From a virus: a stretch of DNA of 51,403 nucleotides. How positions within the stretch are numbered: the first letter of the stretch is position 1; every line of letters begins with the position of its first letter. Of the stretch, positions 1-51,403 are shown one piece after another. The position numbers were made by a program, and so were the translations under genes. The notes below the pieces were generated by a model. It had not been told where the DNA came from. It did not search any database and saw only the letters and a list, made by a program, of their open reading frames with translations. Location: positions 1 to 51,403 of IMG/VR virus record IMGVR_UViG_3300012936_003501. One strand, given 5' to 3'.

Positions 1-1
1 T

Positions 2-31
2 TACACTGGAGATACAGCGGACATTTATTAA
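2..31 (+). CDS. C-terminal end of an upstream gene (partial)
   Basis: An open frame from the window edge ends with TAA at 29-31, directly before the ATG at 32. The visible residues read YTGDTADIY. The abutting stop and start fit the tight gene packing elsewhere, but with nine residues the product cannot be named and the frame itself is a guess. Confidence 0.35.
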   Translation, partial: YTGDTADIY

Positions 32-718
32 ATGTATTTTATAAGTGCGCCATTTGGCAACTATTTACAATATACTAATTTCTTGAGCGGCAATCCAGTA
101 ATAAGTGTTACAGGAACATTTACAGTAAAACCAAGACCTGGACTAGTAAAACAGATCGTAAAAACACTTAGGTATACCAAAACTGGTTGGCGCAATAAAC
201 TCGGGTTACGTAATCCAGGTATATTTGTAGGTATAGAACAAACCGCACCTAATGCTGTTATGAGTATTGCTAGTTTAGAACCAAACGACTGGCGTATACT
301 ATATGAAATAGTACCTAAGAATATGAGTGTAGAACTTAACATAAGTTGTCCAAATGTTGACAAACATCCAAACTTAATTAAAAACTTTGCTAAAGACGAG
401 CGTAAATGGTGTATCGTAAAAGTACCACCAACTATAACAAATAAACAAATTGACAGAATAGTAAAATCAGGATATACTCAAATACATGCAAGTAACACAG
501 TGCCAACAACGAAAGGCGGGCTCAGTGGTGATGTAATTGTACCACATACTTTAAGAATACTAGAGTACATAAAAAGTACACATCCTCATGTTGAAGTTAT
601 CGCAGGTGGTGGTGTAAAAGATAAAGCCAGTGCTAATAGATATATTGACGCTGGAGCAGATCATATTAGTTTAGGCAGTGTATGTTTTACTCCTTGGAAA
701 GTTAAAAGAATAATTTGA
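32..718 (+). CDS. pyrD: Dihydroorotate dehydrogenase-like protein
   Basis: This 228-residue protein matches the FMN-binding barrel of dihydroorotate dehydrogenase, which oxidises dihydroorotate to orotate in pyrimidine synthesis. Visible motifs are ELNISCPNV (residues 101-109, with the class 1-type active-site Cys106), KVPP near 130, a SNT...TKGGLSG phosphate/FMN motif near 155-167, and AGGGV near 195. It is shorter than the usual 300-plus residues; the N-terminal part of the barrel is compact. The ATG at 32 follows an apparent upstream stop without a close ribosome binding site. It overlaps the next start. A phage copy could support nucleotide supply during replication. A dihydropyrimidine dehydrogenase-type or other FMN barrel enzyme is a lesser alternative. 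Confidence 0.75.
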   Translation: MYFISAPFGNYLQYTNFLSGNPVISVTGTFTVKPRPGLVKQIVKTLRYTKTGWRNKLGLRNPGIFVGIEQTAPNAVMSIASLEPNDWRILYEIVPKNMSVELNISCPNVDKHPNLIKNFAKDERKWCIVKVPPTITNKQIDRIVKSGYTQIHASNTVPTTKGGLSGDVIVPHTLRILEYIKSTHPHVEVIAGGGVKDKASANRYIDAGADHISLGSVCFTPWKVKRII

Positions 719-1857
719 TGAAAACAAAGACTTGTAATAAAAAGTTTCAATCTCTCAACCTAGCCTTATTGCTATCGGCTTGCGGTAAAACTGTAACAGT
801 TGATAATACTAAATCACCCGAACCTGTAGTAGTAATACTTGATGCTTTTCAAACAAGCACATCACATGGTCCTCAAGTCTTAAAAAACTTTTATGGTGAA
901 TTTGGAAATGACCAAAAAGAAGTAACTGTAATTGCAGAAGATTTAGATTTTGATAAAACACCAGATCCAATACTAAGAGCATACCAAGACTTTGATCCTG
1001 ATGTTATTAATGCAAGTTGGGGTAGTAAACGTAATATAGATTACCCACACATAGATAATTACGATACTTATCGTAACGGTGATGCATATTTAGAATCTAA
1101 TCAAATACTATGGGAAAATGGTGTAACAGTTACCGCCTCTTCTGGTAATGATGGAGAAAATGATTCAGCAGTTGCTAGTTGGGCCAGTAGTATTTTTCCT
1201 ATTGTAGTTGGTGCTTACAGTCAGTATAACGGTGATATCTACGATTGGAGCAACAAAGGATCTGCTGTTGTACACTATTATGAAATAGGTGATGGTTGGG
1301 GTATAGAAGGAACTAGTTTTAGTGCTCCTAGAGTAGCGGCACAGGTTGCACTAATCAAAAGCGAATATAACGATATTAGTGAAAGTAGTGTTAGAACTAT
1401 ACTTGAAAAAAATAGTTTGTATGATTTTGATAGTGGAGACTATGTGCAAAAAATAGATGAAATTAAAAACTTTGATCCTAGTATAGATACTCGTGTAAAA
1501 GTTGAAGCAGTATTTGAAATATTTGAAGGCAGAAATCCCAGTCAAACAGAACTGGACAACTGGATTAATCTAGTCGATAATGGAGAAGAAACATTAGGAA
1601 CTATGGCACGTTGGTTTGCTATAAATGGTATTCAAACACAAGACATTCCACCTATCGAAAGAATGCAAGCGTTTTATCATTATTGGCTCAACAGAGAAAG
1701 CCAAGACAACGAAATAATACAAATGCTCAATGATTTAATAGAAACACAAAATTGGAATCAAACCTTTGATAACTTTTTAAACCTACAACATGTTGACACT
1801 AGCTATAGTTTCGTGTATAATAACTACGATGTACTAGCAACCGAGGTAATAGCTTGA
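718..1857 (+). CDS. Subtilisin-like (S8) serine protease lipoprotein
   Basis: A 379-residue protein starting at ATG 718, which overlaps the preceding TGA. A short hydrophobic N-terminus ends in LLLSACG, a lipobox, so the product is probably a lipoprotein. The peptidase S8 triad can be traced: Asp in VVVILDAFQ, His in SHGPQV, the oxyanion Asn in ASSGNDG, and the Ser in EGTSFSAPRVAA. The C-terminal third, from about residue 260, is helical and acidic and resembles DUF4214-type repeats of secreted proteins. The role is unknown: it could act on the host envelope or on phage proteins. The spacing between the catalytic Asp and His is unusually short. A degenerate subtilase is possible. Confidence 0.72.
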   Translation: MKTKTCNKKFQSLNLALLLSACGKTVTVDNTKSPEPVVVILDAFQTSTSHGPQVLKNFYGEFGNDQKEVTVIAEDLDFDKTPDPILRAYQDFDPDVINASWGSKRNIDYPHIDNYDTYRNGDAYLESNQILWENGVTVTASSGNDGENDSAVASWASSIFPIVVGAYSQYNGDIYDWSNKGSAVVHYYEIGDGWGIEGTSFSAPRVAAQVALIKSEYNDISESSVRTILEKNSLYDFDSGDYVQKIDEIKNFDPSIDTRVKVEAVFEIFEGRNPSQTELDNWINLVDNGEETLGTMARWFAINGIQTQDIPPIERMQAFYHYWLNRESQDNEIIQMLNDLIETQNWNQTFDNFLNLQHVDTSYSFVYNNYDVLATEVIA

Positions 1858-2051
1858 CGAAAAACTGGACTAAAAATTCTCCATATAGAAATAAAGAAAA
1901 AGATGAAATTGCAGATATATTTTATGAGCAATTTAAAAAGCACGGTGTAAAACTTCCAGAAACATACACAGAGCAAGAATTGATTGACTTAAATCCAAAT
2001 GTTCCTGTATGGTTCACTAAACAACATATGAAACTGAAAGATAAAAAATGA
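1854..2051 (+). CDS. Small hypothetical protein upstream of gp44
   Basis: A 65-residue charged protein beginning at TTG 1854 inside the TTGA overlap with the protease stop, and overlapping the gp44 start by 4 nt. The only internal Met is near the C-terminus, so TTG is the only sensible start. No family recognised. Its coupling to the clamp-loader gene suggests an accessory of replication, but that is only positional. Confidence 0.6.
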   Translation: MTKNWTKNSPYRNKEKDEIADIFYEQFKKHGVKLPETYTEQELIDLNPNVPVWFTKQHMKLKDKK

Positions 2052-2962
2052 AAGATATTTGGGTAGAAAAGTATCGTCCTAAAACTGTAAACGAATACGT
2101 ATTTAAAAACCAATCACATAAACGACAAGTTGAGAATTGGGTAAATGATGGAAGTATTCCGCATTTATTATTTGCTGGTAGTGCAGGTACAGGTAAAACT
2201 ACGTTAGCACGTGTTCTTATTAACGAACTAGATGTACAAGATGCTGATGTACTGTTTATTAACGCAAGTCGTGATAATGGTATTGATTGGGTACGTAATA
2301 AGATTACTAACTTTAGTGAAACTATGCCTTGGGGTGACTTTAAAGTTGTACTACTAGACGAGGCTGATTATTTGTCTCCGGACGCACAAGCGGCGTTACG
2401 TGGAGTTATGGAACAGTATCATACTAGTGTGCGATTTATTTTAACTTGTAACTATCCTAATAAAATTATTCCAGCATTGCAAAGTAGATGTCAACTTATT
2501 ACTATTCAGTCGCAAGATCAAAATGAATTTACTGCTCGTTGTGCAGAAATATTAATTACTGAAGGAACAAAGTTTGAACTGGATTTGCTTGATACATTTG
2601 TAAAAGCAAACTATCCAGATATGCGTAAAACTATTAATAACTTACAAGCATCAACTATTAATGGTATATTAACCGAACCAGAAGTAGAAGAAACTGATAC
2701 TGCTTGGCGTATTAAAATGGTTGAAATGTTTAAAGCAGGTAATATTAAAGAAGCACGTAAGTTGATTACAGCAAATGCACAAATTGCAGAATACGAAGAA
2801 ATATATCGATGGTTATATGACAATATAGAATTATTTGGAGATACTCCAGACAAACAGGACGAAGCAGTTATTATAATTCGTAACGGATTAGTAAAACATG
2901 TAAGTGTTGCTGATGTAGAAATTAATCTAAGTGCTACACTAATTGAGTTACAAATGGTATGA
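2048..2962 (+). CDS. 44: Clamp-loader large subunit (T4 gp44-like AAA+ ATPase)
   Basis: A 304-residue AAA+ ATPase of the replication factor C family, which opens and loads the sliding clamp onto primer-template DNA. The sequence shows Walker A GSAGTGKT (44-51), Walker B LLDEAD (102-107), sensor-1 TCN (133-135) and the SRC motif (146-148), in the order expected for T4 gp44. Length is close to T4 gp44 (319 residues). Its partners, the clamp gp45 and polymerase gp43, are encoded about 37 kb away at 40.0 and 37.1 kb. A gene for the small loader subunit gp62, which normally follows gp44, is not seen next to it. It overlaps genes on both sides by 4 nt. Confidence 0.93.
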   Translation: MKDIWVEKYRPKTVNEYVFKNQSHKRQVENWVNDGSIPHLLFAGSAGTGKTTLARVLINELDVQDADVLFINASRDNGIDWVRNKITNFSETMPWGDFKVVLLDEADYLSPDAQAALRGVMEQYHTSVRFILTCNYPNKIIPALQSRCQLITIQSQDQNEFTARCAEILITEGTKFELDLLDTFVKANYPDMRKTINNLQASTINGILTEPEVEETDTAWRIKMVEMFKAGNIKEARKLITANAQIAEYEEIYRWLYDNIELFGDTPDKQDEAVIIIRNGLVKHVSVADVEINLSATLIELQMV

Positions 2963-3504
2963 GTACAGTAGTATTTGTTGCATTAGAAGAAGAATTTACA
3001 CAAGCACAGGCTCCACGTGGAGTTAATGTTGTTCATACAGGTATAGGGAAAATAAATGCCGCAACTCAAGCGGCAAGATATCTTACTGTAAATCCTCACA
3101 CTAAAGTAGTTTATAACTATGGTACTGCCGGTGGCGGTGATGCAAGTGTTGCAGGTGAGTTATTAGGTGTTAACGCACTAGTAGAGCGTGACATGGATTT
3201 AACACCACTTGGATTGCCACAGTTTATAACACAAGAAAAACAAGTACCTTTCATTTATACCAGTAACAGAGATACAGAAATTGTATGTGGTACAGGCGAT
3301 AGCTTTGCTAGACCAAAACTTCCATATCATATTGTAGATATGGAAGCATATGCAATTGCTAGTGTAGTAAGACAGTTTGGTATCCAAAACTTTTATTGCT
3401 ACAAATATATTAGTGATACCGACGATGATACAGATCCAGCAAAGGCTTGGAAACTTAATGTATCAAAAGGTGCAAAAAAGTTCAAAAAAATCTTGACATT
3501 ATAA
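2959..3504 (+). CDS. Nucleoside phosphorylase/nucleosidase family protein
   Basis: A 181-residue protein of the PNP/UDP phosphorylase superfamily, in the MTA/SAH or AMP nucleosidase branch. Evidence: an N-terminal VVFVALEEEF strand, HTGIGKINAA (26-35), NYGTAGG, DMEAYAIA (127-134; the glutamate that contacts ribose hydroxyls) and YISDTDDD (150-157) where the catalytic Asp sits. It is shorter than bacterial MTAN (about 230). It would cleave or phosphorolyse a purine nucleoside and so could serve salvage or base recycling. It overlaps gp44 by 4 nt. Its stop lies inside the promoter for the next gene. The exact substrate cannot be read from sequence. Confidence 0.78.
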   Translation: MSTVVFVALEEEFTQAQAPRGVNVVHTGIGKINAATQAARYLTVNPHTKVVYNYGTAGGGDASVAGELLGVNALVERDMDLTPLGLPQFITQEKQVPFIYTSNRDTEIVCGTGDSFARPKLPYHIVDMEAYAIASVVRQFGIQNFYCYKYISDTDDDTDPAKAWKLNVSKGAKKFKKILTL

Positions 3505-3521
3505 GTTTTTTATACTATATT
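3493..3521 (+). promoter_or_regulatory. sigma70-type early promoter
   Basis: TTGACA (3493-3498), a 17-nt spacer and TATATT (3516-3521). It overlaps the end of the nucleosidase gene and drives the ParB-like/HNH unit. The leader that follows can form short hairpins, including GGGCA/TGCCC around 3556-3568, before the AAGGA ribosome binding site. Confidence 0.75.
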
Positions 3522-3587
3522 AAGTGTATGAGCAAGAGAAGCTCGCTAACTTAATGGGCAAGTTGCCCGATGTATAAGGAAACTATA

Positions 3588-4730
3588 ATGACTGAACTAT
3601 CATACGCAACACGTGTGAACAAAGAATATGAGACTAGTGCCTCTAACTTTGTTACACTACAAGAACGTTTAAACGAAGCACTAGAAAAAGCACCATTTTT
3701 TGCCGCACAGTTGGATCAAATGGTAACAGAGTTCAAACGTAAAAATACTCAATGGAAAAAGTTTTCAGATCTTCAGTTGTGTCAAGCACAAACTGTAAAT
3801 CTTAGCGATATTGTTATCGACACTAGTATGCAAAGACAACCTAACATGCGTCACATACTAGAAATTATTCAAAACTTTCGTGAAACAATGGTTATGGCTA
3901 TTCAAGTTTATGTAAACGAAGATGGCAAATATACAGCATGGGACGGGCAACACACAGCTCTTGCATTATATATATTGGCTACCAAAGTTTTCGGCGATCG
4001 TTTAAAAGCATGTGAAATTCCAATTGTTGTGTACTGCACAAGCCAAAAACTTGAGATTCGACGTAATTTTATTTTGTTGAATGGTGATGCAAAACAACCA
4101 CTAGACTTTATAGACACATATAAGCAAATGGTTTATGGTGTTAAAGTTGATGGCGCAACAGACCAAGAATGGATGGATACTGCAACAAAAAATGATTACT
4201 TTCGTGATGCAGATTTATTTGCTACTAATGGTAAATTTGGCGATGATGACGAAGTAGGTGCATTTACATTGCTTGCAGATACCACAATGAGCAAAAGCCT
4301 TAAAACTAGAAAGCATCCGGAAGTAACACGAATGTTTGCAGATTATTGGATACGGCTAAATGCAAAACGTCCAGTAGAAGCAAAAGAAGCAAGGCAGTTA
4401 TTTGAATTTTTTAACTTGTGCTACGAACAAGGTATCGAAGTTAATGATGAATATGTAAAACAATTTGTAGAGTTTACTAAAGACTTCTTTGAAGCAGACT
4501 TTTCACCTAGCGGAATGTTCTGGGATAAAGTTAAAATGGCATATGAAAGTTGGTATGCAAAAGCTAATCCAGATAGCTACCGTGATTGGGGTGTACGAGG
4601 TTTTACTACAGAGATGCGTACTGGACTTCCGTTTTTAATTGCACAAATGAAGCAAAGTACTGATCTTGCTACTCCTACATATACACCTAACAATGGCTTT
4701 ACAGTTGCTAAAGAGGACTTGTGGGACTAA
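3588..4730 (+). CDS. ParB/sulfiredoxin-like domain protein
   Basis: A 380-residue protein starting at ATG 3588, with AAGGA about 8 nt upstream; an in-frame ATG at 3570 lies before that site. Residues 70-150 resemble ParB-type (ParB/Srx fold) domains: a strand carrying DIVIDTSMQRQ, then YTAWDGQHTALAL (115-127), equivalent to the GxHR/DGQHR-like box of ParB-like nucleases. The remaining 250 residues are helical and unassigned. ParB-like proteins in phages are often DNA-binding or nuclease/NTP-dependent. Here it is coupled to an HNH nuclease whose ATG overlaps its stop, so the two may act together. Confidence 0.6.
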   Translation: MTELSYATRVNKEYETSASNFVTLQERLNEALEKAPFFAAQLDQMVTEFKRKNTQWKKFSDLQLCQAQTVNLSDIVIDTSMQRQPNMRHILEIIQNFRETMVMAIQVYVNEDGKYTAWDGQHTALALYILATKVFGDRLKACEIPIVVYCTSQKLEIRRNFILLNGDAKQPLDFIDTYKQMVYGVKVDGATDQEWMDTATKNDYFRDADLFATNGKFGDDDEVGAFTLLADTTMSKSLKTRKHPEVTRMFADYWIRLNAKRPVEAKEARQLFEFFNLCYEQGIEVNDEYVKQFVEFTKDFFEADFSPSGMFWDKVKMAYESWYAKANPDSYRDWGVRGFTTEMRTGLPFLIAQMKQSTDLATPTYTPNNGFTVAKEDLWD

Positions 4731-5179
4731 TGGCTAAGTTACGTAATCCAGATAAGGATAAAATGAAAAGCTCTGGGGTGTTGCGTGAGCAACACCGTAG
4801 AGGGACTTGCTGTATGCTTGAAGATTGTGATAATCCTATTTCAATTTTTGATGGTCCTGGCGGTAACATATTGTGCAGAGATCACCAATTAGAATGTGTA
4901 GAGTATGGAGGCATGGGTAAGCCCGAACGACCGCATACATTCTACAGAGGATGGGAATGTAACACTTGTGGATATGACCCACGTGAAGATCCAGAGATTA
5001 TTGAAATCGACGATCCTTATCATCAGCTACGTGTAGCACGTGGTGTTATGCATGGCGATCATATACACTTAAAAAGCCACGGTGGTGCCGATACAGCAGA
5101 AAATATCAACACATTATGCTGTAGATGTCACATGATAAAGTCGTATAAAGAGAAAGATTATTTAGGAAATCGTAAATAA
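4730..5179 (+). CDS. HNH endonuclease
   Basis: A 149-residue protein starting at ATG 4730, overlapping the previous TAA. The C-terminal half has the HNH signature: HGDHI (108-112), GGADTAENINTLC (118-130) and CRCHMIKS (131-138). Further cysteines at 27/28, 33, 77 and 80 can form one or two zinc knuckles. It probably nicks or cuts DNA as a free-standing phage nuclease. No homing context (intron or split gene) is visible. It closes the transcription unit, since a strong terminator follows. Confidence 0.85.
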   Translation: MAKLRNPDKDKMKSSGVLREQHRRGTCCMLEDCDNPISIFDGPGGNILCRDHQLECVEYGGMGKPERPHTFYRGWECNTCGYDPREDPEIIEIDDPYHQLRVARGVMHGDHIHLKSHGGADTAENINTLCCRCHMIKSYKEKDYLGNRK

Positions 5180-5195
5180 AATTACAACCTATTGA

Positions 5196-5223
5196 AAACG
5201 CAAGATTCTTTTCTTGCGTTTTT
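5196..5223 (+). terminator. Rho-independent terminator after the HNH gene
   Basis: A perfect 10-bp stem, AAACGCAAGA (5196-5205) with TCTTGCGTTT (5212-5221), a 6-nt loop and a T run. The next promoter begins 3 nt later. Confidence 0.88.
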
Positions 5224-5225
5224 GG

Positions 5226-5271
5226 TTGACATTCAAGACATCTTACACTATATTATTAGTATAAGTTGTTA
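5226..5271 (+). promoter_or_regulatory. Early promoter cassette, copy A
   Basis: TTGACA (5226-5231), 17 nt containing AAGACATC, TATATT (5249-5254), then GTATAAGTTG at the predicted transcript start. The 46-nt stretch is repeated with a single mismatch at 8641-8686. Confidence 0.85.
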
Positions 5272-5284
5272 AAAAGGATCAAAT

Positions 5285-5647
5285 ATGTATATTGGATATC
5301 AAGAAGAATTGTTTAAAAGTAGTTGGGGTGTTAATCCTGGTTTTAAAGCACTAGCTGATAAACTAAGCGAAATGATTCCACTAGAAGGTGCATGTGAAAA
5401 TCCACGTACTACTAACAAAGCTCTTGATAAATTCAGAAGAGCACAAAACGTAATTTACGATTTGTTTAACAATGGTCTTTGTAACAGAAGAAACGAATAT
5501 AGAAGAATGTTTGGTGAAGTTCCACTTCCTGGTTATGGTCATCAGTATTCAATCAGTAACATTCGATGGAGTCAAATAGAAGATGAAGTTGAAGCAAACT
5601 TTACTCCTATTATACTTGAAGCGGCTAAAGAGCAAGGATTAGTATAA
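5285..5647 (+). CDS. Hypothetical early protein, 120 aa
   Basis: ATG 5285 follows AAGGATC at a good distance. It is a soluble, mixed-charge protein with no recognised domain. First gene of the unit driven by the 5226 promoter; its stop overlaps the next ATG. Confidence 0.75.
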   Translation: MYIGYQEELFKSSWGVNPGFKALADKLSEMIPLEGACENPRTTNKALDKFRRAQNVIYDLFNNGLCNRRNEYRRMFGEVPLPGYGHQYSISNIRWSQIEDEVEANFTPIILEAAKEQGLV

Positions 5648-5838
5648 TGTACGATATTAGAGTTTTTAATAGCGCAGTGCCTGGAGACAGAAGAATAAGT
5701 ATTCAGGATGTAAATATTGTATCAATGAAAATGGATGATTATGGAAAACCATATTGTTTGTTTGAACATGAAGATTATCCACTAGGCGCATTGTATGCGA
5801 CTTTTAATGGTGCAGAATGGGAGTGTGACTTATGTTAA
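5647..5838 (+). CDS. Hypothetical small protein, 63 aa
   Basis: Starts at ATG 5647 in the TAATG junction. Sequence suggests a small beta-rich fold (MYDIRVFN..., CLFEHEDYPLGALYATF...). No family recognised. Coupled to genes on both sides. Confidence 0.65.
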   Translation: MYDIRVFNSAVPGDRRISIQDVNIVSMKMDDYGKPYCLFEHEDYPLGALYATFNGAEWECDLC

Positions 5839-5960
5839 GAGAAAGTATTAGTGAATTTTTTGGTTACCTTTTTATTATAATTTTTGCATTAGGTTGGATG
5901 GATTTTGGACAAGGTCCTGATCTTACTTGGTGGAAACTTGTACACTGGATGGCATCGTGA
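5832..5960 (+). CDS. Small membrane protein, 42 aa
   Basis: ATG 5832 overlaps the preceding stop by 7 nt and the next start by 4 nt. Residues 9-24 (FFGYLFIIIFALGWMD) form one transmembrane segment, followed by a tryptophan-rich tail. Function unknown; the tight coupling argues that it is translated. Confidence 0.55.
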   Translation: MLRESISEFFGYLFIIIFALGWMDFGQGPDLTWWKLVHWMAS

Positions 5961-6190
5961 AAATTCGCATAGAAGGGTTAACTGAACGCCAAACAGAAAT
6001 TCTAGATATTTTATGGAATTTAGATTCGACAGATGATGTAATCGAATGGTTAGGAACATTATCACAACAAGAATTCGAAATGGCTGTAACACTTCAAGAA
6101 ATGATTATCGACACACTAATGGAACAAAAAGCAGAAGAGGATGTCGAATTAGCGCAAAATATGTTACGTGAAATTGGTGTAAAATGTTAG
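5957..6190 (+). CDS. Hypothetical acidic protein, 77 aa
   Basis: I place the start at GTG 5957, in a GTGA overlap with the upstream stop, giving MKIRIEGL.... A longer frame from TTG 5927 would overlap the small membrane protein more deeply. The protein is acidic and helical, rich in Glu and Gln. No recognised domain. Confidence 0.6.
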   Translation: MKIRIEGLTERQTEILDILWNLDSTDDVIEWLGTLSQQEFEMAVTLQEMIIDTLMEQKAEEDVELAQNMLREIGVKC

Positions 6191-6504
6191 ACCAACACGC
6201 CGCAGAACTATTTGCAAAAAATATAAACATGATGGTGCCGTGGTATCTTATGGCATCTTACGCATATTACGAACAAGGCGATCCGATTTTTACTGATGCT
6301 TTTTTCGATGAAATGGGTAAAACAATGAAGGAAAGATGGGATGACATTGATCATTTTCACAAGTCTATTATTACTATTGACGACCTTACAGCCGGTACAT
6401 TCCTTGGCAAGTATCCTAGTAGAGTCGAAGGAGGACTTAAAAGTCTCAGAGAAACTTACTTTACTAAAGACGGAAAAGTAAGAAAAAAGATTAAAAAAAG
6501 TTAA
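6184..6504 (+). CDS. Hypothetical protein, 106 aa
   Basis: ATG 6184 overlaps the previous gene by 7 nt. The stretch YAYYEQGDPIFTDAFFDEMGKTM (around residues 22-44) recalls the Ia domain of NAD-dependent DNA ligases (YY...P.isDaeYDel), but the rest, with WDDIDHFHK, does not match a ligase. A stand-alone Ia-like NMN-binding fragment is possible but unproven. Basic C-terminus. Confidence 0.65.
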   Translation: MLDQHAAELFAKNINMMVPWYLMASYAYYEQGDPIFTDAFFDEMGKTMKERWDDIDHFHKSIITIDDLTAGTFLGKYPSRVEGGLKSLRETYFTKDGKVRKKIKKS

Positions 6505-6512
6505 ATTAGGTG

Positions 6513-6541
6513 TTGACAAACCAAGACATCATGCTTATATT
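6513..6541 (+). promoter_or_regulatory. Early promoter of the repeated cassette family
   Basis: TTGACA (6513-6518), a 17-nt spacer with AAGACATC, TATATT (6536-6541), then GTATAAGTTG. Drives the 115-aa gene at 6575. Confidence 0.82.
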
Positions 6542-6574
6542 ATATGTATAAGTTGATAAAACGGAGAAAAAGAA

Positions 6575-6922
6575 ATGCAAATCACTGATATTAAAACTGG
6601 CGTTGAAACTCTTATTGAAGCAATTAAAACTGACTATCGTGGTTGGATGTTGCGTGACGATGAATATTCAAAAGTACAGCAAGATATGGTTGATCGTTTT
6701 GAAGAAGGCATTGGCTACTCGGAAGGTAACAAGTATATTAAGATTACTAAAGAGAACAATGGTTGTGTTTGGGGGTTTGTTGTTAAAGAAGATGGTCCTA
6801 AGTTTAAAAAAGGTGACATCTTAAAAGCCGCTGGTTGGAATGCTCCTGCTACAAACGCCGCACGTGGTAACGTGTTTGATGGTTTTAGCATTAACTGGAC
6901 TGGTCCACACTACTTAAAATAA
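6575..6922 (+). CDS. Hypothetical early protein, 115 aa
   Basis: ATG 6575 follows ACGGAGAAAAAGAA. The protein has a helical N-terminus and a beta-rich, glycine-containing C-terminal half (WGFVVKEDGPKFKKGDILKAAGW, with APATNAARGNVFDGF). Such small basic proteins recur next to early promoters in marine T4-like phages, but I cannot assign a function. Single-gene unit: its own promoter in front and a terminator behind. Confidence 0.72.
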   Translation: MQITDIKTGVETLIEAIKTDYRGWMLRDDEYSKVQQDMVDRFEEGIGYSEGNKYIKITKENNGCVWGFVVKEDGPKFKKGDILKAAGWNAPATNAARGNVFDGFSINWTGPHYLK

Positions 6923-6932
6923 TTAATAAAGG

Positions 6933-6963
6933 TTGACAGTAGCGTCGAAAGGCGCTACTTTTG
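6933..6963 (+). terminator. Terminator with a GAAA tetraloop, overlapping a promoter-like element
   Basis: AGTAGCG (6938-6944) pairs with CGCTACT (6953-6959). Inner U-G and C-G pairs close a GAAA loop, and TTTT follows. The TTGACA at 6933-6938 and the TACTTT at 6956-6961 are 17 nt apart, so the hairpin fills a possible promoter spacer. Confidence 0.75.
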
Positions 6964-6990
6964 TATTTGTAATTCACAAACGAGGCTAAC

Positions 6991-7173
6991 ATGACAGAAC
7001 AATTCCAAGATATCGAAACATTAGAAGAAGCAATCATCGCACTTACAGAAGGTGCTTCAGATGAAAAGAGAATGGCTATTGTTGCATTACATGATATGCT
7101 AGATCGAAAGCGGTCGGTTGTTCAACAGTTTGAATCAGAACTAGAAGATATGTTTGATAATGTTTCAGGATGA
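6991..7173 (+). CDS. Hypothetical acidic protein, 60 aa
   Basis: ATG 6991 after CGAGGCTAAC. Small, acidic, helical protein of unknown function. Its stop overlaps the ATG at 7170. Confidence 0.6.
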   Translation: MTEQFQDIETLEEAIIALTEGASDEKRMAIVALHDMLDRKRSVVQQFESELEDMFDNVSG

Positions 7174-7418
7174 TTAAGGACTGGTCAGTTAAAGAAATTA
7201 AAGCTCAGGTAGATAAAATTGCCTGGGCTGAATCAGATCCACGTATGGACGGTTTTGTAACGTGGGGTTGTAAGGAAGATTTATATTCAATTTATTGGTA
7301 CGTAGAAGATAAGTTGACAAATTGTAGTATATATGGTTCTGTAGAAGATGAACTACACGAACGTCGAAGAAGCAAAAAAATCATCACCAAACTTGGAGGC
7401 AACGTTGAAGACCAGTGA
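7170..7418 (+). CDS. Hypothetical protein, 82 aa
   Basis: ATG 7170 in an ATGA overlap. Tryptophan- and charge-rich; no domain recognised. Its end overlaps the next start by 14 nt, and the ribosome binding site for that gene (GGAGG 7395-7399) lies inside it. Confidence 0.62.
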   Translation: MIKDWSVKEIKAQVDKIAWAESDPRMDGFVTWGCKEDLYSIYWYVEDKLTNCSIYGSVEDELHERRRSKKIITKLGGNVEDQ

Positions 7419-7557
7419 AATTGAAAACCGTCTAGCAGAGATTCTGCAGAATTATAACCACCCATTATTTGAACGTGCATATGAATTAATTGCCGATCAA
7501 AACTTTTCTGAATCAGAGGAAGAAACTAATGTCAAAAAAGTTAAAGTCTCCGATTAA
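7405..7557 (+). CDS. Hypothetical protein, 50 aa
   Basis: Start chosen at TTG 7405 because GGAGG (7395-7399) sits 5 nt upstream. A frame opening at ATG 7348 would overlap the previous gene by 71 nt without a ribosome binding site. Helical, acidic. Unknown function. Confidence 0.5.
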   Translation: MKTSEIENRLAEILQNYNHPLFERAYELIADQNFSESEEETNVKKVKVSD

Positions 7558-7831
7558 TAATATTCAACAATTAATGGCAATCACATCAGAGGAGTGTGGA
7601 GAACTTACACAAGTCTGTATGAAGATAATGAGAAAATATGATTCAGTTGAGGGAATTGAAAAAGATAAAAAATACCGCACAAAATTAATAGAAGAAGCAG
7701 GTGATGTATTATGTATGCTTGAACTATTAGCAGAGCATGATATTGTCGACTGGCAAGAACTGTACGATCGTGCAGATGTAAAACGTAGTAAACTTAAAAC
7801 ATGGAGTACCTTGATAAATGATGAAAACTAA
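7529..7831 (+). CDS. MazG-like nucleotide pyrophosphohydrolase
   Basis: A 100-residue protein from ATG 7529, preceded by AGAGGAAG. It has the all-alpha NTP pyrophosphohydrolase signature: ITSEECGELTQ (18-28) and KLIEEAGDVLCML (52-64), giving the EExxE and EExxD metal-binding pattern of MazG/dUTPase-like enzymes. It would hydrolyse a nucleoside triphosphate, possibly a non-canonical dNTP or (p)ppGpp-related substrate; the substrate is not readable. MazG-like genes are common in marine phages. Given the suspected modified bases in this genome, clearing unmodified or aberrant dNTPs is a conceivable role. Confidence 0.82.
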   Translation: MSKKLKSPINNIQQLMAITSEECGELTQVCMKIMRKYDSVEGIEKDKKYRTKLIEEAGDVLCMLELLAEHDIVDWQELYDRADVKRSKLKTWSTLINDEN

Positions 7832-8015
7832 AGCACCCACAGATGGTCGTATAGGCATTAAAGAGCTTATTGATTTTTTTCAAACTAGTGCAAACAAACT
7901 CACTGCAAGCGGTGAAGAGGATAGTGCATTTTACTTTGAGCAAGTTGCAGATCATTTAAAGCAAAATCCACACAAAGGTCTTCAAGAAAAAACTGAAAGA
8001 ATTTTAGGTCTTTAA
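7818..8015 (+). CDS. Hypothetical protein, 65 aa
   Basis: Tandem ATGs at 7818 and 7821 overlap the MazG-like end. Small helical soluble protein; its stop overlaps the ATG of the next gene. Not recognised. Confidence 0.6.
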   Translation: MMKTKAPTDGRIGIKELIDFFQTSANKLTASGEEDSAFYFEQVADHLKQNPHKGLQEKTERILGL

Positions 8016-8590
8016 TGGATCTTTGTCCAATACTTCCTATCTATATCGGCACTGCACATTACAGTGAACCTATACAAGAGCTGGAATATATACGCAGTTT
8101 AGATGCTGTGTATAATGTTGAAAATAAAGTTAGTGTCGATAAACGAGTATTAAATTACAACTATTCTTTTAAAAGTTTTATTGAACAAAACTTACAGGAA
8201 TACTTTATTCAAGCGATGGGAAGTGAACAGTCAGTAAATCCTATAATCACACAAAGTTGGTTTACATATACTGATCAGATGCAGTCTATGCACAATCATA
8301 AACACCCAAACTCAATTATAAGTGGAGTGTTTTATATTGATGCACACGATGATGAACTTACTTTCAGCGAAGATACACAAACATATAAAATGTTGGATTG
8401 GGGATATCAAACAAAACAACATAGTATAAAAGTTAATACCGGAGATTTGTTACTTTTTCCAAGTTCATTAGAGCACCATTTTAAACCAATTGAAAATAAT
8501 GGGCGTATTAGCCTTGCATTTAACAGTTTTTTACAAGGATATTTTGGTTCAGAAAATGGTGCTACAAAATTAGGTATAAAAATATTTTAA
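8015..8590 (+). CDS. Putative 2OG-Fe(II) oxygenase (TIGR02466-like)
   Basis: A 191-residue protein with the layout of the TIGR02466 family of 2-oxoglutarate/Fe(II) oxygenases common in cyanophages and other marine phages. SWFTY, then HNHKHPNSIISGVFYI (93-108) carries the first metal ligands. GDLLLFPSSLEHHFKP (143-158) carries the distal His, and RISLAFN (164-170) the 2OG-binding Arg. The substrate is unknown; hydroxylation of a protein or small molecule is likely. It ends the unit, just before an AT-rich hairpin and the 8641 promoter. Confidence 0.75.
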   Translation: MDLCPILPIYIGTAHYSEPIQELEYIRSLDAVYNVENKVSVDKRVLNYNYSFKSFIEQNLQEYFIQAMGSEQSVNPIITQSWFTYTDQMQSMHNHKHPNSIISGVFYIDAHDDELTFSEDTQTYKMLDWGYQTKQHSIKVNTGDLLLFPSSLEHHFKPIENNGRISLAFNSFLQGYFGSENGATKLGIKIF

Positions 8591-8640
8591 AAAAAATTAT
8601 AAGTCATTGTTTTTGCATAATTCTTTTTTTACGAAAACTG

Positions 8641-8686
8641 TTGACATTCAAGACATCTTACACTATATTAATAGTATAAGTTGTTA
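8641..8686 (+). promoter_or_regulatory. Early promoter cassette, copy B
   Basis: TTGACA (8641-8646), a 17-nt spacer with AAGACATC, TATATT (8664-8669), then GTATAAGTTGTTAA. It differs from 5226-5271 at one position. Serves the genes from 8700 to 9444. Confidence 0.86.
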
Positions 8687-8699
8687 ACAAGGAGTGAAA

Positions 8700-8945
8700 A
8701 TGTCAAGAATAGTTCATTTAGATAACGGTTCAGCTATTAAAGCAGATATTATTGAAACATTTGATCGTGCTATTGAAGCAGATGAGAATGTAGCAAAAGG
8801 TATTGCTACTACTAATTTTTGGAACTTTGTAGAAGCTGATATGTACTTAGAACATTCAAGCATTTATAGCGGTGAATACATACAAGAATGTTTTGAAAAA
8901 CTTGCAGACATTTGGATGGGTATTGAGAAAAGGTTTGGTATATAA
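8700..8945 (+). CDS. Hypothetical early protein, 81 aa
   Basis: Start taken at ATG 8700 because AGGAG ends 5 nt upstream; a GTG at 8694 lies inside that site. Acidic protein, unknown function. Its stop overlaps the next ATG. Confidence 0.68.
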   Translation: MSRIVHLDNGSAIKADIIETFDRAIEADENVAKGIATTNFWNFVEADMYLEHSSIYSGEYIQECFEKLADIWMGIEKRFGI

Positions 8946-9235
8946 TGGCAAAACGTGGTGAACTAAAACCTATGGATGCATGGGAACATACAATACGTAA
9001 AAACGCAGTTGCGTATAATGTTGTTATGTTTCAACCTGGCAAAAGCAGTAGAATGTATCAAAGTTTTGATAATTTGCCAATGGCAATTGCATACAGTAAA
9101 ATTACATTGCAAGAGCCAAATAGAATTCGTAGTGCAATGGTTTATGCAATTGATAAAGATGAACACCATGCGCTAGTTGGTACAATGGGTAGACACGATT
9201 TAGAATTTAAAGAAGTGGAAGAAAAAACATGGTAG
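8945..9235 (+). CDS. Hypothetical protein, 96 aa
   Basis: ATG 8945 in a TAATG junction. Basic N-terminus, then alternating helix and strand. No family recognised. Overlaps the next gene by 7 nt. Confidence 0.65.
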   Translation: MAKRGELKPMDAWEHTIRKNAVAYNVVMFQPGKSSRMYQSFDNLPMAIAYSKITLQEPNRIRSAMVYAIDKDEHHALVGTMGRHDLEFKEVEEKTW

Positions 9236-9444
9236 ATGCACCAGCACTTGGACGTTATATGATGGACTTAACTTATCAGGTTAAGGACAATTATGAATTA
9301 GCAAATAAGTTAAGTTATCTCGGAGAAGAGTTAACTGAATTAGGTACACCGTTTAGTAAGCGGTGGGATCAGTATACTACACTGGATAAAAAACTTATTA
9401 TCCTATGTAAAGAAAAGATGGAAAAAGAACGAACAGGCTCTTGA
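9229..9444 (+). CDS. Hypothetical protein, 71 aa
   Basis: ATG 9229. Helical, charged; no recognised domain. Its TGA stop (9442-9444) lies within the -35 box of the next promoter. Confidence 0.62.
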   Translation: MVDAPALGRYMMDLTYQVKDNYELANKLSYLGEELTELGTPFSKRWDQYTTLDKKLIILCKEKMEKERTGS

Positions 9445-9469
9445 CATTCGGTTCAAGATGTCTTATATT
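9441..9469 (+). promoter_or_regulatory. Early promoter of the cassette family
   Basis: TTGACA (9441-9446), a 17-nt spacer with AAGATGTC, TATATT (9464-9469), followed by GTAAGTTGA. Drives the HAD gene at 9500. Confidence 0.82.
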
Positions 9470-9499
9470 ATATATGTAAGTTGAGAAAGAAAGGTAAAT

Positions 9500-10072
9500 A
9501 TGAACAATTTAATACTCACTGATGTTGATGGCGTACTGCTTGATTGGGAAACTGGCTTTCACGATTGGATGGAGACAAAAGGTTTTGTCCGAAATGCAAT
9601 CGCTAGTTATGATATGCATGTTGTTTACAATCAAAGAAAAGAGCATGTAAAAGAGCTTGTACGTGAATACAATAACAGTGCGTGGATGTGTTGTTTAAAA
9701 CCTTTACGAGATGCAATTGACGGTGTAAAAATGCTCGCTGATGCCGGATATAAATTTGGTGCTATTACTAGCTTGAGCTTAGATCCTTACGCAGGTCAAC
9801 TAAGAGAAGAAAACTTAAAAAAGTACTTTGGTGATGTTTTTGAGTTTGTAACATGTTTAGATACTGGCGCTGATAAAAATGAAGCATTACTTCCTTATAA
9901 GGATAGTGGGCTATGGTGGATTGAGGATAAACCTTCAAACGCACAGCTTGGCGCAGAATTTGGTTTGAAAAGTTTGCTTGTGCGACATGAGCACAATGGT
10001 TACTTTGATTGCGACGGCGTAACTAAGGTAGACAATTGGGCGCAAATTGCTAATCTAATTATTAAGTCTTAA
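9500..10072 (+). CDS. HAD-superfamily phosphatase, deoxyribonucleotidase-like
   Basis: A 190-residue HAD hydrolase. Motif I is LILTDVDGVLLDW (nucleophile Asp8, acid Asp10), motif II is the Thr/Ser near 90-91 (GAITSLS), a Lys lies near 126, and motif IV is WWIEDKPSNA with Glu142-Asp143. The DVDGVLLDW start and the length resemble 5'(3')-deoxyribonucleotidase-type phage proteins, which remove phosphate from nucleotides; sugar phosphate or other substrates are possible. It stands alone behind its own promoter and faces the convergent phoH gene only 2 nt away. Confidence 0.78.
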   Translation: MNNLILTDVDGVLLDWETGFHDWMETKGFVRNAIASYDMHVVYNQRKEHVKELVREYNNSAWMCCLKPLRDAIDGVKMLADAGYKFGAITSLSLDPYAGQLREENLKKYFGDVFEFVTCLDTGADKNEALLPYKDSGLWWIEDKPSNAQLGAEFGLKSLLVRHEHNGYFDCDGVTKVDNWAQIANLIIKS

Positions 10073-10073
10073 A

Positions 10074-10790
10074 TCACTCGCCGTAGATATCTAATACATC
10101 AACAACAGCAGGGTGTCGTTCGACATCCTGTTTTGTAAAATGCACACACCCGATGGTGTTGTGGTCGGTGGTTAAACGTTGTGTAAAATCTTTTAAACCA
10201 TTATTTTGGTATCCTCTATCATGTTGTGCCAGGTCGCCTGTGACAACTATTTTAGAACCGGTACCAATGCGTGTTAGTAACATTTTCATTTGCTCTGGTG
10301 TAGCATTTTGCATTTCATCCGCTACGATCCAGCACTCCTTAAATGTTCTTCCTCGCATATAAGCAAGTGGAGCAATTTCAATTTCTTTATTTTCTATCAT
10401 ACGTTCCACTTGTTTTGGTGTCCAATGTTCTTCAAGAACATCGAATATCGGTCTTGTCCAAGGTGCCATCTTATCTTTAAGATCTCCGGGCAAAAATCCG
10501 TGTTGTTCGTCTACTGAAACAGCAGGTCTCGTAATTACAATTTTACTAACTTCTCCACTATCATACTTGTGTATACCCATTTGGACAGCCAGCATGGTTT
10601 TACCCGTGCCTGCAGGTCCAGTTGCAAAACATATAGATTTTTGAGGGTCGTCTAATAGGTCAATGTAATCTTCTTGATGTACATTGCGTGGTAAAATAGT
10701 TATTTTCTTTTTGCGATACGTTTGTAATTCTACTACCATATCGTTAAAGTTTGAATTCCTGCTATTTTGTTTTCTCGCTCTTTTGGCCAT
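10074..10790 (-). CDS. phoH: PhoH-like ATPase
   Basis: A 238-residue PhoH-family P-loop ATPase with Walker A GPAGTGKT (58-65), VITRPAV (85-91), Walker B-type IVADEMQNA (155-163) and VVTGDLAQHD (182-191). The start at 10790 is preferred because GGAG lies 6 nt before it; an ATG at 10802 would add four residues. PhoH is widespread in marine phages; suggested roles include RNA metabolism and phosphate stress, and the precise function is not settled. It is the only minus-strand gene in the window, convergent with the HAD gene and divergent from the late region. Confidence 0.9.
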   Translation of the reverse strand: MAKRARKQNSRNSNFNDMVVELQTYRKKKITILPRNVHQEDYIDLLDDPQKSICFATGPAGTGKTMLAVQMGIHKYDSGEVSKIVITRPAVSVDEQHGFLPGDLKDKMAPWTRPIFDVLEEHWTPKQVERMIENKEIEIAPLAYMRGRTFKECWIVADEMQNATPEQMKMLLTRIGTGSKIVVTGDLAQHDRGYQNNGLKDFTQRLTTDHNTIGCVHFTKQDVERHPAVVDVLDIYGE

Positions 10791-10835
10791 GTAGTACTCC
10801 ATTGTTTGTTGTTGCGCCCAATGTGTCTACAAAAG

Positions 10836-10843
10836 TATTTATT
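10836..10843 (-). promoter_or_regulatory. Late-type promoter for phoH
   Basis: On the minus strand this reads AATAAATA, the same late -10 element that precedes the structural genes. It lies 33 nt beyond the phoH ATG at 10802. Confidence 0.55.
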
Positions 10844-10851
10844 AAAAAGAA

Positions 10852-10859
10852 CTAAATAG
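10852..10859 (+). promoter_or_regulatory. Late-type promoter for the 10867 operon
   Basis: CTAAATAG, a variant of the TATAAATA late element. It ends 7 nt before ATG 10867, so the transcript would have almost no leader. Confidence 0.5.
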
Positions 10860-10866
10860 TAGTAAG

Positions 10867-11403
10867 ATGAGTACAGAATTAGAACAATTAAAAAACACAT
10901 TAGATGGTATTATCGAATCAAGCAGTGATTTAAGTGTCTTGCTTGACTTTGAAGAAGTATTGGACAATTTGAATATGTATGCATATAAGAATTGGGAGTA
11001 CGGAGAAATTATTGCAGGTCCAGACGTATCACGTTATTGGATCACGGTAACATTACTATACCCAGAAAGATTAATGCCGGACCCAGATGCGGCATTAAGA
11101 TTAATTAAACACGGAGCAAGAGTATTTTATAAAAAAGATACACTACTTGAGCCTGTAAAAATTACTAAACCAGAAGACATGGGTGAAATAGATCCTAAAA
11201 CAGGTAAACGTAAGCCTAAGAAGAAAAAAACAAAGGTATGGTTAGTAACAATTGAAATGCCACGTGACTTTGTAAATGAATTTGAAAGTTCAAAAGTTAC
11301 AGTTAACGGTGTTGACATTGATATGAGTGAAGTTGATAGTGCATACGATTCAGATTACGATAACGAGATGAATCCAGACAAACAAGATATAGGAATAGAA
11401 TAA
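10867..11403 (+). CDS. Hypothetical late protein, 178 aa (structural?)
   Basis: An acidic protein with a lysine-rich linker (KTGKRKPKKKKTKVW, near 113-128) between two beta-rich parts; it ends in an Asp-rich tail. It opens the late operon that carries proteins with LAGL motifs, IF-1 and the spanins, so a virion or assembly role is likely from position. No Shine-Dalgarno site is visible before ATG 10867. Its stop overlaps the next ATG. Confidence 0.72.
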   Translation: MSTELEQLKNTLDGIIESSSDLSVLLDFEEVLDNLNMYAYKNWEYGEIIAGPDVSRYWITVTLLYPERLMPDPDAALRLIKHGARVFYKKDTLLEPVKITKPEDMGEIDPKTGKRKPKKKKTKVWLVTIEMPRDFVNEFESSKVTVNGVDIDMSEVDSAYDSDYDNEMNPDKQDIGIE

Positions 11404-12299
11404 TGAGTGAGTTAGATAGAGTAAAACACTTAGCAGGATTGACATTAGAAATGGATTCGGCCAGAGGACTACTAAAAGAATATACAGTAGAAGATGTAGC
11501 TGATCGCCAAACTCTGCAGAAACTAGCAGGTATTGAAGAAGCTATGGACGGAGAGATTACCAAAGACTCAGTCAAGCAGAGTGCATTAGAATTACTAGTA
11601 GATATTGCAAAAACTTCTAAACAATACAAAGGTGAAGTCACAGACGATCAAGTTCATTATTTAGGCAGTCTTGTACATGATTTTGATATGGCTGGCATTG
11701 AAACAGAAAAATATAGTGAAATAGAAAAATTATTTAGAACAATGGCAGACACTGAAAGAGCAGACATGGAAATGATTCAACCAGCATATGCCCAAGCAAA
11801 GAATCTAGACGAAGCATATTCACCAGGTGATGAAAATGAAGAGGGCATGGTAAGTGATTGCTGTGGTGCTCCTATAATGGATGTTTATGAAGGTCATGGA
11901 AGATGCAGTGATTGTAAAGAAATGGCATCAGCAGTTAACGAAAGTAAGTCAGAAGGTGATGCTTGGTATATTGAACAAGATGCAAGACGTATGGCAGAAA
12001 AAGACGGACATGATTGGGCAAGCATGCCATATGGACGTAAAAGTGTTTATCGTGACAAAGCCGCAGAAATGCGTAAAGGTGACGAAGAAGATGATGATAT
12101 GTATGAAGCAGTAGGCCCAGCGGCTGAAATTTTTTATGAAATGCAAGACATGTATGCAGGAGGCGTAAGCCCAAGTAAACCACATGAAACTATTATTGAC
12201 GAGCTAGTACGTTTCCTAAGCGGTGACCAACTAGAAGATTTTGTAGAGACTTTCCGTAGACATCACATGGATCTCGGCGACGACATGTTTAAGGATTAA
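11403..12299 (+). CDS. Putative virion/prohead-associated protein with a zinc-ribbon-like insert
   Basis: A 298-residue acidic protein starting ATG 11403. It begins with a RVKHLAGL motif (residues 5-12), repeated as LQKLAGI near 38-44. The middle holds SDCCGAPIMDVYEGHGRCSDCKE (near 150-172), a CxC...CxxC zinc-ribbon-like segment. The C-terminal 60 residues form a helical domain (PHETIIDELVRFLSG...). The RVKxLAGL peptide recurs at the end of the next protein and resembles short tags found in structural proteins of marine T4-like phages. An assembly or core role is inferred, not shown. Confidence 0.65.
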   Translation: MSELDRVKHLAGLTLEMDSARGLLKEYTVEDVADRQTLQKLAGIEEAMDGEITKDSVKQSALELLVDIAKTSKQYKGEVTDDQVHYLGSLVHDFDMAGIETEKYSEIEKLFRTMADTERADMEMIQPAYAQAKNLDEAYSPGDENEEGMVSDCCGAPIMDVYEGHGRCSDCKEMASAVNESKSEGDAWYIEQDARRMAEKDGHDWASMPYGRKSVYRDKAAEMRKGDEEDDDMYEAVGPAAEIFYEMQDMYAGGVSPSKPHETIIDELVRFLSGDQLEDFVETFRRHHMDLGDDMFKD

Positions 12300-12302
12300 A
12301 AA

Positions 12303-12779
12303 ATGACAGTAAAATATGCAGAAATGGAAAACTTAGTTACCCCTACTATTAGTATCGACCAATACAAACCAAAGATTGGCGAACCAAACGAAACAGTAGT
12401 AGTTGCATTTGAAGTTGCATTTGAGCAACCTGCTAAAGATTTAAGTAACTTGATCGAAACTGATGTAGCCGATACACTAGATGTAGATGTTAGTGATGGG
12501 CCAAACAGTGACGGAAAGTATATGGTATTTGTTGAGTTTGATCGTGATAAAGATTTATACGAAGGCATTATGAATATCGTAAAAGTTGCTAGTCAGGTAA
12601 CAGCAATTACAGAATGGAAATATAATTATTTTAAAGGCCCGGATAGTGCAGACTTAACAGCAGAAAACTTAGCTGAAACAGTTCTTGACAATTCAGAAGA
12701 GTATGTGTTACGTTATAGTAATGATGATACAGAAACTAATGAATCAATCGAAAGAGTAAAGGAACTTGCGGGGCTGTAA
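12303..12779 (+). CDS. Hypothetical late protein, 158 aa
   Basis: ATG 12303, 3 nt after the previous stop. An N-terminal beta-rich domain ([16 protein letters not shown]..., [17 protein letters not shown]) is followed by a helical tail that ends in [10 protein letters not shown]. The tail repeats the motif found at the start of the 11403 protein. Unknown function; probably part of the same structure. Confidence 0.68.
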
Positions 12780-12997
12780 TGGCGAAGGAAGAAGCACTAG
12801 TATTTCCAGGTAAAGTAGTTAATTGCCTTCCGAACGCACTTTTCAAAGTTGAATTAGAGAATGGTCATCAAATAATTGCGACTATAAGTGGCAAAATTAG
12901 AAGATTTAATATTAACATATTACAAGACGACCGAGTAGATGTAGAAATGACGCCATACGATTTGGATAAAGGTCGCATAGTTTTTAGGCACAAATAA
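12779..12997 (+). CDS. infA: Translation initiation factor IF-1 homologue
   Basis: A 72-residue S1/OB-fold protein, exactly the length of bacterial IF-1, with the family landmarks in order: [30 protein letters not shown] (1-30, described by its LPNA.F.VELENGH box), [12 protein letters not shown] (34-45), [22 protein letters not shown] (51-72). IF-1 binds the A site of the 30S subunit during initiation. Phage copies are unusual; it may favour phage mRNAs, including leaderless ones, or replace host IF-1 late in infection. It is coupled to genes on both sides (ATG overlaps the preceding TAA), so it is expressed with the late operon. Confidence 0.88.
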
Positions 12998-13482
12998 TGA
13001 GCAAGATATTAATAGTTATTATTATTATGATGGGCGGTATTGGTTACTGGTATTACAACGATTCTCAAGAACGTATGGAAATACTACAAGCAAATAACGC
13101 AACACTAAAAGCAAATCAAGCAAACTTAGAACAAGCAATTGCAACACAGCAACAAACTATGGAGCAATTACAAAGAGATTTCGAACGAGTTGCAGAACAA
13201 AATGCAAAACTGCAAGAACAATATGCGGCAATACGAAAACAAAACCAAAGACTTGCTGATAAATTAGAGAAGATCGATTTAGAAGCGGCGGCAATTTCTA
13301 ATGCAGAAAGTATTGAACGTGCAGTCAATGGCGGAACAAAAAACGCAGGCAGATGTTTTGAAATACTAAGCGGAAGTCCACTAACGGAGAAAGAATTAAA
13401 TGCAGAAAACAAAAACGCTTTTAACAAAGAGTGTCCTTGGCTTTGGCCTGGTCCTCCTACTGAGCGGGTGTCTGGGCAGTAA
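12997..13482 (+). CDS. i-spanin (Rz-like) lysis protein
   Basis: A 161-residue type II membrane protein: residues 4-19 form a transmembrane anchor (ILIVIIIMMGGIGYWY), followed by about 90 residues of Gln/Glu-rich coiled coil in the periplasm. A C-terminal domain follows with Cys residues in GRCFEIL and KECPWLWPG. This is the layout of an inner-membrane spanin, which joins an outer-membrane lipoprotein to fuse the membranes at lysis. The matching lipoprotein gene starts inside its 3' end in another frame, which supports the call. Confidence 0.8.
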   Translation: MSKILIVIIIMMGGIGYWYYNDSQERMEILQANNATLKANQANLEQAIATQQQTMEQLQRDFERVAEQNAKLQEQYAAIRKQNQRLADKLEKIDLEAAAISNAESIERAVNGGTKNAGRCFEILSGSPLTEKELNAENKNAFNKECPWLWPGPPTERVSGQ

Positions 13483-13816
13483 TACTGTTGTCGAACCTCC
13501 AGTAGTTATTAAAGCAGAACCAATTCAAAAACCGGATCTAACATTACCTCCTGTTGATCAACTTAACATGCGTGAAGTAAAGTGGGTTGTAATTAACGAA
13601 GATAACGTGGATTCTGTTATTGAAAAATTAAGAACCCGTGACGGTGCATTTGCTGTATATGCACTAACCGGAGAAGGCTATGGTAACTTAGGTCTTAACT
13701 TTAGCGACATTAGAGCAATGGTACAGCAACAACAAGCAATTATTGCGGCATACGAAAACTATTATAAATCTGCCGAAAAAGCAATAGACAATCACAACAA
13801 ATCTGTAAATGAATGA
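13400..13816 (+). CDS. o-spanin (Rz1-like) lipoprotein
   Basis: A 138-residue lipoprotein whose ATG (13400) lies 83 nt inside the i-spanin gene in a different frame. The signal ends LLLSGCLG, a lipobox, and is followed by a proline-rich stretch (VVEPPVVIKAEPIQKPDLTLPPVD) typical of Rz1 proteins. The remainder is longer than most Rz1 proteins and helical (AIIAAYENYYKSAEKAI). It should sit in the outer membrane and pair with the i-spanin. Overlaps the DnaJ start by 8 nt. Confidence 0.78.
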   Translation: MQKTKTLLTKSVLGFGLVLLLSGCLGSNTVVEPPVVIKAEPIQKPDLTLPPVDQLNMREVKWVVINEDNVDSVIEKLRTRDGAFAVYALTGEGYGNLGLNFSDIRAMVQQQQAIIAAYENYYKSAEKAIDNHNKSVNE

Positions 13817-14612
13817 TCCATGGAAAGAACTTGGAGTTAATCGAACTGCAAGTGAAGATGAAGTCAAACAAGCCTACAGACGTTTAGCAAAACAATATCA
13901 TCCTGACAAGCCGACGGGTAATGAAGAAAAGTTTAAGCGTGTTAGCGAGGCTTATGATATTATTAAGAACGGAGGTCCACAACAACCTAACAATCCGTTT
14001 CACCATCAGCAAGGACCAAATCCTTTTCAACAACGAAATCCTTTTGAAGGATTTGAAGATATATTTGCACAACAGTTTGGTGACTTTAGAAGACGTCCTC
14101 CGAGAAATAATGATACAAAAATACAAGTTGTAGTGTCACTAGAAGAAGTTGTTACACAAAGCACTAAAGTATTAGATTTAAAATTTCGTAACGGTAAAGG
14201 TAGACAAGTAAAAATAACATTACCTCCTGGACTAACACACGGTAGTGAAGTAAGATATGCACAATACGGAGAGAATACAATACCAGATGTACCCGCTGGA
14301 AGTTTATTTGTAACCTTTTTATTACAGCCTCATCGTGATTTTAAAGTTGAACATCACAATCTTATAAAAAGGTTAAATATTAGTATACGAGAAGCAATGG
14401 TAGGAACAGATAAAATTATAGATACGTTAGACGGTCGTAACTTAAAAATAAATATTAAGCCAGGAACGCAAGCAAAAACAAGATTGCGTATTCCAGAAGG
14501 CGGCTTACCAAGAAACAAGATGCCCAATGGTGATCTTTTCGTAGAATTAAACGTACAGATACCCGCACTCAACGAACAAGATTTAGATAAAAAATTACAA
14601 GATTTATTATAG
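13809..14612 (+). CDS. DnaJ-family co-chaperone (type B, no zinc finger)
   Basis: A 267-residue protein with an N-terminal J domain (residues 3-55; the HPD motif at 31-33), a Pro/Gln/Phe-rich linker (59-95), and two beta-sandwich substrate domains (KFRNGKGRQVKITLPPG..., FKVEHHNLIKRLNISIREAMVGT, RIPEGGLP). The CxxCxGxG zinc region of DnaJ is absent, so it resembles CbpA/type II J proteins. It would stimulate host DnaK. It directly precedes the ClpA-like gene, suggesting a protein-folding/turnover pair used in late infection. Confidence 0.9.
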   Translation: MNDPWKELGVNRTASEDEVKQAYRRLAKQYHPDKPTGNEEKFKRVSEAYDIIKNGGPQQPNNPFHHQQGPNPFQQRNPFEGFEDIFAQQFGDFRRRPPRNNDTKIQVVVSLEEVVTQSTKVLDLKFRNGKGRQVKITLPPGLTHGSEVRYAQYGENTIPDVPAGSLFVTFLLQPHRDFKVEHHNLIKRLNISIREAMVGTDKIIDTLDGRNLKINIKPGTQAKTRLRIPEGGLPRNKMPNGDLFVELNVQIPALNEQDLDKKLQDLL

Positions 14613-14618
14613 ATTACC

Positions 14619-14647
14619 TTGACAATTTAAGTTAATATCACTATATT
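14619..14647 (+). promoter_or_regulatory. sigma70-type promoter for clpA
   Basis: TTGACA (14619-14624), a 17-nt spacer, TATATT (14642-14647). It lacks the AAGACATC spacer motif of the cassette family. An early-type promoter inside the late region. Confidence 0.75.
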
Positions 14648-14672
14648 AAATAAAACAGAGGAACAAATATTA

Positions 14673-16904
14673 ATGTCGCAAAATGATAAAATAGAACAAA
14701 TAGTAGAACGTGTATTTCAGTTGACTCGTGAATATAAGCACGAGTATGTACAACTAGAACATCTACTTGCGATTTTGTTAGAACAGGAAGAGATTGAAGA
14801 TATATTATATGATCTAGGAAAAGAACCGGCACAACTTAAAGAGATAATTTTAAAATATCTTGAAAGTGAAGTTGCGGCACTTCCTGAGATAAAAGACCCT
14901 AAGAAAACACAAATGCTTGAACGTGTTTTTAATCGTGCATTTACACAAGCATTGTTCAATGGACGACAAGCAATTAATCCACGTGATTTATTAGTTAGTA
15001 TATTAACCGAAGATACAAGTCCGGCAGTTGCACTATTAAAACAATTTGAAGTAACTAGAGATACATTAGTGCAGTACATTGGTACAGCAAATAATCCAGA
15101 TACTGAAATAGATGCTAGTAAATCTAAACCTGCAAAACAAGAACGCATTTTACGTAAGTTTTGTGATAACTTAAATGAACAAGCAAACGATGGTATTATT
15201 GATCCTTTAATTGGTCGTGAAGATGAATTAGAGATGTTAGTACAAACACTTGCTCGACGTAAAAAGAATAATGTAATACTAGTAGGCGAAAGTGGTGTAG
15301 GTAAAACTGCAATCGCAGAAGGACTAGCACACTTAATTAACGAAGAACGTGTGCCAGAAGTTATTGCAGGAAATACTATCTATAGTTTGGATATCGGCGC
15401 ATTACTTGCAGGTACTAAGTTTCGAGGTGACTTTGAAGAGCGTCTTAAAGATGTACTTTCAATCTTAGAACAACGTGAAGATGCTATATTGTTTATTGAC
15501 GAAATACATATGATTATGGGTGCAGGTAGTGCAGGACAAGGAGCAATGGATGTTGCAAACTTATTAAAACCAGCACTACAAAAAGGATTGCTTCGTTGTA
15601 TTGGTTCAACTACGTATGAAGAATACAGAGAACATTTTGAAAAAGATAAGGCACTTAATAGAAGATTTTATAAAGTAGATGTGCCAGAACCTAGTCCAGC
15701 AGATGCAAAACGTATTGTTCGAGCCGCAATTCCTGTTTATGAATTATATCACGAACTTGCATATGAAGGACAAGCATTAGATGGTGCAGTTGATCTTACA
15801 CATCAATATTGGCATAATAAACAACTACCTGATAAAGCATTTGATGTACTAGATGCGGCAGCCGCTAGACAACGATTATTGCCAGAAGATAAAAGAAAAA
15901 GTATACTAACACTAGATGATATTAGATACGAAGTTGCTAAACTAACACGTATTCCTGTAGACCAATTAGTACTTACAAAAGATAGTGAGTACAAACAAGA
16001 GAAGCCTGTAGATATTGAAGCACTTGTTAAAAAGAAAGTATTTGGTCAAGACGAAGCTATTACCAGACTTGCAGATAGCATTTATATTGCTAAAGCAGGA
16101 CTAAAAGATCCTAGTAAGCCGATTGGCACTTATTTGTTTACAGGACCAACAGGTGTTGGTAAAACAGAAACAGCAAAGCAATTGTCAGATGCAATGAGTA
16201 TGCCACTTGTACGTTTTGATATGTCAGAGTATCAAGAACGACACACAGTAGCAAAACTTATTGGTGCTCCTCCAGGTTATGTAGGATATGGCGAAGGCGG
16301 TCAAGGTGGCGGCTTATTAGTTAATAAACTTGAAGAAAGTCCAAACTGTATTCTACTATTAGATGAGATTGAGAAAGCACACCCAGACGTAAGTAACGTA
16401 CTGTTACAACTTATGGATAATGGTATGATTAGTAACAGTGAAGGTAAAAGTGTTAGCGCACGTAATGCCATTGTTGTTATGACAAGTAACTTAGGCGCAA
16501 GAGACGCTGAACGTAATACTATTGGATTTGGAGATAATGATAATACTTCGGCAAGTGCAGAAGCAGTTAAACGTTTCTTTAGTCCAGAGTTCCGTAATAG
16601 ATTAGATGCTATTGTACAGTTTACAAAACTAGACAAAACACTAATGAAAGACATTACTGTTAAATTTTTACAAGAAGTTGCAGATATGCTTCGTGACAGA
16701 GAAATTGGTATAGTATGGAATCAAACAGTTGTTAATTGGCTAACTGATAATGGGTTTACAGAAACAATGGGTGCAAGACCAATGAGTAGGCTTATTAACG
16801 AAAAGATCAAAAAGCCATTAGCAAAAGAACTATTATTTGGAAATGATATTACAACTGTCAGATTAGAAGTTGTTGACAATGAAATCAATATACGAACAGT
16901 TTAA
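14673..16904 (+). CDS. clpA: ClpA-like AAA+ unfoldase
   Basis: A 743-residue double AAA+ protein, close to E. coli ClpA (758). It has an N-terminal Clp repeat domain (1-140), D1 with Walker A GESGVGKT (205-212) and pore-loop region, and D2 with Walker A GPTGVGKT (about 491-498). A C-terminal helical domain follows. It lacks the long middle domain of ClpB. A TIGFGD sequence near 615-620 lies where ClpA carries its IGL/IGF loop that docks on ClpP, so it could recruit host ClpP and redirect proteolysis. ATG 14673 follows AGAGGAAC. No clpP is seen in the window. It overlaps the next gene. Confidence 0.92.
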   Translation: MSQNDKIEQIVERVFQLTREYKHEYVQLEHLLAILLEQEEIEDILYDLGKEPAQLKEIILKYLESEVAALPEIKDPKKTQMLERVFNRAFTQALFNGRQAINPRDLLVSILTEDTSPAVALLKQFEVTRDTLVQYIGTANNPDTEIDASKSKPAKQERILRKFCDNLNEQANDGIIDPLIGREDELEMLVQTLARRKKNNVILVGESGVGKTAIAEGLAHLINEERVPEVIAGNTIYSLDIGALLAGTKFRGDFEERLKDVLSILEQREDAILFIDEIHMIMGAGSAGQGAMDVANLLKPALQKGLLRCIGSTTYEEYREHFEKDKALNRRFYKVDVPEPSPADAKRIVRAAIPVYELYHELAYEGQALDGAVDLTHQYWHNKQLPDKAFDVLDAAAARQRLLPEDKRKSILTLDDIRYEVAKLTRIPVDQLVLTKDSEYKQEKPVDIEALVKKKVFGQDEAITRLADSIYIAKAGLKDPSKPIGTYLFTGPTGVGKTETAKQLSDAMSMPLVRFDMSEYQERHTVAKLIGAPPGYVGYGEGGQGGGLLVNKLEESPNCILLLDEIEKAHPDVSNVLLQLMDNGMISNSEGKSVSARNAIVVMTSNLGARDAERNTIGFGDNDNTSASAEAVKRFFSPEFRNRLDAIVQFTKLDKTLMKDITVKFLQEVADMLRDREIGIVWNQTVVNWLTDNGFTETMGARPMSRLINEKIKKPLAKELLFGNDITTVRLEVVDNEINIRTV

Positions 16905-17580
16905 AAAAGATAGTCGCTATAATATAGCAAGTAAAGTATGGTTTAAAACGTTTCCATTCCGTGTTAGTTTTAAAGGATGGGATATGTTTGACGATGGATT
17001 TTTAAATAACTTTCATCGTAATACTAATATTCGTAATGCAATGACAAAACTAAAACACCCTATTCGTTTTAGGAATGATCATAATTTTCATATATATCTA
17101 ACTTCAACGGACGCTGTACAAGATATAATAAAATTATTTGATAAGCAAATTGTAGAGATAGCTGGACCTGCAAATCAAGAACACCATGATGTCATGACTA
17201 CAGATTTAACACATTCTGTACGTAAAAATTTGTTTTATCAAAAATATAGATACAAAGTAAGTGCTAAGTTATATCGTTACGAAAGCAATATGGATATTTT
17301 TGAAGAGATACTTGATTTTATAACAGGTAGCCTTGAACCAGAAACTTACTTTATTAATAGTACTATAAAAAACTATCCAAGAATAAAAGCACTCGAAGAA
17401 GAATCTAGAAAAAAACAAATAGGAACATTTGGACGTAGAAGATGGACTAACTTTTTACCGTTTAGTGCAACAGGATCTGTATACTTAACAAATTATGATG
17501 ATGTTTGTACACTACATCTTATGTATAAGTCCGTTATCACTAGCACAACTAAAGTTATTTTATTAAGCGAATTGGAATAA
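16879..17580 (+). CDS. Hypothetical protein, 233 aa
   Basis: Start at ATG 16879, overlapping the end of the ClpA gene by 26 nt; TTG codons at 16870 and 16873 are in frame but less likely. Rich in aromatic and basic residues, mixed alpha/beta, with RRRWTNFLPFSATGSVYLTN near 188. No family recognised. Its stop overlaps the late promoter of the next gene. Confidence 0.68.
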   Translation: MKSIYEQFKKDSRYNIASKVWFKTFPFRVSFKGWDMFDDGFLNNFHRNTNIRNAMTKLKHPIRFRNDHNFHIYLTSTDAVQDIIKLFDKQIVEIAGPANQEHHDVMTTDLTHSVRKNLFYQKYRYKVSAKLYRYESNMDIFEEILDFITGSLEPETYFINSTIKNYPRIKALEEESRKKQIGTFGRRRWTNFLPFSATGSVYLTNYDDVCTLHLMYKSVITSTTKVILLSELE

Positions 17581-17583
17581 ATA
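17576..17583 (+). promoter_or_regulatory. Late promoter element AATAAATA
   Basis: AATAAATA with a predicted start near 17589, serving the 56-aa gene at 17609. It overlaps the left arm of the inverted repeat at 17580-17608. Confidence 0.65.
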
Positions 17584-17608
17584 CTACTATAATGATAGGA
17601 GTAGTATT
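17580..17608 (+). repeat. Inverted repeat over a late promoter and ribosome binding site
   Basis: AATACTACT (17580-17588) is the exact reverse complement of AGTAGTATT (17600-17608). The right arm joins the AGGAG site (17597-17601) to the ATG at 17609, so pairing would block initiation. A transcript starting near 17589 lacks the left arm. Confidence 0.75.
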
Positions 17609-17779
17609 ATGGCTAAACTTAATGAATCAATGTTTGTTATTAAAGTAAGCGAACTACTAAAAGATTCTCAGGAACCTAGCGAAATTTTCGATACAAATAC
17701 ACTTGCACAGTTAGAAGCAGTCGTACAAGAACTAGCAGGACCTGGAAAATTAGTGGAAATTATTTCAGATAACGGATAA
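17609..17779 (+). CDS. Small late protein, 56 aa
   Basis: ATG 17609, with AGGAG 7 nt upstream. A helical acidic protein (MFVIKVSELLKDSQEPSE..., LEAVVQELAGPGKLVEII). No family recognised. It has its own late promoter and RBS-occluding hairpin, which argues that it is a real, tightly timed gene despite its size. Confidence 0.65.
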   Translation: MAKLNESMFVIKVSELLKDSQEPSEIFDTNTLAQLEAVVQELAGPGKLVEIISDNG

Positions 17780-17794
17780 TTTTTAATCAATTTT

Positions 17795-17802
17795 GATAAA
17801 TA
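17795..17802 (+). promoter_or_regulatory. Late promoter element GATAAATA
   Basis: GATAAATA before the 85-aa gene. The leader carries a small AGCAA/TTGCT hairpin (17811-17826), then AGTTATATAAGGAGAT, which is repeated before the next gene. Confidence 0.65.
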
Positions 17803-17849
17803 AATGTATAAGCAAAGAAGATTGCTAAAGTTATATAAGGAGATTACAA

Positions 17850-18107
17850 ATGGCTTTAACATCAGCATCAGCATCACGTGCAGGAAACGGACTAGGTTCA
17901 CACACTGAAGTAGTTTCAGGCTCACCAGCAGATCAAGCAGGACTAGACGCATTAGTAGCGGCTCTAGGTGCTCGTGGAAACACAGTAGCAGGCATCGACG
18001 GCGCACACGGCGGAACAATGCACTTCGCACTACAAGGCGGACCAGCAGCCGGCGGCGAAACAATTGCAACAGTAGCACTTACAGCAGTTGCAACATTCGA
18101 AGAGTAA
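17850..18107 (+). CDS. Small Ala/Gly-rich late protein, 85 aa (probable abundant virion protein)
   Basis: ATG 17850 after ATAAGGAGATTACAA. The protein is rich in Ala, Gly and Thr, ends in a beta-like ATVALTAVATFEE, and contains GAHGGTMHFALQGG. Its GC content and GCA/GGC-type codons are higher than those of its neighbours. Late promoter, strong ribosome binding site and own terminator suggest high expression, as for a capsid decoration or similar virion protein. No family recognised. Confidence 0.7.
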   Translation: MALTSASASRAGNGLGSHTEVVSGSPADQAGLDALVAALGARGNTVAGIDGAHGGTMHFALQGGPAAGGETIATVALTAVATFEE

Positions 18108-18127
18108 TTTTTACTCATAACTAATTT

Positions 18128-18158
18128 AAAAGCAGTGCTCCTGGCACTGCTTTTTTTT
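18128..18158 (+). terminator. Strong Rho-independent terminator
   Basis: AAAAGCAGTGC (18128-18138) pairs with GCACTGCTTTT (18144-18154), TCCTG loop, T run to 18158. Confidence 0.93.
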
Positions 18159-18159
18159 G

Positions 18160-18167
18160 ACTAAATA
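18160..18167 (+). promoter_or_regulatory. Late promoter element ACTAAATA
   Basis: ACTAAATA directly after the terminator, serving the gene at 18191. The 16 nt AGTTATATAAGGAGAT (18169-18184) match 17829-17844 exactly. Confidence 0.58.
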
Positions 18168-18190
18168 TAGTTATATAAGGAGATCAAGAA

Positions 18191-18517
18191 ATGGTATCAA
18201 GAAATTCTACAAATGTATTAGAGTTCGACACACAAAACTTTGGCGCTCCTGTGAGTTATTACACAGTTACATGCCCGAGTAGTTTAACAACTGAATGCAA
18301 TCCAGAAGAAGCAGTAGAAGCTATTGTTGAATTAATTGGCAAGGAAGGAACACTTCTTGCAGTAGGCGCAGAAAGCAACGGTGAATTCCGTATTGCTGTT
18401 GAAAACAGTACATGGACAGCAAGCACATTAGAAACTGCACTACAAGGTTTAGGTTCAACAGTAGGATCTAATAATTATGACTGTAGTACAACTACGGTGG
18501 CAGACTTTACATTTTAA
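18191..18517 (+). CDS. Hypothetical late protein, 108 aa
   Basis: ATG 18191 preceded by ATAAGGAGATCAAGAA. Beta-rich, Thr/Ser-rich protein with three Cys (TCPSSLTTEC, YDCSTTT). It shares its promoter and RBS layout with the 85-aa gene, so it is probably another abundant virion component. Not assigned to a family. Confidence 0.7.
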   Translation: MVSRNSTNVLEFDTQNFGAPVSYYTVTCPSSLTTECNPEEAVEAIVELIGKEGTLLAVGAESNGEFRIAVENSTWTASTLETALQGLGSTVGSNNYDCSTTTVADFTF

Positions 18518-18548
18518 TTATGAGTGAAAAAAGACAGAGGAAATTTTA

Positions 18549-19007
18549 ATGCCAAGGAAAAAACCCGAAGAACTAAAAAGCGTAAAAGGTACAGCTTCAG
18601 CTACTACAAAAACTGAAGCAAAACCAGCGGCACCGGCTCCGGCACCAAAAGCACCTGTAATACCTGCGGCAGCTCCAGCATCTCCACCAAGCGGTGGATT
18701 TCATCCTGCAGATATAAACGGTGATGGTATTGTAAGCCAAGAAGAATACGAAATGGAAATGGAGTTTAGACGTAAAACTCTAGAAGACCAAGATGCAATG
18801 CGTGATGCACAACGTAAAATGGCTTGGTTTTCATTAGCAGGTATGCTATTATATCCGTTTGCAGTAGTATTAGCAGTATTGCTAAATCTAGATCAAGCGG
18901 CAGATGTATTAGGTAGCATGGCGGCGACATACTTTGTTTCAGTAGCGGCAATAGTTGCGGCATTCTTTGGTGGCCAAGCATACGCAGGTAAACAAAACAG
19001 AAAGTAA
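18549..19007 (+). CDS. EF-hand membrane protein, 152 aa
   Basis: A Pro/Ala-rich N-terminus (residues 17-50) leads to DINGDGIVSQEEYE (about 56-69), a canonical EF-hand loop with Asp, Asn, Asp, Ser and Glu at ligand positions. Two transmembrane segments follow (WFSLAGMLLYPFAVVLAVLL and YFVSVAAIVAAFFGG). A calcium-binding membrane protein of unknown role. With two TM helices and a late position next to lysis genes, a holin-like role is possible but speculative. RBS AGAGGAA before ATG 18549. Confidence 0.65.
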   Translation: MPRKKPEELKSVKGTASATTKTEAKPAAPAPAPKAPVIPAAAPASPPSGGFHPADINGDGIVSQEEYEMEMEFRRKTLEDQDAMRDAQRKMAWFSLAGMLLYPFAVVLAVLLNLDQAADVLGSMAATYFVSVAAIVAAFFGGQAYAGKQNRK

Positions 19008-19010
19008 CAA

Positions 19011-19568
19011 ATGCAAGACTTTTATATTTTACAACGAGCAAATAAAATGCTAACTTCAGACCAAATTCAAAGGTGGTATTACACTGTTGAAATGCTAGGT
19101 CCTGAGGGAATTATGGCAGGTGATGATGACACAAATAGTTTAGTACTAGGAATGCAAGAACAAGACTTCCTATATATTTTACCATTAGTAAGACATCTTA
19201 CCGCAGATGAAGCAGAACGTATTGTTGAAGGATATATGCGTGTCACAGAACATGATTTTGAAATTGAATCTAGTAACGTATATCGTGCAGATGCAAATTT
19301 TGGACATCCATTTGAGTATGATATTCAAATGGATGAAGATGCACGTGAAGTGCTACACTTAGCAATGGAAAGAAAAAATCATAACAAATGGATTAGCGAA
19401 CAGCAGGATAAAGGATGGCGTTTTGGATTAAATTTTGACCAAAAAGAAAAAACTCATCCTGCTATGCGTCCATGGGATGACTTACCAGAAACGTATAGAC
19501 GTAGACGTGTGCGTGAAGATAAAGAACTAGTAGACTTTTACGCTAAAAACAAAGAACAATTTTCTTGA
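19011..19568 (+). CDS. RyR-domain protein, 185 aa
   Basis: The C-terminal 65 residues resemble the RyR repeat of ryanodine receptors, which also occurs in bacteria and phages. HNKWISEQQDKGWRFG, KTHPAMRPWDDLPETYRR and the following KELVDFYAKN fit the pattern H..W...K...GW.(Y/F)G...hP.(L/M)..(Y/W)..L. The N-terminal half is helical and acidic (QDFLYILPLVRHLTADEAERIV). The function of phage RyR domains is not known. The promoter for uvsE begins within its stop region. Confidence 0.65.
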   Translation: MQDFYILQRANKMLTSDQIQRWYYTVEMLGPEGIMAGDDDTNSLVLGMQEQDFLYILPLVRHLTADEAERIVEGYMRVTEHDFEIESSNVYRADANFGHPFEYDIQMDEDAREVLHLAMERKNHNKWISEQQDKGWRFGLNFDQKEKTHPAMRPWDDLPETYRRRRVREDKELVDFYAKNKEQFS

Positions 19569-19593
19569 CATCTTGAATAATTTACGCTATAGT
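19565..19593 (+). promoter_or_regulatory. sigma70-type promoter for uvsE
   Basis: TTGACA (19565-19570), a 17-nt spacer, TATAGT (19588-19593). The TTGACA overlaps the preceding TGA stop. Confidence 0.72.
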
Positions 19594-19628
19594 GTAAAAA
19601 ATAACATTTTACGGCGGAGCGTATATCT

Positions 19629-20723
19629 ATGGACGACCTTAAATTTACAACGGCAGGCGACTTTTTAAGGTCACAAGAGCCGAGGCGAATTGGATTTGCG
19701 TGTAAATACTTACACGAAGACCAAAGTCTTAGTAAGAAAGTACTAGAAGATATACAGCGTCCTTTTAATGAACGTGCTACAACTATTACATGGCTTAATA
19801 ATCAAAAGCGTGAAGTTGCAGAACAACGTTTACATGAAATTATTGAACACAATATATCTGCACTAGAAAGGTTAATTTGCTATGTTGGATCTCTACAACC
19901 AGAGCTACGTATGGTACGTCTTGGTTCAGGTATTCTTCCTGCTTATACTCACCGTGATTGGTCTTATTTCTATAGGGATAACGATCTCAAAACACGGTTC
20001 GAGCGAAAGTTCAAAGCAATTGGCGACATTGCACGTAACCTTGATGTACGCTTGTCTATGCACCCTGGTCAGTTTACCGTTCTTGCTTCCGATAATCCGG
20101 ATGTGGTCGAACGTTCAATAGAGGAGTTTGAATATCATGCGGATATCATCAGGTGGATGGGGTATGGTAAGAGTTGGCAGGACTTCAAGTGTAACGTCCA
20201 CATCGCCGGTAGAAAAGGTCCACAAGGCATCAAAGACATCCTTCCAAGACTCTCTACAGAGGCAAGAAACTGTATCACCATCGAAAACGAAGAAAATGCG
20301 TGGGGACTCGAAGCGACACTCGAGCTAAGTAAACATGTAGCACTAGTGATAGATATACATCACCATTGGGTGCGTACAGGAGAATATATTGCACGAGATG
20401 ATGTTCGCATTAACCGTATTATCGATAGTTGGAGGGGTGTCCGCCCTGTTATGCATTATAGTCTTAGCCGTGAGTCTTTATTGGAAAACGCTAGACAAAG
20501 TATACGACCGAACATGGACACATTACTTGAACAAGGGTACAAAAAAGCCAAACTAAGAGCACATAGTGATTACTGTTGGAACAGCGCCTGTAACAACTGG
20601 GCGTTGAGCTTTTGGGATGACTTTGACATTATGGTAGAAGCTAAACAAAAGAACCTTGCAAGCACACAACTGTTATTGCAATATTACTTAAACAAAGATC
20701 CATTCGTAGGTAAAGCCGCATGA
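19629..20723 (+). CDS. uvsE: UV damage endonuclease UvsE/UvdE
   Basis: A 364-residue TIM-barrel endonuclease that nicks DNA 5' to UV photoproducts. Recognisable UvdE segments are RIGFACKYLHED near 20, RLGSGILPAYTHRDW near 100, LSMHPGQFTVLAS (about 140-152), NVHIAGRKG, CITIENEENAWGLE, VALVIDIHHHWV and LRAHSDYCWN; the His, Glu and Asp residues in these are metal ligands. Full length for the family. It starts behind its own early-type promoter and is coupled to the next gene by a 4-nt overlap. The stretch around 20040-20325 uses C-ending codons unlike its surroundings. Confidence 0.9.
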   Translation: MDDLKFTTAGDFLRSQEPRRIGFACKYLHEDQSLSKKVLEDIQRPFNERATTITWLNNQKREVAEQRLHEIIEHNISALERLICYVGSLQPELRMVRLGSGILPAYTHRDWSYFYRDNDLKTRFERKFKAIGDIARNLDVRLSMHPGQFTVLASDNPDVVERSIEEFEYHADIIRWMGYGKSWQDFKCNVHIAGRKGPQGIKDILPRLSTEARNCITIENEENAWGLEATLELSKHVALVIDIHHHWVRTGEYIARDDVRINRIIDSWRGVRPVMHYSLSRESLLENARQSIRPNMDTLLEQGYKKAKLRAHSDYCWNSACNNWALSFWDDFDIMVEAKQKNLASTQLLLQYYLNKDPFVGKAA

Positions 20724-21490
20724 GAGACCACGTAGAAGAAATTTTAACAGATGATGACGTACACCGTTTTTATATGAATGGCGAAGATCAATCATTTCAA
20801 TGTATACCTAGTAAAACTACAAACTTTGATATTTTTATGTTAGCTAATCCTACTATTAGTATGGAAAAGTGTCGTGCAATATGGGAATACTATCGTAGTT
20901 TGTTTATTGGTGCTAAACTTAACGGAGATGATTTAAGTCATTTTAGAAATACACTACAACGATTTGTTGAAGGTAAATCCTATAGACCAGAGAACGATAT
21001 TCCGTTTGGGACGGATTCAGATCGCACTAGAAAAGATGATATCAATAGTTATATTGGAATTGCTCGTTGGCTTGAATTACAATTTAATGTAGATGTTGCT
21101 GTTGATCAACTTAGTGAAGGTTGGACTAAAGAAAAGTTATACGAAAAAGCAAGTCATATATTAGGTACAGTACCTTTTAATAATTATATTAGTTACTTTA
21201 CCAACGATATACATAAAAAATTAAAAAATCCAGAGGATTACACTAATCGTAAACTAAAATTAAAATCTGTTTATGCATATAACCATAAAGAAATACGTTG
21301 GTACATATGTGCTAGCCAATTTGGTGCTGTTAAAATATGGGTACATACAAAACATAATCCTTTTTTAAAAATGTTTGAAAATCGTATTAAGAACGGAGTA
21401 GAGATTAAGGTTGTTACTAGCAAAATCTTAATGAATATAGATAACAGTACTCCATATATCAAAGTAGAAAATTTCTTTTTAGAGGACTAG
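20720..21490 (+). CDS. Hypothetical protein, 256 aa
   Basis: ATG 20720 overlaps the uvsE stop. Aromatic- and lysine-rich, mixed alpha/beta; the last 70 residues (VYAYNHKEIRWYICASQFGAVKIWVH...) look beta-rich. No family recognised. Coupling to uvsE suggests a shared early or repair context, but nothing in the sequence shows it. Confidence 0.68.
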   Translation: MRDHVEEILTDDDVHRFYMNGEDQSFQCIPSKTTNFDIFMLANPTISMEKCRAIWEYYRSLFIGAKLNGDDLSHFRNTLQRFVEGKSYRPENDIPFGTDSDRTRKDDINSYIGIARWLELQFNVDVAVDQLSEGWTKEKLYEKASHILGTVPFNNYISYFTNDIHKKLKNPEDYTNRKLKLKSVYAYNHKEIRWYICASQFGAVKIWVHTKHNPFLKMFENRIKNGVEIKVVTSKILMNIDNSTPYIKVENFFLED

Positions 21491-21492
21491 CC

Positions 21493-21500
21493 AATAAATA
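21493..21500 (+). promoter_or_regulatory. Late promoter element AATAAATA
   Basis: AATAAATA with a start predicted 6 nt downstream, exactly at the GTG of the hydrolase gene at 21506. Confidence 0.65.
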
Positions 21501-21505
21501 CTCAT

Positions 21506-21997
21506 GTGAGAGTATTAATAATTTCGTTTTTAATTACACTATTAGTCGGATGTACAATAGGTGATAGCAACGATAGTGTTGTTACTGCACAGCCTTATGT
21601 TGGCTTAGAAGAACGTTTACACAGAAAGCAAATCAAAGAATTAGTAGGCGTAGATCCTGTACGTACAGAATGGTGTGCGGCATTTGTTAATGCTGTACTA
21701 GAACTTGATAATATTCCTGGCAGTGATACAGTAAGCAATAAACCTTTATTAGCAAGAAGTTTTTTACAATGGGGAGAACATGTTGAAAGATACGATGTTC
21801 AGCGTGGAGATGTTGTTGTATTTCCAAGAGGTAGTGTAAGCTGGCAAGGACATGTTGGATTTTATGTAGAAAGACATATAGTTGATGGTATAGAGTATTG
21901 GGTAATACTCGGAGGTAATCAAGATAAAAAAGTTAGTTATGTATATTATAAGCCTAATAAAGCTATTGGAATCAGACGTTACCATAAATATCAATGA
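21506..21997 (+). CDS. CHAP/NlpC-P60-type cell-wall hydrolase lipoprotein (TIGR02594-like)
   Basis: A 163-residue protein starting at GTG 21506; the signal-type N-terminus (VLIISFLITLLVGC, lipobox Cys16) would be lost with any later start. The TIGR02594 peptidoglycan-hydrolase pattern is clear: TEWCAAFVN with Cys57, RGDVVVFPRG (100-109), GHVGFYV with His116, and ILGGNQDKKV (134-143). It would cleave peptide bonds of peptidoglycan from the periplasmic face. As a lipoprotein it may act during lysis or as a secreted wall-remodelling enzyme. No ribosome binding site is visible, and the late promoter places +1 at the start codon. Confidence 0.8.
   Translation: MRVLIISFLITLLVGCTIGDSNDSVVTAQPYVGLEERLHRKQIKELVGVDPVRTEWCAAFVNAVLELDNIPGSDTVSNKPLLARSFLQWGEHVERYDVQRGDVVVFPRGSVSWQGHVGFYVERHIVDGIEYWVILGGNQDKKVSYVYYKPNKAIGIRRYHKYQ
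21983..21990 (+). promoter_or_regulatory. Late promoter element CATAAATA
   Basis: CATAAATA inside the 3' end of the hydrolase gene, followed by a small ATGATA/TATCAT inverted repeat (21994-22011) and the AGAGGAG site of the 22029 gene. Confidence 0.55.
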
Positions 21998-22028
21998 TAC
22001 CTAGTTATCATGTTCAGAGGAGAAAAAA

Positions 22029-22466
22029 ATGTATCATCACAGTGAAAGTATGGTGTATATGTTGGAAGATATGCAACGTAACGCTACACAAATGGAAAAA
22101 GAAGTTAAAATGATGCTCGAAATGGAAGGCAGAGCATACGGGATCGAATTAGATCGACGAAAAAATGCAAGAACGTTAATGGAAGAATTGGCGGCACATA
22201 TGGAAAGTTCACAAGCAAACGATGCAAGTATGACTTGGGCATATGTTCCGGATGATACATGTACATATGACTGCTCAATGCCAGACACATATATGCCATA
22301 TGAACCATATTATCCAGATGACACAATGGCATTGCCAACAGATGTGAATTGGAATATGAATGAATACCATGATCCAGCAATGATGGATCATACACATGAT
22401 GATGGCACTTCTCATGCACACGAAGGTGGAGATATGCCACATACACATGACGAACAACAACCTTAA
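22029..22466 (+). CDS. Met/His-rich late protein, 145 aa
   Basis: ATG 22029 after AGAGGAGAAAAAA. The first 60 residues are a helical, Met-rich region (EDMQRNATQMEKEVKMMLEM). The rest is disordered, rich in Tyr, Pro and Asp, and ends in several HTH/HAH pairs (MMDHTHDDGTSHAHE, MPHTHDEQQ), suggesting binding of Ni, Zn or Cu. No family recognised. Probably a virion or assembly protein because of its late promoter. Confidence 0.65.
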   Translation: MYHHSESMVYMLEDMQRNATQMEKEVKMMLEMEGRAYGIELDRRKNARTLMEELAAHMESSQANDASMTWAYVPDDTCTYDCSMPDTYMPYEPYYPDDTMALPTDVNWNMNEYHDPAMMDHTHDDGTSHAHEGGDMPHTHDEQQP

Positions 22467-22474
22467 CTAAACTT

Positions 22475-22517
22475 ACACCCTTGGATAAATAGTATTAACG
22501 ATTATTACCAAGGGTGT
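22475..22517 (+). repeat. Inverted repeat flanking a late promoter and covering the next RBS
   Basis: ACACCCTTGG (22475-22484) and CCAAGGGTGT (22508-22517) are perfect reverse complements, 23 nt apart. The late element GATAAATA (22484-22491) begins at the end of the left arm; the right arm contains the AAGGGTG ribosome binding site of the gene at 22522. Confidence 0.88.
22484..22491 (+). promoter_or_regulatory. Late promoter element GATAAATA
   Basis: Start predicted near 22497, beyond the left arm of the inverted repeat, so late transcripts cannot form the RBS-blocking stem. Confidence 0.68.
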
Positions 22518-22521
22518 TCTT

Positions 22522-23178
22522 ATGAAAGTAAATGAAGTTACAAAATTAACGCCAGTACAACAAGCTATTAAAGAGCATGTTAGTCGTGGCGTGCCATTTA
22601 GAGAATGTATTTTTCGTCCAGGAAGTGAAGCATTTAGAGAATTTTATCGTCAAGTGCGTAATATGCACAGTAAAGGTCTATTGGAAATGGACTGGGAAGA
22701 CGAAGAATTAATTCAAACAGACATCGGCGAGCTAGTACGTTTAAATGACGAGATCATTCCATTAGATGTACCATTTGTTGCAGAAACATACACAGATAGA
22801 GATGCATATGATGCTAGTGAACCAGGTGATAAGAAAAAAATTAAACTTAAAAAAGCACCTTGGGAAAAAGATGAAGACGATGAAGATTTAGATGAAGCAG
22901 AATATCAAGGCAGAGAAGTTAAATTAAATAGTCCAAAAAGAGGCGGAAGTAAAAAGTACTATGTATATGTACGCAATCCAAAAACAGGTAAAGTTAAAAA
23001 AGTATCATGGGGAGATACTACAGGCTTAAAAACAAAAGCAAATAACCCTGGGGCAGTAAAAAGTTTTGTAGCTAGGCACAAATGTAAACAGAAAAAAGAC
23101 AAAACAAAAGCAGGATATTGGGCTTGTAGAACCCCACGCTACAAGTCATTGGGCGTTAAAGGAGGCCAGTGGTGGTAA
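22522..23178 (+). CDS. Putative virion protein with a basic Cys-pair tip, 218 aa
   Basis: ATG 22522 after AAGGGTG. The N-terminal 95 residues form a mixed helical domain (KLTPVQQAIKEHVSRG..., FREFYRQVRNMHSKGLL). An acidic linker follows (DEDDEDLDEAE), then a basic C-terminal domain from about 130. That domain holds SKKYYVYVRNPKTGKVKKVSWGD, AVKSFVARHKC and GYWACRTPRYK, and is seen in structural proteins of cyanophage-like myoviruses. The two cysteines lie 13 residues apart in a Lys-rich segment. First of a run of proteins with such tips. Function unknown. Confidence 0.68.
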   Translation: MKVNEVTKLTPVQQAIKEHVSRGVPFRECIFRPGSEAFREFYRQVRNMHSKGLLEMDWEDEELIQTDIGELVRLNDEIIPLDVPFVAETYTDRDAYDASEPGDKKKIKLKKAPWEKDEDDEDLDEAEYQGREVKLNSPKRGGSKKYYVYVRNPKTGKVKKVSWGDTTGLKTKANNPGAVKSFVARHKCKQKKDKTKAGYWACRTPRYKSLGVKGGQWW

Positions 23179-23444
23179 CTCCTTATAGTGAGATTGTAAA
23201 GGGTAAGATAAGATTAAGAACTTTCGAAAGTTCTGTTGACAAAGAAGAATTAGTTTGGCATAGAGATAGGCAAACACGTACAGTAACTATAGTAGAGGGC
23301 AAAGGTTGGAAGTTTCAAATGGACAACGAATTGCCAAAAGCGTTAGATAAAGGTGATGTCCTCTACATACCAAAAGAAACATATCATAGAGTTATTGCAG
23401 GTAATGGACAATTAGTAGTAGAAATAGAAGAACATGAAGATTAA
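23169..23444 (+). CDS. Small cupin protein, 91 aa
   Basis: GTG starts at 23169 or 23172 follow GGAGG (23161-23165) and overlap the previous gene. A single cupin fold is indicated by VWHRDRQTRTVTIVEGKGWKFQ (about 29-50), the LDKGDVLYIPKETYHRV box (57-71) and the VVEIEE final strand, as in the C-terminal cupin of type II mannose-6-phosphate isomerases. His30 and His70 are candidate metal ligands. The substrate is unknown; in this late cluster a structural or assembly use is possible. Confidence 0.72.
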   Translation: MVVTPYSEIVKGKIRLRTFESSVDKEELVWHRDRQTRTVTIVEGKGWKFQMDNELPKALDKGDVLYIPKETYHRVIAGNGQLVVEIEEHED

Positions 23445-23471
23445 TCAAATAAACAAGAAGTGGATTGAGTT

Positions 23472-23690
23472 ATGAACTTAACAGATATGGTAGTATTGGT
23501 AATATCTCTTTGGGGCAAAACTGCAACAGGAGAATGGGTATATATTGGCAATCAATATGTAAACCAAGAGCCAATGACTGTCACAGAATGTAGTGAACTT
23601 ATTGCTCCTCAAAATTGGGGTAAATTTGAAGAAAATGAATTTTATAAAATAGAACTTGCTTGCTACTATGCAGGAGAACCTAAAGAATGA
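23472..23690 (+). CDS. Hypothetical small secreted-like protein, 72 aa
   Basis: ATG 23472. A hydrophobic N-terminus (LTDMVVLVISLW) is followed by a small domain with two Cys (ECSELIAPQNWGKFEENEFYKIELACYY). Could be exported. Unknown. Overlaps the next start by 4 nt. Confidence 0.6.
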   Translation: MNLTDMVVLVISLWGKTATGEWVYIGNQYVNQEPMTVTECSELIAPQNWGKFEENEFYKIELACYYAGEPKE

Positions 23691-24277
23691 GAATTAACCA
23701 AGTAGATGAAAAATGGAGCAAAAAATATAAAAGCTCTATTGATTGTAATAATCCAAAAGGTTTCTCACAGAAAGCCCATTGTGCTGGGCGTAAAAAGTCC
23801 AACGAAGAACTTACTGACTTCAATAAAGACGAGCCAATGAAAAGTACAGTTGCAATATCAGGCTATGGTACTATGAATATTGATACATTAATGAAAAATG
23901 TAATTGATCAAACAACAAACATGCTAAAACAAATGCAACAAGGTACACAAGGATTTAGAAATGCAGATTATGCATTAAATCGTAACAAGGTATTACCAAC
24001 TAAAATTGCTTCCCTTATACAAGCACTAGATGACCTACAAGCAATACGTGCAAAAGGTGGACCTCGCAGTCGTAATATACAGCAAGAAGCAGAACAAGAA
24101 GCAATGCCAATTGATATTGATAAAATTTTTGATAATATACAAGAGTTTGAAAGTAAAAACTATGTAAGACCTGAAGATGCAGATAAAATGCGTCGTGGTG
24201 TACAAAGTTTAGGCAGTAGCAGACAAACTATAAACTCAGATGCTATACTACAACTGTTAACAATGGTGCTAAAATGA
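23687..24277 (+). CDS. Putative virion protein with an N-terminal Cys-pair tip, 196 aa
   Basis: ATG 23687. Residues 10-35 carry KKYKSSIDCNNPKGFSQKAHC, a basic segment with cysteines 11 residues apart. The rest is a long helical protein (MLKQMQQGTQGFRNADYALNRN..., RSRNIQQEAEQEAMPID). No enzymatic motif. Grouped with neighbours that bear comparable tips; structural role inferred. Confidence 0.65.
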   Translation: MRINQVDEKWSKKYKSSIDCNNPKGFSQKAHCAGRKKSNEELTDFNKDEPMKSTVAISGYGTMNIDTLMKNVIDQTTNMLKQMQQGTQGFRNADYALNRNKVLPTKIASLIQALDDLQAIRAKGGPRSRNIQQEAEQEAMPIDIDKIFDNIQEFESKNYVRPEDADKMRRGVQSLGSSRQTINSDAILQLLTMVLK

Positions 24278-24597
24278 AAATATTAGATATACTTCCCGAC
24301 AAATATACTAAAAAAGATACATGGATTAAAGATGGCGTACTAATGTGTAGCAAAGAATGCTGTGGAGCACCAGTAAGTGAATGCTCATGTGATTCTAGTT
24401 GCAAAAAATGTAATTGCTATAATTTAAAAGAAGGCGTAGGAAAAATTGTTCAAGGAGTTAACACAACAGTAGATGTTAAACCAGGAGAAACAGAACGTCA
24501 GGCTAAAAAGTTTTTTGGCGGTAATGGTAAACCAAAGAATCTAGGCGTAAAAGGTGCAACACCTAATCAGGCTTTTAATTTAGGTATGGTTAAATGA
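24274..24597 (+). CDS. Cys-rich hypothetical protein, 107 aa
   Basis: ATG 24274 in a 4-nt overlap. Residues 29-50 hold eight cysteines (MCSKECCGAPVSECSCDSSC, then KKCNCYN), a likely zinc-binding knuckle. The tail is basic (RQAKKFFGGNGKPKNLGVKG); the LGVKG box also occurs near the C-terminus of the 22522 protein (SLGVKGGQWW). Function unknown. Confidence 0.65.
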   Translation: MKILDILPDKYTKKDTWIKDGVLMCSKECCGAPVSECSCDSSCKKCNCYNLKEGVGKIVQGVNTTVDVKPGETERQAKKFFGGNGKPKNLGVKGATPNQAFNLGMVK

Positions 24598-25346
24598 GAA
24601 TAAATGAAATCAATGAAAATATGAGTCATACTGCTAAACGCATTCATGACATCGAGCGTAAGAAAAAAGTACAGCCAGGTACAGAAGAATGGTTTAAACT
24701 ATGGTTTAGTTTGCCTTACCTTAAAGAAGGTGCGGAAGTATTACTAGATGGTTATAAAATGCAGTTAGAACGTGGTAGTGATATGGATGTTCTACATATT
24801 GTAGATACAAAAACAGGTAAACGTACAGAAGTACGTGGTAAACCAAACTATGAAATAACAAACGATCCAGATGATCCATTACATCAATTACTTGACAAAA
24901 TTGGTAAAGCAAGTAATATTAGTGAATTAATAAACGGAGAACCTGTAGGGATAAATCCAAATCATCCTGACGGTGCTAAAGCAAAAGTAGATGTAGATAA
25001 AGCATTTAATGAGAATGTTCCTAGTACTGGTACAAATAGACCAGGATCAATAGCACAACAAATTAATTGGGGTGGAAAAAATCAGACAACTAAACCAAAA
25101 GCAAAGCAACCTAATCAAAATCAACAACAACTAAGTTGGTGGCAAACTCTTAAACAACGTGTTATGGGAGAAAACTTTGCTGACGGTAAAAAAAAGGGTA
25201 AAAGCAGACCAGGGCGTGTAAAACGTGCAGGTGCAAGTTGCGATGGTAGCGTAACTGAATTAAGGCGTAAAGCAAAAAATAGCAGTGGCGAAAAAGCAAA
25301 AATGTATCATTGGTGTGCTAATATGAAAAGTGGAAAGAAAAAATAA
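24594..25346 (+). CDS. Putative virion protein with a C-terminal Cys-pair tip, 250 aa
   Basis: ATG 24594. The N-terminal 85 residues form a compact domain (TEEWFKLWFSLPYLKEGAEVLLDGYKMQ...). The middle is low-complexity Asn/Gln/Lys. The last 45 residues are strongly basic (RPGRVKRAGASCDGSVTELR, then MYHWCANMKSGKKK), with Cys residues 24 apart. This terminal peptide resembles one seen repeatedly in marine T4-like phage proteins. Function unknown. Confidence 0.66.
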   Translation: MRINEINENMSHTAKRIHDIERKKKVQPGTEEWFKLWFSLPYLKEGAEVLLDGYKMQLERGSDMDVLHIVDTKTGKRTEVRGKPNYEITNDPDDPLHQLLDKIGKASNISELINGEPVGINPNHPDGAKAKVDVDKAFNENVPSTGTNRPGSIAQQINWGGKNQTTKPKAKQPNQNQQQLSWWQTLKQRVMGENFADGKKKGKSRPGRVKRAGASCDGSVTELRRKAKNSSGEKAKMYHWCANMKSGKKK

Positions 25347-25537
25347 TGTTAAGCAAACAATGTAAATTACACTTGCAAGAAGTAAACGAAACACCTTTGC
25401 AACATATGTGGCAAGCATTAAAAATTGCAATTAAATTGCAATTACTTGTACCGGTTGTTTTAGTACATGCAGTTGCTCCACGTTTCTTTACAAAAACAGC
25501 AACAACCGTTATGAAAGACATACTGGATAAAAGATAA
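25346..25537 (+). CDS. DUF6356-like small membrane protein, 63 aa
   Basis: ATG 25346. The pattern HLQEVNETPLQHMWQALKIA, then LLVPVVLVHAVAPRFFTKTA, matches DUF6356-type proteins (E..(T/Y)..H...A......HA..P..F..T). One amphipathic or transmembrane helix near 30-45. Function not known; frequent in alphaproteobacteria and their phages. Confidence 0.65.
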   Translation: MLSKQCKLHLQEVNETPLQHMWQALKIAIKLQLLVPVVLVHAVAPRFFTKTATTVMKDILDKR

Positions 25538-25755
25538 TGAAAAAAGCGTTGAAGAAATGGTGGCGTAGTTGGAATCCTCAATTTATACTTGAGGTAAATC
25601 ACCGTGGTATTGAACGTAGAATACACGTAGTAAAGTTCACAAGTAAAAAACCAAAAAAATTGGCAGGCGTGAATGTCGATGGCGAGACTTTCGAAATAGT
25701 AAACACTGAACCAATGAACTACTACGTTAAAGAATACAGGGATGATTTGAGATGA
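25537..25755 (+). CDS. Hypothetical basic protein, 72 aa
   Basis: ATG 25537 in a TAATG junction. Basic N-terminus (MKKALKKWWRSWNPQ), then a beta-rich fold. Not recognised. Overlaps the next gene by 4 nt. Confidence 0.65.
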   Translation: MKKALKKWWRSWNPQFILEVNHRGIERRIHVVKFTSKKPKKLAGVNVDGETFEIVNTEPMNYYVKEYRDDLR

Positions 25756-26384
25756 AATTATCAGAATTATTAAACATCGATTTCCCAATACTAGGAGAAG
25801 CGATGAGTAAAGATGATTTAGAAAGAAGTATTAAAGATTCTCAGAAACAACGATATATCGATGCGGCATTAGATGCAATGCATAGATTAGTTTCATCCAA
25901 AGGAAGTCGTAATAGTTTGAATAGCTATGCGTTTGAAATTGGCAGAGTGTTTACCGCTCTTAGCGTTAAAGATTTAGTACGAATGTATACAGATAAATTT
26001 GGTATGGCAGAAGACCAGCAAACAATTACAGATTTACAACTTAGAACATTAGAAGGTTACTTAGATAAACTATTTGCCAGTTTAGGTATTGACGTAGAGT
26101 TTACAAGACACTTTTTAGACCGTGCAAATGACTCTAGAAATGGTCAACCTATTAGTTTAAAAGAGCTTGCAATTTTGTTTAAAGATGCTTATAATAAGTA
26201 TGGTAAACGAATTGCACAAATGGGACCAGACGCTCAAGCAGTTATTAAAGACATGCGTAGTGACGTAAATGTTCCTTTTGTATTAGACTGGGATAAAGAT
26301 AAGCAGGAACTGGACTTAATTGCTAAAACAGTTATGCGTAAAAAAGACTTCAGAACATCTAATACACAACTACCATTGAACTAG
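25752..26384 (+). CDS. Putative virion protein, 210 aa
   Basis: ATG 25752. Two helical parts: residues 15-105 unassigned, and a C-terminal domain from about 115 (VEFTRHFLDRANDSRNG, ELAILFKDAYNKYGKRI, VNVPFVLDWDKDKQELDLIAKTVMRKKDF). The HFLDRxNDxRNxxPI start and the strand pair at the end recall RelE/BrnT-like small RNase folds. I recognise comparable tails in structural proteins of marine myoviruses. A fold search would be needed to decide. Confidence 0.62.
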   Translation: MKLSELLNIDFPILGEAMSKDDLERSIKDSQKQRYIDAALDAMHRLVSSKGSRNSLNSYAFEIGRVFTALSVKDLVRMYTDKFGMAEDQQTITDLQLRTLEGYLDKLFASLGIDVEFTRHFLDRANDSRNGQPISLKELAILFKDAYNKYGKRIAQMGPDAQAVIKDMRSDVNVPFVLDWDKDKQELDLIAKTVMRKKDFRTSNTQLPLN

Positions 26385-26385
26385 T

Positions 26386-27159
26386 ATGAAAAAACATATA
26401 CAAATTTTAAGTGTTCCCAGACACGGAACATCGTATCTGAGTTTTGTTCTCAGACGATATCATGCACCTAGTACTTGGGACATTAAAAATAAATTTATAA
26501 AGCATAAATCTGTTTGTAATGAACCATTTCATCATGATGCATTAACTATAAGAAAACATGATTTAGATAGTAAACAGTTTCAAATTGAAAGTTTAAAACT
26601 AATAGAACAAATGAATGAATCTGTTATTAAGAATCATTCTGATCATTTAATAACGCTATCAGACAATGGACTATTAGATAGATTTAAAAAACTAGATACT
26701 TACAATATAGTTCTTATTAGAAAAAATATATTCAATGCAACACTAAGTCAGGCTATTGCAATATTGAAAAACGAATGGACGAATCATGTTAATCATGACA
26801 GCATATATGTAGATATGGAAACATTTAAACAGTCCTTAGAACATCAAATAAAAAGTTTATTACAAATTTCATACAACCCTTGCAACTTTAACTATGACCA
26901 AATCATTTACTTTGAAGATTTATCGTTTAATCCAAGAGAAGATTATGTACGCTGTAATTTTCATCAAAGGCCTATATACCAGATTGGTCAAATTAAAATT
27001 CCAGATAATCTTTTTAAATCTCCTAATAAGAAAAAAGTTGCTGTTAACTACGATGAATTATTTAATTTTACTACAGACTTTATTAGTAATCACAAACAAG
27101 ATAGATTAGAATTTGATAATAACATTCTACAACACATAAACTTCCTAAAAGATAAATAA
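26386..27159 (+). CDS. Sulfotransferase-like protein, 257 aa
   Basis: The N-terminus ILSVPRHGTSYLSFVLRRY fits the 5' PAPS-binding loop of sulfotransferases (P(R/K)SG(T/S)(S/T)(Y/W)L). YNIVLIRKNIFNATLSQAIA (near 105-124) fits the 3'-phosphate-binding segment (RRNxxxxxxSq). It would transfer sulfate from PAPS to an acceptor that cannot be read from sequence. Related genes occur in cyanophages. It lies inside the structural block, starts 1 nt after the previous stop and ends before a late promoter. Codons are even more AT-rich than its neighbours. Confidence 0.68.
   Translation: MKKHIQILSVPRHGTSYLSFVLRRYHAPSTWDIKNKFIKHKSVCNEPFHHDALTIRKHDLDSKQFQIESLKLIEQMNESVIKNHSDHLITLSDNGLLDRFKKLDTYNIVLIRKNIFNATLSQAIAILKNEWTNHVNHDSIYVDMETFKQSLEHQIKSLLQISYNPCNFNYDQIIYFEDLSFNPREDYVRCNFHQRPIYQIGQIKIPDNLFKSPNKKKVAVNYDELFNFTTDFISNHKQDRLEFDNNILQHINFLKDK
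27151..27158 (+). promoter_or_regulatory. Late promoter element GATAAATA
   Basis: GATAAATA at the end of the sulfotransferase-like gene, before the unit that starts at 27188 with CCGGAGAG as its ribosome binding site. Confidence 0.62.
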
Positions 27160-27187
27160 GTATATACAGAAAATCCGGAGAGTCTCA

Positions 27188-27634
27188 ATGAGATTAGAAA
27201 AATTACAATCAAACAAAACTTCAAAACCAACACTGGTTAAAGAAGATGGCGAGTACAAAGTTTTTGATGTTAATGGTGTAGAGCGTAAAGTGTTCGAAGA
27301 CATTGATGTTGCTAAGGCTTGGATGAAGCGTCATAACACAGAATTAAAAGAAGGTACTGATCCAACAATATACATGAGTGAAATCATGGAAGGTGTACTA
27401 GACGACACCGATGATGATGGTTGGATGGCTAAAAGTGAATTATACAAACTTGCAAAGTATGCAATTACATTGCATGGAATGATTCAAGATAGTGATAACT
27501 TAGAGCCTTGGGTACAAAGCAAAATTACAAAGGCGTCAGACTACATTAGTACTGTAAAACATTATATGGAATATGTAGATGCATCTGAAGGTCAACCAGA
27601 GATAGTAGATGATCTTCCTATTGAGGAGATCTAA
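27188..27634 (+). CDS. Putative virion structural protein, 148 aa
   Basis: ATG 27188. The C-terminal domain (about 75-130: DGWMAKSELYKLAKYAITLHG, LEPWVQSKITKASDYISTVKHYMEY) is a conserved segment of structural proteins in cyanophage-like T4 relatives. The first 60 residues are basic and probably extended. It directly precedes the giant protein and is likely part of the same virion sub-assembly. Confidence 0.72.
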   Translation: MRLEKLQSNKTSKPTLVKEDGEYKVFDVNGVERKVFEDIDVAKAWMKRHNTELKEGTDPTIYMSEIMEGVLDDTDDDGWMAKSELYKLAKYAITLHGMIQDSDNLEPWVQSKITKASDYISTVKHYMEYVDASEGQPEIVDDLPIEEI

Positions 27635-27636
27635 TA

Positions 27637-30600
27637 ATGCGTTTCACCGATCTGTTGTTGGAAAGGGAAGCTAACGTTCCTGGAATGATTGCGGCTAAAC
27701 AACGTTCGAAAGTTCGTATGAGTTTAGCTGACATATACGACATGACAGGTCAGCCTTATCCTTTAATTAGAGATAAAGATACCGGCGTTAAGATAGTTCC
27801 GCCAGAGTTTTTTGATCAAAGAGATTTTGGAATTGGTATTCCAAATGAAAAAGGTGAAATTGAGGCAGGTTCACTTGATCCTAAATTTGTTCAAGCATAT
27901 GACCAATGGGTAGCAGGAGGGAAAACTCCAGGACTACTATACGATGAATCAACTGGTGATTTACGTCCTTACAATGAAAACTCTTATTTAGAAGATTTTG
28001 CATGGGAAGTTGCGGCAGGCACAGCAGAACTTGCCGCTAATCTGACACGTGGTGCGGCAACCGGTATTGATGGTGCGCTAAATCTCACCTTTGGTCGACT
28101 AGGTTTATATGATGGATACAAAGTTACAAGAGCCGCTGAAGATACTTGGATGGATGATTTCCAAGAAAAACTTAGCAACAAAACGGATTTAGATTTTAGA
28201 GACACACGTGATATTATGGCTAATGCTGTAACAGAGCCTGGAGATTTACTAGGACTGTTTTATGGCGAGGCCGCTAAAGATTTATCTTGGGCAGGCTTTG
28301 GTGCAATGTATGCAACTGAACTTCCTAGCTCAATGTTAGATGCCGCACTAGTTACTGCCGGTCCATTAGGTAGAGCTCTTAACGTAGCAATCAACGCCGC
28401 AGAAGCAAGTGGTGCCGCAGTTAAACAAATCAGAGACACTGTTAAAGCAAACTACGAAAGCGGACAACTACAAACTACTAATCAATGGAAATCCGCAATG
28501 ATTATGGCGGAAGAGCAGTTACGTTTAGATGGTGAACTAGGTGGCGATCCAAAAGTATTAGAAGGTAAATTACATGACTTAGCAATAGATGTAATTACTG
28601 ACAATACATATAACAGTACACTATTAGCAGTTGCAGGCAGTGGTGCAGTATTAGATACAATATCAGATCGTATGGTGTTTGGAAGAATTAAGCCTACTGC
28701 ACTAAGAAGAGCCGTTGCAAGAATTGCAATCTCTCCACAAGTTGAAGGTATCGACGAAGCGTTCCAAGAAACTTGGATACAACGTGGACTTATCAATGAT
28801 GCAGGAGATGCTAATCCATTATGGCAAAATACAACAAATGCTTACTATCAAGGTGTTCTTATTGGTAAAGCAGAAGCGGGTGTTGGGACAGTATTAGATA
28901 CATTAGGCTCAACAAAAGACGTAGCAAACAAAGGACGTAAAGCAGGTATTGCTAAACTACGTAGGTTCTTCTATGGCACAGATGCTGGTAACTTAGAAAC
29001 AATTATTGATGTTGCTGGATTATCTCCTGAATTACTTCTGAATAATGTACTAACTCCTGAAGGTAGACTAGCACTTAAAAAAGCAGTTGAAGATAAGTCT
29101 ATTACTGATGTGTCACAACTAAGTAGAGGTGACCAGAGAAAACTATCACGTACTGGTAGAGTTACTGTAAACGGACAAGAACTTACACAAGATAAAATTA
29201 CACAAAATAAACGTAATGCAGAACTAATGGGTTTTATTGATGAAATGCATTACGATTCTAAAGAAAACAAATGGGCTGTTACATTTGGTGACGAAGATGA
29301 TATTAGAGATGCGGCTTCGCTATTAGGAATTGAAGCTGGCGGCAAACGTAAAATTAATGCCGTTATGAAAGAGCTAGAAGAAGTAACTAAGCTAGACTTT
29401 AGAGTAGAAGGTGTTAGTGATTTAGAAGCACCTACATGGAGTCAATTAAACCCAATTCAAAAAGCAGAATTTGTTAACAAAGGTTACGTAGACTTCTCAG
29501 ATGCAGAAGGTGTAAGAGCTGGACAGCGTTGGACACGTGATGATGTTGAACGTAGTAGTAGACGTTATAATGATTGGAATAATGTTCCGCCGGCTGTTAA
29601 AAACTTAGTAGATCCGACAGATGCACGACCAGAAATGGATGCCGCTGATCAACGTGAAATAAATGCGTTACAAGCACAAATAGATAACAACCTGCGAATG
29701 AAAAAATCTATGAATGACTTGCAATCAGATCAAGAGTTATGGGATCAAGAATACGGAGATGATCCTGAAAATGCTCCAGAGCCAAGACCAACTAGAGACA
29801 TGCCGGGCGATCCATATAACTTTACAGGAGCGACTGCCGCAACAAGTTTTATTCAAAGAGAAATAGATAATATTAAAACTAACCTCAAAAACTCTCAACA
29901 AGACTGGGATAATAGTTATGGTAAGACACATAATCGTAATGGTACACCACGTTTAGATAAAAAATTACTTACTGGAGATCAAAACGATGCTAGAAATCAA
30001 AGATATGATAGCGGATTTAGAAAAACAGACGATAAAGAAGTCGAACCGAATCCATCTAACGTAGCACCTAATGTTGTAGAACCAGGTAGTGTTGATCAAC
30101 GAGCTAATATTGTTAATAACAATAAAGCTCGATTAGCAAATAATGCAACGGACCCAATTGCTATTAGAACACAGATAGAAACTTTGGAAAAAACATATCC
30201 AGGTATTGCAGATGAAATACTAGGTCCAGGTGGTATTGATAATTATATAGAAAATTCTGAGACAGTACAAAAAAAGACAGCAGAAGAATTAAAAACTGCT
30301 CCGCCACCAGTAACACCAACAGCTAAACCTAAGAGAGCCAGAGAAGGTACAGAGATTGAACGTGATGGTCAAACATATCGTTGGTTAGGTGTAGAGAATG
30401 GCGTTGGTGGTATGTGGGCTCCAGTTAAGCCAGATGGTAGCTTAGGTAGTACTGGAAGTGTTAATAGTCAATTACAAAAGTCACTAAGTGACGAAGCAAT
30501 TGAACGTCTTGCTCCTACTAAATTAGGAGATCCGGATGTAGACTCTCAGTTAGATGATGCTCCTGTATATACTGATCCGAAACCTATAGATCCACAAACT

Positions 30601-31944
30601 TCAGTAGATGTAACAAAGTTTCAAAAAGGAGATACTGTTACATATACCAATAAAAAAGGCGAGACAAGAGATGCTAAAGTTGTAGCACCTTTAGATAACG
30701 GTAATTTGTCAGTTACACTAAACGGTGCTAACTATGCAATTACACCTGACATTATTGATTCGACACCTGTTACACAAGACCAAGTTAAACCAAAAGACAA
30801 TGAACCAGAACCTCAAGCATTTTTGATTCCTCCAGCAACTGATGCAGATCAACAGTATGCAAATGTCGACGTTCCTCAAAATATTAAAGATGAATTTGCG
30901 GATGTTGTAGCAACCAGAAATGGTATTAAAATACAACAATGGTTAAACAGTCAGCCTAATCAGATTGCAGGTGCATTACGACTACAAGGTCCAGCATTTG
31001 ATCCTCCTGAAGTAGGAACACAAACTGCACCAACAAGACAGCAACCAAATCAAACTGATACTTCACCAGCTAATGTTCCAGGAAAAATTACTAAACCTAA
31101 ACCAAGACCAAAGCCGAATACACTAGATGTTCCAGGAGACGATAGTAGCACGTTTGTTAAACCTAAACAAAGACCATCTAGAATTGCTACTCCGCAAACA
31201 ACTGTAACACAACCTGACTCAAGTCAAAGTGATAGTGATAAAGCACCTAATCAACCTGGAAAAATTACTAAACCTAATGTAAATAAAACACCATCTAAAA
31301 TTCAAACACCTACAGTTCCTAATACAGCAGAGCCAGAGTTTGATAGATCAACACCTAAACCTCCACCTGAGAAAGGTCCTAGTGTAACTACTACTGCACC
31401 TGCTCAACCATCAAGTGATACATCAACACAAAAATCAAACGTTCCGAAAAAAACAACACTTGATCCTAAAATTAAAAGAGATAATCAGCCAGGTCTTGTT
31501 GCACCTGATATACAAACAACTACGCCTAAAATACAAACAACTACACCTGATTTAAGTAAAAATGATACAACATCACAACAAACAGATGGTCCACAAACAA
31601 AAACAAGTTTAGATCCTAATATTAAACGTGACACAGATCAACTGGTAACACCGGATGATTTTACTAGCGCACAAACTACACAGATCGACACTACACCTAC
31701 TGTAGCACTCACAACACCAAAAGATTTAACTAAAAAAACAGATCAACAAGTAACTATTAAAACAGATCCAAATAAAAAGAAAACTAAAACCGATACAAAG
31801 AAAAAGCCATCATTATTACGTGGACTAAGAGGTGCTTTTGGCGGTGATAAAAAGCAGAAGAAACCCACTGGAAACATGATGCAGTTTAGTCCTATAAATA
31901 TAAGAGACCCATTAAACTATAGTCAAATTAAGAGAACATTCTAA
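27637..31944 (+). CDS. Giant late protein, 1435 aa (probable virion or injected protein)
   Basis: By far the largest gene, ATG 27637. Residues 1-480 are rich in Ala/Gly helices (AWEVAAGTAELAANLTRGAATG, MLDAALVTAGPLGRALNVAINAAEASG) that look membrane-seeking. The middle to about 800 is charged and includes a QREINALQAQIDNN coiled-coil stretch. From about 1130 to 1400 the chain is a low-complexity Pro/Thr/Gln/Lys tail with degenerate repeats such as PGKITKP, LDPKIKRD/LDPNIKRD and TTTPKIQTTTP. The last 35 residues are basic. No enzymatic motif was recognised. Size, late promoter and composition suggest a virion-borne, possibly ejected, protein. Confidence 0.72.
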   Translation: MRFTDLLLEREANVPGMIAAKQRSKVRMSLADIYDMTGQPYPLIRDKDTGVKIVPPEFFDQRDFGIGIPNEKGEIEAGSLDPKFVQAYDQWVAGGKTPGLLYDESTGDLRPYNENSYLEDFAWEVAAGTAELAANLTRGAATGIDGALNLTFGRLGLYDGYKVTRAAEDTWMDDFQEKLSNKTDLDFRDTRDIMANAVTEPGDLLGLFYGEAAKDLSWAGFGAMYATELPSSMLDAALVTAGPLGRALNVAINAAEASGAAVKQIRDTVKANYESGQLQTTNQWKSAMIMAEEQLRLDGELGGDPKVLEGKLHDLAIDVITDNTYNSTLLAVAGSGAVLDTISDRMVFGRIKPTALRRAVARIAISPQVEGIDEAFQETWIQRGLINDAGDANPLWQNTTNAYYQGVLIGKAEAGVGTVLDTLGSTKDVANKGRKAGIAKLRRFFYGTDAGNLETIIDVAGLSPELLLNNVLTPEGRLALKKAVEDKSITDVSQLSRGDQRKLSRTGRVTVNGQELTQDKITQNKRNAELMGFIDEMHYDSKENKWAVTFGDEDDIRDAASLLGIEAGGKRKINAVMKELEEVTKLDFRVEGVSDLEAPTWSQLNPIQKAEFVNKGYVDFSDAEGVRAGQRWTRDDVERSSRRYNDWNNVPPAVKNLVDPTDARPEMDAADQREINALQAQIDNNLRMKKSMNDLQSDQELWDQEYGDDPENAPEPRPTRDMPGDPYNFTGATAATSFIQREIDNIKTNLKNSQQDWDNSYGKTHNRNGTPRLDKKLLTGDQNDARNQRYDSGFRKTDDKEVEPNPSNVAPNVVEPGSVDQRANIVNNNKARLANNATDPIAIRTQIETLEKTYPGIADEILGPGGIDNYIENSETVQKKTAEELKTAPPPVTPTAKPKRAREGTEIERDGQTYRWLGVENGVGGMWAPVKPDGSLGSTGSVNSQLQKSLSDEAIERLAPTKLGDPDVDSQLDDAPVYTDPKPIDPQTSVDVTKFQKGDTVTYTNKKGETRDAKVVAPLDNGNLSVTLNGANYAITPDIIDSTPVTQDQVKPKDNEPEPQAFLIPPATDADQQYANVDVPQNIKDEFADVVATRNGIKIQQWLNSQPNQIAGALRLQGPAFDPPEVGTQTAPTRQQPNQTDTSPANVPGKITKPKPRPKPNTLDVPGDDSSTFVKPKQRPSRIATPQTTVTQPDSSQSDSDKAPNQPGKITKPNVNKTPSKIQTPTVPNTAEPEFDRSTPKPPPEKGPSVTTTAPAQPSSDTSTQKSNVPKKTTLDPKIKRDNQPGLVAPDIQTTTPKIQTTTPDLSKNDTTSQQTDGPQTKTSLDPNIKRDTDQLVTPDDFTSAQTTQIDTTPTVALTTPKDLTKKTDQQVTIKTDPNKKKTKTDTKKKPSLLRGLRGAFGGDKKQKKPTGNMMQFSPINIRDPLNYSQIKRTF

Positions 31945-31955
31945 GGAAAGATACA

Positions 31956-33410
31956 ATGGAAACAAGAGTAGCAAAACAAATTTTAAGAACTGCACAAGAA
32001 GCAAGAAACAATTATGCAGTTACTGAAAGAGAGTTTGATAAAGTAAAAGCAAACATGTATAGTATCTTTGAATGTTATGCACATGGTATTATTGACTGGG
32101 ATACAACTAAAAAGTATTTTCGTGAAAGTTTAAAAAAATATGTTTCATTACACGAATATAAAAATCGTGAACAAGAACGTGAATTTATGCGTGAAGAATA
32201 TAAGCGTGTAACTTGGGAATATAAAAATGCATTAGATGCTTACAAAGTTGTTGCAGAACAAAAGCTCGCTAAAAATTTACTAAGCAAAGTAGAGTTTATT
32301 GGCGAAAGTGTAGCACAAAGTCAAGCACAAAAGTACTACACACAACGTATGCTTAGTGAAAGCGAAGTACGTGATACTGTAACACTATCATGGAAACGTG
32401 TAATGGAAGCATATCCAAATCTTACAGCAAAAGACGAAGATCGTGTACGTATGCTTACAATTTTCGAATCGCCTACAATGGATACAACACAACTAATTAC
32501 TAGTGGAATGGATGAAGGCTATAAAATGCTACCTCCAATGGATAAAGAAAAGTATCAACCACGTGATGGACTTGAAGGTCCATTTAGTACACTAAGTGGT
32601 AAAGTAGTTTACTACGATCCAAAAGAAGGTAGCTATTACGATCCTGACACTGATATGTACATGTCATATGATGATTTTCGTAAACTAGATAATGACTATA
32701 GCGACATGGAAGAAGGCAAAAGCCCACATCCAAAAGGCAGTAAAAAATACAAAGCACATATGGCGGCAATGCATGCCAATAGTGCAAAGCCAGAGGGCAA
32801 AATGATTGAACGTGAAATGTCTAAATCTGAAAAAGATAAAGAAGAGCGTTTAAAAGACAAATACGATGATAGTGATATGAAACAGTCAATGAAAGACCAA
32901 TATGGAGATGACTGGAAAAATGTTTACTATGCTACTATCCGTAAACAAGCAATGGAAAATGTAGCAGGTGCATTTGCAGGTGTTGCAATGCCAATGGGAA
33001 AACCACATCGCCGTAAAAAAGCAAACGAAGCAGAAGAAATTAAATATCGCTATGCAGTTGTAGATGCAAATGATTTTGACAAAGTAATTGGCTTTGCAAG
33101 TGAGTTATCAGATGCAAAAGAAATGGCAAATAGACATACAAAGAATGGTATTTCAAACGGAAAAATTATTAAACTAAAGAAACCTATGTCACCGAAAAAA
33201 GGTGACATGATGATTAATAGAAAATTTGATGAAAATATTACAATGGTTTCTGAAGCAGAGTTTGATGAAGCGGCAGGTGAGAAAGATGCTTGCTATCACA
33301 AAGTTAAAAGTCGTTATAAAGTATGGCCAAGTGCTTATGCATCAGGCGCATTAGTACAGTGTCGTAAAGTTGGTGCGAAAAATTGGGGCAATAAAAGTAA
33401 GAAAAAATGA
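31956..33410 (+). CDS. Putative virion protein with a C-terminal Cys-pair tip, 484 aa
   Basis: ATG 31956 after AAGGAAAGATAC. Residues 1-120 are coiled-coil-like (REQEREFMREEYKRVTWEY). A Tyr/Asp-rich middle follows (YYDPKEGSYYDPDTDMYMSYDD), then Lys-rich linkers and an alpha/beta segment (YRYAVVDANDFDKVIGFASE). The end is a basic tip, KDACYHKVKSRYKVWPSAYA through LVQCRKVGAKNWG, with Cys residues 22 apart. This tip is frequent in marine T4-like phage proteins; its role is not known. Overlaps the next start by 4 nt. Confidence 0.68.
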   Translation: METRVAKQILRTAQEARNNYAVTEREFDKVKANMYSIFECYAHGIIDWDTTKKYFRESLKKYVSLHEYKNREQEREFMREEYKRVTWEYKNALDAYKVVAEQKLAKNLLSKVEFIGESVAQSQAQKYYTQRMLSESEVRDTVTLSWKRVMEAYPNLTAKDEDRVRMLTIFESPTMDTTQLITSGMDEGYKMLPPMDKEKYQPRDGLEGPFSTLSGKVVYYDPKEGSYYDPDTDMYMSYDDFRKLDNDYSDMEEGKSPHPKGSKKYKAHMAAMHANSAKPEGKMIEREMSKSEKDKEERLKDKYDDSDMKQSMKDQYGDDWKNVYYATIRKQAMENVAGAFAGVAMPMGKPHRRKKANEAEEIKYRYAVVDANDFDKVIGFASELSDAKEMANRHTKNGISNGKIIKLKKPMSPKKGDMMINRKFDENITMVSEAEFDEAAGEKDACYHKVKSRYKVWPSAYASGALVQCRKVGAKNWGNKSKKK

Positions 33411-34342
33411 TTATTGAAGAAATTATACCAGAAGGAACACGTTGCTGGAAAGGCTACAAAAAGAAGGGCATGAAAACCATGTTCGGAAAACGTGTACCTA
33501 ATTGTGTTAAAAATGAAGATGTTGGTGACAAGTACAGTACATGGGATCATAAAGAGCCAGCAGAATATAGTAAACATTTAGAAAAAACATTTGGTGCTCC
33601 TGACGAAATGACAGATGAGCAAACTGTATGGCACAACAAAGACGGATTCAAGCGTATTGTGTGCAGAGATGAATACATACTACATGGATCACCAGCACCA
33701 CACTATGACTTTATATATTGTTATGTTGATATAGAAGTTCCAGAATCACTAAGTGACGAACTAGCAAAATGTTCAGGTAGTATATTAATTGACCATCTTA
33801 AAAATGAAGTAGGCGCACGTTGTGGTAGCCTTACTGCAAATGCAACAACATTAAATTTTGTATTAGATGTTGTAGCAGGTAGAGTAGAACCAACTAAAGA
33901 AGAATACGAAAAGCGTATACTTGGTATGAAAGATAAGTTCGAGCGTGGTATGAGATATACATTAGATTGGTGGCCAGATGAATCAAATGACGCTGATCCT
34001 GAGAATCCTTTTTATGCAGAAGGACATTCAATTGTATGTGGACATGCAATCAATGAAGACCTTAAAGCCTGGTTTGGTAAAGGCAAAAAAGGTGGCGCTG
34101 GCGGAGGCGGTTGGGATCGTTACAATTCAAAAGGCGAACGAGTAGGCAAATGCGGTGACGGCAAAAGCAAAGGTAAACCAAAGTGTTTAAGTAAGAGTGC
34201 GGCTGCCAAGTTACGTAATGCTGATAAAAATAAAGACGGAAAAAAAGACGGTAAAGCAGGTATTGCAAAAGCTGTTAAACGTAAACAAAGACAAGACCCT
34301 AATAAAAATCGCAAGGGTAAAGCTAAAAACGTTAAAAATTAG
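33407..34342 (+). CDS. Putative virion protein with Cys-pair tips at both ends, 311 aa
   Basis: ATG 33407. N-terminal tip GTRCWKGYKKKGMKTMFGKR, then NCVKN (Cys 19 apart). A central domain (60-215) is acidic, with ILHGSPAPHYDFIYCYVDIEVPESL and an amphipathic helical part. A Lys/Gly-rich tail carries GGGGWDRYNSKGERVGKCG and KPKCLSKSAAAKLR (Cys 10 apart). The tail is long, basic and disordered, suggesting contact with DNA. No enzyme motif. Confidence 0.68.
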   Translation: MIIEEIIPEGTRCWKGYKKKGMKTMFGKRVPNCVKNEDVGDKYSTWDHKEPAEYSKHLEKTFGAPDEMTDEQTVWHNKDGFKRIVCRDEYILHGSPAPHYDFIYCYVDIEVPESLSDELAKCSGSILIDHLKNEVGARCGSLTANATTLNFVLDVVAGRVEPTKEEYEKRILGMKDKFERGMRYTLDWWPDESNDADPENPFYAEGHSIVCGHAINEDLKAWFGKGKKGGAGGGGWDRYNSKGERVGKCGDGKSKGKPKCLSKSAAAKLRNADKNKDGKKDGKAGIAKAVKRKQRQDPNKNRKGKAKNVKN

Positions 34343-34351
34343 GAGTACATT

Positions 34352-34528
34352 TTGAACTTCAAATGTCGCAACTGTCACTGTGAATCTCATTGTCATAAAG
34401 ATTGTCCGAAATGTTATAATGATGTATGTCACATGTGCGAATGTGAAAAATGTGCAGAACGTCCATTACAATCTACTCAAGAAGAATGGAAATGGTGTGA
34501 TAGCGGTGTAGAATTTGGATTTACCTAG
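34352..34528 (+). CDS. Cys/His-rich zinc-knuckle protein, 58 aa
   Basis: TTG 34352 with AGGAG 6 nt upstream. Eleven cysteines and four histidines; ten of the cysteines fall in the first 34 residues (CRNCHCESHCHKDCPKC, then CHMCECEKC), giving room for two or three zinc sites. The remaining 24 residues are acidic. It overlaps the next gene by 14 nt. Unknown function; possibly a small regulator or assembly factor. Confidence 0.6.
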   Translation: MNFKCRNCHCESHCHKDCPKCYNDVCHMCECEKCAERPLQSTQEEWKWCDSGVEFGFT

Positions 34529-35120
34529 TCACCCAGAAGAGTTAGCATGGAAGAATGTTGATCCCGATGATATGTGGGTATTCGACAAACTTATTCTTTC
34601 TACTAAGTTAGGTTATAATTGTGGTCCCGCAGGTGTTCCTGTACCTAAACCAGGACGGTATATTGTACGTCCGTGTGTAAACGCAGTTGGTTTAGGATTA
34701 GGAGCAAAATTCGTAGACATTGATGATGTTACAGATAATTTAACACCAGGACATTTTTGGTGTGAAATTTTTGAAGGTAGACATTTGAGTGTAGACTATC
34801 ATTATGGATTACAAGTATTATGTGTTGAAGGTTTAAAAAACAACGATACATTTACTAAATGGAATGAATGGAAACGTACAAGTGACTATGTAAGTAGACC
34901 TAGTTTAATTCTTCCAATACTTAAAAAATACGAATGGGTAAACTGTGAATATATAAATGGCAATCTAATAGAAATACATTTACGACATAATGTAGATTTC
35001 GATGGCAACATAGATCATTTTATTCCAGTTTGGGAAGGCGAAAGTACAATACCGCCTGAAGGATATACATATAGAGATTATCCAGATGTACACGGACGCA
35101 TTGGAGCGTTTGTAAAATAA
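34515..35120 (+). CDS. Hypothetical protein, 201 aa
   Basis: TTG 34515 opens the frame inside the previous gene. Beta-rich and aromatic, with GRYIVRPCVNAVGLGLGAKF, GHFWCEIFEGRHLSVDYHYG and a C-terminal IPPEGYTYRDYP. The RxxVN...GLG...FWxEIxEGxHxSxDY arrangement suggests an enzyme or a ligand-binding fold (ATP-grasp-like in part), but I cannot name it. Followed by a late promoter. Confidence 0.65.
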   Translation: MDLPSHPEELAWKNVDPDDMWVFDKLILSTKLGYNCGPAGVPVPKPGRYIVRPCVNAVGLGLGAKFVDIDDVTDNLTPGHFWCEIFEGRHLSVDYHYGLQVLCVEGLKNNDTFTKWNEWKRTSDYVSRPSLILPILKKYEWVNCEYINGNLIEIHLRHNVDFDGNIDHFIPVWEGESTIPPEGYTYRDYPDVHGRIGAFVK

Positions 35121-35123
35121 ATA
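35116..35123 (+). promoter_or_regulatory. Late promoter element AATAAATA
   Basis: AATAAATA, followed by the ATACGTAT palindrome (35121-35128), then AAGGAATT before ATG 35151. Confidence 0.63.
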
Positions 35124-35150
35124 CGTATACATAAAACAAGGAATTGTAAA

Positions 35151-35999
35151 ATGGCAGTAGAAGATTTTGAATTTGAATTCACAGAAGATATGGCAATTGA
35201 AATGCTTCGTGGAAATGACGAAGCAGAAGATTGGTATGATGCAATGTGTGAAATACTTCCTCTATGGGAAGTAGATACACCAGAGCGTGTAGCAATGTTT
35301 ATTGCACAATGTGGACACGAGAGTAATAACTTTAGAGTGCTAAGTGAAAACTTAAACTATAGTGCCAAAGCATTAAATGCTATTTTTGGCAAGTATTTTG
35401 AAAGAGCAGGCAGAGATGCGGAACCTTATCATAGGAAGCCACGCAAGATTGCAAATGTTATATATGCAAATCGAATGGACAACGGTGATACCGAATCCGG
35501 TGATGGATGGAGATTCAGAGGCGGAGGTATACTACAACTTACCGGACGCTATAACTACACTCAGTTTGGTATAGAAGTAGATATGACTCCAGAAGAAGCA
35601 GTAGAATATGTACGCACTAAAAAAGGTGCTTTAGATAGTGCATGTTGGTTTTGGGATACAAATAACCTTAACAAATATTGTGATGCTCGAGATATAAAAG
35701 GTGCTACAAAGCGTATTAACGGTGGACATATAGGATTAGAAGATCGTAAAAAACATTACGAACATGCTATGGAAGTACTAGGCGGACATTGGGAACCTAG
35801 TAAAATGGTTTACGAAACTATACGTTTAGGATCACGTGGTCCAACAGTACGTGCAGTACAAGAAGAATTAGAGATAGGCGCCGATGGCGTCTTTGGACGT
35901 GGTACAGAGGCACACGTTAAAGCATGGCAAGAGGAAAATGATCTTGTAGCAGATGGAGTGATGGGACCAAATAGTCTTGCTATGATGTTTGGAGAGTAA
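35151..35999 (+). CDS. GH19-type endolysin with a peptidoglycan-binding domain
   Basis: A 282-residue protein. Residues about 25-205 are a chitinase-19/lysozyme-like domain: QCGHESNNFRVLSENLNYSA (Glu57 and Glu66 are candidate catalytic acids), WRFRGGGILQLTGRYNY (120-136) and ALDSACWFWDTNNLN. Residues about 224-282 are a PG_binding_1 repeat (RLGSRGPTVRAVQEELEIGADGVFG, GVMGPNSLAMMFG). It would cut the glycan strand at lysis. There is no signal peptide, so it needs a holin; small membrane proteins directly downstream are candidates. Confidence 0.9.
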   Translation: MAVEDFEFEFTEDMAIEMLRGNDEAEDWYDAMCEILPLWEVDTPERVAMFIAQCGHESNNFRVLSENLNYSAKALNAIFGKYFERAGRDAEPYHRKPRKIANVIYANRMDNGDTESGDGWRFRGGGILQLTGRYNYTQFGIEVDMTPEEAVEYVRTKKGALDSACWFWDTNNLNKYCDARDIKGATKRINGGHIGLEDRKKHYEHAMEVLGGHWEPSKMVYETIRLGSRGPTVRAVQEELEIGADGVFGRGTEAHVKAWQEENDLVADGVMGPNSLAMMFGE

Positions 36000-36000
36000 C

Positions 36001-36192
36001 TTGGACATCGAACATTATGTTATGAAATACAAGGAGCACGAAGAGAATCGTGTTAGTACAAACGACAGATTAGAATATTGGAGAAAATACAATGAATTGG
36101 TTAAAGAACAGATTGAAAGAACGCACAAGCCTGGATGGCGTGATATTGGTGATCGCAGGCGGCTCAGTGATACTGCTAGGACCATTAGCTAA
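36001..36192 (+). CDS. Hypothetical charged protein, 63 aa
   Basis: TTG 36001 after GGAGAG (35991-35996). Highly charged and helical (IEHYVMKYKEHEENRVS...). Its last 100 nt overlap the membrane protein gene at 36092 in another frame, which lowers confidence in one of the two; both have ribosome binding sites. Confidence 0.5.
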   Translation: MDIEHYVMKYKEHEENRVSTNDRLEYWRKYNELVKEQIERTHKPGWRDIGDRRRLSDTARTIS

Positions 36193-36250
36193 AATAGCGG
36201 CTTGGGCAATGGTTGCTTATGGTGCATGGACGATCTGGAAATCCGAATAA
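36092..36250 (+). CDS. Small membrane protein, 52 aa (holin candidate)
   Basis: ATG 36092 after GGAGAAAATACA. A basic N-terminus (MNWLKNRLKERTSL) is followed by two short hydrophobic helices (GVILVIAGGSVILLGPLA and IAAWAMVAYGAWTIW). The position directly after the endolysin suggests a holin or lysis accessory, but the same kind of protein also occurs away from lysis genes in marine phages. Its stop overlaps the next ATG. Confidence 0.65.
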   Translation: MNWLKNRLKERTSLDGVILVIAGGSVILLGPLAKIAAWAMVAYGAWTIWKSE

Positions 36251-36537
36251 TGGATGTCATTTGGGACATGATTACAAGAATGGCTGGCGATAGGCTGTGG
36301 GTTTACACAGCCATTGCCGGCTCTATTATAGGACTTGCATTTTCTACTTGGTTTAGTACTACTCGTATGGCATTGTGGATGTATGCAAAGTTTGATAGAA
36401 TGTTAGACTTTTTAGTAGAACGTTGGGGTTGGACATGGTTACAGCAACCCGAAGATGCTTGGCGTAAAAAGTATCCAAAAATTACAGCTAAGATAGATAG
36501 CATTGAAAAAAGACTAAAGGATTTAGAAGAAAAATGA
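36250..36537 (+). CDS. Membrane protein, 95 aa (lysis-associated?)
   Basis: Start at ATG 36250 in the TAATG junction; an earlier in-frame codon at 36202 would run through the previous gene. One transmembrane segment (VYTAIAGSIIGLAFSTWF, about 18-35) is followed by an amphipathic helix and a Lys-rich coiled tail (KITAKIDSIEKRLKDLEEK). It could be a holin or i-spanin-like accessory. Not recognised. Confidence 0.65.
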   Translation: MDVIWDMITRMAGDRLWVYTAIAGSIIGLAFSTWFSTTRMALWMYAKFDRMLDFLVERWGWTWLQQPEDAWRKKYPKITAKIDSIEKRLKDLEEK

Positions 36538-36794
36538 TTAGGAAAAAACTACACGACTGGAATGTTCCTGTAAATACTATTACAGCAATTTTATTCTTTG
36601 TTTTTGGTTGTATAAGTTTTTATATGGGCACCGGCGAAGTAGTTGAACACATGGGACACGGAAATCACATGAATCACGGAAGTGGCTTTAATTGGTTTGG
36701 CATTGGTGAAATGACCGTAATGTGGTGGACTATGGCATTAGCACATGTTTTAATACACAGTTGTAGATGTTCTGAATGCAATAAGTGGAAATAA
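36534..36794 (+). CDS. Membrane protein with a His-rich loop, 86 aa
   Basis: ATG 36534 in a 4-nt overlap. Two transmembrane helices (ITAILFFVFGCISFYMG and MTVMWWTMALAHVLIHS) flank a loop HMGHGNHMNHGSG that should bind a metal such as Cu, Ni or Zn. It ends CRCSECNKWK. Similar His/Met-rich short membrane proteins are found in bacteria near copper handling genes; the role in a phage is unknown. Last gene of the late block. Confidence 0.66.
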   Translation: MIRKKLHDWNVPVNTITAILFFVFGCISFYMGTGEVVEHMGHGNHMNHGSGFNWFGIGEMTVMWWTMALAHVLIHSCRCSECNKWK

Positions 36795-36821
36795 GGCGTT
36801 GACAAAACGCCTTATTTGTTT
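36789..36821 (+). terminator. Terminator overlapping the replication promoter
   Basis: AAATAAGGCGTT (36789-36800) pairs perfectly with AACGCCTTATTT (36806-36817), 5-nt loop, followed by GTTTT. The -35 box TTGACA (36799-36804) lies in the stem end and loop. Confidence 0.88.
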
Positions 36822-36827
36822 TATATT
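36799..36827 (+). promoter_or_regulatory. sigma70-type promoter for the replication operon
   Basis: TTGACA (36799-36804), a 17-nt spacer, TATATT (36822-36827). It drives the DsbA-like/gp43/gp45 unit and perhaps the downstream modification genes, since no terminator is seen until 48.9 kb. Confidence 0.8.
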
Positions 36828-36858
36828 CATAGTAATATTAATTTAAAGGAGATGGCAT

Positions 36859-37119
36859 ATGCCTGTACGTTCTTTCAGTGATTCTGAAATCACGAAATTA
36901 AAACAAATTGTAAATGAAGGTATTCAAGTAACAAGCGAAATTGAAACACTAAAAGGTGGTCTAACAGATACTGTAAAAGCAGTAGCAGAAGAATTAGATA
37001 TGAAACCTAGTGTTATTAACAAAGCAATTCGTATTGCATATAAAAACGAATTTGCACAAGTCCAAGAAGGCTTTAGTCAAGTTGAAGAAGTGTTAGCGGC
37101 TGTTGGTAAAGATCATTAA
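36859..37119 (+). CDS. DsbA-like dsDNA-binding protein
   Basis: An 86-residue helical protein, ATG 36859 after AAAGGAGATGGCAT. Size and the segment KGGLTDTVKAVAEELDMKPSVINKAIRIAYKNEF (about 31-64, a helix-turn-helix-like region) fit T4 DsbA, the small late-transcription-associated double-stranded DNA-binding protein (89 residues). It would bind DNA near late promoters. Its stop overlaps the gp43 ATG, so it is coupled to the polymerase. Confidence 0.65.
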   Translation: MPVRSFSDSEITKLKQIVNEGIQVTSEIETLKGGLTDTVKAVAEELDMKPSVINKAIRIAYKNEFAQVQEGFSQVEEVLAAVGKDH

Positions 37120-39809
37120 TGTACGTAGACGCACATTTTGACAGAGACAAAGACATTATTTACGTAGCAGAACGTGTAAACGGACGCAGAGAATACAGAG
37201 AGTATCCTGCACGTTATACACTCTACTACAAAGATAATCGTGGCAAATACGAAAGTATTTTTGGCGATAAGTTAGAACGTTTTACAACTACAAATGGTAA
37301 AGCGTTCAAGAAAGAAAAGAAACTATATAGCGGTCAAACTTTATTTGAAAGTGATATTAACCCTGTTTTTAGATGTTTAGCAGACAATTATATTGGTAAA
37401 GAACCTCCTAAACTAAACACAGCATTTTTTGATATTGAGGTTGACTTTGATAAAGATAAAGGGTTTGCTGATCCTAGTGATCCTTTTAATCCAGTAACAG
37501 CAATTGCTGTACACCTAACTTGGTTACAAAGAACTATTTGTTTAGTTATTAAACCAGACACACTAACACGTGAAACTGCACAAGAGATTTGTAGCAAGTT
37601 TGATGATACACTATTAATGGATAGTGAACGTGAACTATTACAAACATTCTTAGATTTAATAGATGATGCAGATGTAATGAGTGGGTGGAACAGTGAAGGC
37701 TTTGATATTCCTTACATGGTCAATCGTATAGCAAGAGTTCTTGGTAAAGAATATACAAGACGCTTTTGTTTGTGGAATCAATATCCAAAGCGTAGAGAAT
37801 TTGAACGCTATGGTAAAGCACAAGAAACTTTTGATACAATCGGACGCTTACACTTAGACTACATGGAACTATATCGTAAGTATACATATCACGAAATGCA
37901 CAGTTACAGTTTAGATGCTATTGGCGAATATGAACTTGACGAGCGTAAAGTTGCATATCAAGGAACATTAGATCAATTGTATAACAATGATTTTTATACG
38001 TTCATTGACTATAACAGACAAGATGTTGACTTACTAGTTAAACTAGATGCTAAACTACAGTTCATTGATTTAGCAAACGTTATTGCACATGACAACACAG
38101 TGCTTGTACAAACAACAATGGGTGCAGTTGCAGTTACAGACCAAGCTATTGTAAATGAAGCACACAGACGTGGAATGATTGTGCCTGACAAACAACATGA
38201 CCGTATACAAACACATTACCCTAAACAAGTTGCGGCTGCCGGTGCATATGTTGCTACTCCTAAACGAGGACGTCACGAATGGATTGGTAGCATGGACTTA
38301 AACAGTCTGTATCCAAGTATCTTACGTAGTCTCAATTTGAGTACAGAAACTATTGTTGGACAAATACGTCATACACTAACAGTTCCATTATTAAATGAAC
38401 ATAAGTGGGAGCCTGCACGTGCATGGGAAGGAAAGTTTGCCTGTCCAGAATATGAACTTGTAATGGATAAAGACAATGAAACATTACTATATATTGACTT
38501 TGAAAACGGAGAAGAACTTCCTGCAACAGGCGCAGAAATATATAGTATAATCTTTGAAAGTGGACAGCCTTGGGTTCTTACAAGTAATGGTACAATTGTA
38601 GACCAAACTAAAAAAGGTATTATTCCTGGATTACTAGAGCGTTGGTATGCTGAACGTAAAGTTATGCAAAAAGACGCTAGAGAAGCTCAAGGTAAAGATG
38701 ATGCTAAGTTTGCTTATTGGGATAAACGACAACTAGTTAAAAAGATTAACTTGAACAGTTTGTATGGTGCGTTACTTAATCCTGGCAGTAGATTTAACGA
38801 TCCACGTATGGGACAATCAACTACACTAACAGGACGTACTATTGCTAGACATATGGGTGCAAGTGTAAACGAACTGTTTACAGGCGAGTACAATCATGTT
38901 GGTACTAGTATTATTTACGGTGATACAGATAGTGTATATTTTAGTGCGTATCCTATATTCAAAGATCAAATTGAAAATGGCGAGTTTGAATGGGATAAAG
39001 ACAAAGTTAGTGAATTATATGACACAGTTTGCGAACAAGCAAACACAACTTTTCCTGGATATATGGCACGAGCACATAATGTTCTCGATCAAAAGCAAGG
39101 TGAAATTATTGCGGCTGCTCGTGAAATGTGTGCAACAAGTGGTATTTTTATTAAAAAGAAACGCTATGCTATTCTTGTATATGATAACGAAGGCTTTAGA
39201 GAAGACTACGGAGATAAACCCGGCAAGATTAAAGCAATGGGTTTGGACTTGAAGCGCAGTGATACGCCAGCATTTATGCAAGACTTCTTGAATGAATTGT
39301 TGTTAATGACACTAACAGGTAGTAATGATACAGAGATTATAGATCGTATTATTGAGTTCAGACATGAATTTAGAGATAAAAAGCCTTGGGAAATTGGAAC
39401 ACCTAAGCGTGTTAATAAGTTAACTTACTATACAGACTTAGAGTGGGAAACTAGAGAAGGCAAAGAAGTATATAAAGGCAAAGCAAATATGCCAGGACAT
39501 GTCAGAGCCGCTATTAACTACAATAGATTACGTAGAGTAAATGGTGACCGTTATACTATGCAAATAATGGATGGCATGAAAACTATTGTATGTAAACTAA
39601 AAAATAATACAATGGGCTTTACTAGTATTGGATATCCAACAGATGAAATGATGATACCAGACTGGTTTAAAGAACTTCCGTTTGATACAGATGAAATGGA
39701 AGAAACAATTATCACAAAGAAGATTGAAAACTTACTAGGAGTTTTGGACATCGACTTAACTAAAGCAGAGGACAAAACTACATTTGATAGTTTATTTGAT
39801 TTTGGATGA
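37119..39809 (+). CDS. 43: DNA polymerase, family B (T4 gp43)
   Basis: An 896-residue polymerase matching T4 gp43 (898). The exonuclease motif I TAFFDIEVD lies near 104, Exo II MSGWNSEGFDIPY near 190, and Exo III YNRQDVDLL near 300. The polymerase motifs A SMDLNSLYPS (about 391-400), B KKINLNSLYG (about 541-550) and C YGDTDSVYF (about 600-608) are intact. It copies the phage genome with the clamp gp45. It must also tolerate any modified template bases made by the downstream operon. Complete, with no intein or intron seen. It overlaps the next gene by 4 nt. Confidence 0.97.
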   Translation: MYVDAHFDRDKDIIYVAERVNGRREYREYPARYTLYYKDNRGKYESIFGDKLERFTTTNGKAFKKEKKLYSGQTLFESDINPVFRCLADNYIGKEPPKLNTAFFDIEVDFDKDKGFADPSDPFNPVTAIAVHLTWLQRTICLVIKPDTLTRETAQEICSKFDDTLLMDSERELLQTFLDLIDDADVMSGWNSEGFDIPYMVNRIARVLGKEYTRRFCLWNQYPKRREFERYGKAQETFDTIGRLHLDYMELYRKYTYHEMHSYSLDAIGEYELDERKVAYQGTLDQLYNNDFYTFIDYNRQDVDLLVKLDAKLQFIDLANVIAHDNTVLVQTTMGAVAVTDQAIVNEAHRRGMIVPDKQHDRIQTHYPKQVAAAGAYVATPKRGRHEWIGSMDLNSLYPSILRSLNLSTETIVGQIRHTLTVPLLNEHKWEPARAWEGKFACPEYELVMDKDNETLLYIDFENGEELPATGAEIYSIIFESGQPWVLTSNGTIVDQTKKGIIPGLLERWYAERKVMQKDAREAQGKDDAKFAYWDKRQLVKKINLNSLYGALLNPGSRFNDPRMGQSTTLTGRTIARHMGASVNELFTGEYNHVGTSIIYGDTDSVYFSAYPIFKDQIENGEFEWDKDKVSELYDTVCEQANTTFPGYMARAHNVLDQKQGEIIAAAREMCATSGIFIKKKRYAILVYDNEGFREDYGDKPGKIKAMGLDLKRSDTPAFMQDFLNELLLMTLTGSNDTEIIDRIIEFRHEFRDKKPWEIGTPKRVNKLTYYTDLEWETREGKEVYKGKANMPGHVRAAINYNRLRRVNGDRYTMQIMDGMKTIVCKLKNNTMGFTSIGYPTDEMMIPDWFKELPFDTDEMEETIITKKIENLLGVLDIDLTKAEDKTTFDSLFDFG

Positions 39810-40045
39810 GAAGTTTAGATTTACATGGAAAACATATCCACGAAGCGTGGAAAATTGTTGACAAGTATATTGAACGGTGTTATTATGATAATTATAAATC
39901 TTGTGAAATTATTTGTGGGCAAGGTATAATACGTAATGAGATCGAAACTTGGCTCCACCTAAATAGATTTGTAAGAGAATACAGATTTAATACACGAACA
40001 CAAGGCAGTTACAACGTAACGTTAGTAAAAAGGAAACATAAATGA
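39806..40045 (+). CDS. Smr-domain protein, 79 aa
   Basis: ATG 39806 in a 4-nt overlap with gp43. LDLHGKHIHEAWKIVDKYIERC (4-25), EIICGQGIIRNEIETWL (34-50) and a final basic strand match a stand-alone Smr (small MutS-related) domain, with the LDLHG and GxG signatures. Smr domains nick or bind branched DNA and also act on RNA. The position between polymerase and clamp suggests a replication or recombination role. Confidence 0.82.
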   Translation: MRSLDLHGKHIHEAWKIVDKYIERCYYDNYKSCEIICGQGIIRNEIETWLHLNRFVREYRFNTRTQGSYNVTLVKRKHK

Positions 40046-40773
40046 GAGATTATCTACTCGATATTGTAAAACATACACATGGTGTAGGAAACATCGAAGC
40101 AGTTAAAGTTGTTAGTAACAGCGATACAACTGAAATTGAAGCAAAAGATGATAACAACTTTGTTGTTGTTAAAGCAAAATATAAAAGTGCTATCCCTGGT
40201 TTGGATGGTACATTTGGTATGCCTAACTTGAGCAAACTAAACATTCTTCTAAATATTGATGAATACAAAGAAAATGCAAACATTACTATTAACACACGTG
40301 ATCGTAATGGTGAATCGGAGCCTTTTAGTATGGCATTTGTAAATGCAACAGGCGACTTTAAAAACGATTTTCGTTTCATGCAAAAAGAACTAATGGAAGA
40401 AAAACTAGCAAGTGTACGTTTTAAAGGTGCTAATTGGGACGTCGAAGTAGAACCTCACAGTGCAAGTGTTGCTCGCTTTAAAATGCAAGCACAAGCTAAC
40501 AGCGAAGAGAGCTTGTTTGTTGCAAAAACTGACGGCACCGATCTAAAGTTTTTCTTTGGAGACGACAGTGGTCACACAGGTAATTTTGTATTCCAGCCAG
40601 AAATTGGCGGAGAGCTAAAGCAAAGCTGGAAATATCCAGTTGCAGAAGTTATGAATATTTTAAATCTAACTGGCAATATTACTATGAAGTTTAGTGATAT
40701 GGGTGCGGCAATGATTGAAGTAGATAACGGATTAGCTGTATATGAATATATCCTTCCAGCACAGAGTAAGTAA
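40042..40773 (+). CDS. 45: Sliding clamp (T4 gp45-like)
   Basis: A 243-residue protein (T4 gp45: 228), ATG 40042. The two-domain clamp pattern is visible: ANITINTRD.., then the second domain starting near 125 with VRFKGANWDVEVEP. Segments such as TDLKFFFGDDSGHTGNFVF and the C-terminal MIEVDNGLAVYEYILPAQS are typical of gp45. It tethers gp43 and, in T4, activates late transcription, which fits the T4-like late promoters here. Confidence 0.9.
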   Translation: MRDYLLDIVKHTHGVGNIEAVKVVSNSDTTEIEAKDDNNFVVVKAKYKSAIPGLDGTFGMPNLSKLNILLNIDEYKENANITINTRDRNGESEPFSMAFVNATGDFKNDFRFMQKELMEEKLASVRFKGANWDVEVEPHSASVARFKMQAQANSEESLFVAKTDGTDLKFFFGDDSGHTGNFVFQPEIGGELKQSWKYPVAEVMNILNLTGNITMKFSDMGAAMIEVDNGLAVYEYILPAQSK

Positions 40774-40932
40774 ATGGGTAAACATTTAAAAACTAAAATG
40801 GATTATGATATGATCTATGATTTTGCAAAAGAGATTGTAAAACTAGATCCAGACAATCCAGTTCTTGCAAAGTATCTACAAATGCAGAACTATGAAGGTG
40901 CTGAACTTAGGAAAGTATTAAAAGTTACATGA
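40774..40932 (+). CDS. Small hypothetical protein, 52 aa
   Basis: ATG 40774 immediately follows the gp45 stop, and its TGA overlaps the next ATG. Helical and charged (IYDFAKEIVKLDPDNPVLAKYL). Not recognised. Coupling to both the clamp and the DpdA-like gene supports translation. Confidence 0.6.
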   Translation: MGKHLKTKMDYDMIYDFAKEIVKLDPDNPVLAKYLQMQNYEGAELRKVLKVT

Positions 40933-42443
40933 CACAATTACCCACAAACTTAACAGATAGACAAGAAGACTTTGCTCTATTTTTACCTGCACTTAGTACG
41001 TTTTATGCATTATTTGTAGGTAGACAACGTAGAGGACTAGAGCCTTTTGATGAAAATAAAAAAGGTTCTGGTACACCATATATTGATTTGAATCGTATTC
41101 CAAGTAATTTAACAAATGGTGTTGAAAGTCTAAACTGGCTAGACAATAAAGGACTATGGCAATACAAGTGGAGTTTACACTCTGCTGGACATGCTAGTTT
41201 AGATTTAGAAAAAGATATGTATCGTGAAGATCAGTATCGTGTAAGAGATCGTTCAGCTAGTTGGCTGTTAGGTGATTCAGGTGGATTTCAAATTGGTAAA
41301 GGTAAGTGGGAAGGCGACTGGCGTAAAGGTAGTGGTTGTCCACAAGCACAAAAGAAACGTGAAGGTGTTCTTCGTTGGATGGACACTTTTATGGATTATG
41401 GAATGATACTTGATATTCCAGCTTGGGTAAGTCGTAGTCCGGAAGGTGCGGCGGCAAGTAAGATTGGTAGCTATCAACAAGCAGTCGAAGGTACACAACA
41501 AAACAACGAATACTTTATTAATAATCGTAACGGTGATTGTAAGTTTTTAAACGTACTACAAGGTGAAAACTTTGCACAAGCAGACGATTGGTATTCGCAA
41601 ATGAAACAGTATTGTGATCCTAAATTATATCCAGATGCACACTTTAACGGTTGGGCAATGGGTGGACAGAATATGTGCGATATTCATTTAGCATTAAAGC
41701 GTGTTGTTGAATTACGTTTTGACGGATTGTTAGAAAAAGGTTATCATGATGTAATGCACTTCTTGGGTACTAGTAAACTAGAATGGGCATTAGTACTTAC
41801 AGCAATACAACGTGGTATACGTAAAAACCATAATGAAAATTTTACTGTTACATTTGATTGTGCAAGTCCTTTTTTATGTACAGCAAATGGACAGTTTTAT
41901 ACAGGACACAGACTAGATCACAATGGTAAGTGGAGTTACATGATGGGAGATGCATTTGATGATCGCCAACTTGCAACAGATACTACACCTTATGATGATT
42001 ATGCAAAACAGTTTTGTGCAGATTATGGTCATACTTGGATGCCAACTCCTGTTACAGAAGGTATGAAAGTAAATGATATTTGCATTTATGCTCCTGGTGA
42101 TACAAACAGAATGGGTACAGAAACTAAAACATCGTGGGATAGTTTCGCTTATATGCTTATGATGAATCATAATACTTACACACATATTAATAGTGTACAA
42201 GCGGCAAATCGTGCTTATGATGATGGAGATTATCCTAACATGTTAGTTGATAACCGTTTTGATCGTACAGAAGTAAAAGATGTAATTGCACGTATCTTTG
42301 AGCTTGACGATAAGGAAAAAGCACTTAAAATGATAGATGACCATGAAAAACTTTGGATGATGGTTGTTGGGACTAGAGGTGCAGTAGGTAAGAAAACAGT
42401 TAACACTAGTGCTCAGTTTAATAGTTTATTTGAGGTAGCTTAA
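40929..42443 (+). CDS. dpdA: TGT/DpdA-family transglycosylase (7-deazaguanine DNA modification candidate)
   Basis: A 504-residue protein with the ordered motifs of tRNA-guanine transglycosylases and their DNA-acting DpdA relatives. These are WLLGDSGGFQIG (112-123, the substrate-base Asp), MILDIPAW (159-166), FLNVLQGEN (206-214), HFNGWAMGG (238-246), MHFLGTS (276-282) and TVTFDCASPF (306-315, nucleophile Asp310). The family exchanges a guanine for a 7-deazaguanine base. The CxCxxC...H zinc site of tRNA TGT is not seen, and the C-terminal 190 residues are novel to me. With FolE and a YhhQ transporter nearby, DNA is the likelier substrate. It overlaps neighbours by 1-4 nt. Confidence 0.82.
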   Translation: MTQLPTNLTDRQEDFALFLPALSTFYALFVGRQRRGLEPFDENKKGSGTPYIDLNRIPSNLTNGVESLNWLDNKGLWQYKWSLHSAGHASLDLEKDMYREDQYRVRDRSASWLLGDSGGFQIGKGKWEGDWRKGSGCPQAQKKREGVLRWMDTFMDYGMILDIPAWVSRSPEGAAASKIGSYQQAVEGTQQNNEYFINNRNGDCKFLNVLQGENFAQADDWYSQMKQYCDPKLYPDAHFNGWAMGGQNMCDIHLALKRVVELRFDGLLEKGYHDVMHFLGTSKLEWALVLTAIQRGIRKNHNENFTVTFDCASPFLCTANGQFYTGHRLDHNGKWSYMMGDAFDDRQLATDTTPYDDYAKQFCADYGHTWMPTPVTEGMKVNDICIYAPGDTNRMGTETKTSWDSFAYMLMMNHNTYTHINSVQAANRAYDDGDYPNMLVDNRFDRTEVKDVIARIFELDDKEKALKMIDDHEKLWMMVVGTRGAVGKKTVNTSAQFNSLFEVA

Positions 42444-43303
42444 TGCGTACACTTATAGTTGGCATGGGATTCGGTAAAGCAGTATATGGTAGCATATACG
42501 AACGAATGGGTTGGGATATTGCATATGTAGATCCTTACAACAAAGATGCTGACTATAGTGAAATCCCTGAAGAAGGTGCATTTTCTACTGCACATATTTG
42601 TACTCCAAATGTAACACACTATGAGTTAGCAGATAAAGCGGCAAAAGTTAGTGACATTGTGTTTGTAGAAAAGCCAGGTGTTAAAAATGTAGATCAATGG
42701 AACAAACTATGTACGTATAACCCTACAACAAGGTTTATGATGACTAAAAATAATCAGCATCGTTTTACTGAAAAAGAATGGTTAGACATCAAACAACGTG
42801 CAGAGGCCGCAGAAACTGTTAAGATATATTGGATTAACAGTGACAGAGTTCCAAGTCCTGGCGGTTGGTTTACAAATAAGAAAATAGCATATGGAGGAGT
42901 AAGTAGAGACTTACTTCCTCATTTGCTTAGTATCTATCAACTATTAGAAAAGAACTGGAAACATTCAGTTCGTACACAAGCAAGTTTAAATCAGTTTTGG
43001 ACACTAGATGATATGAAAAGAACTGATTACGGAAACGTAGATTTTAATGGCATATATGATGTAGATGACTTTTGTTTAGTAAAGTATCAAAAGTATGAAC
43101 TATGTGCTAATTGGAGAAGTGGCAACGGCGATGACTTTGCACTTTACTTAGATGATGACCGTATCGAACTAGGACCGTTGTGTCCTGAAAGTGCATATGA
43201 AAATATGATTAACACTGCAATCGATAACTGGAAAGATGATAACTTTTGGAAACTACAAAAGGAGATGGATCTATGGATACACCGACATGTGGCGACACTG
43301 TAA
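42443..43303 (+). CDS. Gfo/Idh/MocA-type NAD(P)-dependent oxidoreductase
   Basis: A 286-residue protein, ATG 42443. The N-terminal Rossmann fold has LIVGMGFGKAVYG (4-16), an acidic residue after strand 2, HICTPNVTHYELA (51-63) and DIVFVEKPGV (71-80), where EKP is the family signature. The C-terminal half holds the beta sheet with DRVPSPGGWFTNKKIAYGGVSRDLLPHLL. Such enzymes oxidise or reduce sugar nucleotides or inositols. Coupled to DpdA (overlap 1 nt) and overlapping an MDR dehydrogenase, it probably works on a sugar or polyol intermediate. Confidence 0.78.
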   Translation: MRTLIVGMGFGKAVYGSIYERMGWDIAYVDPYNKDADYSEIPEEGAFSTAHICTPNVTHYELADKAAKVSDIVFVEKPGVKNVDQWNKLCTYNPTTRFMMTKNNQHRFTEKEWLDIKQRAEAAETVKIYWINSDRVPSPGGWFTNKKIAYGGVSRDLLPHLLSIYQLLEKNWKHSVRTQASLNQFWTLDDMKRTDYGNVDFNGIYDVDDFCLVKYQKYELCANWRSGNGDDFALYLDDDRIELGPLCPESAYENMINTAIDNWKDDNFWKLQKEMDLWIHRHVATL

Positions 43304-44163
43304 GAGCTCTTACTACAGACGGTCAAGGTGCTTTCTTTGAAAGCGAATATAAAATACCAGAATTAAACAAAGGCGATATAATTGTAAAAGCCGCTATGAC
43401 TGGAGTATGTCGTAGTGACGTTGCAATGATGCAAGGCGAGTTTCAGCTATTGCCGCCAAGTATGCACGGACATGAAGGGCTAGGTATTAATACAGCAACA
43501 GGAAAATATGTTGCAACACGTGGCGAACCTGCGTATGCAGATTATTATGTTGCACGTGAAGGCACATATATTACAGTACCTGAGCTTGATCCTAAATATA
43601 TTGCAGAGCCTGTTGCATGTGGAATAAATGTTGTACTTAACAGTTTAGAAGAATTAAAACATCGTGAAGGTGGTAAAGTTCTTATATTAGGTACAGGCTT
43701 TTTAGCACGTATTGTACATCAAACTATAAAAGAATTACATTTAGATTATGATAATATTACAGTTGTAGGAAATAGTAATCAAGATTATTGGAAAGTAACA
43801 CTAGCAGAACCAAATACTACAGAGTACGATGTTGTAATTGATTTAAGTGATAAACACAATCTTATGAGAACAGAAGTTGCAGAAAATGCATTAGTAATTA
43901 TGGCGGCTGAAAAAGCAGAACCAATAATGACTAATTTTAGTAGTTGGCTTTGGAAGAATGTAACTATGCACTTTCCAAGTCCACGCAGTGAAATGTTTGT
44001 ACAGTCAATGGTATATGCAGTTACATGGACATTACAAGAAAAATTAAACCTTGACAATATATGGACTAAAGGTTATAATAGAGAAACAGAATGGAAACAA
44101 GCCTTCGAGGATGCAGTTAATAGACCTGAAGGCTATAGCAGAGGTTATATCAAATGGGATTAG
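43273..44163 (+). CDS. Zinc-type medium-chain dehydrogenase (alcohol/sorbitol dehydrogenase-like)
   Basis: A 296-residue MDR protein. Start at ATG 43273 (GGAG 8 nt upstream), overlapping the previous gene by 31 nt. Catalytic zinc ligands are plausible: Cys46 in GVCRSD, His67-Glu68 in GHEG, and Glu112 in AEPVACG. The nucleotide site is VLILGTGFLA (136-145). The four-Cys structural zinc loop is missing and the protein is shorter than usual (about 340). It would oxidise an alcohol or polyol. Position suggests a shared pathway with the Gfo/Idh/MocA enzyme, cytidylyltransferase and glycosyltransferase. Confidence 0.78.
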   Translation: MDTPTCGDTVRALTTDGQGAFFESEYKIPELNKGDIIVKAAMTGVCRSDVAMMQGEFQLLPPSMHGHEGLGINTATGKYVATRGEPAYADYYVAREGTYITVPELDPKYIAEPVACGINVVLNSLEELKHREGGKVLILGTGFLARIVHQTIKELHLDYDNITVVGNSNQDYWKVTLAEPNTTEYDVVIDLSDKHNLMRTEVAENALVIMAAEKAEPIMTNFSSWLWKNVTMHFPSPRSEMFVQSMVYAVTWTLQEKLNLDNIWTKGYNRETEWKQAFEDAVNRPEGYSRGYIKWD

Positions 44164-44663
44164 ATACAGACGAACGTCAAGATGTAGTTTACTTTATTGG
44201 TAATGAAATTGAAAACACAGCAATGAAAGGTGAGAAAACACTATTTGTAGTTGGTGTTCGAGATTCAAAAGAAATTGCACAAAAGGCAGATGAACATAAA
44301 ATTAAACATCTATACTTTGGTACAAGTCAAAGTTTTACTCCTCGATCAGATGATGATTATGAATCATGGACAAATATGATTATACCATTGCTTAAAGAAG
44401 GATATTGGTGTACACTAGACTTTGGTGTAGAACATGCTCCTAAGGTATTAGAATGTGGGTTTGATGAATATGATAACTATATTAGTATGATAAGTGTTAA
44501 ACTTCCATACATCAAACAATTTAATTACAATGCAACACTTAAACTAGATGACACAACTTGGGGATATAGTAATCCAGGTGTATGGTGTCATAGTTTACAT
44601 GAGTTGCAAAAGCGCAGAGTTTATACAGACTGGCGTGAATATGTAGGAGACACAGTAGTTTGA
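44154..44663 (+). CDS. Hypothetical protein, 169 aa
   Basis: ATG 44154 overlaps the dehydrogenase by 10 nt. Alternating strands and helices (KTLFVVGVRDSKEIAQKADEH, KIKHLYFGTSQSF, GYWCTLDFGVEHAP) look like a partial barrel or Rossmann-type fold. It ends with a conserved-looking NPGVWCHSLHELQKRRVYTDW. No motif for radical SAM (no CxxxCxxC), so it is not QueE. Its place in the operon suggests a role in the same pathway. Confidence 0.68.
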   Translation: MGLDTDERQDVVYFIGNEIENTAMKGEKTLFVVGVRDSKEIAQKADEHKIKHLYFGTSQSFTPRSDDDYESWTNMIIPLLKEGYWCTLDFGVEHAPKVLECGFDEYDNYISMISVKLPYIKQFNYNATLKLDDTTWGYSNPGVWCHSLHELQKRRVYTDWREYVGDTVV

Positions 44664-45115
44664 ATAAAGTAGGATTCACATGTAGTACATTTGATTTACT
44701 TCATGCAGGACATGTCATAATGTTACGTGAAGCTAAAGAACATTGTGATTACTTAATAGTTGGTCTCCAGACTGATCCAACTATTGATAGACCGGGTGAT
44801 AAGAATAAACCGGTACAAAGTTTAGTTGAGCGTTATGCACAACTAAGCGCAGTAGAATATGTAGATGAAATTATCCCATATGAAACGGAACAAGACTTAG
44901 TTGATATTCTAACCATGTATCACATTAATATGCGAGTACTAGGAGAAGAATATCGTGAGAAAGATTTTACTGGTAAAGAGATTTGCCGCAAACGTGGTAT
45001 TGAATTATACTTTAATAAAAGAGATCATAGATTCAGTACAAGTGACCTAAGGGAAAGAGTTGAACATGCCCCAAGACAAACTGCCACTGTTAAAAAGTTT
45101 GGAAACCAAACATAA
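44660..45115 (+). CDS. Cytidylyltransferase (TagD/glycerol-3-phosphate cytidylyltransferase-like)
   Basis: A 151-residue nucleotidyltransferase from TTG 44660 (TTGA overlap with the upstream stop; GGAG 10 nt before). FTCSTFDLLHAGHVIMLREA (6-25) holds the HxGH motif (HAGH 15-18), DYLIVGLQTD follows, and RFSTSDLRERV (near 124) is the RxSTT-like signature. It would join CMP to glycerol phosphate or another phospho-alcohol or sugar phosphate, producing a CDP-activated donor. A GT-B transferase encoded 1.5 kb downstream could use an activated donor. Confidence 0.85.
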   Translation: MNKVGFTCSTFDLLHAGHVIMLREAKEHCDYLIVGLQTDPTIDRPGDKNKPVQSLVERYAQLSAVEYVDEIIPYETEQDLVDILTMYHINMRVLGEEYREKDFTGKEICRKRGIELYFNKRDHRFSTSDLRERVEHAPRQTATVKKFGNQT

Positions 45116-45248
45116 AGAACTTGACGAAAAAATAAAACAGTTGTATAAACATACTAATGCAGAATTAAGTCTTAAACAGTTGAAAAAACAAAAGTTAAAA
45201 CTTAAAGAACAAATTGAAACCGTTAAAAAGGAAATAACAAATGGTTAA
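45066..45248 (+). CDS. DUF465 (YdcH-like) small coiled-coil protein, 60 aa
   Basis: ATG 45066 after AGGGAAAGAG, overlapping the cytidylyltransferase by 50 nt; TTG 45060 is in frame. The pattern LLKSLETKHKELDEKIKQL, then LKQLKKQKLKLKEQI, fits the helical DUF465 hairpin. Function unknown. Overlaps the next gene by 8 nt. Confidence 0.68.
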   Translation: MPQDKLPLLKSLETKHKELDEKIKQLYKHTNAELSLKQLKKQKLKLKEQIETVKKEITNG

Positions 45249-45411
45249 GAAAATTAGAGTAATTGACGAACCTGTAGCAGAACCTGCTTCAGAAACATCC
45301 ATGGAAGCGTTCATGGAACTTGCAAAAACTATGGATTGGAAACTATGGGAAATTTTGCAAATCATGCAACGAGTAGAGAAAAAACTATCAGTTACTGATG
45401 ACGAGAAATAA
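45241..45411 (+). CDS. Small hypothetical protein, 56 aa
   Basis: ATG 45241, 8-nt overlap with the preceding gene; its stop directly abuts the next ATG at 45412. Acidic, with a helical C-terminal half (MEAFMELAKTMDWKLWEIL). Not recognised. Confidence 0.58.
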   Translation: MVKKIRVIDEPVAEPASETSMEAFMELAKTMDWKLWEILQIMQRVEKKLSVTDDEK

Positions 45412-45855
45412 ATGCAGGAAAGATACTATACGTATATGCTCAGACGTATGCGTGAGGAAGATGCAAAAATGAAAACTCTTAAAAAAACAAGTACAAGTAT
45501 TTGGGTTACATTTAGTAAAGAAGGATTACACAAGTATCCTGCGGCACTAGATGATCCTAAACTTGCAACAAACGATGAGTATGATGTAAGTTTCTTAGGT
45601 TACATACATCGTCATATATTTCACTTTAAAGTTGAAATCGAAGTATTCCACGACGATAGAGACATTGAATTTATCCAATTTAAACGTTGGCTAGAAAAAC
45701 TATATGCAGAGAAAACACTGCAACTTGACTTTAAATCCTGTGAGATGATCTGTGATGATCTTGCAGAAACAATTAACAACAAATATCCAGATCGCAAAAT
45801 GACAATTACTGTAAGCGAGGATAATGAAAATGGAGCAACGTGTAGCTATGAATAA
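45412..45855 (+). CDS. Divergent QueD/6-pyruvoyl-tetrahydropterin synthase-like protein
   Basis: A 147-residue protein, ATG 45412, whose layout fits the T-fold PTPS/QueD family. VTFSKEGLHKYPAA offers His40 where QueD has its AAH histidine. YIHRHIFHFKVEIEV offers His66 and His68, like the HGHNY zinc pair. IEFIQFKRWLEKL (85-97) resembles the DF..LK helix, KSCEMICDDL (108-117) resembles the NPTxE segment with Glu111, and ITVSEDNENGA (132-142) resembles the final strand with the substrate Glu. QueD makes 6-carboxytetrahydropterin from the FolE product. The catalytic Cys is not obvious. Fold assignment is inference from pattern. Confidence 0.5.
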   Translation: MQERYYTYMLRRMREEDAKMKTLKKTSTSIWVTFSKEGLHKYPAALDDPKLATNDEYDVSFLGYIHRHIFHFKVEIEVFHDDRDIEFIQFKRWLEKLYAEKTLQLDFKSCEMICDDLAETINNKYPDRKMTITVSEDNENGATCSYE

Positions 45856-46168
45856 GCTATCAACTGATATTCGTAGCGTTCGACAAGGGCGTGTAAGTGT
45901 AAACGACATCAAGTGGGATCTTATTAAGATCATCGAACCATTTGATGGTATCCTAGCAACTAACAGAGGTAGTGAAGAAACTATCCATAAGTTGTTTGGA
46001 TCATATTTAAGTGACTTGCGTTATGCAGGTTTAATTCAAAGTTACGAGATTAATGGAATAATCCGTGACACTGCTATTACTTACGATGTAAGTGTAAAAC
46101 TTAGTGCAGACCGTAGTGCTAAGAAACTTAAAATTCACGTAGGTGTATATCAATCTAAGGCAGCTTGA
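45824..46168 (+). CDS. Hypothetical protein, 114 aa
   Basis: ATG 45824 (alternatives 45830 and 45848) after AGCGAGG; it overlaps the QueD-like gene by 32 nt. FDGILATNRGSEETIHKLFGS and YLSDLRYAGLIQSYE form a helical core, followed by beta strands. Looks conserved in style with marine T4-like phage proteins, function not known to me. Confidence 0.65.
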   Translation: MKMEQRVAMNKLSTDIRSVRQGRVSVNDIKWDLIKIIEPFDGILATNRGSEETIHKLFGSYLSDLRYAGLIQSYEINGIIRDTAITYDVSVKLSADRSAKKLKIHVGVYQSKAA

Positions 46169-47268
46169 TGACTGTATATATAGTTGATATTGAAGCGGTA
46201 GATACTCGATACACAAAACAGTGGAAAGAGTATCTACCTAAACAATTACAAAAACATACTGATAATGTAGTTGTTATCAGCGGAGGAGATATTCCACATG
46301 CCACTACGCCGGGTGCGTTCCTCAACTTCGGAGGAACAAATGTTTACAAATCAAATCAATTACAACAAATTGCCACACTATTTTGTGAAGGTAAAATACA
46401 TGATGGTGATTATTTTCTTTATACAGATGCTTGGAATCCTACTGTTATTCAGCTCAAATACATGGCAGGTCTTCTTAATACAGATATTACTGTCGGTGGC
46501 ATGTGGCATGCAGGCAGTTATGATCCACAAGATTTTCTCGGAAGATTAATTGGCGATGCGGCATGGGTACGTAGTGCAGAAAAAAGTATGTTCCACTGTT
46601 ATGATCATAACTTCTTTGCAACTGAATTTCATGTAAAATTGTTTGCAGAAAACTTACTACAGTTTAAAGGTATGTTTGGACTTACTCCTGCTGAATGGTT
46701 AGAACAACAAGACAACGTACATATTGTTGGTTGGCCAATGGAGTATCTACGTGATACAATGCTTCCATATAAAAATATGGAAAAGAAAAATACAATTGTT
46801 TTTCCACATAGACTTGCTCCAGAAAAGCAATTAGATATATTCAAAGATTTAGAACAAGAATTACCAGAGTATGAGTTTATTGTATGTCAAGAACAAGAAT
46901 TGACAAAACAAGAATATCATAATATACTTGGAGAAGCTAAAATAGTGTTTAGTGCTAACTTGCAAGAAACACTAGGAATTAGTGCATATGAAGCAATGCT
47001 TGTAGGTGCTATTCCAATGGTTCCCGATCGTCTGAGTTATACAGAAATGTATGATGAAGAATTTAAGTATCCAAGTGAATGGACTGAAGATTGGGATAGC
47101 TACACAACACATAAAACTAAAGTAGTTGAAAAAATTCGTGGTTATATAGATAGATACGACAACTATAATAATTACCTAAATAGCAATGCAGTATCATTAG
47201 GTGAAAAGTTTTTTAGTGGTAGCAAACTTTATGAAATAATTACTACAGAAGAAAAGGAAACTAAATGA
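46168..47268 (+). CDS. GT-B glycosyltransferase (group 1 type)
   Basis: A 366-residue protein; ATG 46168 lies in a TGATG junction (an in-frame TTG sits at 46165). The C-terminal Rossmann half shows TIVFPHRLAPEKQLDIFKDL (about 211-230), IVFSANLQETLGISAYEAML (about 263-282) with the E-x7-E pattern, and VGAIPMVPDRLSYTEM. The N-terminal half is less typical. It transfers a sugar, or a related activated group, to an acceptor. In this operon the acceptor could be a modified base in DNA, by analogy with T4 glucosylation. A surface glycan is the alternative. Confidence 0.8.
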   Translation: MTVYIVDIEAVDTRYTKQWKEYLPKQLQKHTDNVVVISGGDIPHATTPGAFLNFGGTNVYKSNQLQQIATLFCEGKIHDGDYFLYTDAWNPTVIQLKYMAGLLNTDITVGGMWHAGSYDPQDFLGRLIGDAAWVRSAEKSMFHCYDHNFFATEFHVKLFAENLLQFKGMFGLTPAEWLEQQDNVHIVGWPMEYLRDTMLPYKNMEKKNTIVFPHRLAPEKQLDIFKDLEQELPEYEFIVCQEQELTKQEYHNILGEAKIVFSANLQETLGISAYEAMLVGAIPMVPDRLSYTEMYDEEFKYPSEWTEDWDSYTTHKTKVVEKIRGYIDRYDNYNNYLNSNAVSLGEKFFSGSKLYEIITTEEKETK

Positions 47269-47471
47269 AAGTTGGAGACGCATTAATTGAAGCCGCTAAA
47301 AAGCAAGCAGAAGGCGAGATTGCAGTACATAAAGCAAACATCGAAGTCTACAGAGCCATGCCAGCAGGTATAGGTGAACATAGTGATGTCTGCGAAGCTA
47401 TAATCGACGAGCTTGATAAGTTGGCGGCCGCTAGTGATCGACTTGAAATGATAGACAAGCACTTTGATTAA
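47265..47471 (+). CDS. Small hypothetical protein, 68 aa
   Basis: ATG 47265 in a 4-nt overlap. Two helices (IEAAKKQAEGEIAVHKANIEVYRAM and CEAIIDELDKLAAASDRLEMI) suggest a coiled-coil accessory. A short ACACG/CGTGT hairpin (47481-47496) follows. Unknown function. Confidence 0.62.
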   Translation: MKVGDALIEAAKKQAEGEIAVHKANIEVYRAMPAGIGEHSDVCEAIIDELDKLAAASDRLEMIDKHFD

Positions 47472-47512
47472 AGATTTTAAACACGTTTCGCCGTGTATAA
47501 CTAGGAGCAAAA

Positions 47513-48202
47513 ATGAGTAAAGTACAAGAAATAAAAACAAAACTTGAAGAGGCAGGTATTAGGTACTGGGCTAATGATAATATTAGTTCAGTACTTAATG
47601 AAGGCGACAAACAAGCAATTATCGAAGAAGCAGTACCTGCTTTTGAAAATGTATTACAAACGTTATTGATTGATACAAAGACAGACCCTAACAGTATGGA
47701 TACTGCAAGACGTATGGCTAAGATGTATGTTAATGAAATTATGTCTGGTCGTTATGATGCAATGCCCAATCCTAGTGCATTTCCTAACTATATTGAAAAT
47801 GGTTATGAAGGCATGTTGGTTGTGCGTAGCGAACTTACAAGTTTGTGTTCGCACCATCACCAAACAGTAAAAGGTGTTGCATACATTGGTATTCTTGCAG
47901 GTCCTAAACTATTGGGACTTAGTAAATACACACGTATTGCACAATGGTGTGCTATGCGTGGAACACTACAGGAAGAACTTAACGTTATGATTGCAGACGC
48001 TATTCAAGAACAAACAGGTTCTAATGATGTTGGTGTTTATGTTCAAGCAACACATGGTTGTTGTGAAAACAGAGGTATTAGAGCTCATAGTAGTTTAACA
48101 CAAACTACAGTGTTGCGTGGTGCATTTAAGGATGACCCCGGAACTAAAAAAGAATTTATTGATAATGTAAAACTTCAGCAAGAGTTTGCCGCTGGTAGAT
48201 AA
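47513..48202 (+). CDS. folE: GTP cyclohydrolase I
   Basis: A 229-residue T-fold enzyme that converts GTP to dihydroneopterin triphosphate, the first step of both folate and 7-deazaguanine (preQ0) synthesis. Zinc ligands fit Cys112 and the histidines in SLCSHHHQTVKG (110-121), plus Cys183 in THGCCENRGI (180-189). LLGLSKYTRIAQWCAMR (133-149) and SSLTQTTVLRGAF (193-205) are family segments. The length is usual. RBS TAGGAGC before ATG 47513. Its companions here (QueD-like protein, DpdA-like transglycosylase, YhhQ) favour deazaguanine over folate use. Confidence 0.92.
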   Translation: MSKVQEIKTKLEEAGIRYWANDNISSVLNEGDKQAIIEEAVPAFENVLQTLLIDTKTDPNSMDTARRMAKMYVNEIMSGRYDAMPNPSAFPNYIENGYEGMLVVRSELTSLCSHHHQTVKGVAYIGILAGPKLLGLSKYTRIAQWCAMRGTLQEELNVMIADAIQEQTGSNDVGVYVQATHGCCENRGIRAHSSLTQTTVLRGAFKDDPGTKKEFIDNVKLQQEFAAGR

Positions 48203-48210
48203 ACTTATCG

Positions 48211-48218
48211 AATAAATA
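48211..48218 (+). promoter_or_regulatory. Late promoter element AATAAATA before yhhQ
   Basis: AATAAATA 9 nt after the folE stop, with a start predicted near 48224 inside the first leader hairpin. Confidence 0.58.
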
Positions 48219-48220
48219 CC

Positions 48221-48275
48221 CACGTATTACAAAGTTTGAAATACGTGAAAGTTGTAAGAATTATTTTTACAACTT
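48221..48275 (+). promoter_or_regulatory. Two-hairpin leader upstream of yhhQ
   Basis: CACGTATT (48221-48228) pairs with AATACGTG (48240-48247), and AAGTTGTAA (48249-48257) pairs with TTACAACTT (48267-48275). Together they fill the first half of the 105-nt gap before ATG 48308. No T run, so not terminators. A regulatory leader is likely; a ligand is not shown. Confidence 0.55.
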
Positions 48276-48307
48276 CAACATTAACTAGCATAGGGAGAAT
48301 TAATAAT

Positions 48308-48925
48308 ATGTTTAGTAAACTTTTAGACGGTGTAGATACAAAATTAATACGTAATCTTGTAATTCTACATACACTTGTAATTGCAGTAAGTAATTACTTG
48401 GTAACAATTAGATTTAATGTGTTTCCTGGTGCAGACCTACCATTGTTTGGTGAGTTTCCACTAGCGGCGGCGGCATTTACATTTCCAATTGTAGTTGTTG
48501 CGACCGACTTAACAGTACGTTTAGTTGGTAAAGAAGCAGGTAGAGCTGTTGTTGCTATGGCAATTATACCGGCTATTGTTGCATCAGTACTTGTGCTATT
48601 AGCATTAGGTGATGAACATGCATACAGAGTAGGTTTAGCATCAGGTGTAGCTTATGCAGTGGGAACGATGCTTGACGTATATGTATTTCAACATATTCGT
48701 GAGCGTATGAATACATGGTGGGTTGCTCCAGCAGTATCAACTATTGCGGCAAACATTATTGATACATATGCTTTCTTTTATACAGCATTTTATCCTGCAC
48801 CTTGGGTTGCGGACGTAGCATTTAATAATACCCTAACAAAAATTGTAGTAGGACTAATTGTGTTCTTACCAGCATACGGAGTACTACTCAACTGGTTGTC
48901 AAAACGACGATCTGAAAACACTTAA
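48308..48925 (+). CDS. yhhQ: YhhQ/VUT-family queuosine precursor transporter
   Basis: A 205-residue inner-membrane protein with about six transmembrane segments. Start at ATG 48308, with AGGGAGA 9 nt upstream; an in-frame TTG at 48236 would lie across the leader hairpins. FPLAAAAFTFPIVVVATDLTVRLVGKEAGR (about 51-80, given here by its FTFP...TDL..R..G...A core) and TIAANIIDTYAFFYTAF are signatures of the VUT/YhhQ family, which imports preQ0, preQ1 or queuine. A phage copy would supply 7-deazaguanine precursor to the DpdA-like enzyme. Ends at a strong terminator. Confidence 0.88.
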   Translation: MFSKLLDGVDTKLIRNLVILHTLVIAVSNYLVTIRFNVFPGADLPLFGEFPLAAAAFTFPIVVVATDLTVRLVGKEAGRAVVAMAIIPAIVASVLVLLALGDEHAYRVGLASGVAYAVGTMLDVYVFQHIRERMNTWWVAPAVSTIAANIIDTYAFFYTAFYPAPWVADVAFNNTLTKIVVGLIVFLPAYGVLLNWLSKRRSENT

Positions 48926-48939
48926 CAAACAATATTAAG

Positions 48940-48962
48940 AAAGAGCCACTAGGCTCTTTTTT
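48940..48962 (+). terminator. Strong Rho-independent terminator after yhhQ
   Basis: AAAGAGCC (48940-48947) pairs with GGCTCTTT (48952-48959), ACTA loop, T run to 48962. First clear terminator after the replication promoter at 36.8 kb. Confidence 0.92.
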
Positions 48963-48969
48963 GTTATCT

Positions 48970-49000
48970 AGGGTGAAGCATTTTAGTTAAAGAACACCCT
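48970..49000 (+). promoter_or_regulatory. Leader inverted repeat upstream of the BMP gene
   Basis: AGGGTG (48970-48975) and CACCCT (48995-49000) can pair around a 19-nt loop, 19 nt before ATG 49019. No clear promoter was seen in the 56 nt between the terminator and the gene. Confidence 0.4.
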
Positions 49001-49018
49001 CTACGAGAAAGGAATAAC

Positions 49019-50119
49019 ATGAAACTATTTAAATTAATAACCGCATCAATCGTGTTGATGTGGTCTTTTGGCTTGACTGCCATTGCAGGAGAAGCAAAGG
49101 ACAAAGTAACAGTTGGATTTGTCTATGTGGGACCAACAGGTGACCATGGATGGACGTACAGACACGACATCGGTCGTAAACAAATTGAAGAAGCTTTTGG
49201 CGACAGAGTAGAAACAAGATTTGTAGAGTCAGTTGCATACGGAGCAGATTCTACTCGTGTGTTTACACAAATGGCTATGCAAGGTGTAGACATTATTTTT
49301 GGAACGAGTTTTGGATATATGGATCCAATGCTAGAAGTAGCAGAAAAATTTCCAAACACAAAGTTTGAACATGCAACAGGTTATAAAACCAATGGCACTA
49401 ATATGGCTAATTATGGCTTGCGCCTCTATCAAGCAAGACACGTACAAGGTGTTATTGCAGGTATGATGACAAAAACTAATAAAATTTGTTATGTGGCGGC
49501 ATACCCAATTCCAGAAGTAGTGCGTGAAATTAACACATATTACTTAGGTGCTAAAAGCGTTAATCCAGATGTAGATATTGATATTGTTTGGGTGTATACT
49601 TGGTATGATCCAGGCAAAGAAAAAGATGCCGCAGATGCATTATTTAACAACGGTTGTGATGTAATTGCACAGCATACAGATTCCCCTGCTCCATTACAAG
49701 CGGCGGAATCGAGAGGACTTGTAGGCTTTGGACAAGCAAGTGACCAAATTGGTTTTGCTCCTAAAGCACAGTTGACAGCAACAATTGACAACTGGGGACC
49801 TTACTATATTGAAAAAGTAAGACAAGTACTAGAAGGTACATGGACACCGATGTGTGATGGACCAGACGGTTGTTACTTTGGACATATGAATGATGGATCA
49901 GTTGGAATGGCTCCATTTACAAATATGCCAGCAGATGTAGAAGCTAAAGCACAAGCAGTCAAGGATGCTATCCGTGATGGTGAGTATTTTGCTTTTACAG
50001 GTCCAATTTACGATAACCAAGGTAATCTACAAATTGCCGCAGGTGAAGTTGCTGACCGAGGACATCTAGATAGTATGATGTACTATGTAGAAGGTATAGA
50101 TGCGGAGTTGCCTAAATGA
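49019..50119 (+). CDS. BMP-family ABC-transporter substrate-binding protein
   Basis: A 366-residue secreted protein. Residues 1-23 are a signal peptide (KLFKLITASIVLMWSFGLTAIAG). The mature part has the basic membrane protein/purine nucleoside receptor layout: VGFVYVGPTGDHGWTYRHDIG, GVDIIFGTSFGYMDPML, FEHATGYKTN, ARHVQGVIAGMMTKT, VYTWYDPGKEKDAADALFNNGCDVIAQHTDS and VGFGQASDQIGFAP. The family binds nucleosides or related purines in the periplasm and passes them to a host ABC permease. Phage-encoded periplasmic binding proteins are known for phosphate (PstS); a BMP one is unusual. Coupled by 4 nt to a 2OG oxygenase. Confidence 0.9.
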   Translation: MKLFKLITASIVLMWSFGLTAIAGEAKDKVTVGFVYVGPTGDHGWTYRHDIGRKQIEEAFGDRVETRFVESVAYGADSTRVFTQMAMQGVDIIFGTSFGYMDPMLEVAEKFPNTKFEHATGYKTNGTNMANYGLRLYQARHVQGVIAGMMTKTNKICYVAAYPIPEVVREINTYYLGAKSVNPDVDIDIVWVYTWYDPGKEKDAADALFNNGCDVIAQHTDSPAPLQAAESRGLVGFGQASDQIGFAPKAQLTATIDNWGPYYIEKVRQVLEGTWTPMCDGPDGCYFGHMNDGSVGMAPFTNMPADVEAKAQAVKDAIRDGEYFAFTGPIYDNQGNLQIAAGEVADRGHLDSMMYYVEGIDAELPK

Positions 50120-50985
50120 TACCAATAATTGATTTACAAGCAAAAGACGCTTTAGATCGAATTGACGAAGCCTACACTACTGTAGGCTTCGCAGTCTTTC
50201 AAAATGCGTTACCAGAACAAGAACAAAAATTATTAAACGACTGGTTCGACGACATGAAGGCTTTCTTTGAATTGCCATTAGAAACAAAAAAGAAATATCC
50301 TTATGAAGGTGATACTAATTTAGGGTATAGTATTATGGGTGCAGAAAATGTAGATCCTACAGCACCGAAAGATATGAAAGAAAGTTTTAACTACAATAAT
50401 ATGCGTATGCCAGAACATTTATGGCCTACTGAACTAGATACTTTTAAACAAAGTGCGCTAACTAGTGTTAGAATTGCAGATGATTTAACACTTAATATCT
50501 TAGGAATGTTTGATCATATTTTAGGAACTGAAGGTTTAATAACTAAAGCACACGAAGTACCATTTAATACGACACGTGTAATTCACTATCCTGCATATGA
50601 TGGTCCTATTGAGAATAAACAAATGCGTATTGGTGAACATAGCGACTATGGTACAATTACATTATTATGGCAGATTAATGATGTTCCAGGTCTTCAAGTA
50701 CAAGATTTAGAAGGTAATTGGCATCCAGTACCATATGCAGAAGATAGTGTTGTTGTCAATATTGGCGACTTACTACAACGTTGGACAAATGATTATTTCA
50801 AATCAACTAAACATAGAGTTGTTAATACTCATATACATCAAGAACGTTTTAGTATGCCACACTTTGTTGATCCTACACCAGGAACAATGATTGATCCAGC
50901 ACAAGTTCGAAAAACGGAAACACCAAAGTATCCACCAATCGAATCAAAAGAATATTTGATGTGGCGGTTAGCACAGAGTTACTAA
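50116..50985 (+). CDS. 2OG-Fe(II) oxygenase, isopenicillin-N-synthase-like
   Basis: A 289-residue protein in an ATGA overlap with the BMP gene. An N-terminal DIOX_N-type segment (PIIDLQAKDALDRIDEAYTTVGFAVFQNA, then LPLETKKKYPYEG and NLGYSIMG) is followed by the double-stranded beta-helix core. Metal ligands are the His and Asp of IGEHSDYGTITLL (about 175 and 177) and the His of KSTKHRVVN (about 233); the 2OG-binding RFSMPHF follows. The family hydroxylates small molecules. Linkage to a nucleoside-binding protein suggests a purine, nucleoside or deazapurine substrate, which is inference. Confidence 0.88.
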   Translation: MIPIIDLQAKDALDRIDEAYTTVGFAVFQNALPEQEQKLLNDWFDDMKAFFELPLETKKKYPYEGDTNLGYSIMGAENVDPTAPKDMKESFNYNNMRMPEHLWPTELDTFKQSALTSVRIADDLTLNILGMFDHILGTEGLITKAHEVPFNTTRVIHYPAYDGPIENKQMRIGEHSDYGTITLLWQINDVPGLQVQDLEGNWHPVPYAEDSVVVNIGDLLQRWTNDYFKSTKHRVVNTHIHQERFSMPHFVDPTPGTMIDPAQVRKTETPKYPPIESKEYLMWRLAQSY

Positions 50986-50986
50986 A

Positions 50987-51325
50987 ATGAAATATGTTAT
51001 AGATATAGATGGCACCATATGTAAAGAAGTTATTATTCCAGACAGTGGTGGAAAAAAAGATTATGCAAATCATATACCAATGCCAGAGCGTATTGCAAGA
51101 GTAAATGCATTATATGATGCAGGGCATACAATTAAATATATGACTGCTAGAGGTTGCGTAAGTGGGGTTGACTACTACGATTTAACAAAAGATCAATTGG
51201 ACGGTTGGGGTGCAAAGTATCATGAACTCAGCGTAGGACAAAAAGAAAACTACGATGTGTGGATTGACGACAAAGCATTTTGGAGTGAAAACTTTTTTAG
51301 AGAAACAGGAGAAAGCTATGAGTAA
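50987..51325 (+). CDS. HAD-like phosphatase (capsule-biosynthesis phosphatase-like)
   Basis: A 112-residue small HAD protein, ATG 50987, 1 nt after the oxygenase stop. Motif I is KYVIDIDGTICKE (Asp6, Asp8), motif II is IKYMTARG, and the C-terminal WIDDKAFW supplies the acidic motif. It resembles short LPS/capsule-type HAD phosphatases acting on sugar phosphates or polynucleotide-kinase-type 3' phosphatases. The substrate is unknown. Confidence 0.8.
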   Translation: MKYVIDIDGTICKEVIIPDSGGKKDYANHIPMPERIARVNALYDAGHTIKYMTARGCVSGVDYYDLTKDQLDGWGAKYHELSVGQKENYDVWIDDKAFWSENFFRETGESYE

Positions 51326-51403
51326 ATATTTCCCATATATTTTTTGGAGCATGTTGGCAGTTGCGTTGGTGTTATCTTTTATGGCAGCAGACGAAATAGA
51401 AAA
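51318..51403 (+). CDS. Membrane protein, N-terminal part only
   Basis: ATG 51318 with GGAG 7 nt upstream, overlapping the HAD gene by 8 nt and running off the window. The visible residues contain one hydrophobic helix (YIFWSMLAVALVLSFMAA). Cannot be identified. Confidence 0.55.
   Translation, partial: MSKYFPYIFWSMLAVALVLSFMAADEIE

Follow-up and report, generated by a model that had tools for sequence, protein, structure and literature searches.

A jumbo phage gene cassette that may insert and glycosylate a 7-deazaguanine in phage DNA

What does a marine jumbo phage make with a run of 7-deazaguanine-related genes placed directly behind its DNA polymerase and sliding clamp genes? Modification of phage DNA with 7-deazaguanines is known, and what the locus analysed here adds is a glycosyltransferase together with two other proteins that are likewise conserved. 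Our reading, to which we give a probability of about 0.5, is that the cassette equips the phage's own DNA with a hypermodified guanine, first by inserting a deazaguanine and then by glycosylating it. The computations show gene content, folds, conserved active sites and linkage; the insertion is likely and the subsequent glycosylation plausible.

The cassette lies near the end of a 51.4-kb source fragment, the whole of which (51,403 nucleotides) we call the window, and its genes are all on the + strand, with neighbors overlapping or closely spaced. An earlier note on this DNA had described a TGT/DpdA-type transglycosylase, a QueD-like gene, FolE and a YhhQ-type transporter as one terminator-free stretch downstream of gp43 and gp45, and the ORF list bears out all four as collinear open reading frames. 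Upstream, a gp43-like family B DNA polymerase (37119..39809, +), whose nearest isolate homologue is that of Sinorhizobium jumbo phage Phosso (49%), is followed by a gp45-like sliding clamp (40042..40773, +). The gap between gp45 and the transglycosylase gene is occupied by a 52-aa ORF (40774..40932, +) whose stop overlaps the ATG of the latter, and we found no convincing terminator across this interval. The cassette gene order recurred at 30 IMG/VR loci in a first search and at about 100 after a profile search, and the arrangement therefore exceeds chance; in viral metagenomes the cassette extends to at least 578 IMG/VR stretches. Counts out of 59 throughout refer to the relatives that have 6 kb or more of downstream sequence; among these the polymerase gene lies 5' of the cassette in 52 and the clamp gene immediately 5' of it in 57.

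The 504-aa protein that opens the cassette (40929..42443, +) is, on its predicted fold and motifs, a DpdA-type TGT-fold guanine transglycosylase of a separate, window-type subfamily. Sequence searches of Pfam, PHROG, NCBIfam, PADLOC and the PDB gave no match, including no direct match to any named DpdA family model in the first four. A structure search, which the earlier note had proposed, was run with a model of pLDDT 85 and pTM 0.87 and returned the TGT (beta/alpha)8 fold, the best PDB folds being TGTs including human QTRT1 and the BFVD matches including nt-1 DpdA2 and TGT-like proteins of Motura, phiST, mycobacteriophage and archaeal-virus origin. The catalytic Asp pair, D116 and D310, carried by the motifs DSGGF and FDxASP, is invariant in an alignment of 16 sequences. 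In profile comparisons the family matched the Motura/GR7B TGT profile (96.9%, E 2e-10) and a four-member DpdA2 profile that includes nt-1 (91.7%, E 8e-7), the latter being a link at the profile level only in which the DSGG, D-x-P, HxLG and D-S motifs align. The phiST-type enzymes scored 2.9%, and no sequence link to the DpdA of Enterobacteria phage 9g was detected.

The founding members of the TGT superfamily are tRNA enzymes, tRNA TGTs come closest among the solved folds, and animals have GT4-type enzymes that glycosylate tRNA queuosine, all of which would suit a different reading, in which a tRNA-guanine transglycosylase and a glycosyltransferase make a glycosylated Q-type tRNA nucleoside that tunes translation in infected cells. 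We regard this as very improbable, given that the CxCxxC zinc motif of tRNA TGTs occurs in 1 of 110 viral ORFs of the family and is missing from the window protein, that phage DpdA-type proteins are its nearest structural relatives, and that the cassette adjoins polymerase and clamp genes in a window where no tRNA genes were found. The transglycosylase is moreover linked to 7-deazaguanine synthesis genes, with FolE at 55 of 59 loci and QueE on 16 of 17 contigs. DNA is probably its substrate.

Known phage systems offer partial precedents. In Vibrio phage nt-1, a large T4-like phage with a DpdA2 system (preQ0/G+ type), a TGT-fold enzyme likewise sits beside FolE and 7-deazaguanine synthesis genes, but nt-1 possesses QueC along with a PTPS/QueD gene, its enzyme is tied to the window-type subfamily by profile-profile comparison and fold only, and the stretch of its cluster that we examined holds no annotated glycosyltransferase and no QueD-like protein of the window kind. 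The published 9g DpdA (G+) belongs to the same superfamily and embodies the same biological idea, but 9g carries Gat-QueC and QueD, and no glycosyltransferase is annotated in its cluster. The Motura TGT sits in a queD-queC-TGT-queE-folE cluster.

The precursor genes bear on which base is inserted. Downstream in the cassette are GTP cyclohydrolase I (FolE; 47513..48202, +; PF01227, 127 vs 27 bits) and a YhhQ/VUT-type queuosine-precursor transporter (48236..48925, +; TIGR00697, 97 vs 51 bits; Vut_1, 73 vs 27), for which the preQ0/preQ1 equivalog model NF008406 stayed under its cut-off (143 vs 252) and which is present in 9 of 59 relatives. Neither QueE nor QueC is recognized in the window, as had been pointed out before, but QueE is absent because the contig ends: 16 of 17 relatives' contigs carry QueE downstream, past that point, and we dropped the idea that the phage truly lacks it. 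Three Cys are conserved in an alignment of the relatives' QueE, in which the CxxxCxxC pattern goes unmatched because inserted residues precede the third Cys. The suggestion that queC might lie elsewhere in the genome fared less well, with nearly all relatives lacking a canonical QueC; among the marine-cassette relatives a single one had a PF06508 match above the cut-off, to a divergent protein, and in a few relatives PP-loop proteins of a divergent, QueC-like kind are encoded far from the cassette. PreQ0, earlier considered a likely base, is thus not supported, and the inserted base probably derives from 7-carboxy-7-deazaguanine (CDG) instead.

The same pathway raises the question of what the QueD-like gene does (45412..45855, +; likely real start 45469, giving 128 aa). 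It encodes a T-fold protein, recognized by phrog_17812 (1e-32) and by conserved residues, in which H21, L43, H47, H49, H61, C91, E92 and E117 are invariant across 37 sequences including those of phiST and ACP17. The label 'QueD/PTPS-like' given in the earlier note holds insofar as the zinc histidines of QueD (an H and the HxH; H21, H47 and H49) and the anchor Glu are kept. Sequence support for it is weak: PHROG similarity to QueD reached E 0.11 for the window protein and 0.0067 for the best relative, the family profile aligned to QueD in the expected register at E 4e-4 with a probability of 34%, a PDB profile search gave a weak, sensible alignment to the archaeal protein PH0634 (E 0.58), and Pfam PTPS did not match, PF01242 missing this gene in relatives as well. 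The catalytic Cys four residues ahead of HxH is replaced by the invariant Leu43, which argues that the protein is not a QueD, and we dropped the assignment as an ordinary one on this ground.

It could still be a real, divergent QueD in a CDG pathway lacking only QueC, which would be in keeping with its intact HxH zinc site and its terminal Glu. Many QueE-bearing contigs, and several long contigs with the cassette, have no canonical QueD, so that the QueD-like protein might yet do a QueD-type job. Loss of the catalytic Cys and of the Asp-His segment makes this improbable, as does the presence of a canonical QueD beside the QueD-like protein in ACP17, phiST, RHph_I1_18, BUCT-ZZ01, PA5oct and Phosso. 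A different role is suggested by homology to a protein of Cellulophaga phage phiST (27.9% over 99%, E 1e-7), which we take to be the DpdL of Cui et al. 2023; DpdL is reportedly a CDG decarboxylase. phiST and ACP17, whose QueD-like proteins have the same key residues as that of the window, both possess FolE, QueD and QueE, but their transglycosylases belong to other subfamilies (DpdA2-type in ACP17, a 259-aa type in phiST).

The earlier gene inventory was correct in the genes it named, but it omitted two that are as conserved as the transglycosylase: a 169-aa protein (44154..44663, +) and a 367-aa GT4-like retaining glycosyltransferase (46165..47268, +), each of which, like the QueD-like gene, is found in 59 of 59 relatives. 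Their conservation points to an additional modification step. The 169-aa protein has a homologue in ACP17 (E 7e-39); a search with its structure model (pLDDT 85.5) gave no significant match, only scattered partial alpha/beta and barrel matches, profile comparisons with QueE, TGT, QueD and the glycosyltransferase were negative, and a PDB profile search found nothing meaningful. Three accessory genes are less constant. Present in 19 of 59 relatives each are a GFO/IDH/MocA-type oxidoreductase (42443..43303, +; Pfam, 31 vs 24 bits) and a zinc alcohol dehydrogenase-like protein (43246..44163, +; Pfam ADH_N, 27.9 vs 23.5 bits), the true start of which is probably 3' of 43246. A cytidylyltransferase-like/heptose-1-phosphate adenylyltransferase-like nucleotidyltransferase (44660..45115, +; PF01467, 59 vs 21 bits; TIGR02199 3e-23, yet under its cut-off) occurs in 30 of 59 and is a candidate sugar-donor enzyme.

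The glycosyltransferase assignment draws on a Glycos_transf_1 match (E 1.8e-4, under the curated Pfam cut-off), on motifs, with E267-x7-E275 (31 sequences) and R215/E219/K220 invariant, and on linkage; a PDB profile search gave no meaningful match. Anchoring a search on a divergent copy of the gene recovered 81 viral loci, with the QueD-like gene at 76, the TGT at 74 and FolE at 60, and searches anchored on X1 and ACP17 returned nothing beyond ACP17 itself. All 20 isolate phages with this family carry a TGT from one of three subfamilies, and in phage PhiXhv-15 the gene lies two genes away from one for a QueC-domain protein whose N-terminal part is amidotransferase-like. A close parallel is the PA5oct-type system of Pseudomonas jumbo phages, where TGT, glycosyltransferase and QueD-like gene are adjacent (identities to the window proteins 34, 46 and 55-59%) and QueE is nearby, but where the 169-aa homologue was not found in the stretch examined and a canonical QueD lies elsewhere in the genome. 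This system was previously named a deazaguanine synthesis/incorporation system (PMC7824862), and the adjacent glycosyltransferase goes unmentioned in the PA5oct passages of that paper.

Would the phage simply insert CDG, 7-deazaguanine or imported preQ0/preQ1 without any sugar, the glycosyltransferase serving another purpose such as surface polysaccharide? Known DpdA systems function without a glycosyltransferase (PMC6884629), Iyer et al., in their passages on cyanophage glycosyltransferase clusters, ascribe these to polysaccharide change (PMC7824862), and the QueD-like gene is present in phiST and in Rhizobium phage RHph_I1_18, neither of which has a member of this glycosyltransferase family. 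Against this, the glycosyltransferase keeps company with the TGT gene and the QueD-like gene in PA5oct-like phages, Phosso, ACP17, X1, BUCT-ZZ01 and marine phages, spanning two DpdA subfamilies, and it accompanies TGT and transporter on bacterial islands; elsewhere its family is very rare. Alphaproteobacterial islands hold a VUT-GT-TGT trio at 8 loci, with the VUT neighbor in 8 of 8; none of 384 other genomes of the islands' class contained the glycosyltransferase, and within the islands' own family (393 genomes) it was found in one other genome, where a TGT lies about 200 bp away. On chromosomes the trio adjoins recombinases, with no recognized defence annotation. We thus find a sugar-free system rather unlikely. 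That the gene is a common surface-sugar enzyme caught by chance is also unlikely, because hardly any random alphaproteobacterial genome contains the family.

A DpdA-type DNA 7-deazaguanine operon, as first proposed, accordingly remains the best reading of fold, profile links and QueE/FolE synteny, without its normal QueD and its preQ0. In the route that we favor, insertion followed by glycosylation, FolE, QueE and a host- or phage-encoded QueD would produce CDG, with import of a precursor by the YhhQ-type transporter as an alternative. The QueD-like zinc protein, which retains the zinc site and the Glu anchoring a 2-amino-pyrimidinone but lacks the QueD nucleophile, might act on CDG or on what is made from it, possibly by decarboxylation. 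The transglycosylase would then swap guanine in phage DNA for this base in the wake of the replisome, whose genes lie ahead of the cassette, the GT4-like enzyme would put a sugar on the base once inserted, or on its side group, using an activated donor from host or phage nucleotidyltransferases, and the finished modification would shield the DNA from nucleases. Glycosylation of the inserted base by this enzyme we propose tentatively. More guardedly still, phages and alphaproteobacterial islands with the trio may bear a glycosylated 7-deazaguanine in their DNA, the sugar possibly at C7 or on the 7-carboxyl; were that carboxyl removed by the QueD-like protein, the base would be left with no obvious O or N handle for a sugar.

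Separately, the GT4-like enzyme could modify something other than the inserted base. The alpha- and beta-glucosyltransferases of T4, which place a sugar on hydroxymethylcytosine, a modified phage DNA base, provide a working analogy only: the T4 base differs from a deazaguanine, no cytosine hydroxymethylase is recognized in the window, and the T4 enzymes belong to other glycosyltransferase families than the one described here.

In the literature searched we found no description of a transglycosylase-inserted 7-deazaguanine that is glycosylated in DNA. Because PA5oct-like phages grow on P. aeruginosa PAO1, the prediction is open to direct test. If real, the sugar would yield new enzymes with which to label DNA as well as a new nuclease shield, and it would unite two classes of DNA modification hitherto studied separately.

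Our ORF calls confirmed, at window positions 40929-48925, the four genes from which the earlier note proposed a phage 7-deazaguanine DNA-modification operon: a 504-aa transglycosylase (TGT; 40929-42443, plus strand), a small QueD-like T-fold protein (45412-45855, plus strand), FolE (47513-48202) and a VUT/YhhQ transporter (48236-48925), with both FolE and the transporter exceeding curated family cut-offs. Overlooked in that proposal were a 169-aa protein (44154-44663) and a GT4-like glycosyltransferase (GT; 46165-47268, plus strand). The run from gp45 to the transporter lies on a single strand with most genes overlapping or close together, a 52-aa ORF connects gp45 to the TGT gene through an ATGA overlap and, in agreement with what had been claimed, a terminator scan of this interval yielded nothing convincing. 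The IMG/VR record is a linear fragment of 51.4 kb, and no close DNA-level relative of the cassette region was found among isolate phages. Its gp43-like polymerase is nearest to the one encoded by Sinorhizobium jumbo phage Phosso (49%), and the contigs that carry cassette relatives reach 302 kb among the matches listed, so the fragment probably derives from a T4-like marine jumbo phage. Reading of the translations alone further suggested a dihydroorotate dehydrogenase-like ORF (32-718), a subtilisin-like protease (715-1857), a DnaJ-like protein (13809-14612) and a ClpA/B-type chaperone ATPase (14673-16904).

An alternative to DNA hypermodification is a plain deazaguanine system to which the GT is unrelated, and gene linkage bears directly on this point. 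Of the partly redundant IMG/VR loci recruited through the TGT, 59 extend at least 6 kb beyond it. The GT, the QueD-like gene and the gene for the 169-aa protein were each present in 59/59 of these, and FolE, QueE and the VUT transporter in 55, 34 and 9, respectively. When the search was reversed, using the diverged GT of cyanophage BUCT-ZZ01 as query, the resulting 81 loci (80 matches plus the ACP17 locus) contained the QueD-like gene in 76 cases, a window-type TGT in 74, the 169-aa gene in 69 and FolE in 60. The GT family occurs in 20 of 50,697 isolate phage records, 16 of which also carry the QueD-like gene; the remaining four (PhiXhv phages and Ep032) encode a GR7B-type TGT, and in PhiXhv-15 the GT lies two genes away from a protein with QueC as its C-terminal half. 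The GT and QueD-like pair accompanies two DpdA subfamilies, namely the window type in PA5oct and Phosso and the nt-1 type in ACP17, X1 and BUCT-ZZ01. The GT itself has an invariant E-x7-E motif, which is typical of retaining GT4 enzymes. A second GT4-like protein is found near the TGT in BUCT-ZZ01 (L041, 9367-10710) and in Shimia ponticola (L265, 11035-12228); their N-termini are alike by eye, and the Shimia copy is matched by Pfam.

This association extends to bacteria. Members of the TGT family turned up on 45 contigs when 84,980 species genomes were scanned. Several of the top-scoring contigs appear viral, with a full phage cassette, and the others are mainly from Alphaproteobacteria. In eight chromosomal alphaproteobacterial islands (L236, L239, L257, L260, L264, L265, L267 and L268), the TGT adjoins a VUT-type transporter and a window-family GT. 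These islands also encode a large protein that matches no Pfam family and, often, a tyrosine recombinase of 190 aa. In further genomes the TGT occurs by itself or is accompanied by the large protein. PADLOC models gave no match in the islands scanned. The GT was found in 0/384 other genomes of the same class and in 1/393 of the same family, where a TGT lies ~200 bp away (TGT in 2/393). Given these eight islands and the near-absence of the GT from the other genomes compared, importer, transglycosylase and glycosyltransferase are linked outside phages too.

No sequence library searched gave the 504-aa protein a name. An AlphaFold model built from 40 relatives was good (pLDDT 85, pTM 0.87), and its best PDB folds were bacterial TGT entries and human QTRT1, each with probability 1.00, although the TM-scores, normalized by query length, were modest (0.35-0.38). 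In BFVD the model matched TGT-like proteins encoded by phages and by archaeal viruses, including a 596-aa protein of the same size as that of Vibrio phage 2.275.O, those of Motura and nt-1 (the published DpdA2), and mycobacteriophage, archaeal rod-shaped virus and phiST proteins. Profile comparison linked it to the GR7B/Motura type (96.9%) and to a DpdA2 profile including nt-1 (91.7%), with DSGGFQ, LDIP, LQG, HFLG and FDCASP in register; there was little similarity to the phiST type and no match to 9g DpdA. Residues D116 and D310 are invariant. The alternative that the enzyme acts on tRNA has to be set beside the tRNA-TGT zinc motif, which is absent from 109/110 viral family ORFs. On the basis of fold matches, profile register, the invariant aspartates and the missing zinc motif, we class the protein as a DpdA-type enzyme forming a separate subfamily. 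Its inferred substrate is DNA.

The small QueD-like protein is a member of phrog_17812. In 37 aligned sequences, including those of phiST, ACP17, X1, BUCT-ZZ01, PA5oct, Phosso and Rhizobium RHph_I1_18, the zinc histidines H21/H47/H49 are invariant, as are H61, C91-E92 and E117, and its profile aligns weakly to 15 QueD sequences (34%, E 4e-4) in the expected register. The label QueD/PTPS-like thus has weak sequence support, but the position of the QueD catalytic Cys is an invariant Leu; the Asp-His pair segment is also shorter. Since the zinc histidines are kept, the Cys is replaced and six of these phages also encode canonical QueD, the protein is a derived T-fold enzyme. It probably belongs to the same family as DpdL, the name that Cui et al. 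(2023, NAR) reportedly gave to the 7-carboxy-7-deazaguanine (CDG) decarboxylase of phiST-type phages.

QueE is indeed absent from the window, as had been stated, but is expected past the fragment end: 16/17 marine relatives' contigs carry it downstream of FolE, with three conserved cysteines and an insertion preceding the third. In the closest relative (L002, TGT 95% identical), QueE starts 10.3 kb past the TGT start, where the window ends, and two extra genes in the window would shift it further downstream. The gene next to the transporter (49019-50119) encodes a BMP/PnrA-type ABC substrate-binding protein with a signal peptide (NCBIfam ABC_BMP_B6, 5e-15, under cut-off) that is kept in at least five relatives; the gene after it (50116-50985) encodes, by reading, a 2-oxoglutarate/Fe(II) oxygenase-like protein with 70-71% identity in three relatives. 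Canonical QueD is encoded by a minority of long contigs with the cassette. Canonical QueC is clear only in Vibrio phage 2.275.O among cassette relatives, and some others encode a distant PP-loop protein whose C-terminus has a cysteine motif resembling that of QueC. Because canonical QueC is nearly absent, a CDG-derived base is likelier than preQ0. The divergent PP-loop proteins, seen far from the cassette in five marine relatives (L144-L147 and L049), terminate in a SCE...CxxCxWCxER.WAxG-type motif and are possibly a separate nucleotide-modifying enzyme. Vibrio phage 2.275.O (L033, 11908-18934) combines a window-type TGT with canonical QueC, QueF, VUT, FolE and QueE, and no GT or QueD-like gene of the window kind was seen in this stretch; its system is probably a preQ1- or G+-type version.

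For the hypermodification reading, we propose that FolE and QueE, with or without QueD, would make CDG, or a precursor would be imported; the QueD-like enzyme would alter it; the transglycosylase would exchange guanine in DNA for the altered base; and the GT would add a sugar. The synthesis or import and guanine-exchange steps rest on well-established families, and the QueD-like and sugar-addition steps are suggested by residue conservation and linkage. A chemical weak point is that carboxyl removal by the QueD-like enzyme would place the sugar on a carbon or ring heteroatom. Both DpdA systems and the protection they confer are already established (PMC6884629), and a 2021 report notes the PA5oct version as a deazaguanine synthesis and incorporation system (PMC7824862). 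The literature searched, which leaves out most subscription papers and preprints, held no report of a glycosyltransferase-DpdA link. There is a real chance that the cassette represents a new DNA hypermodification.
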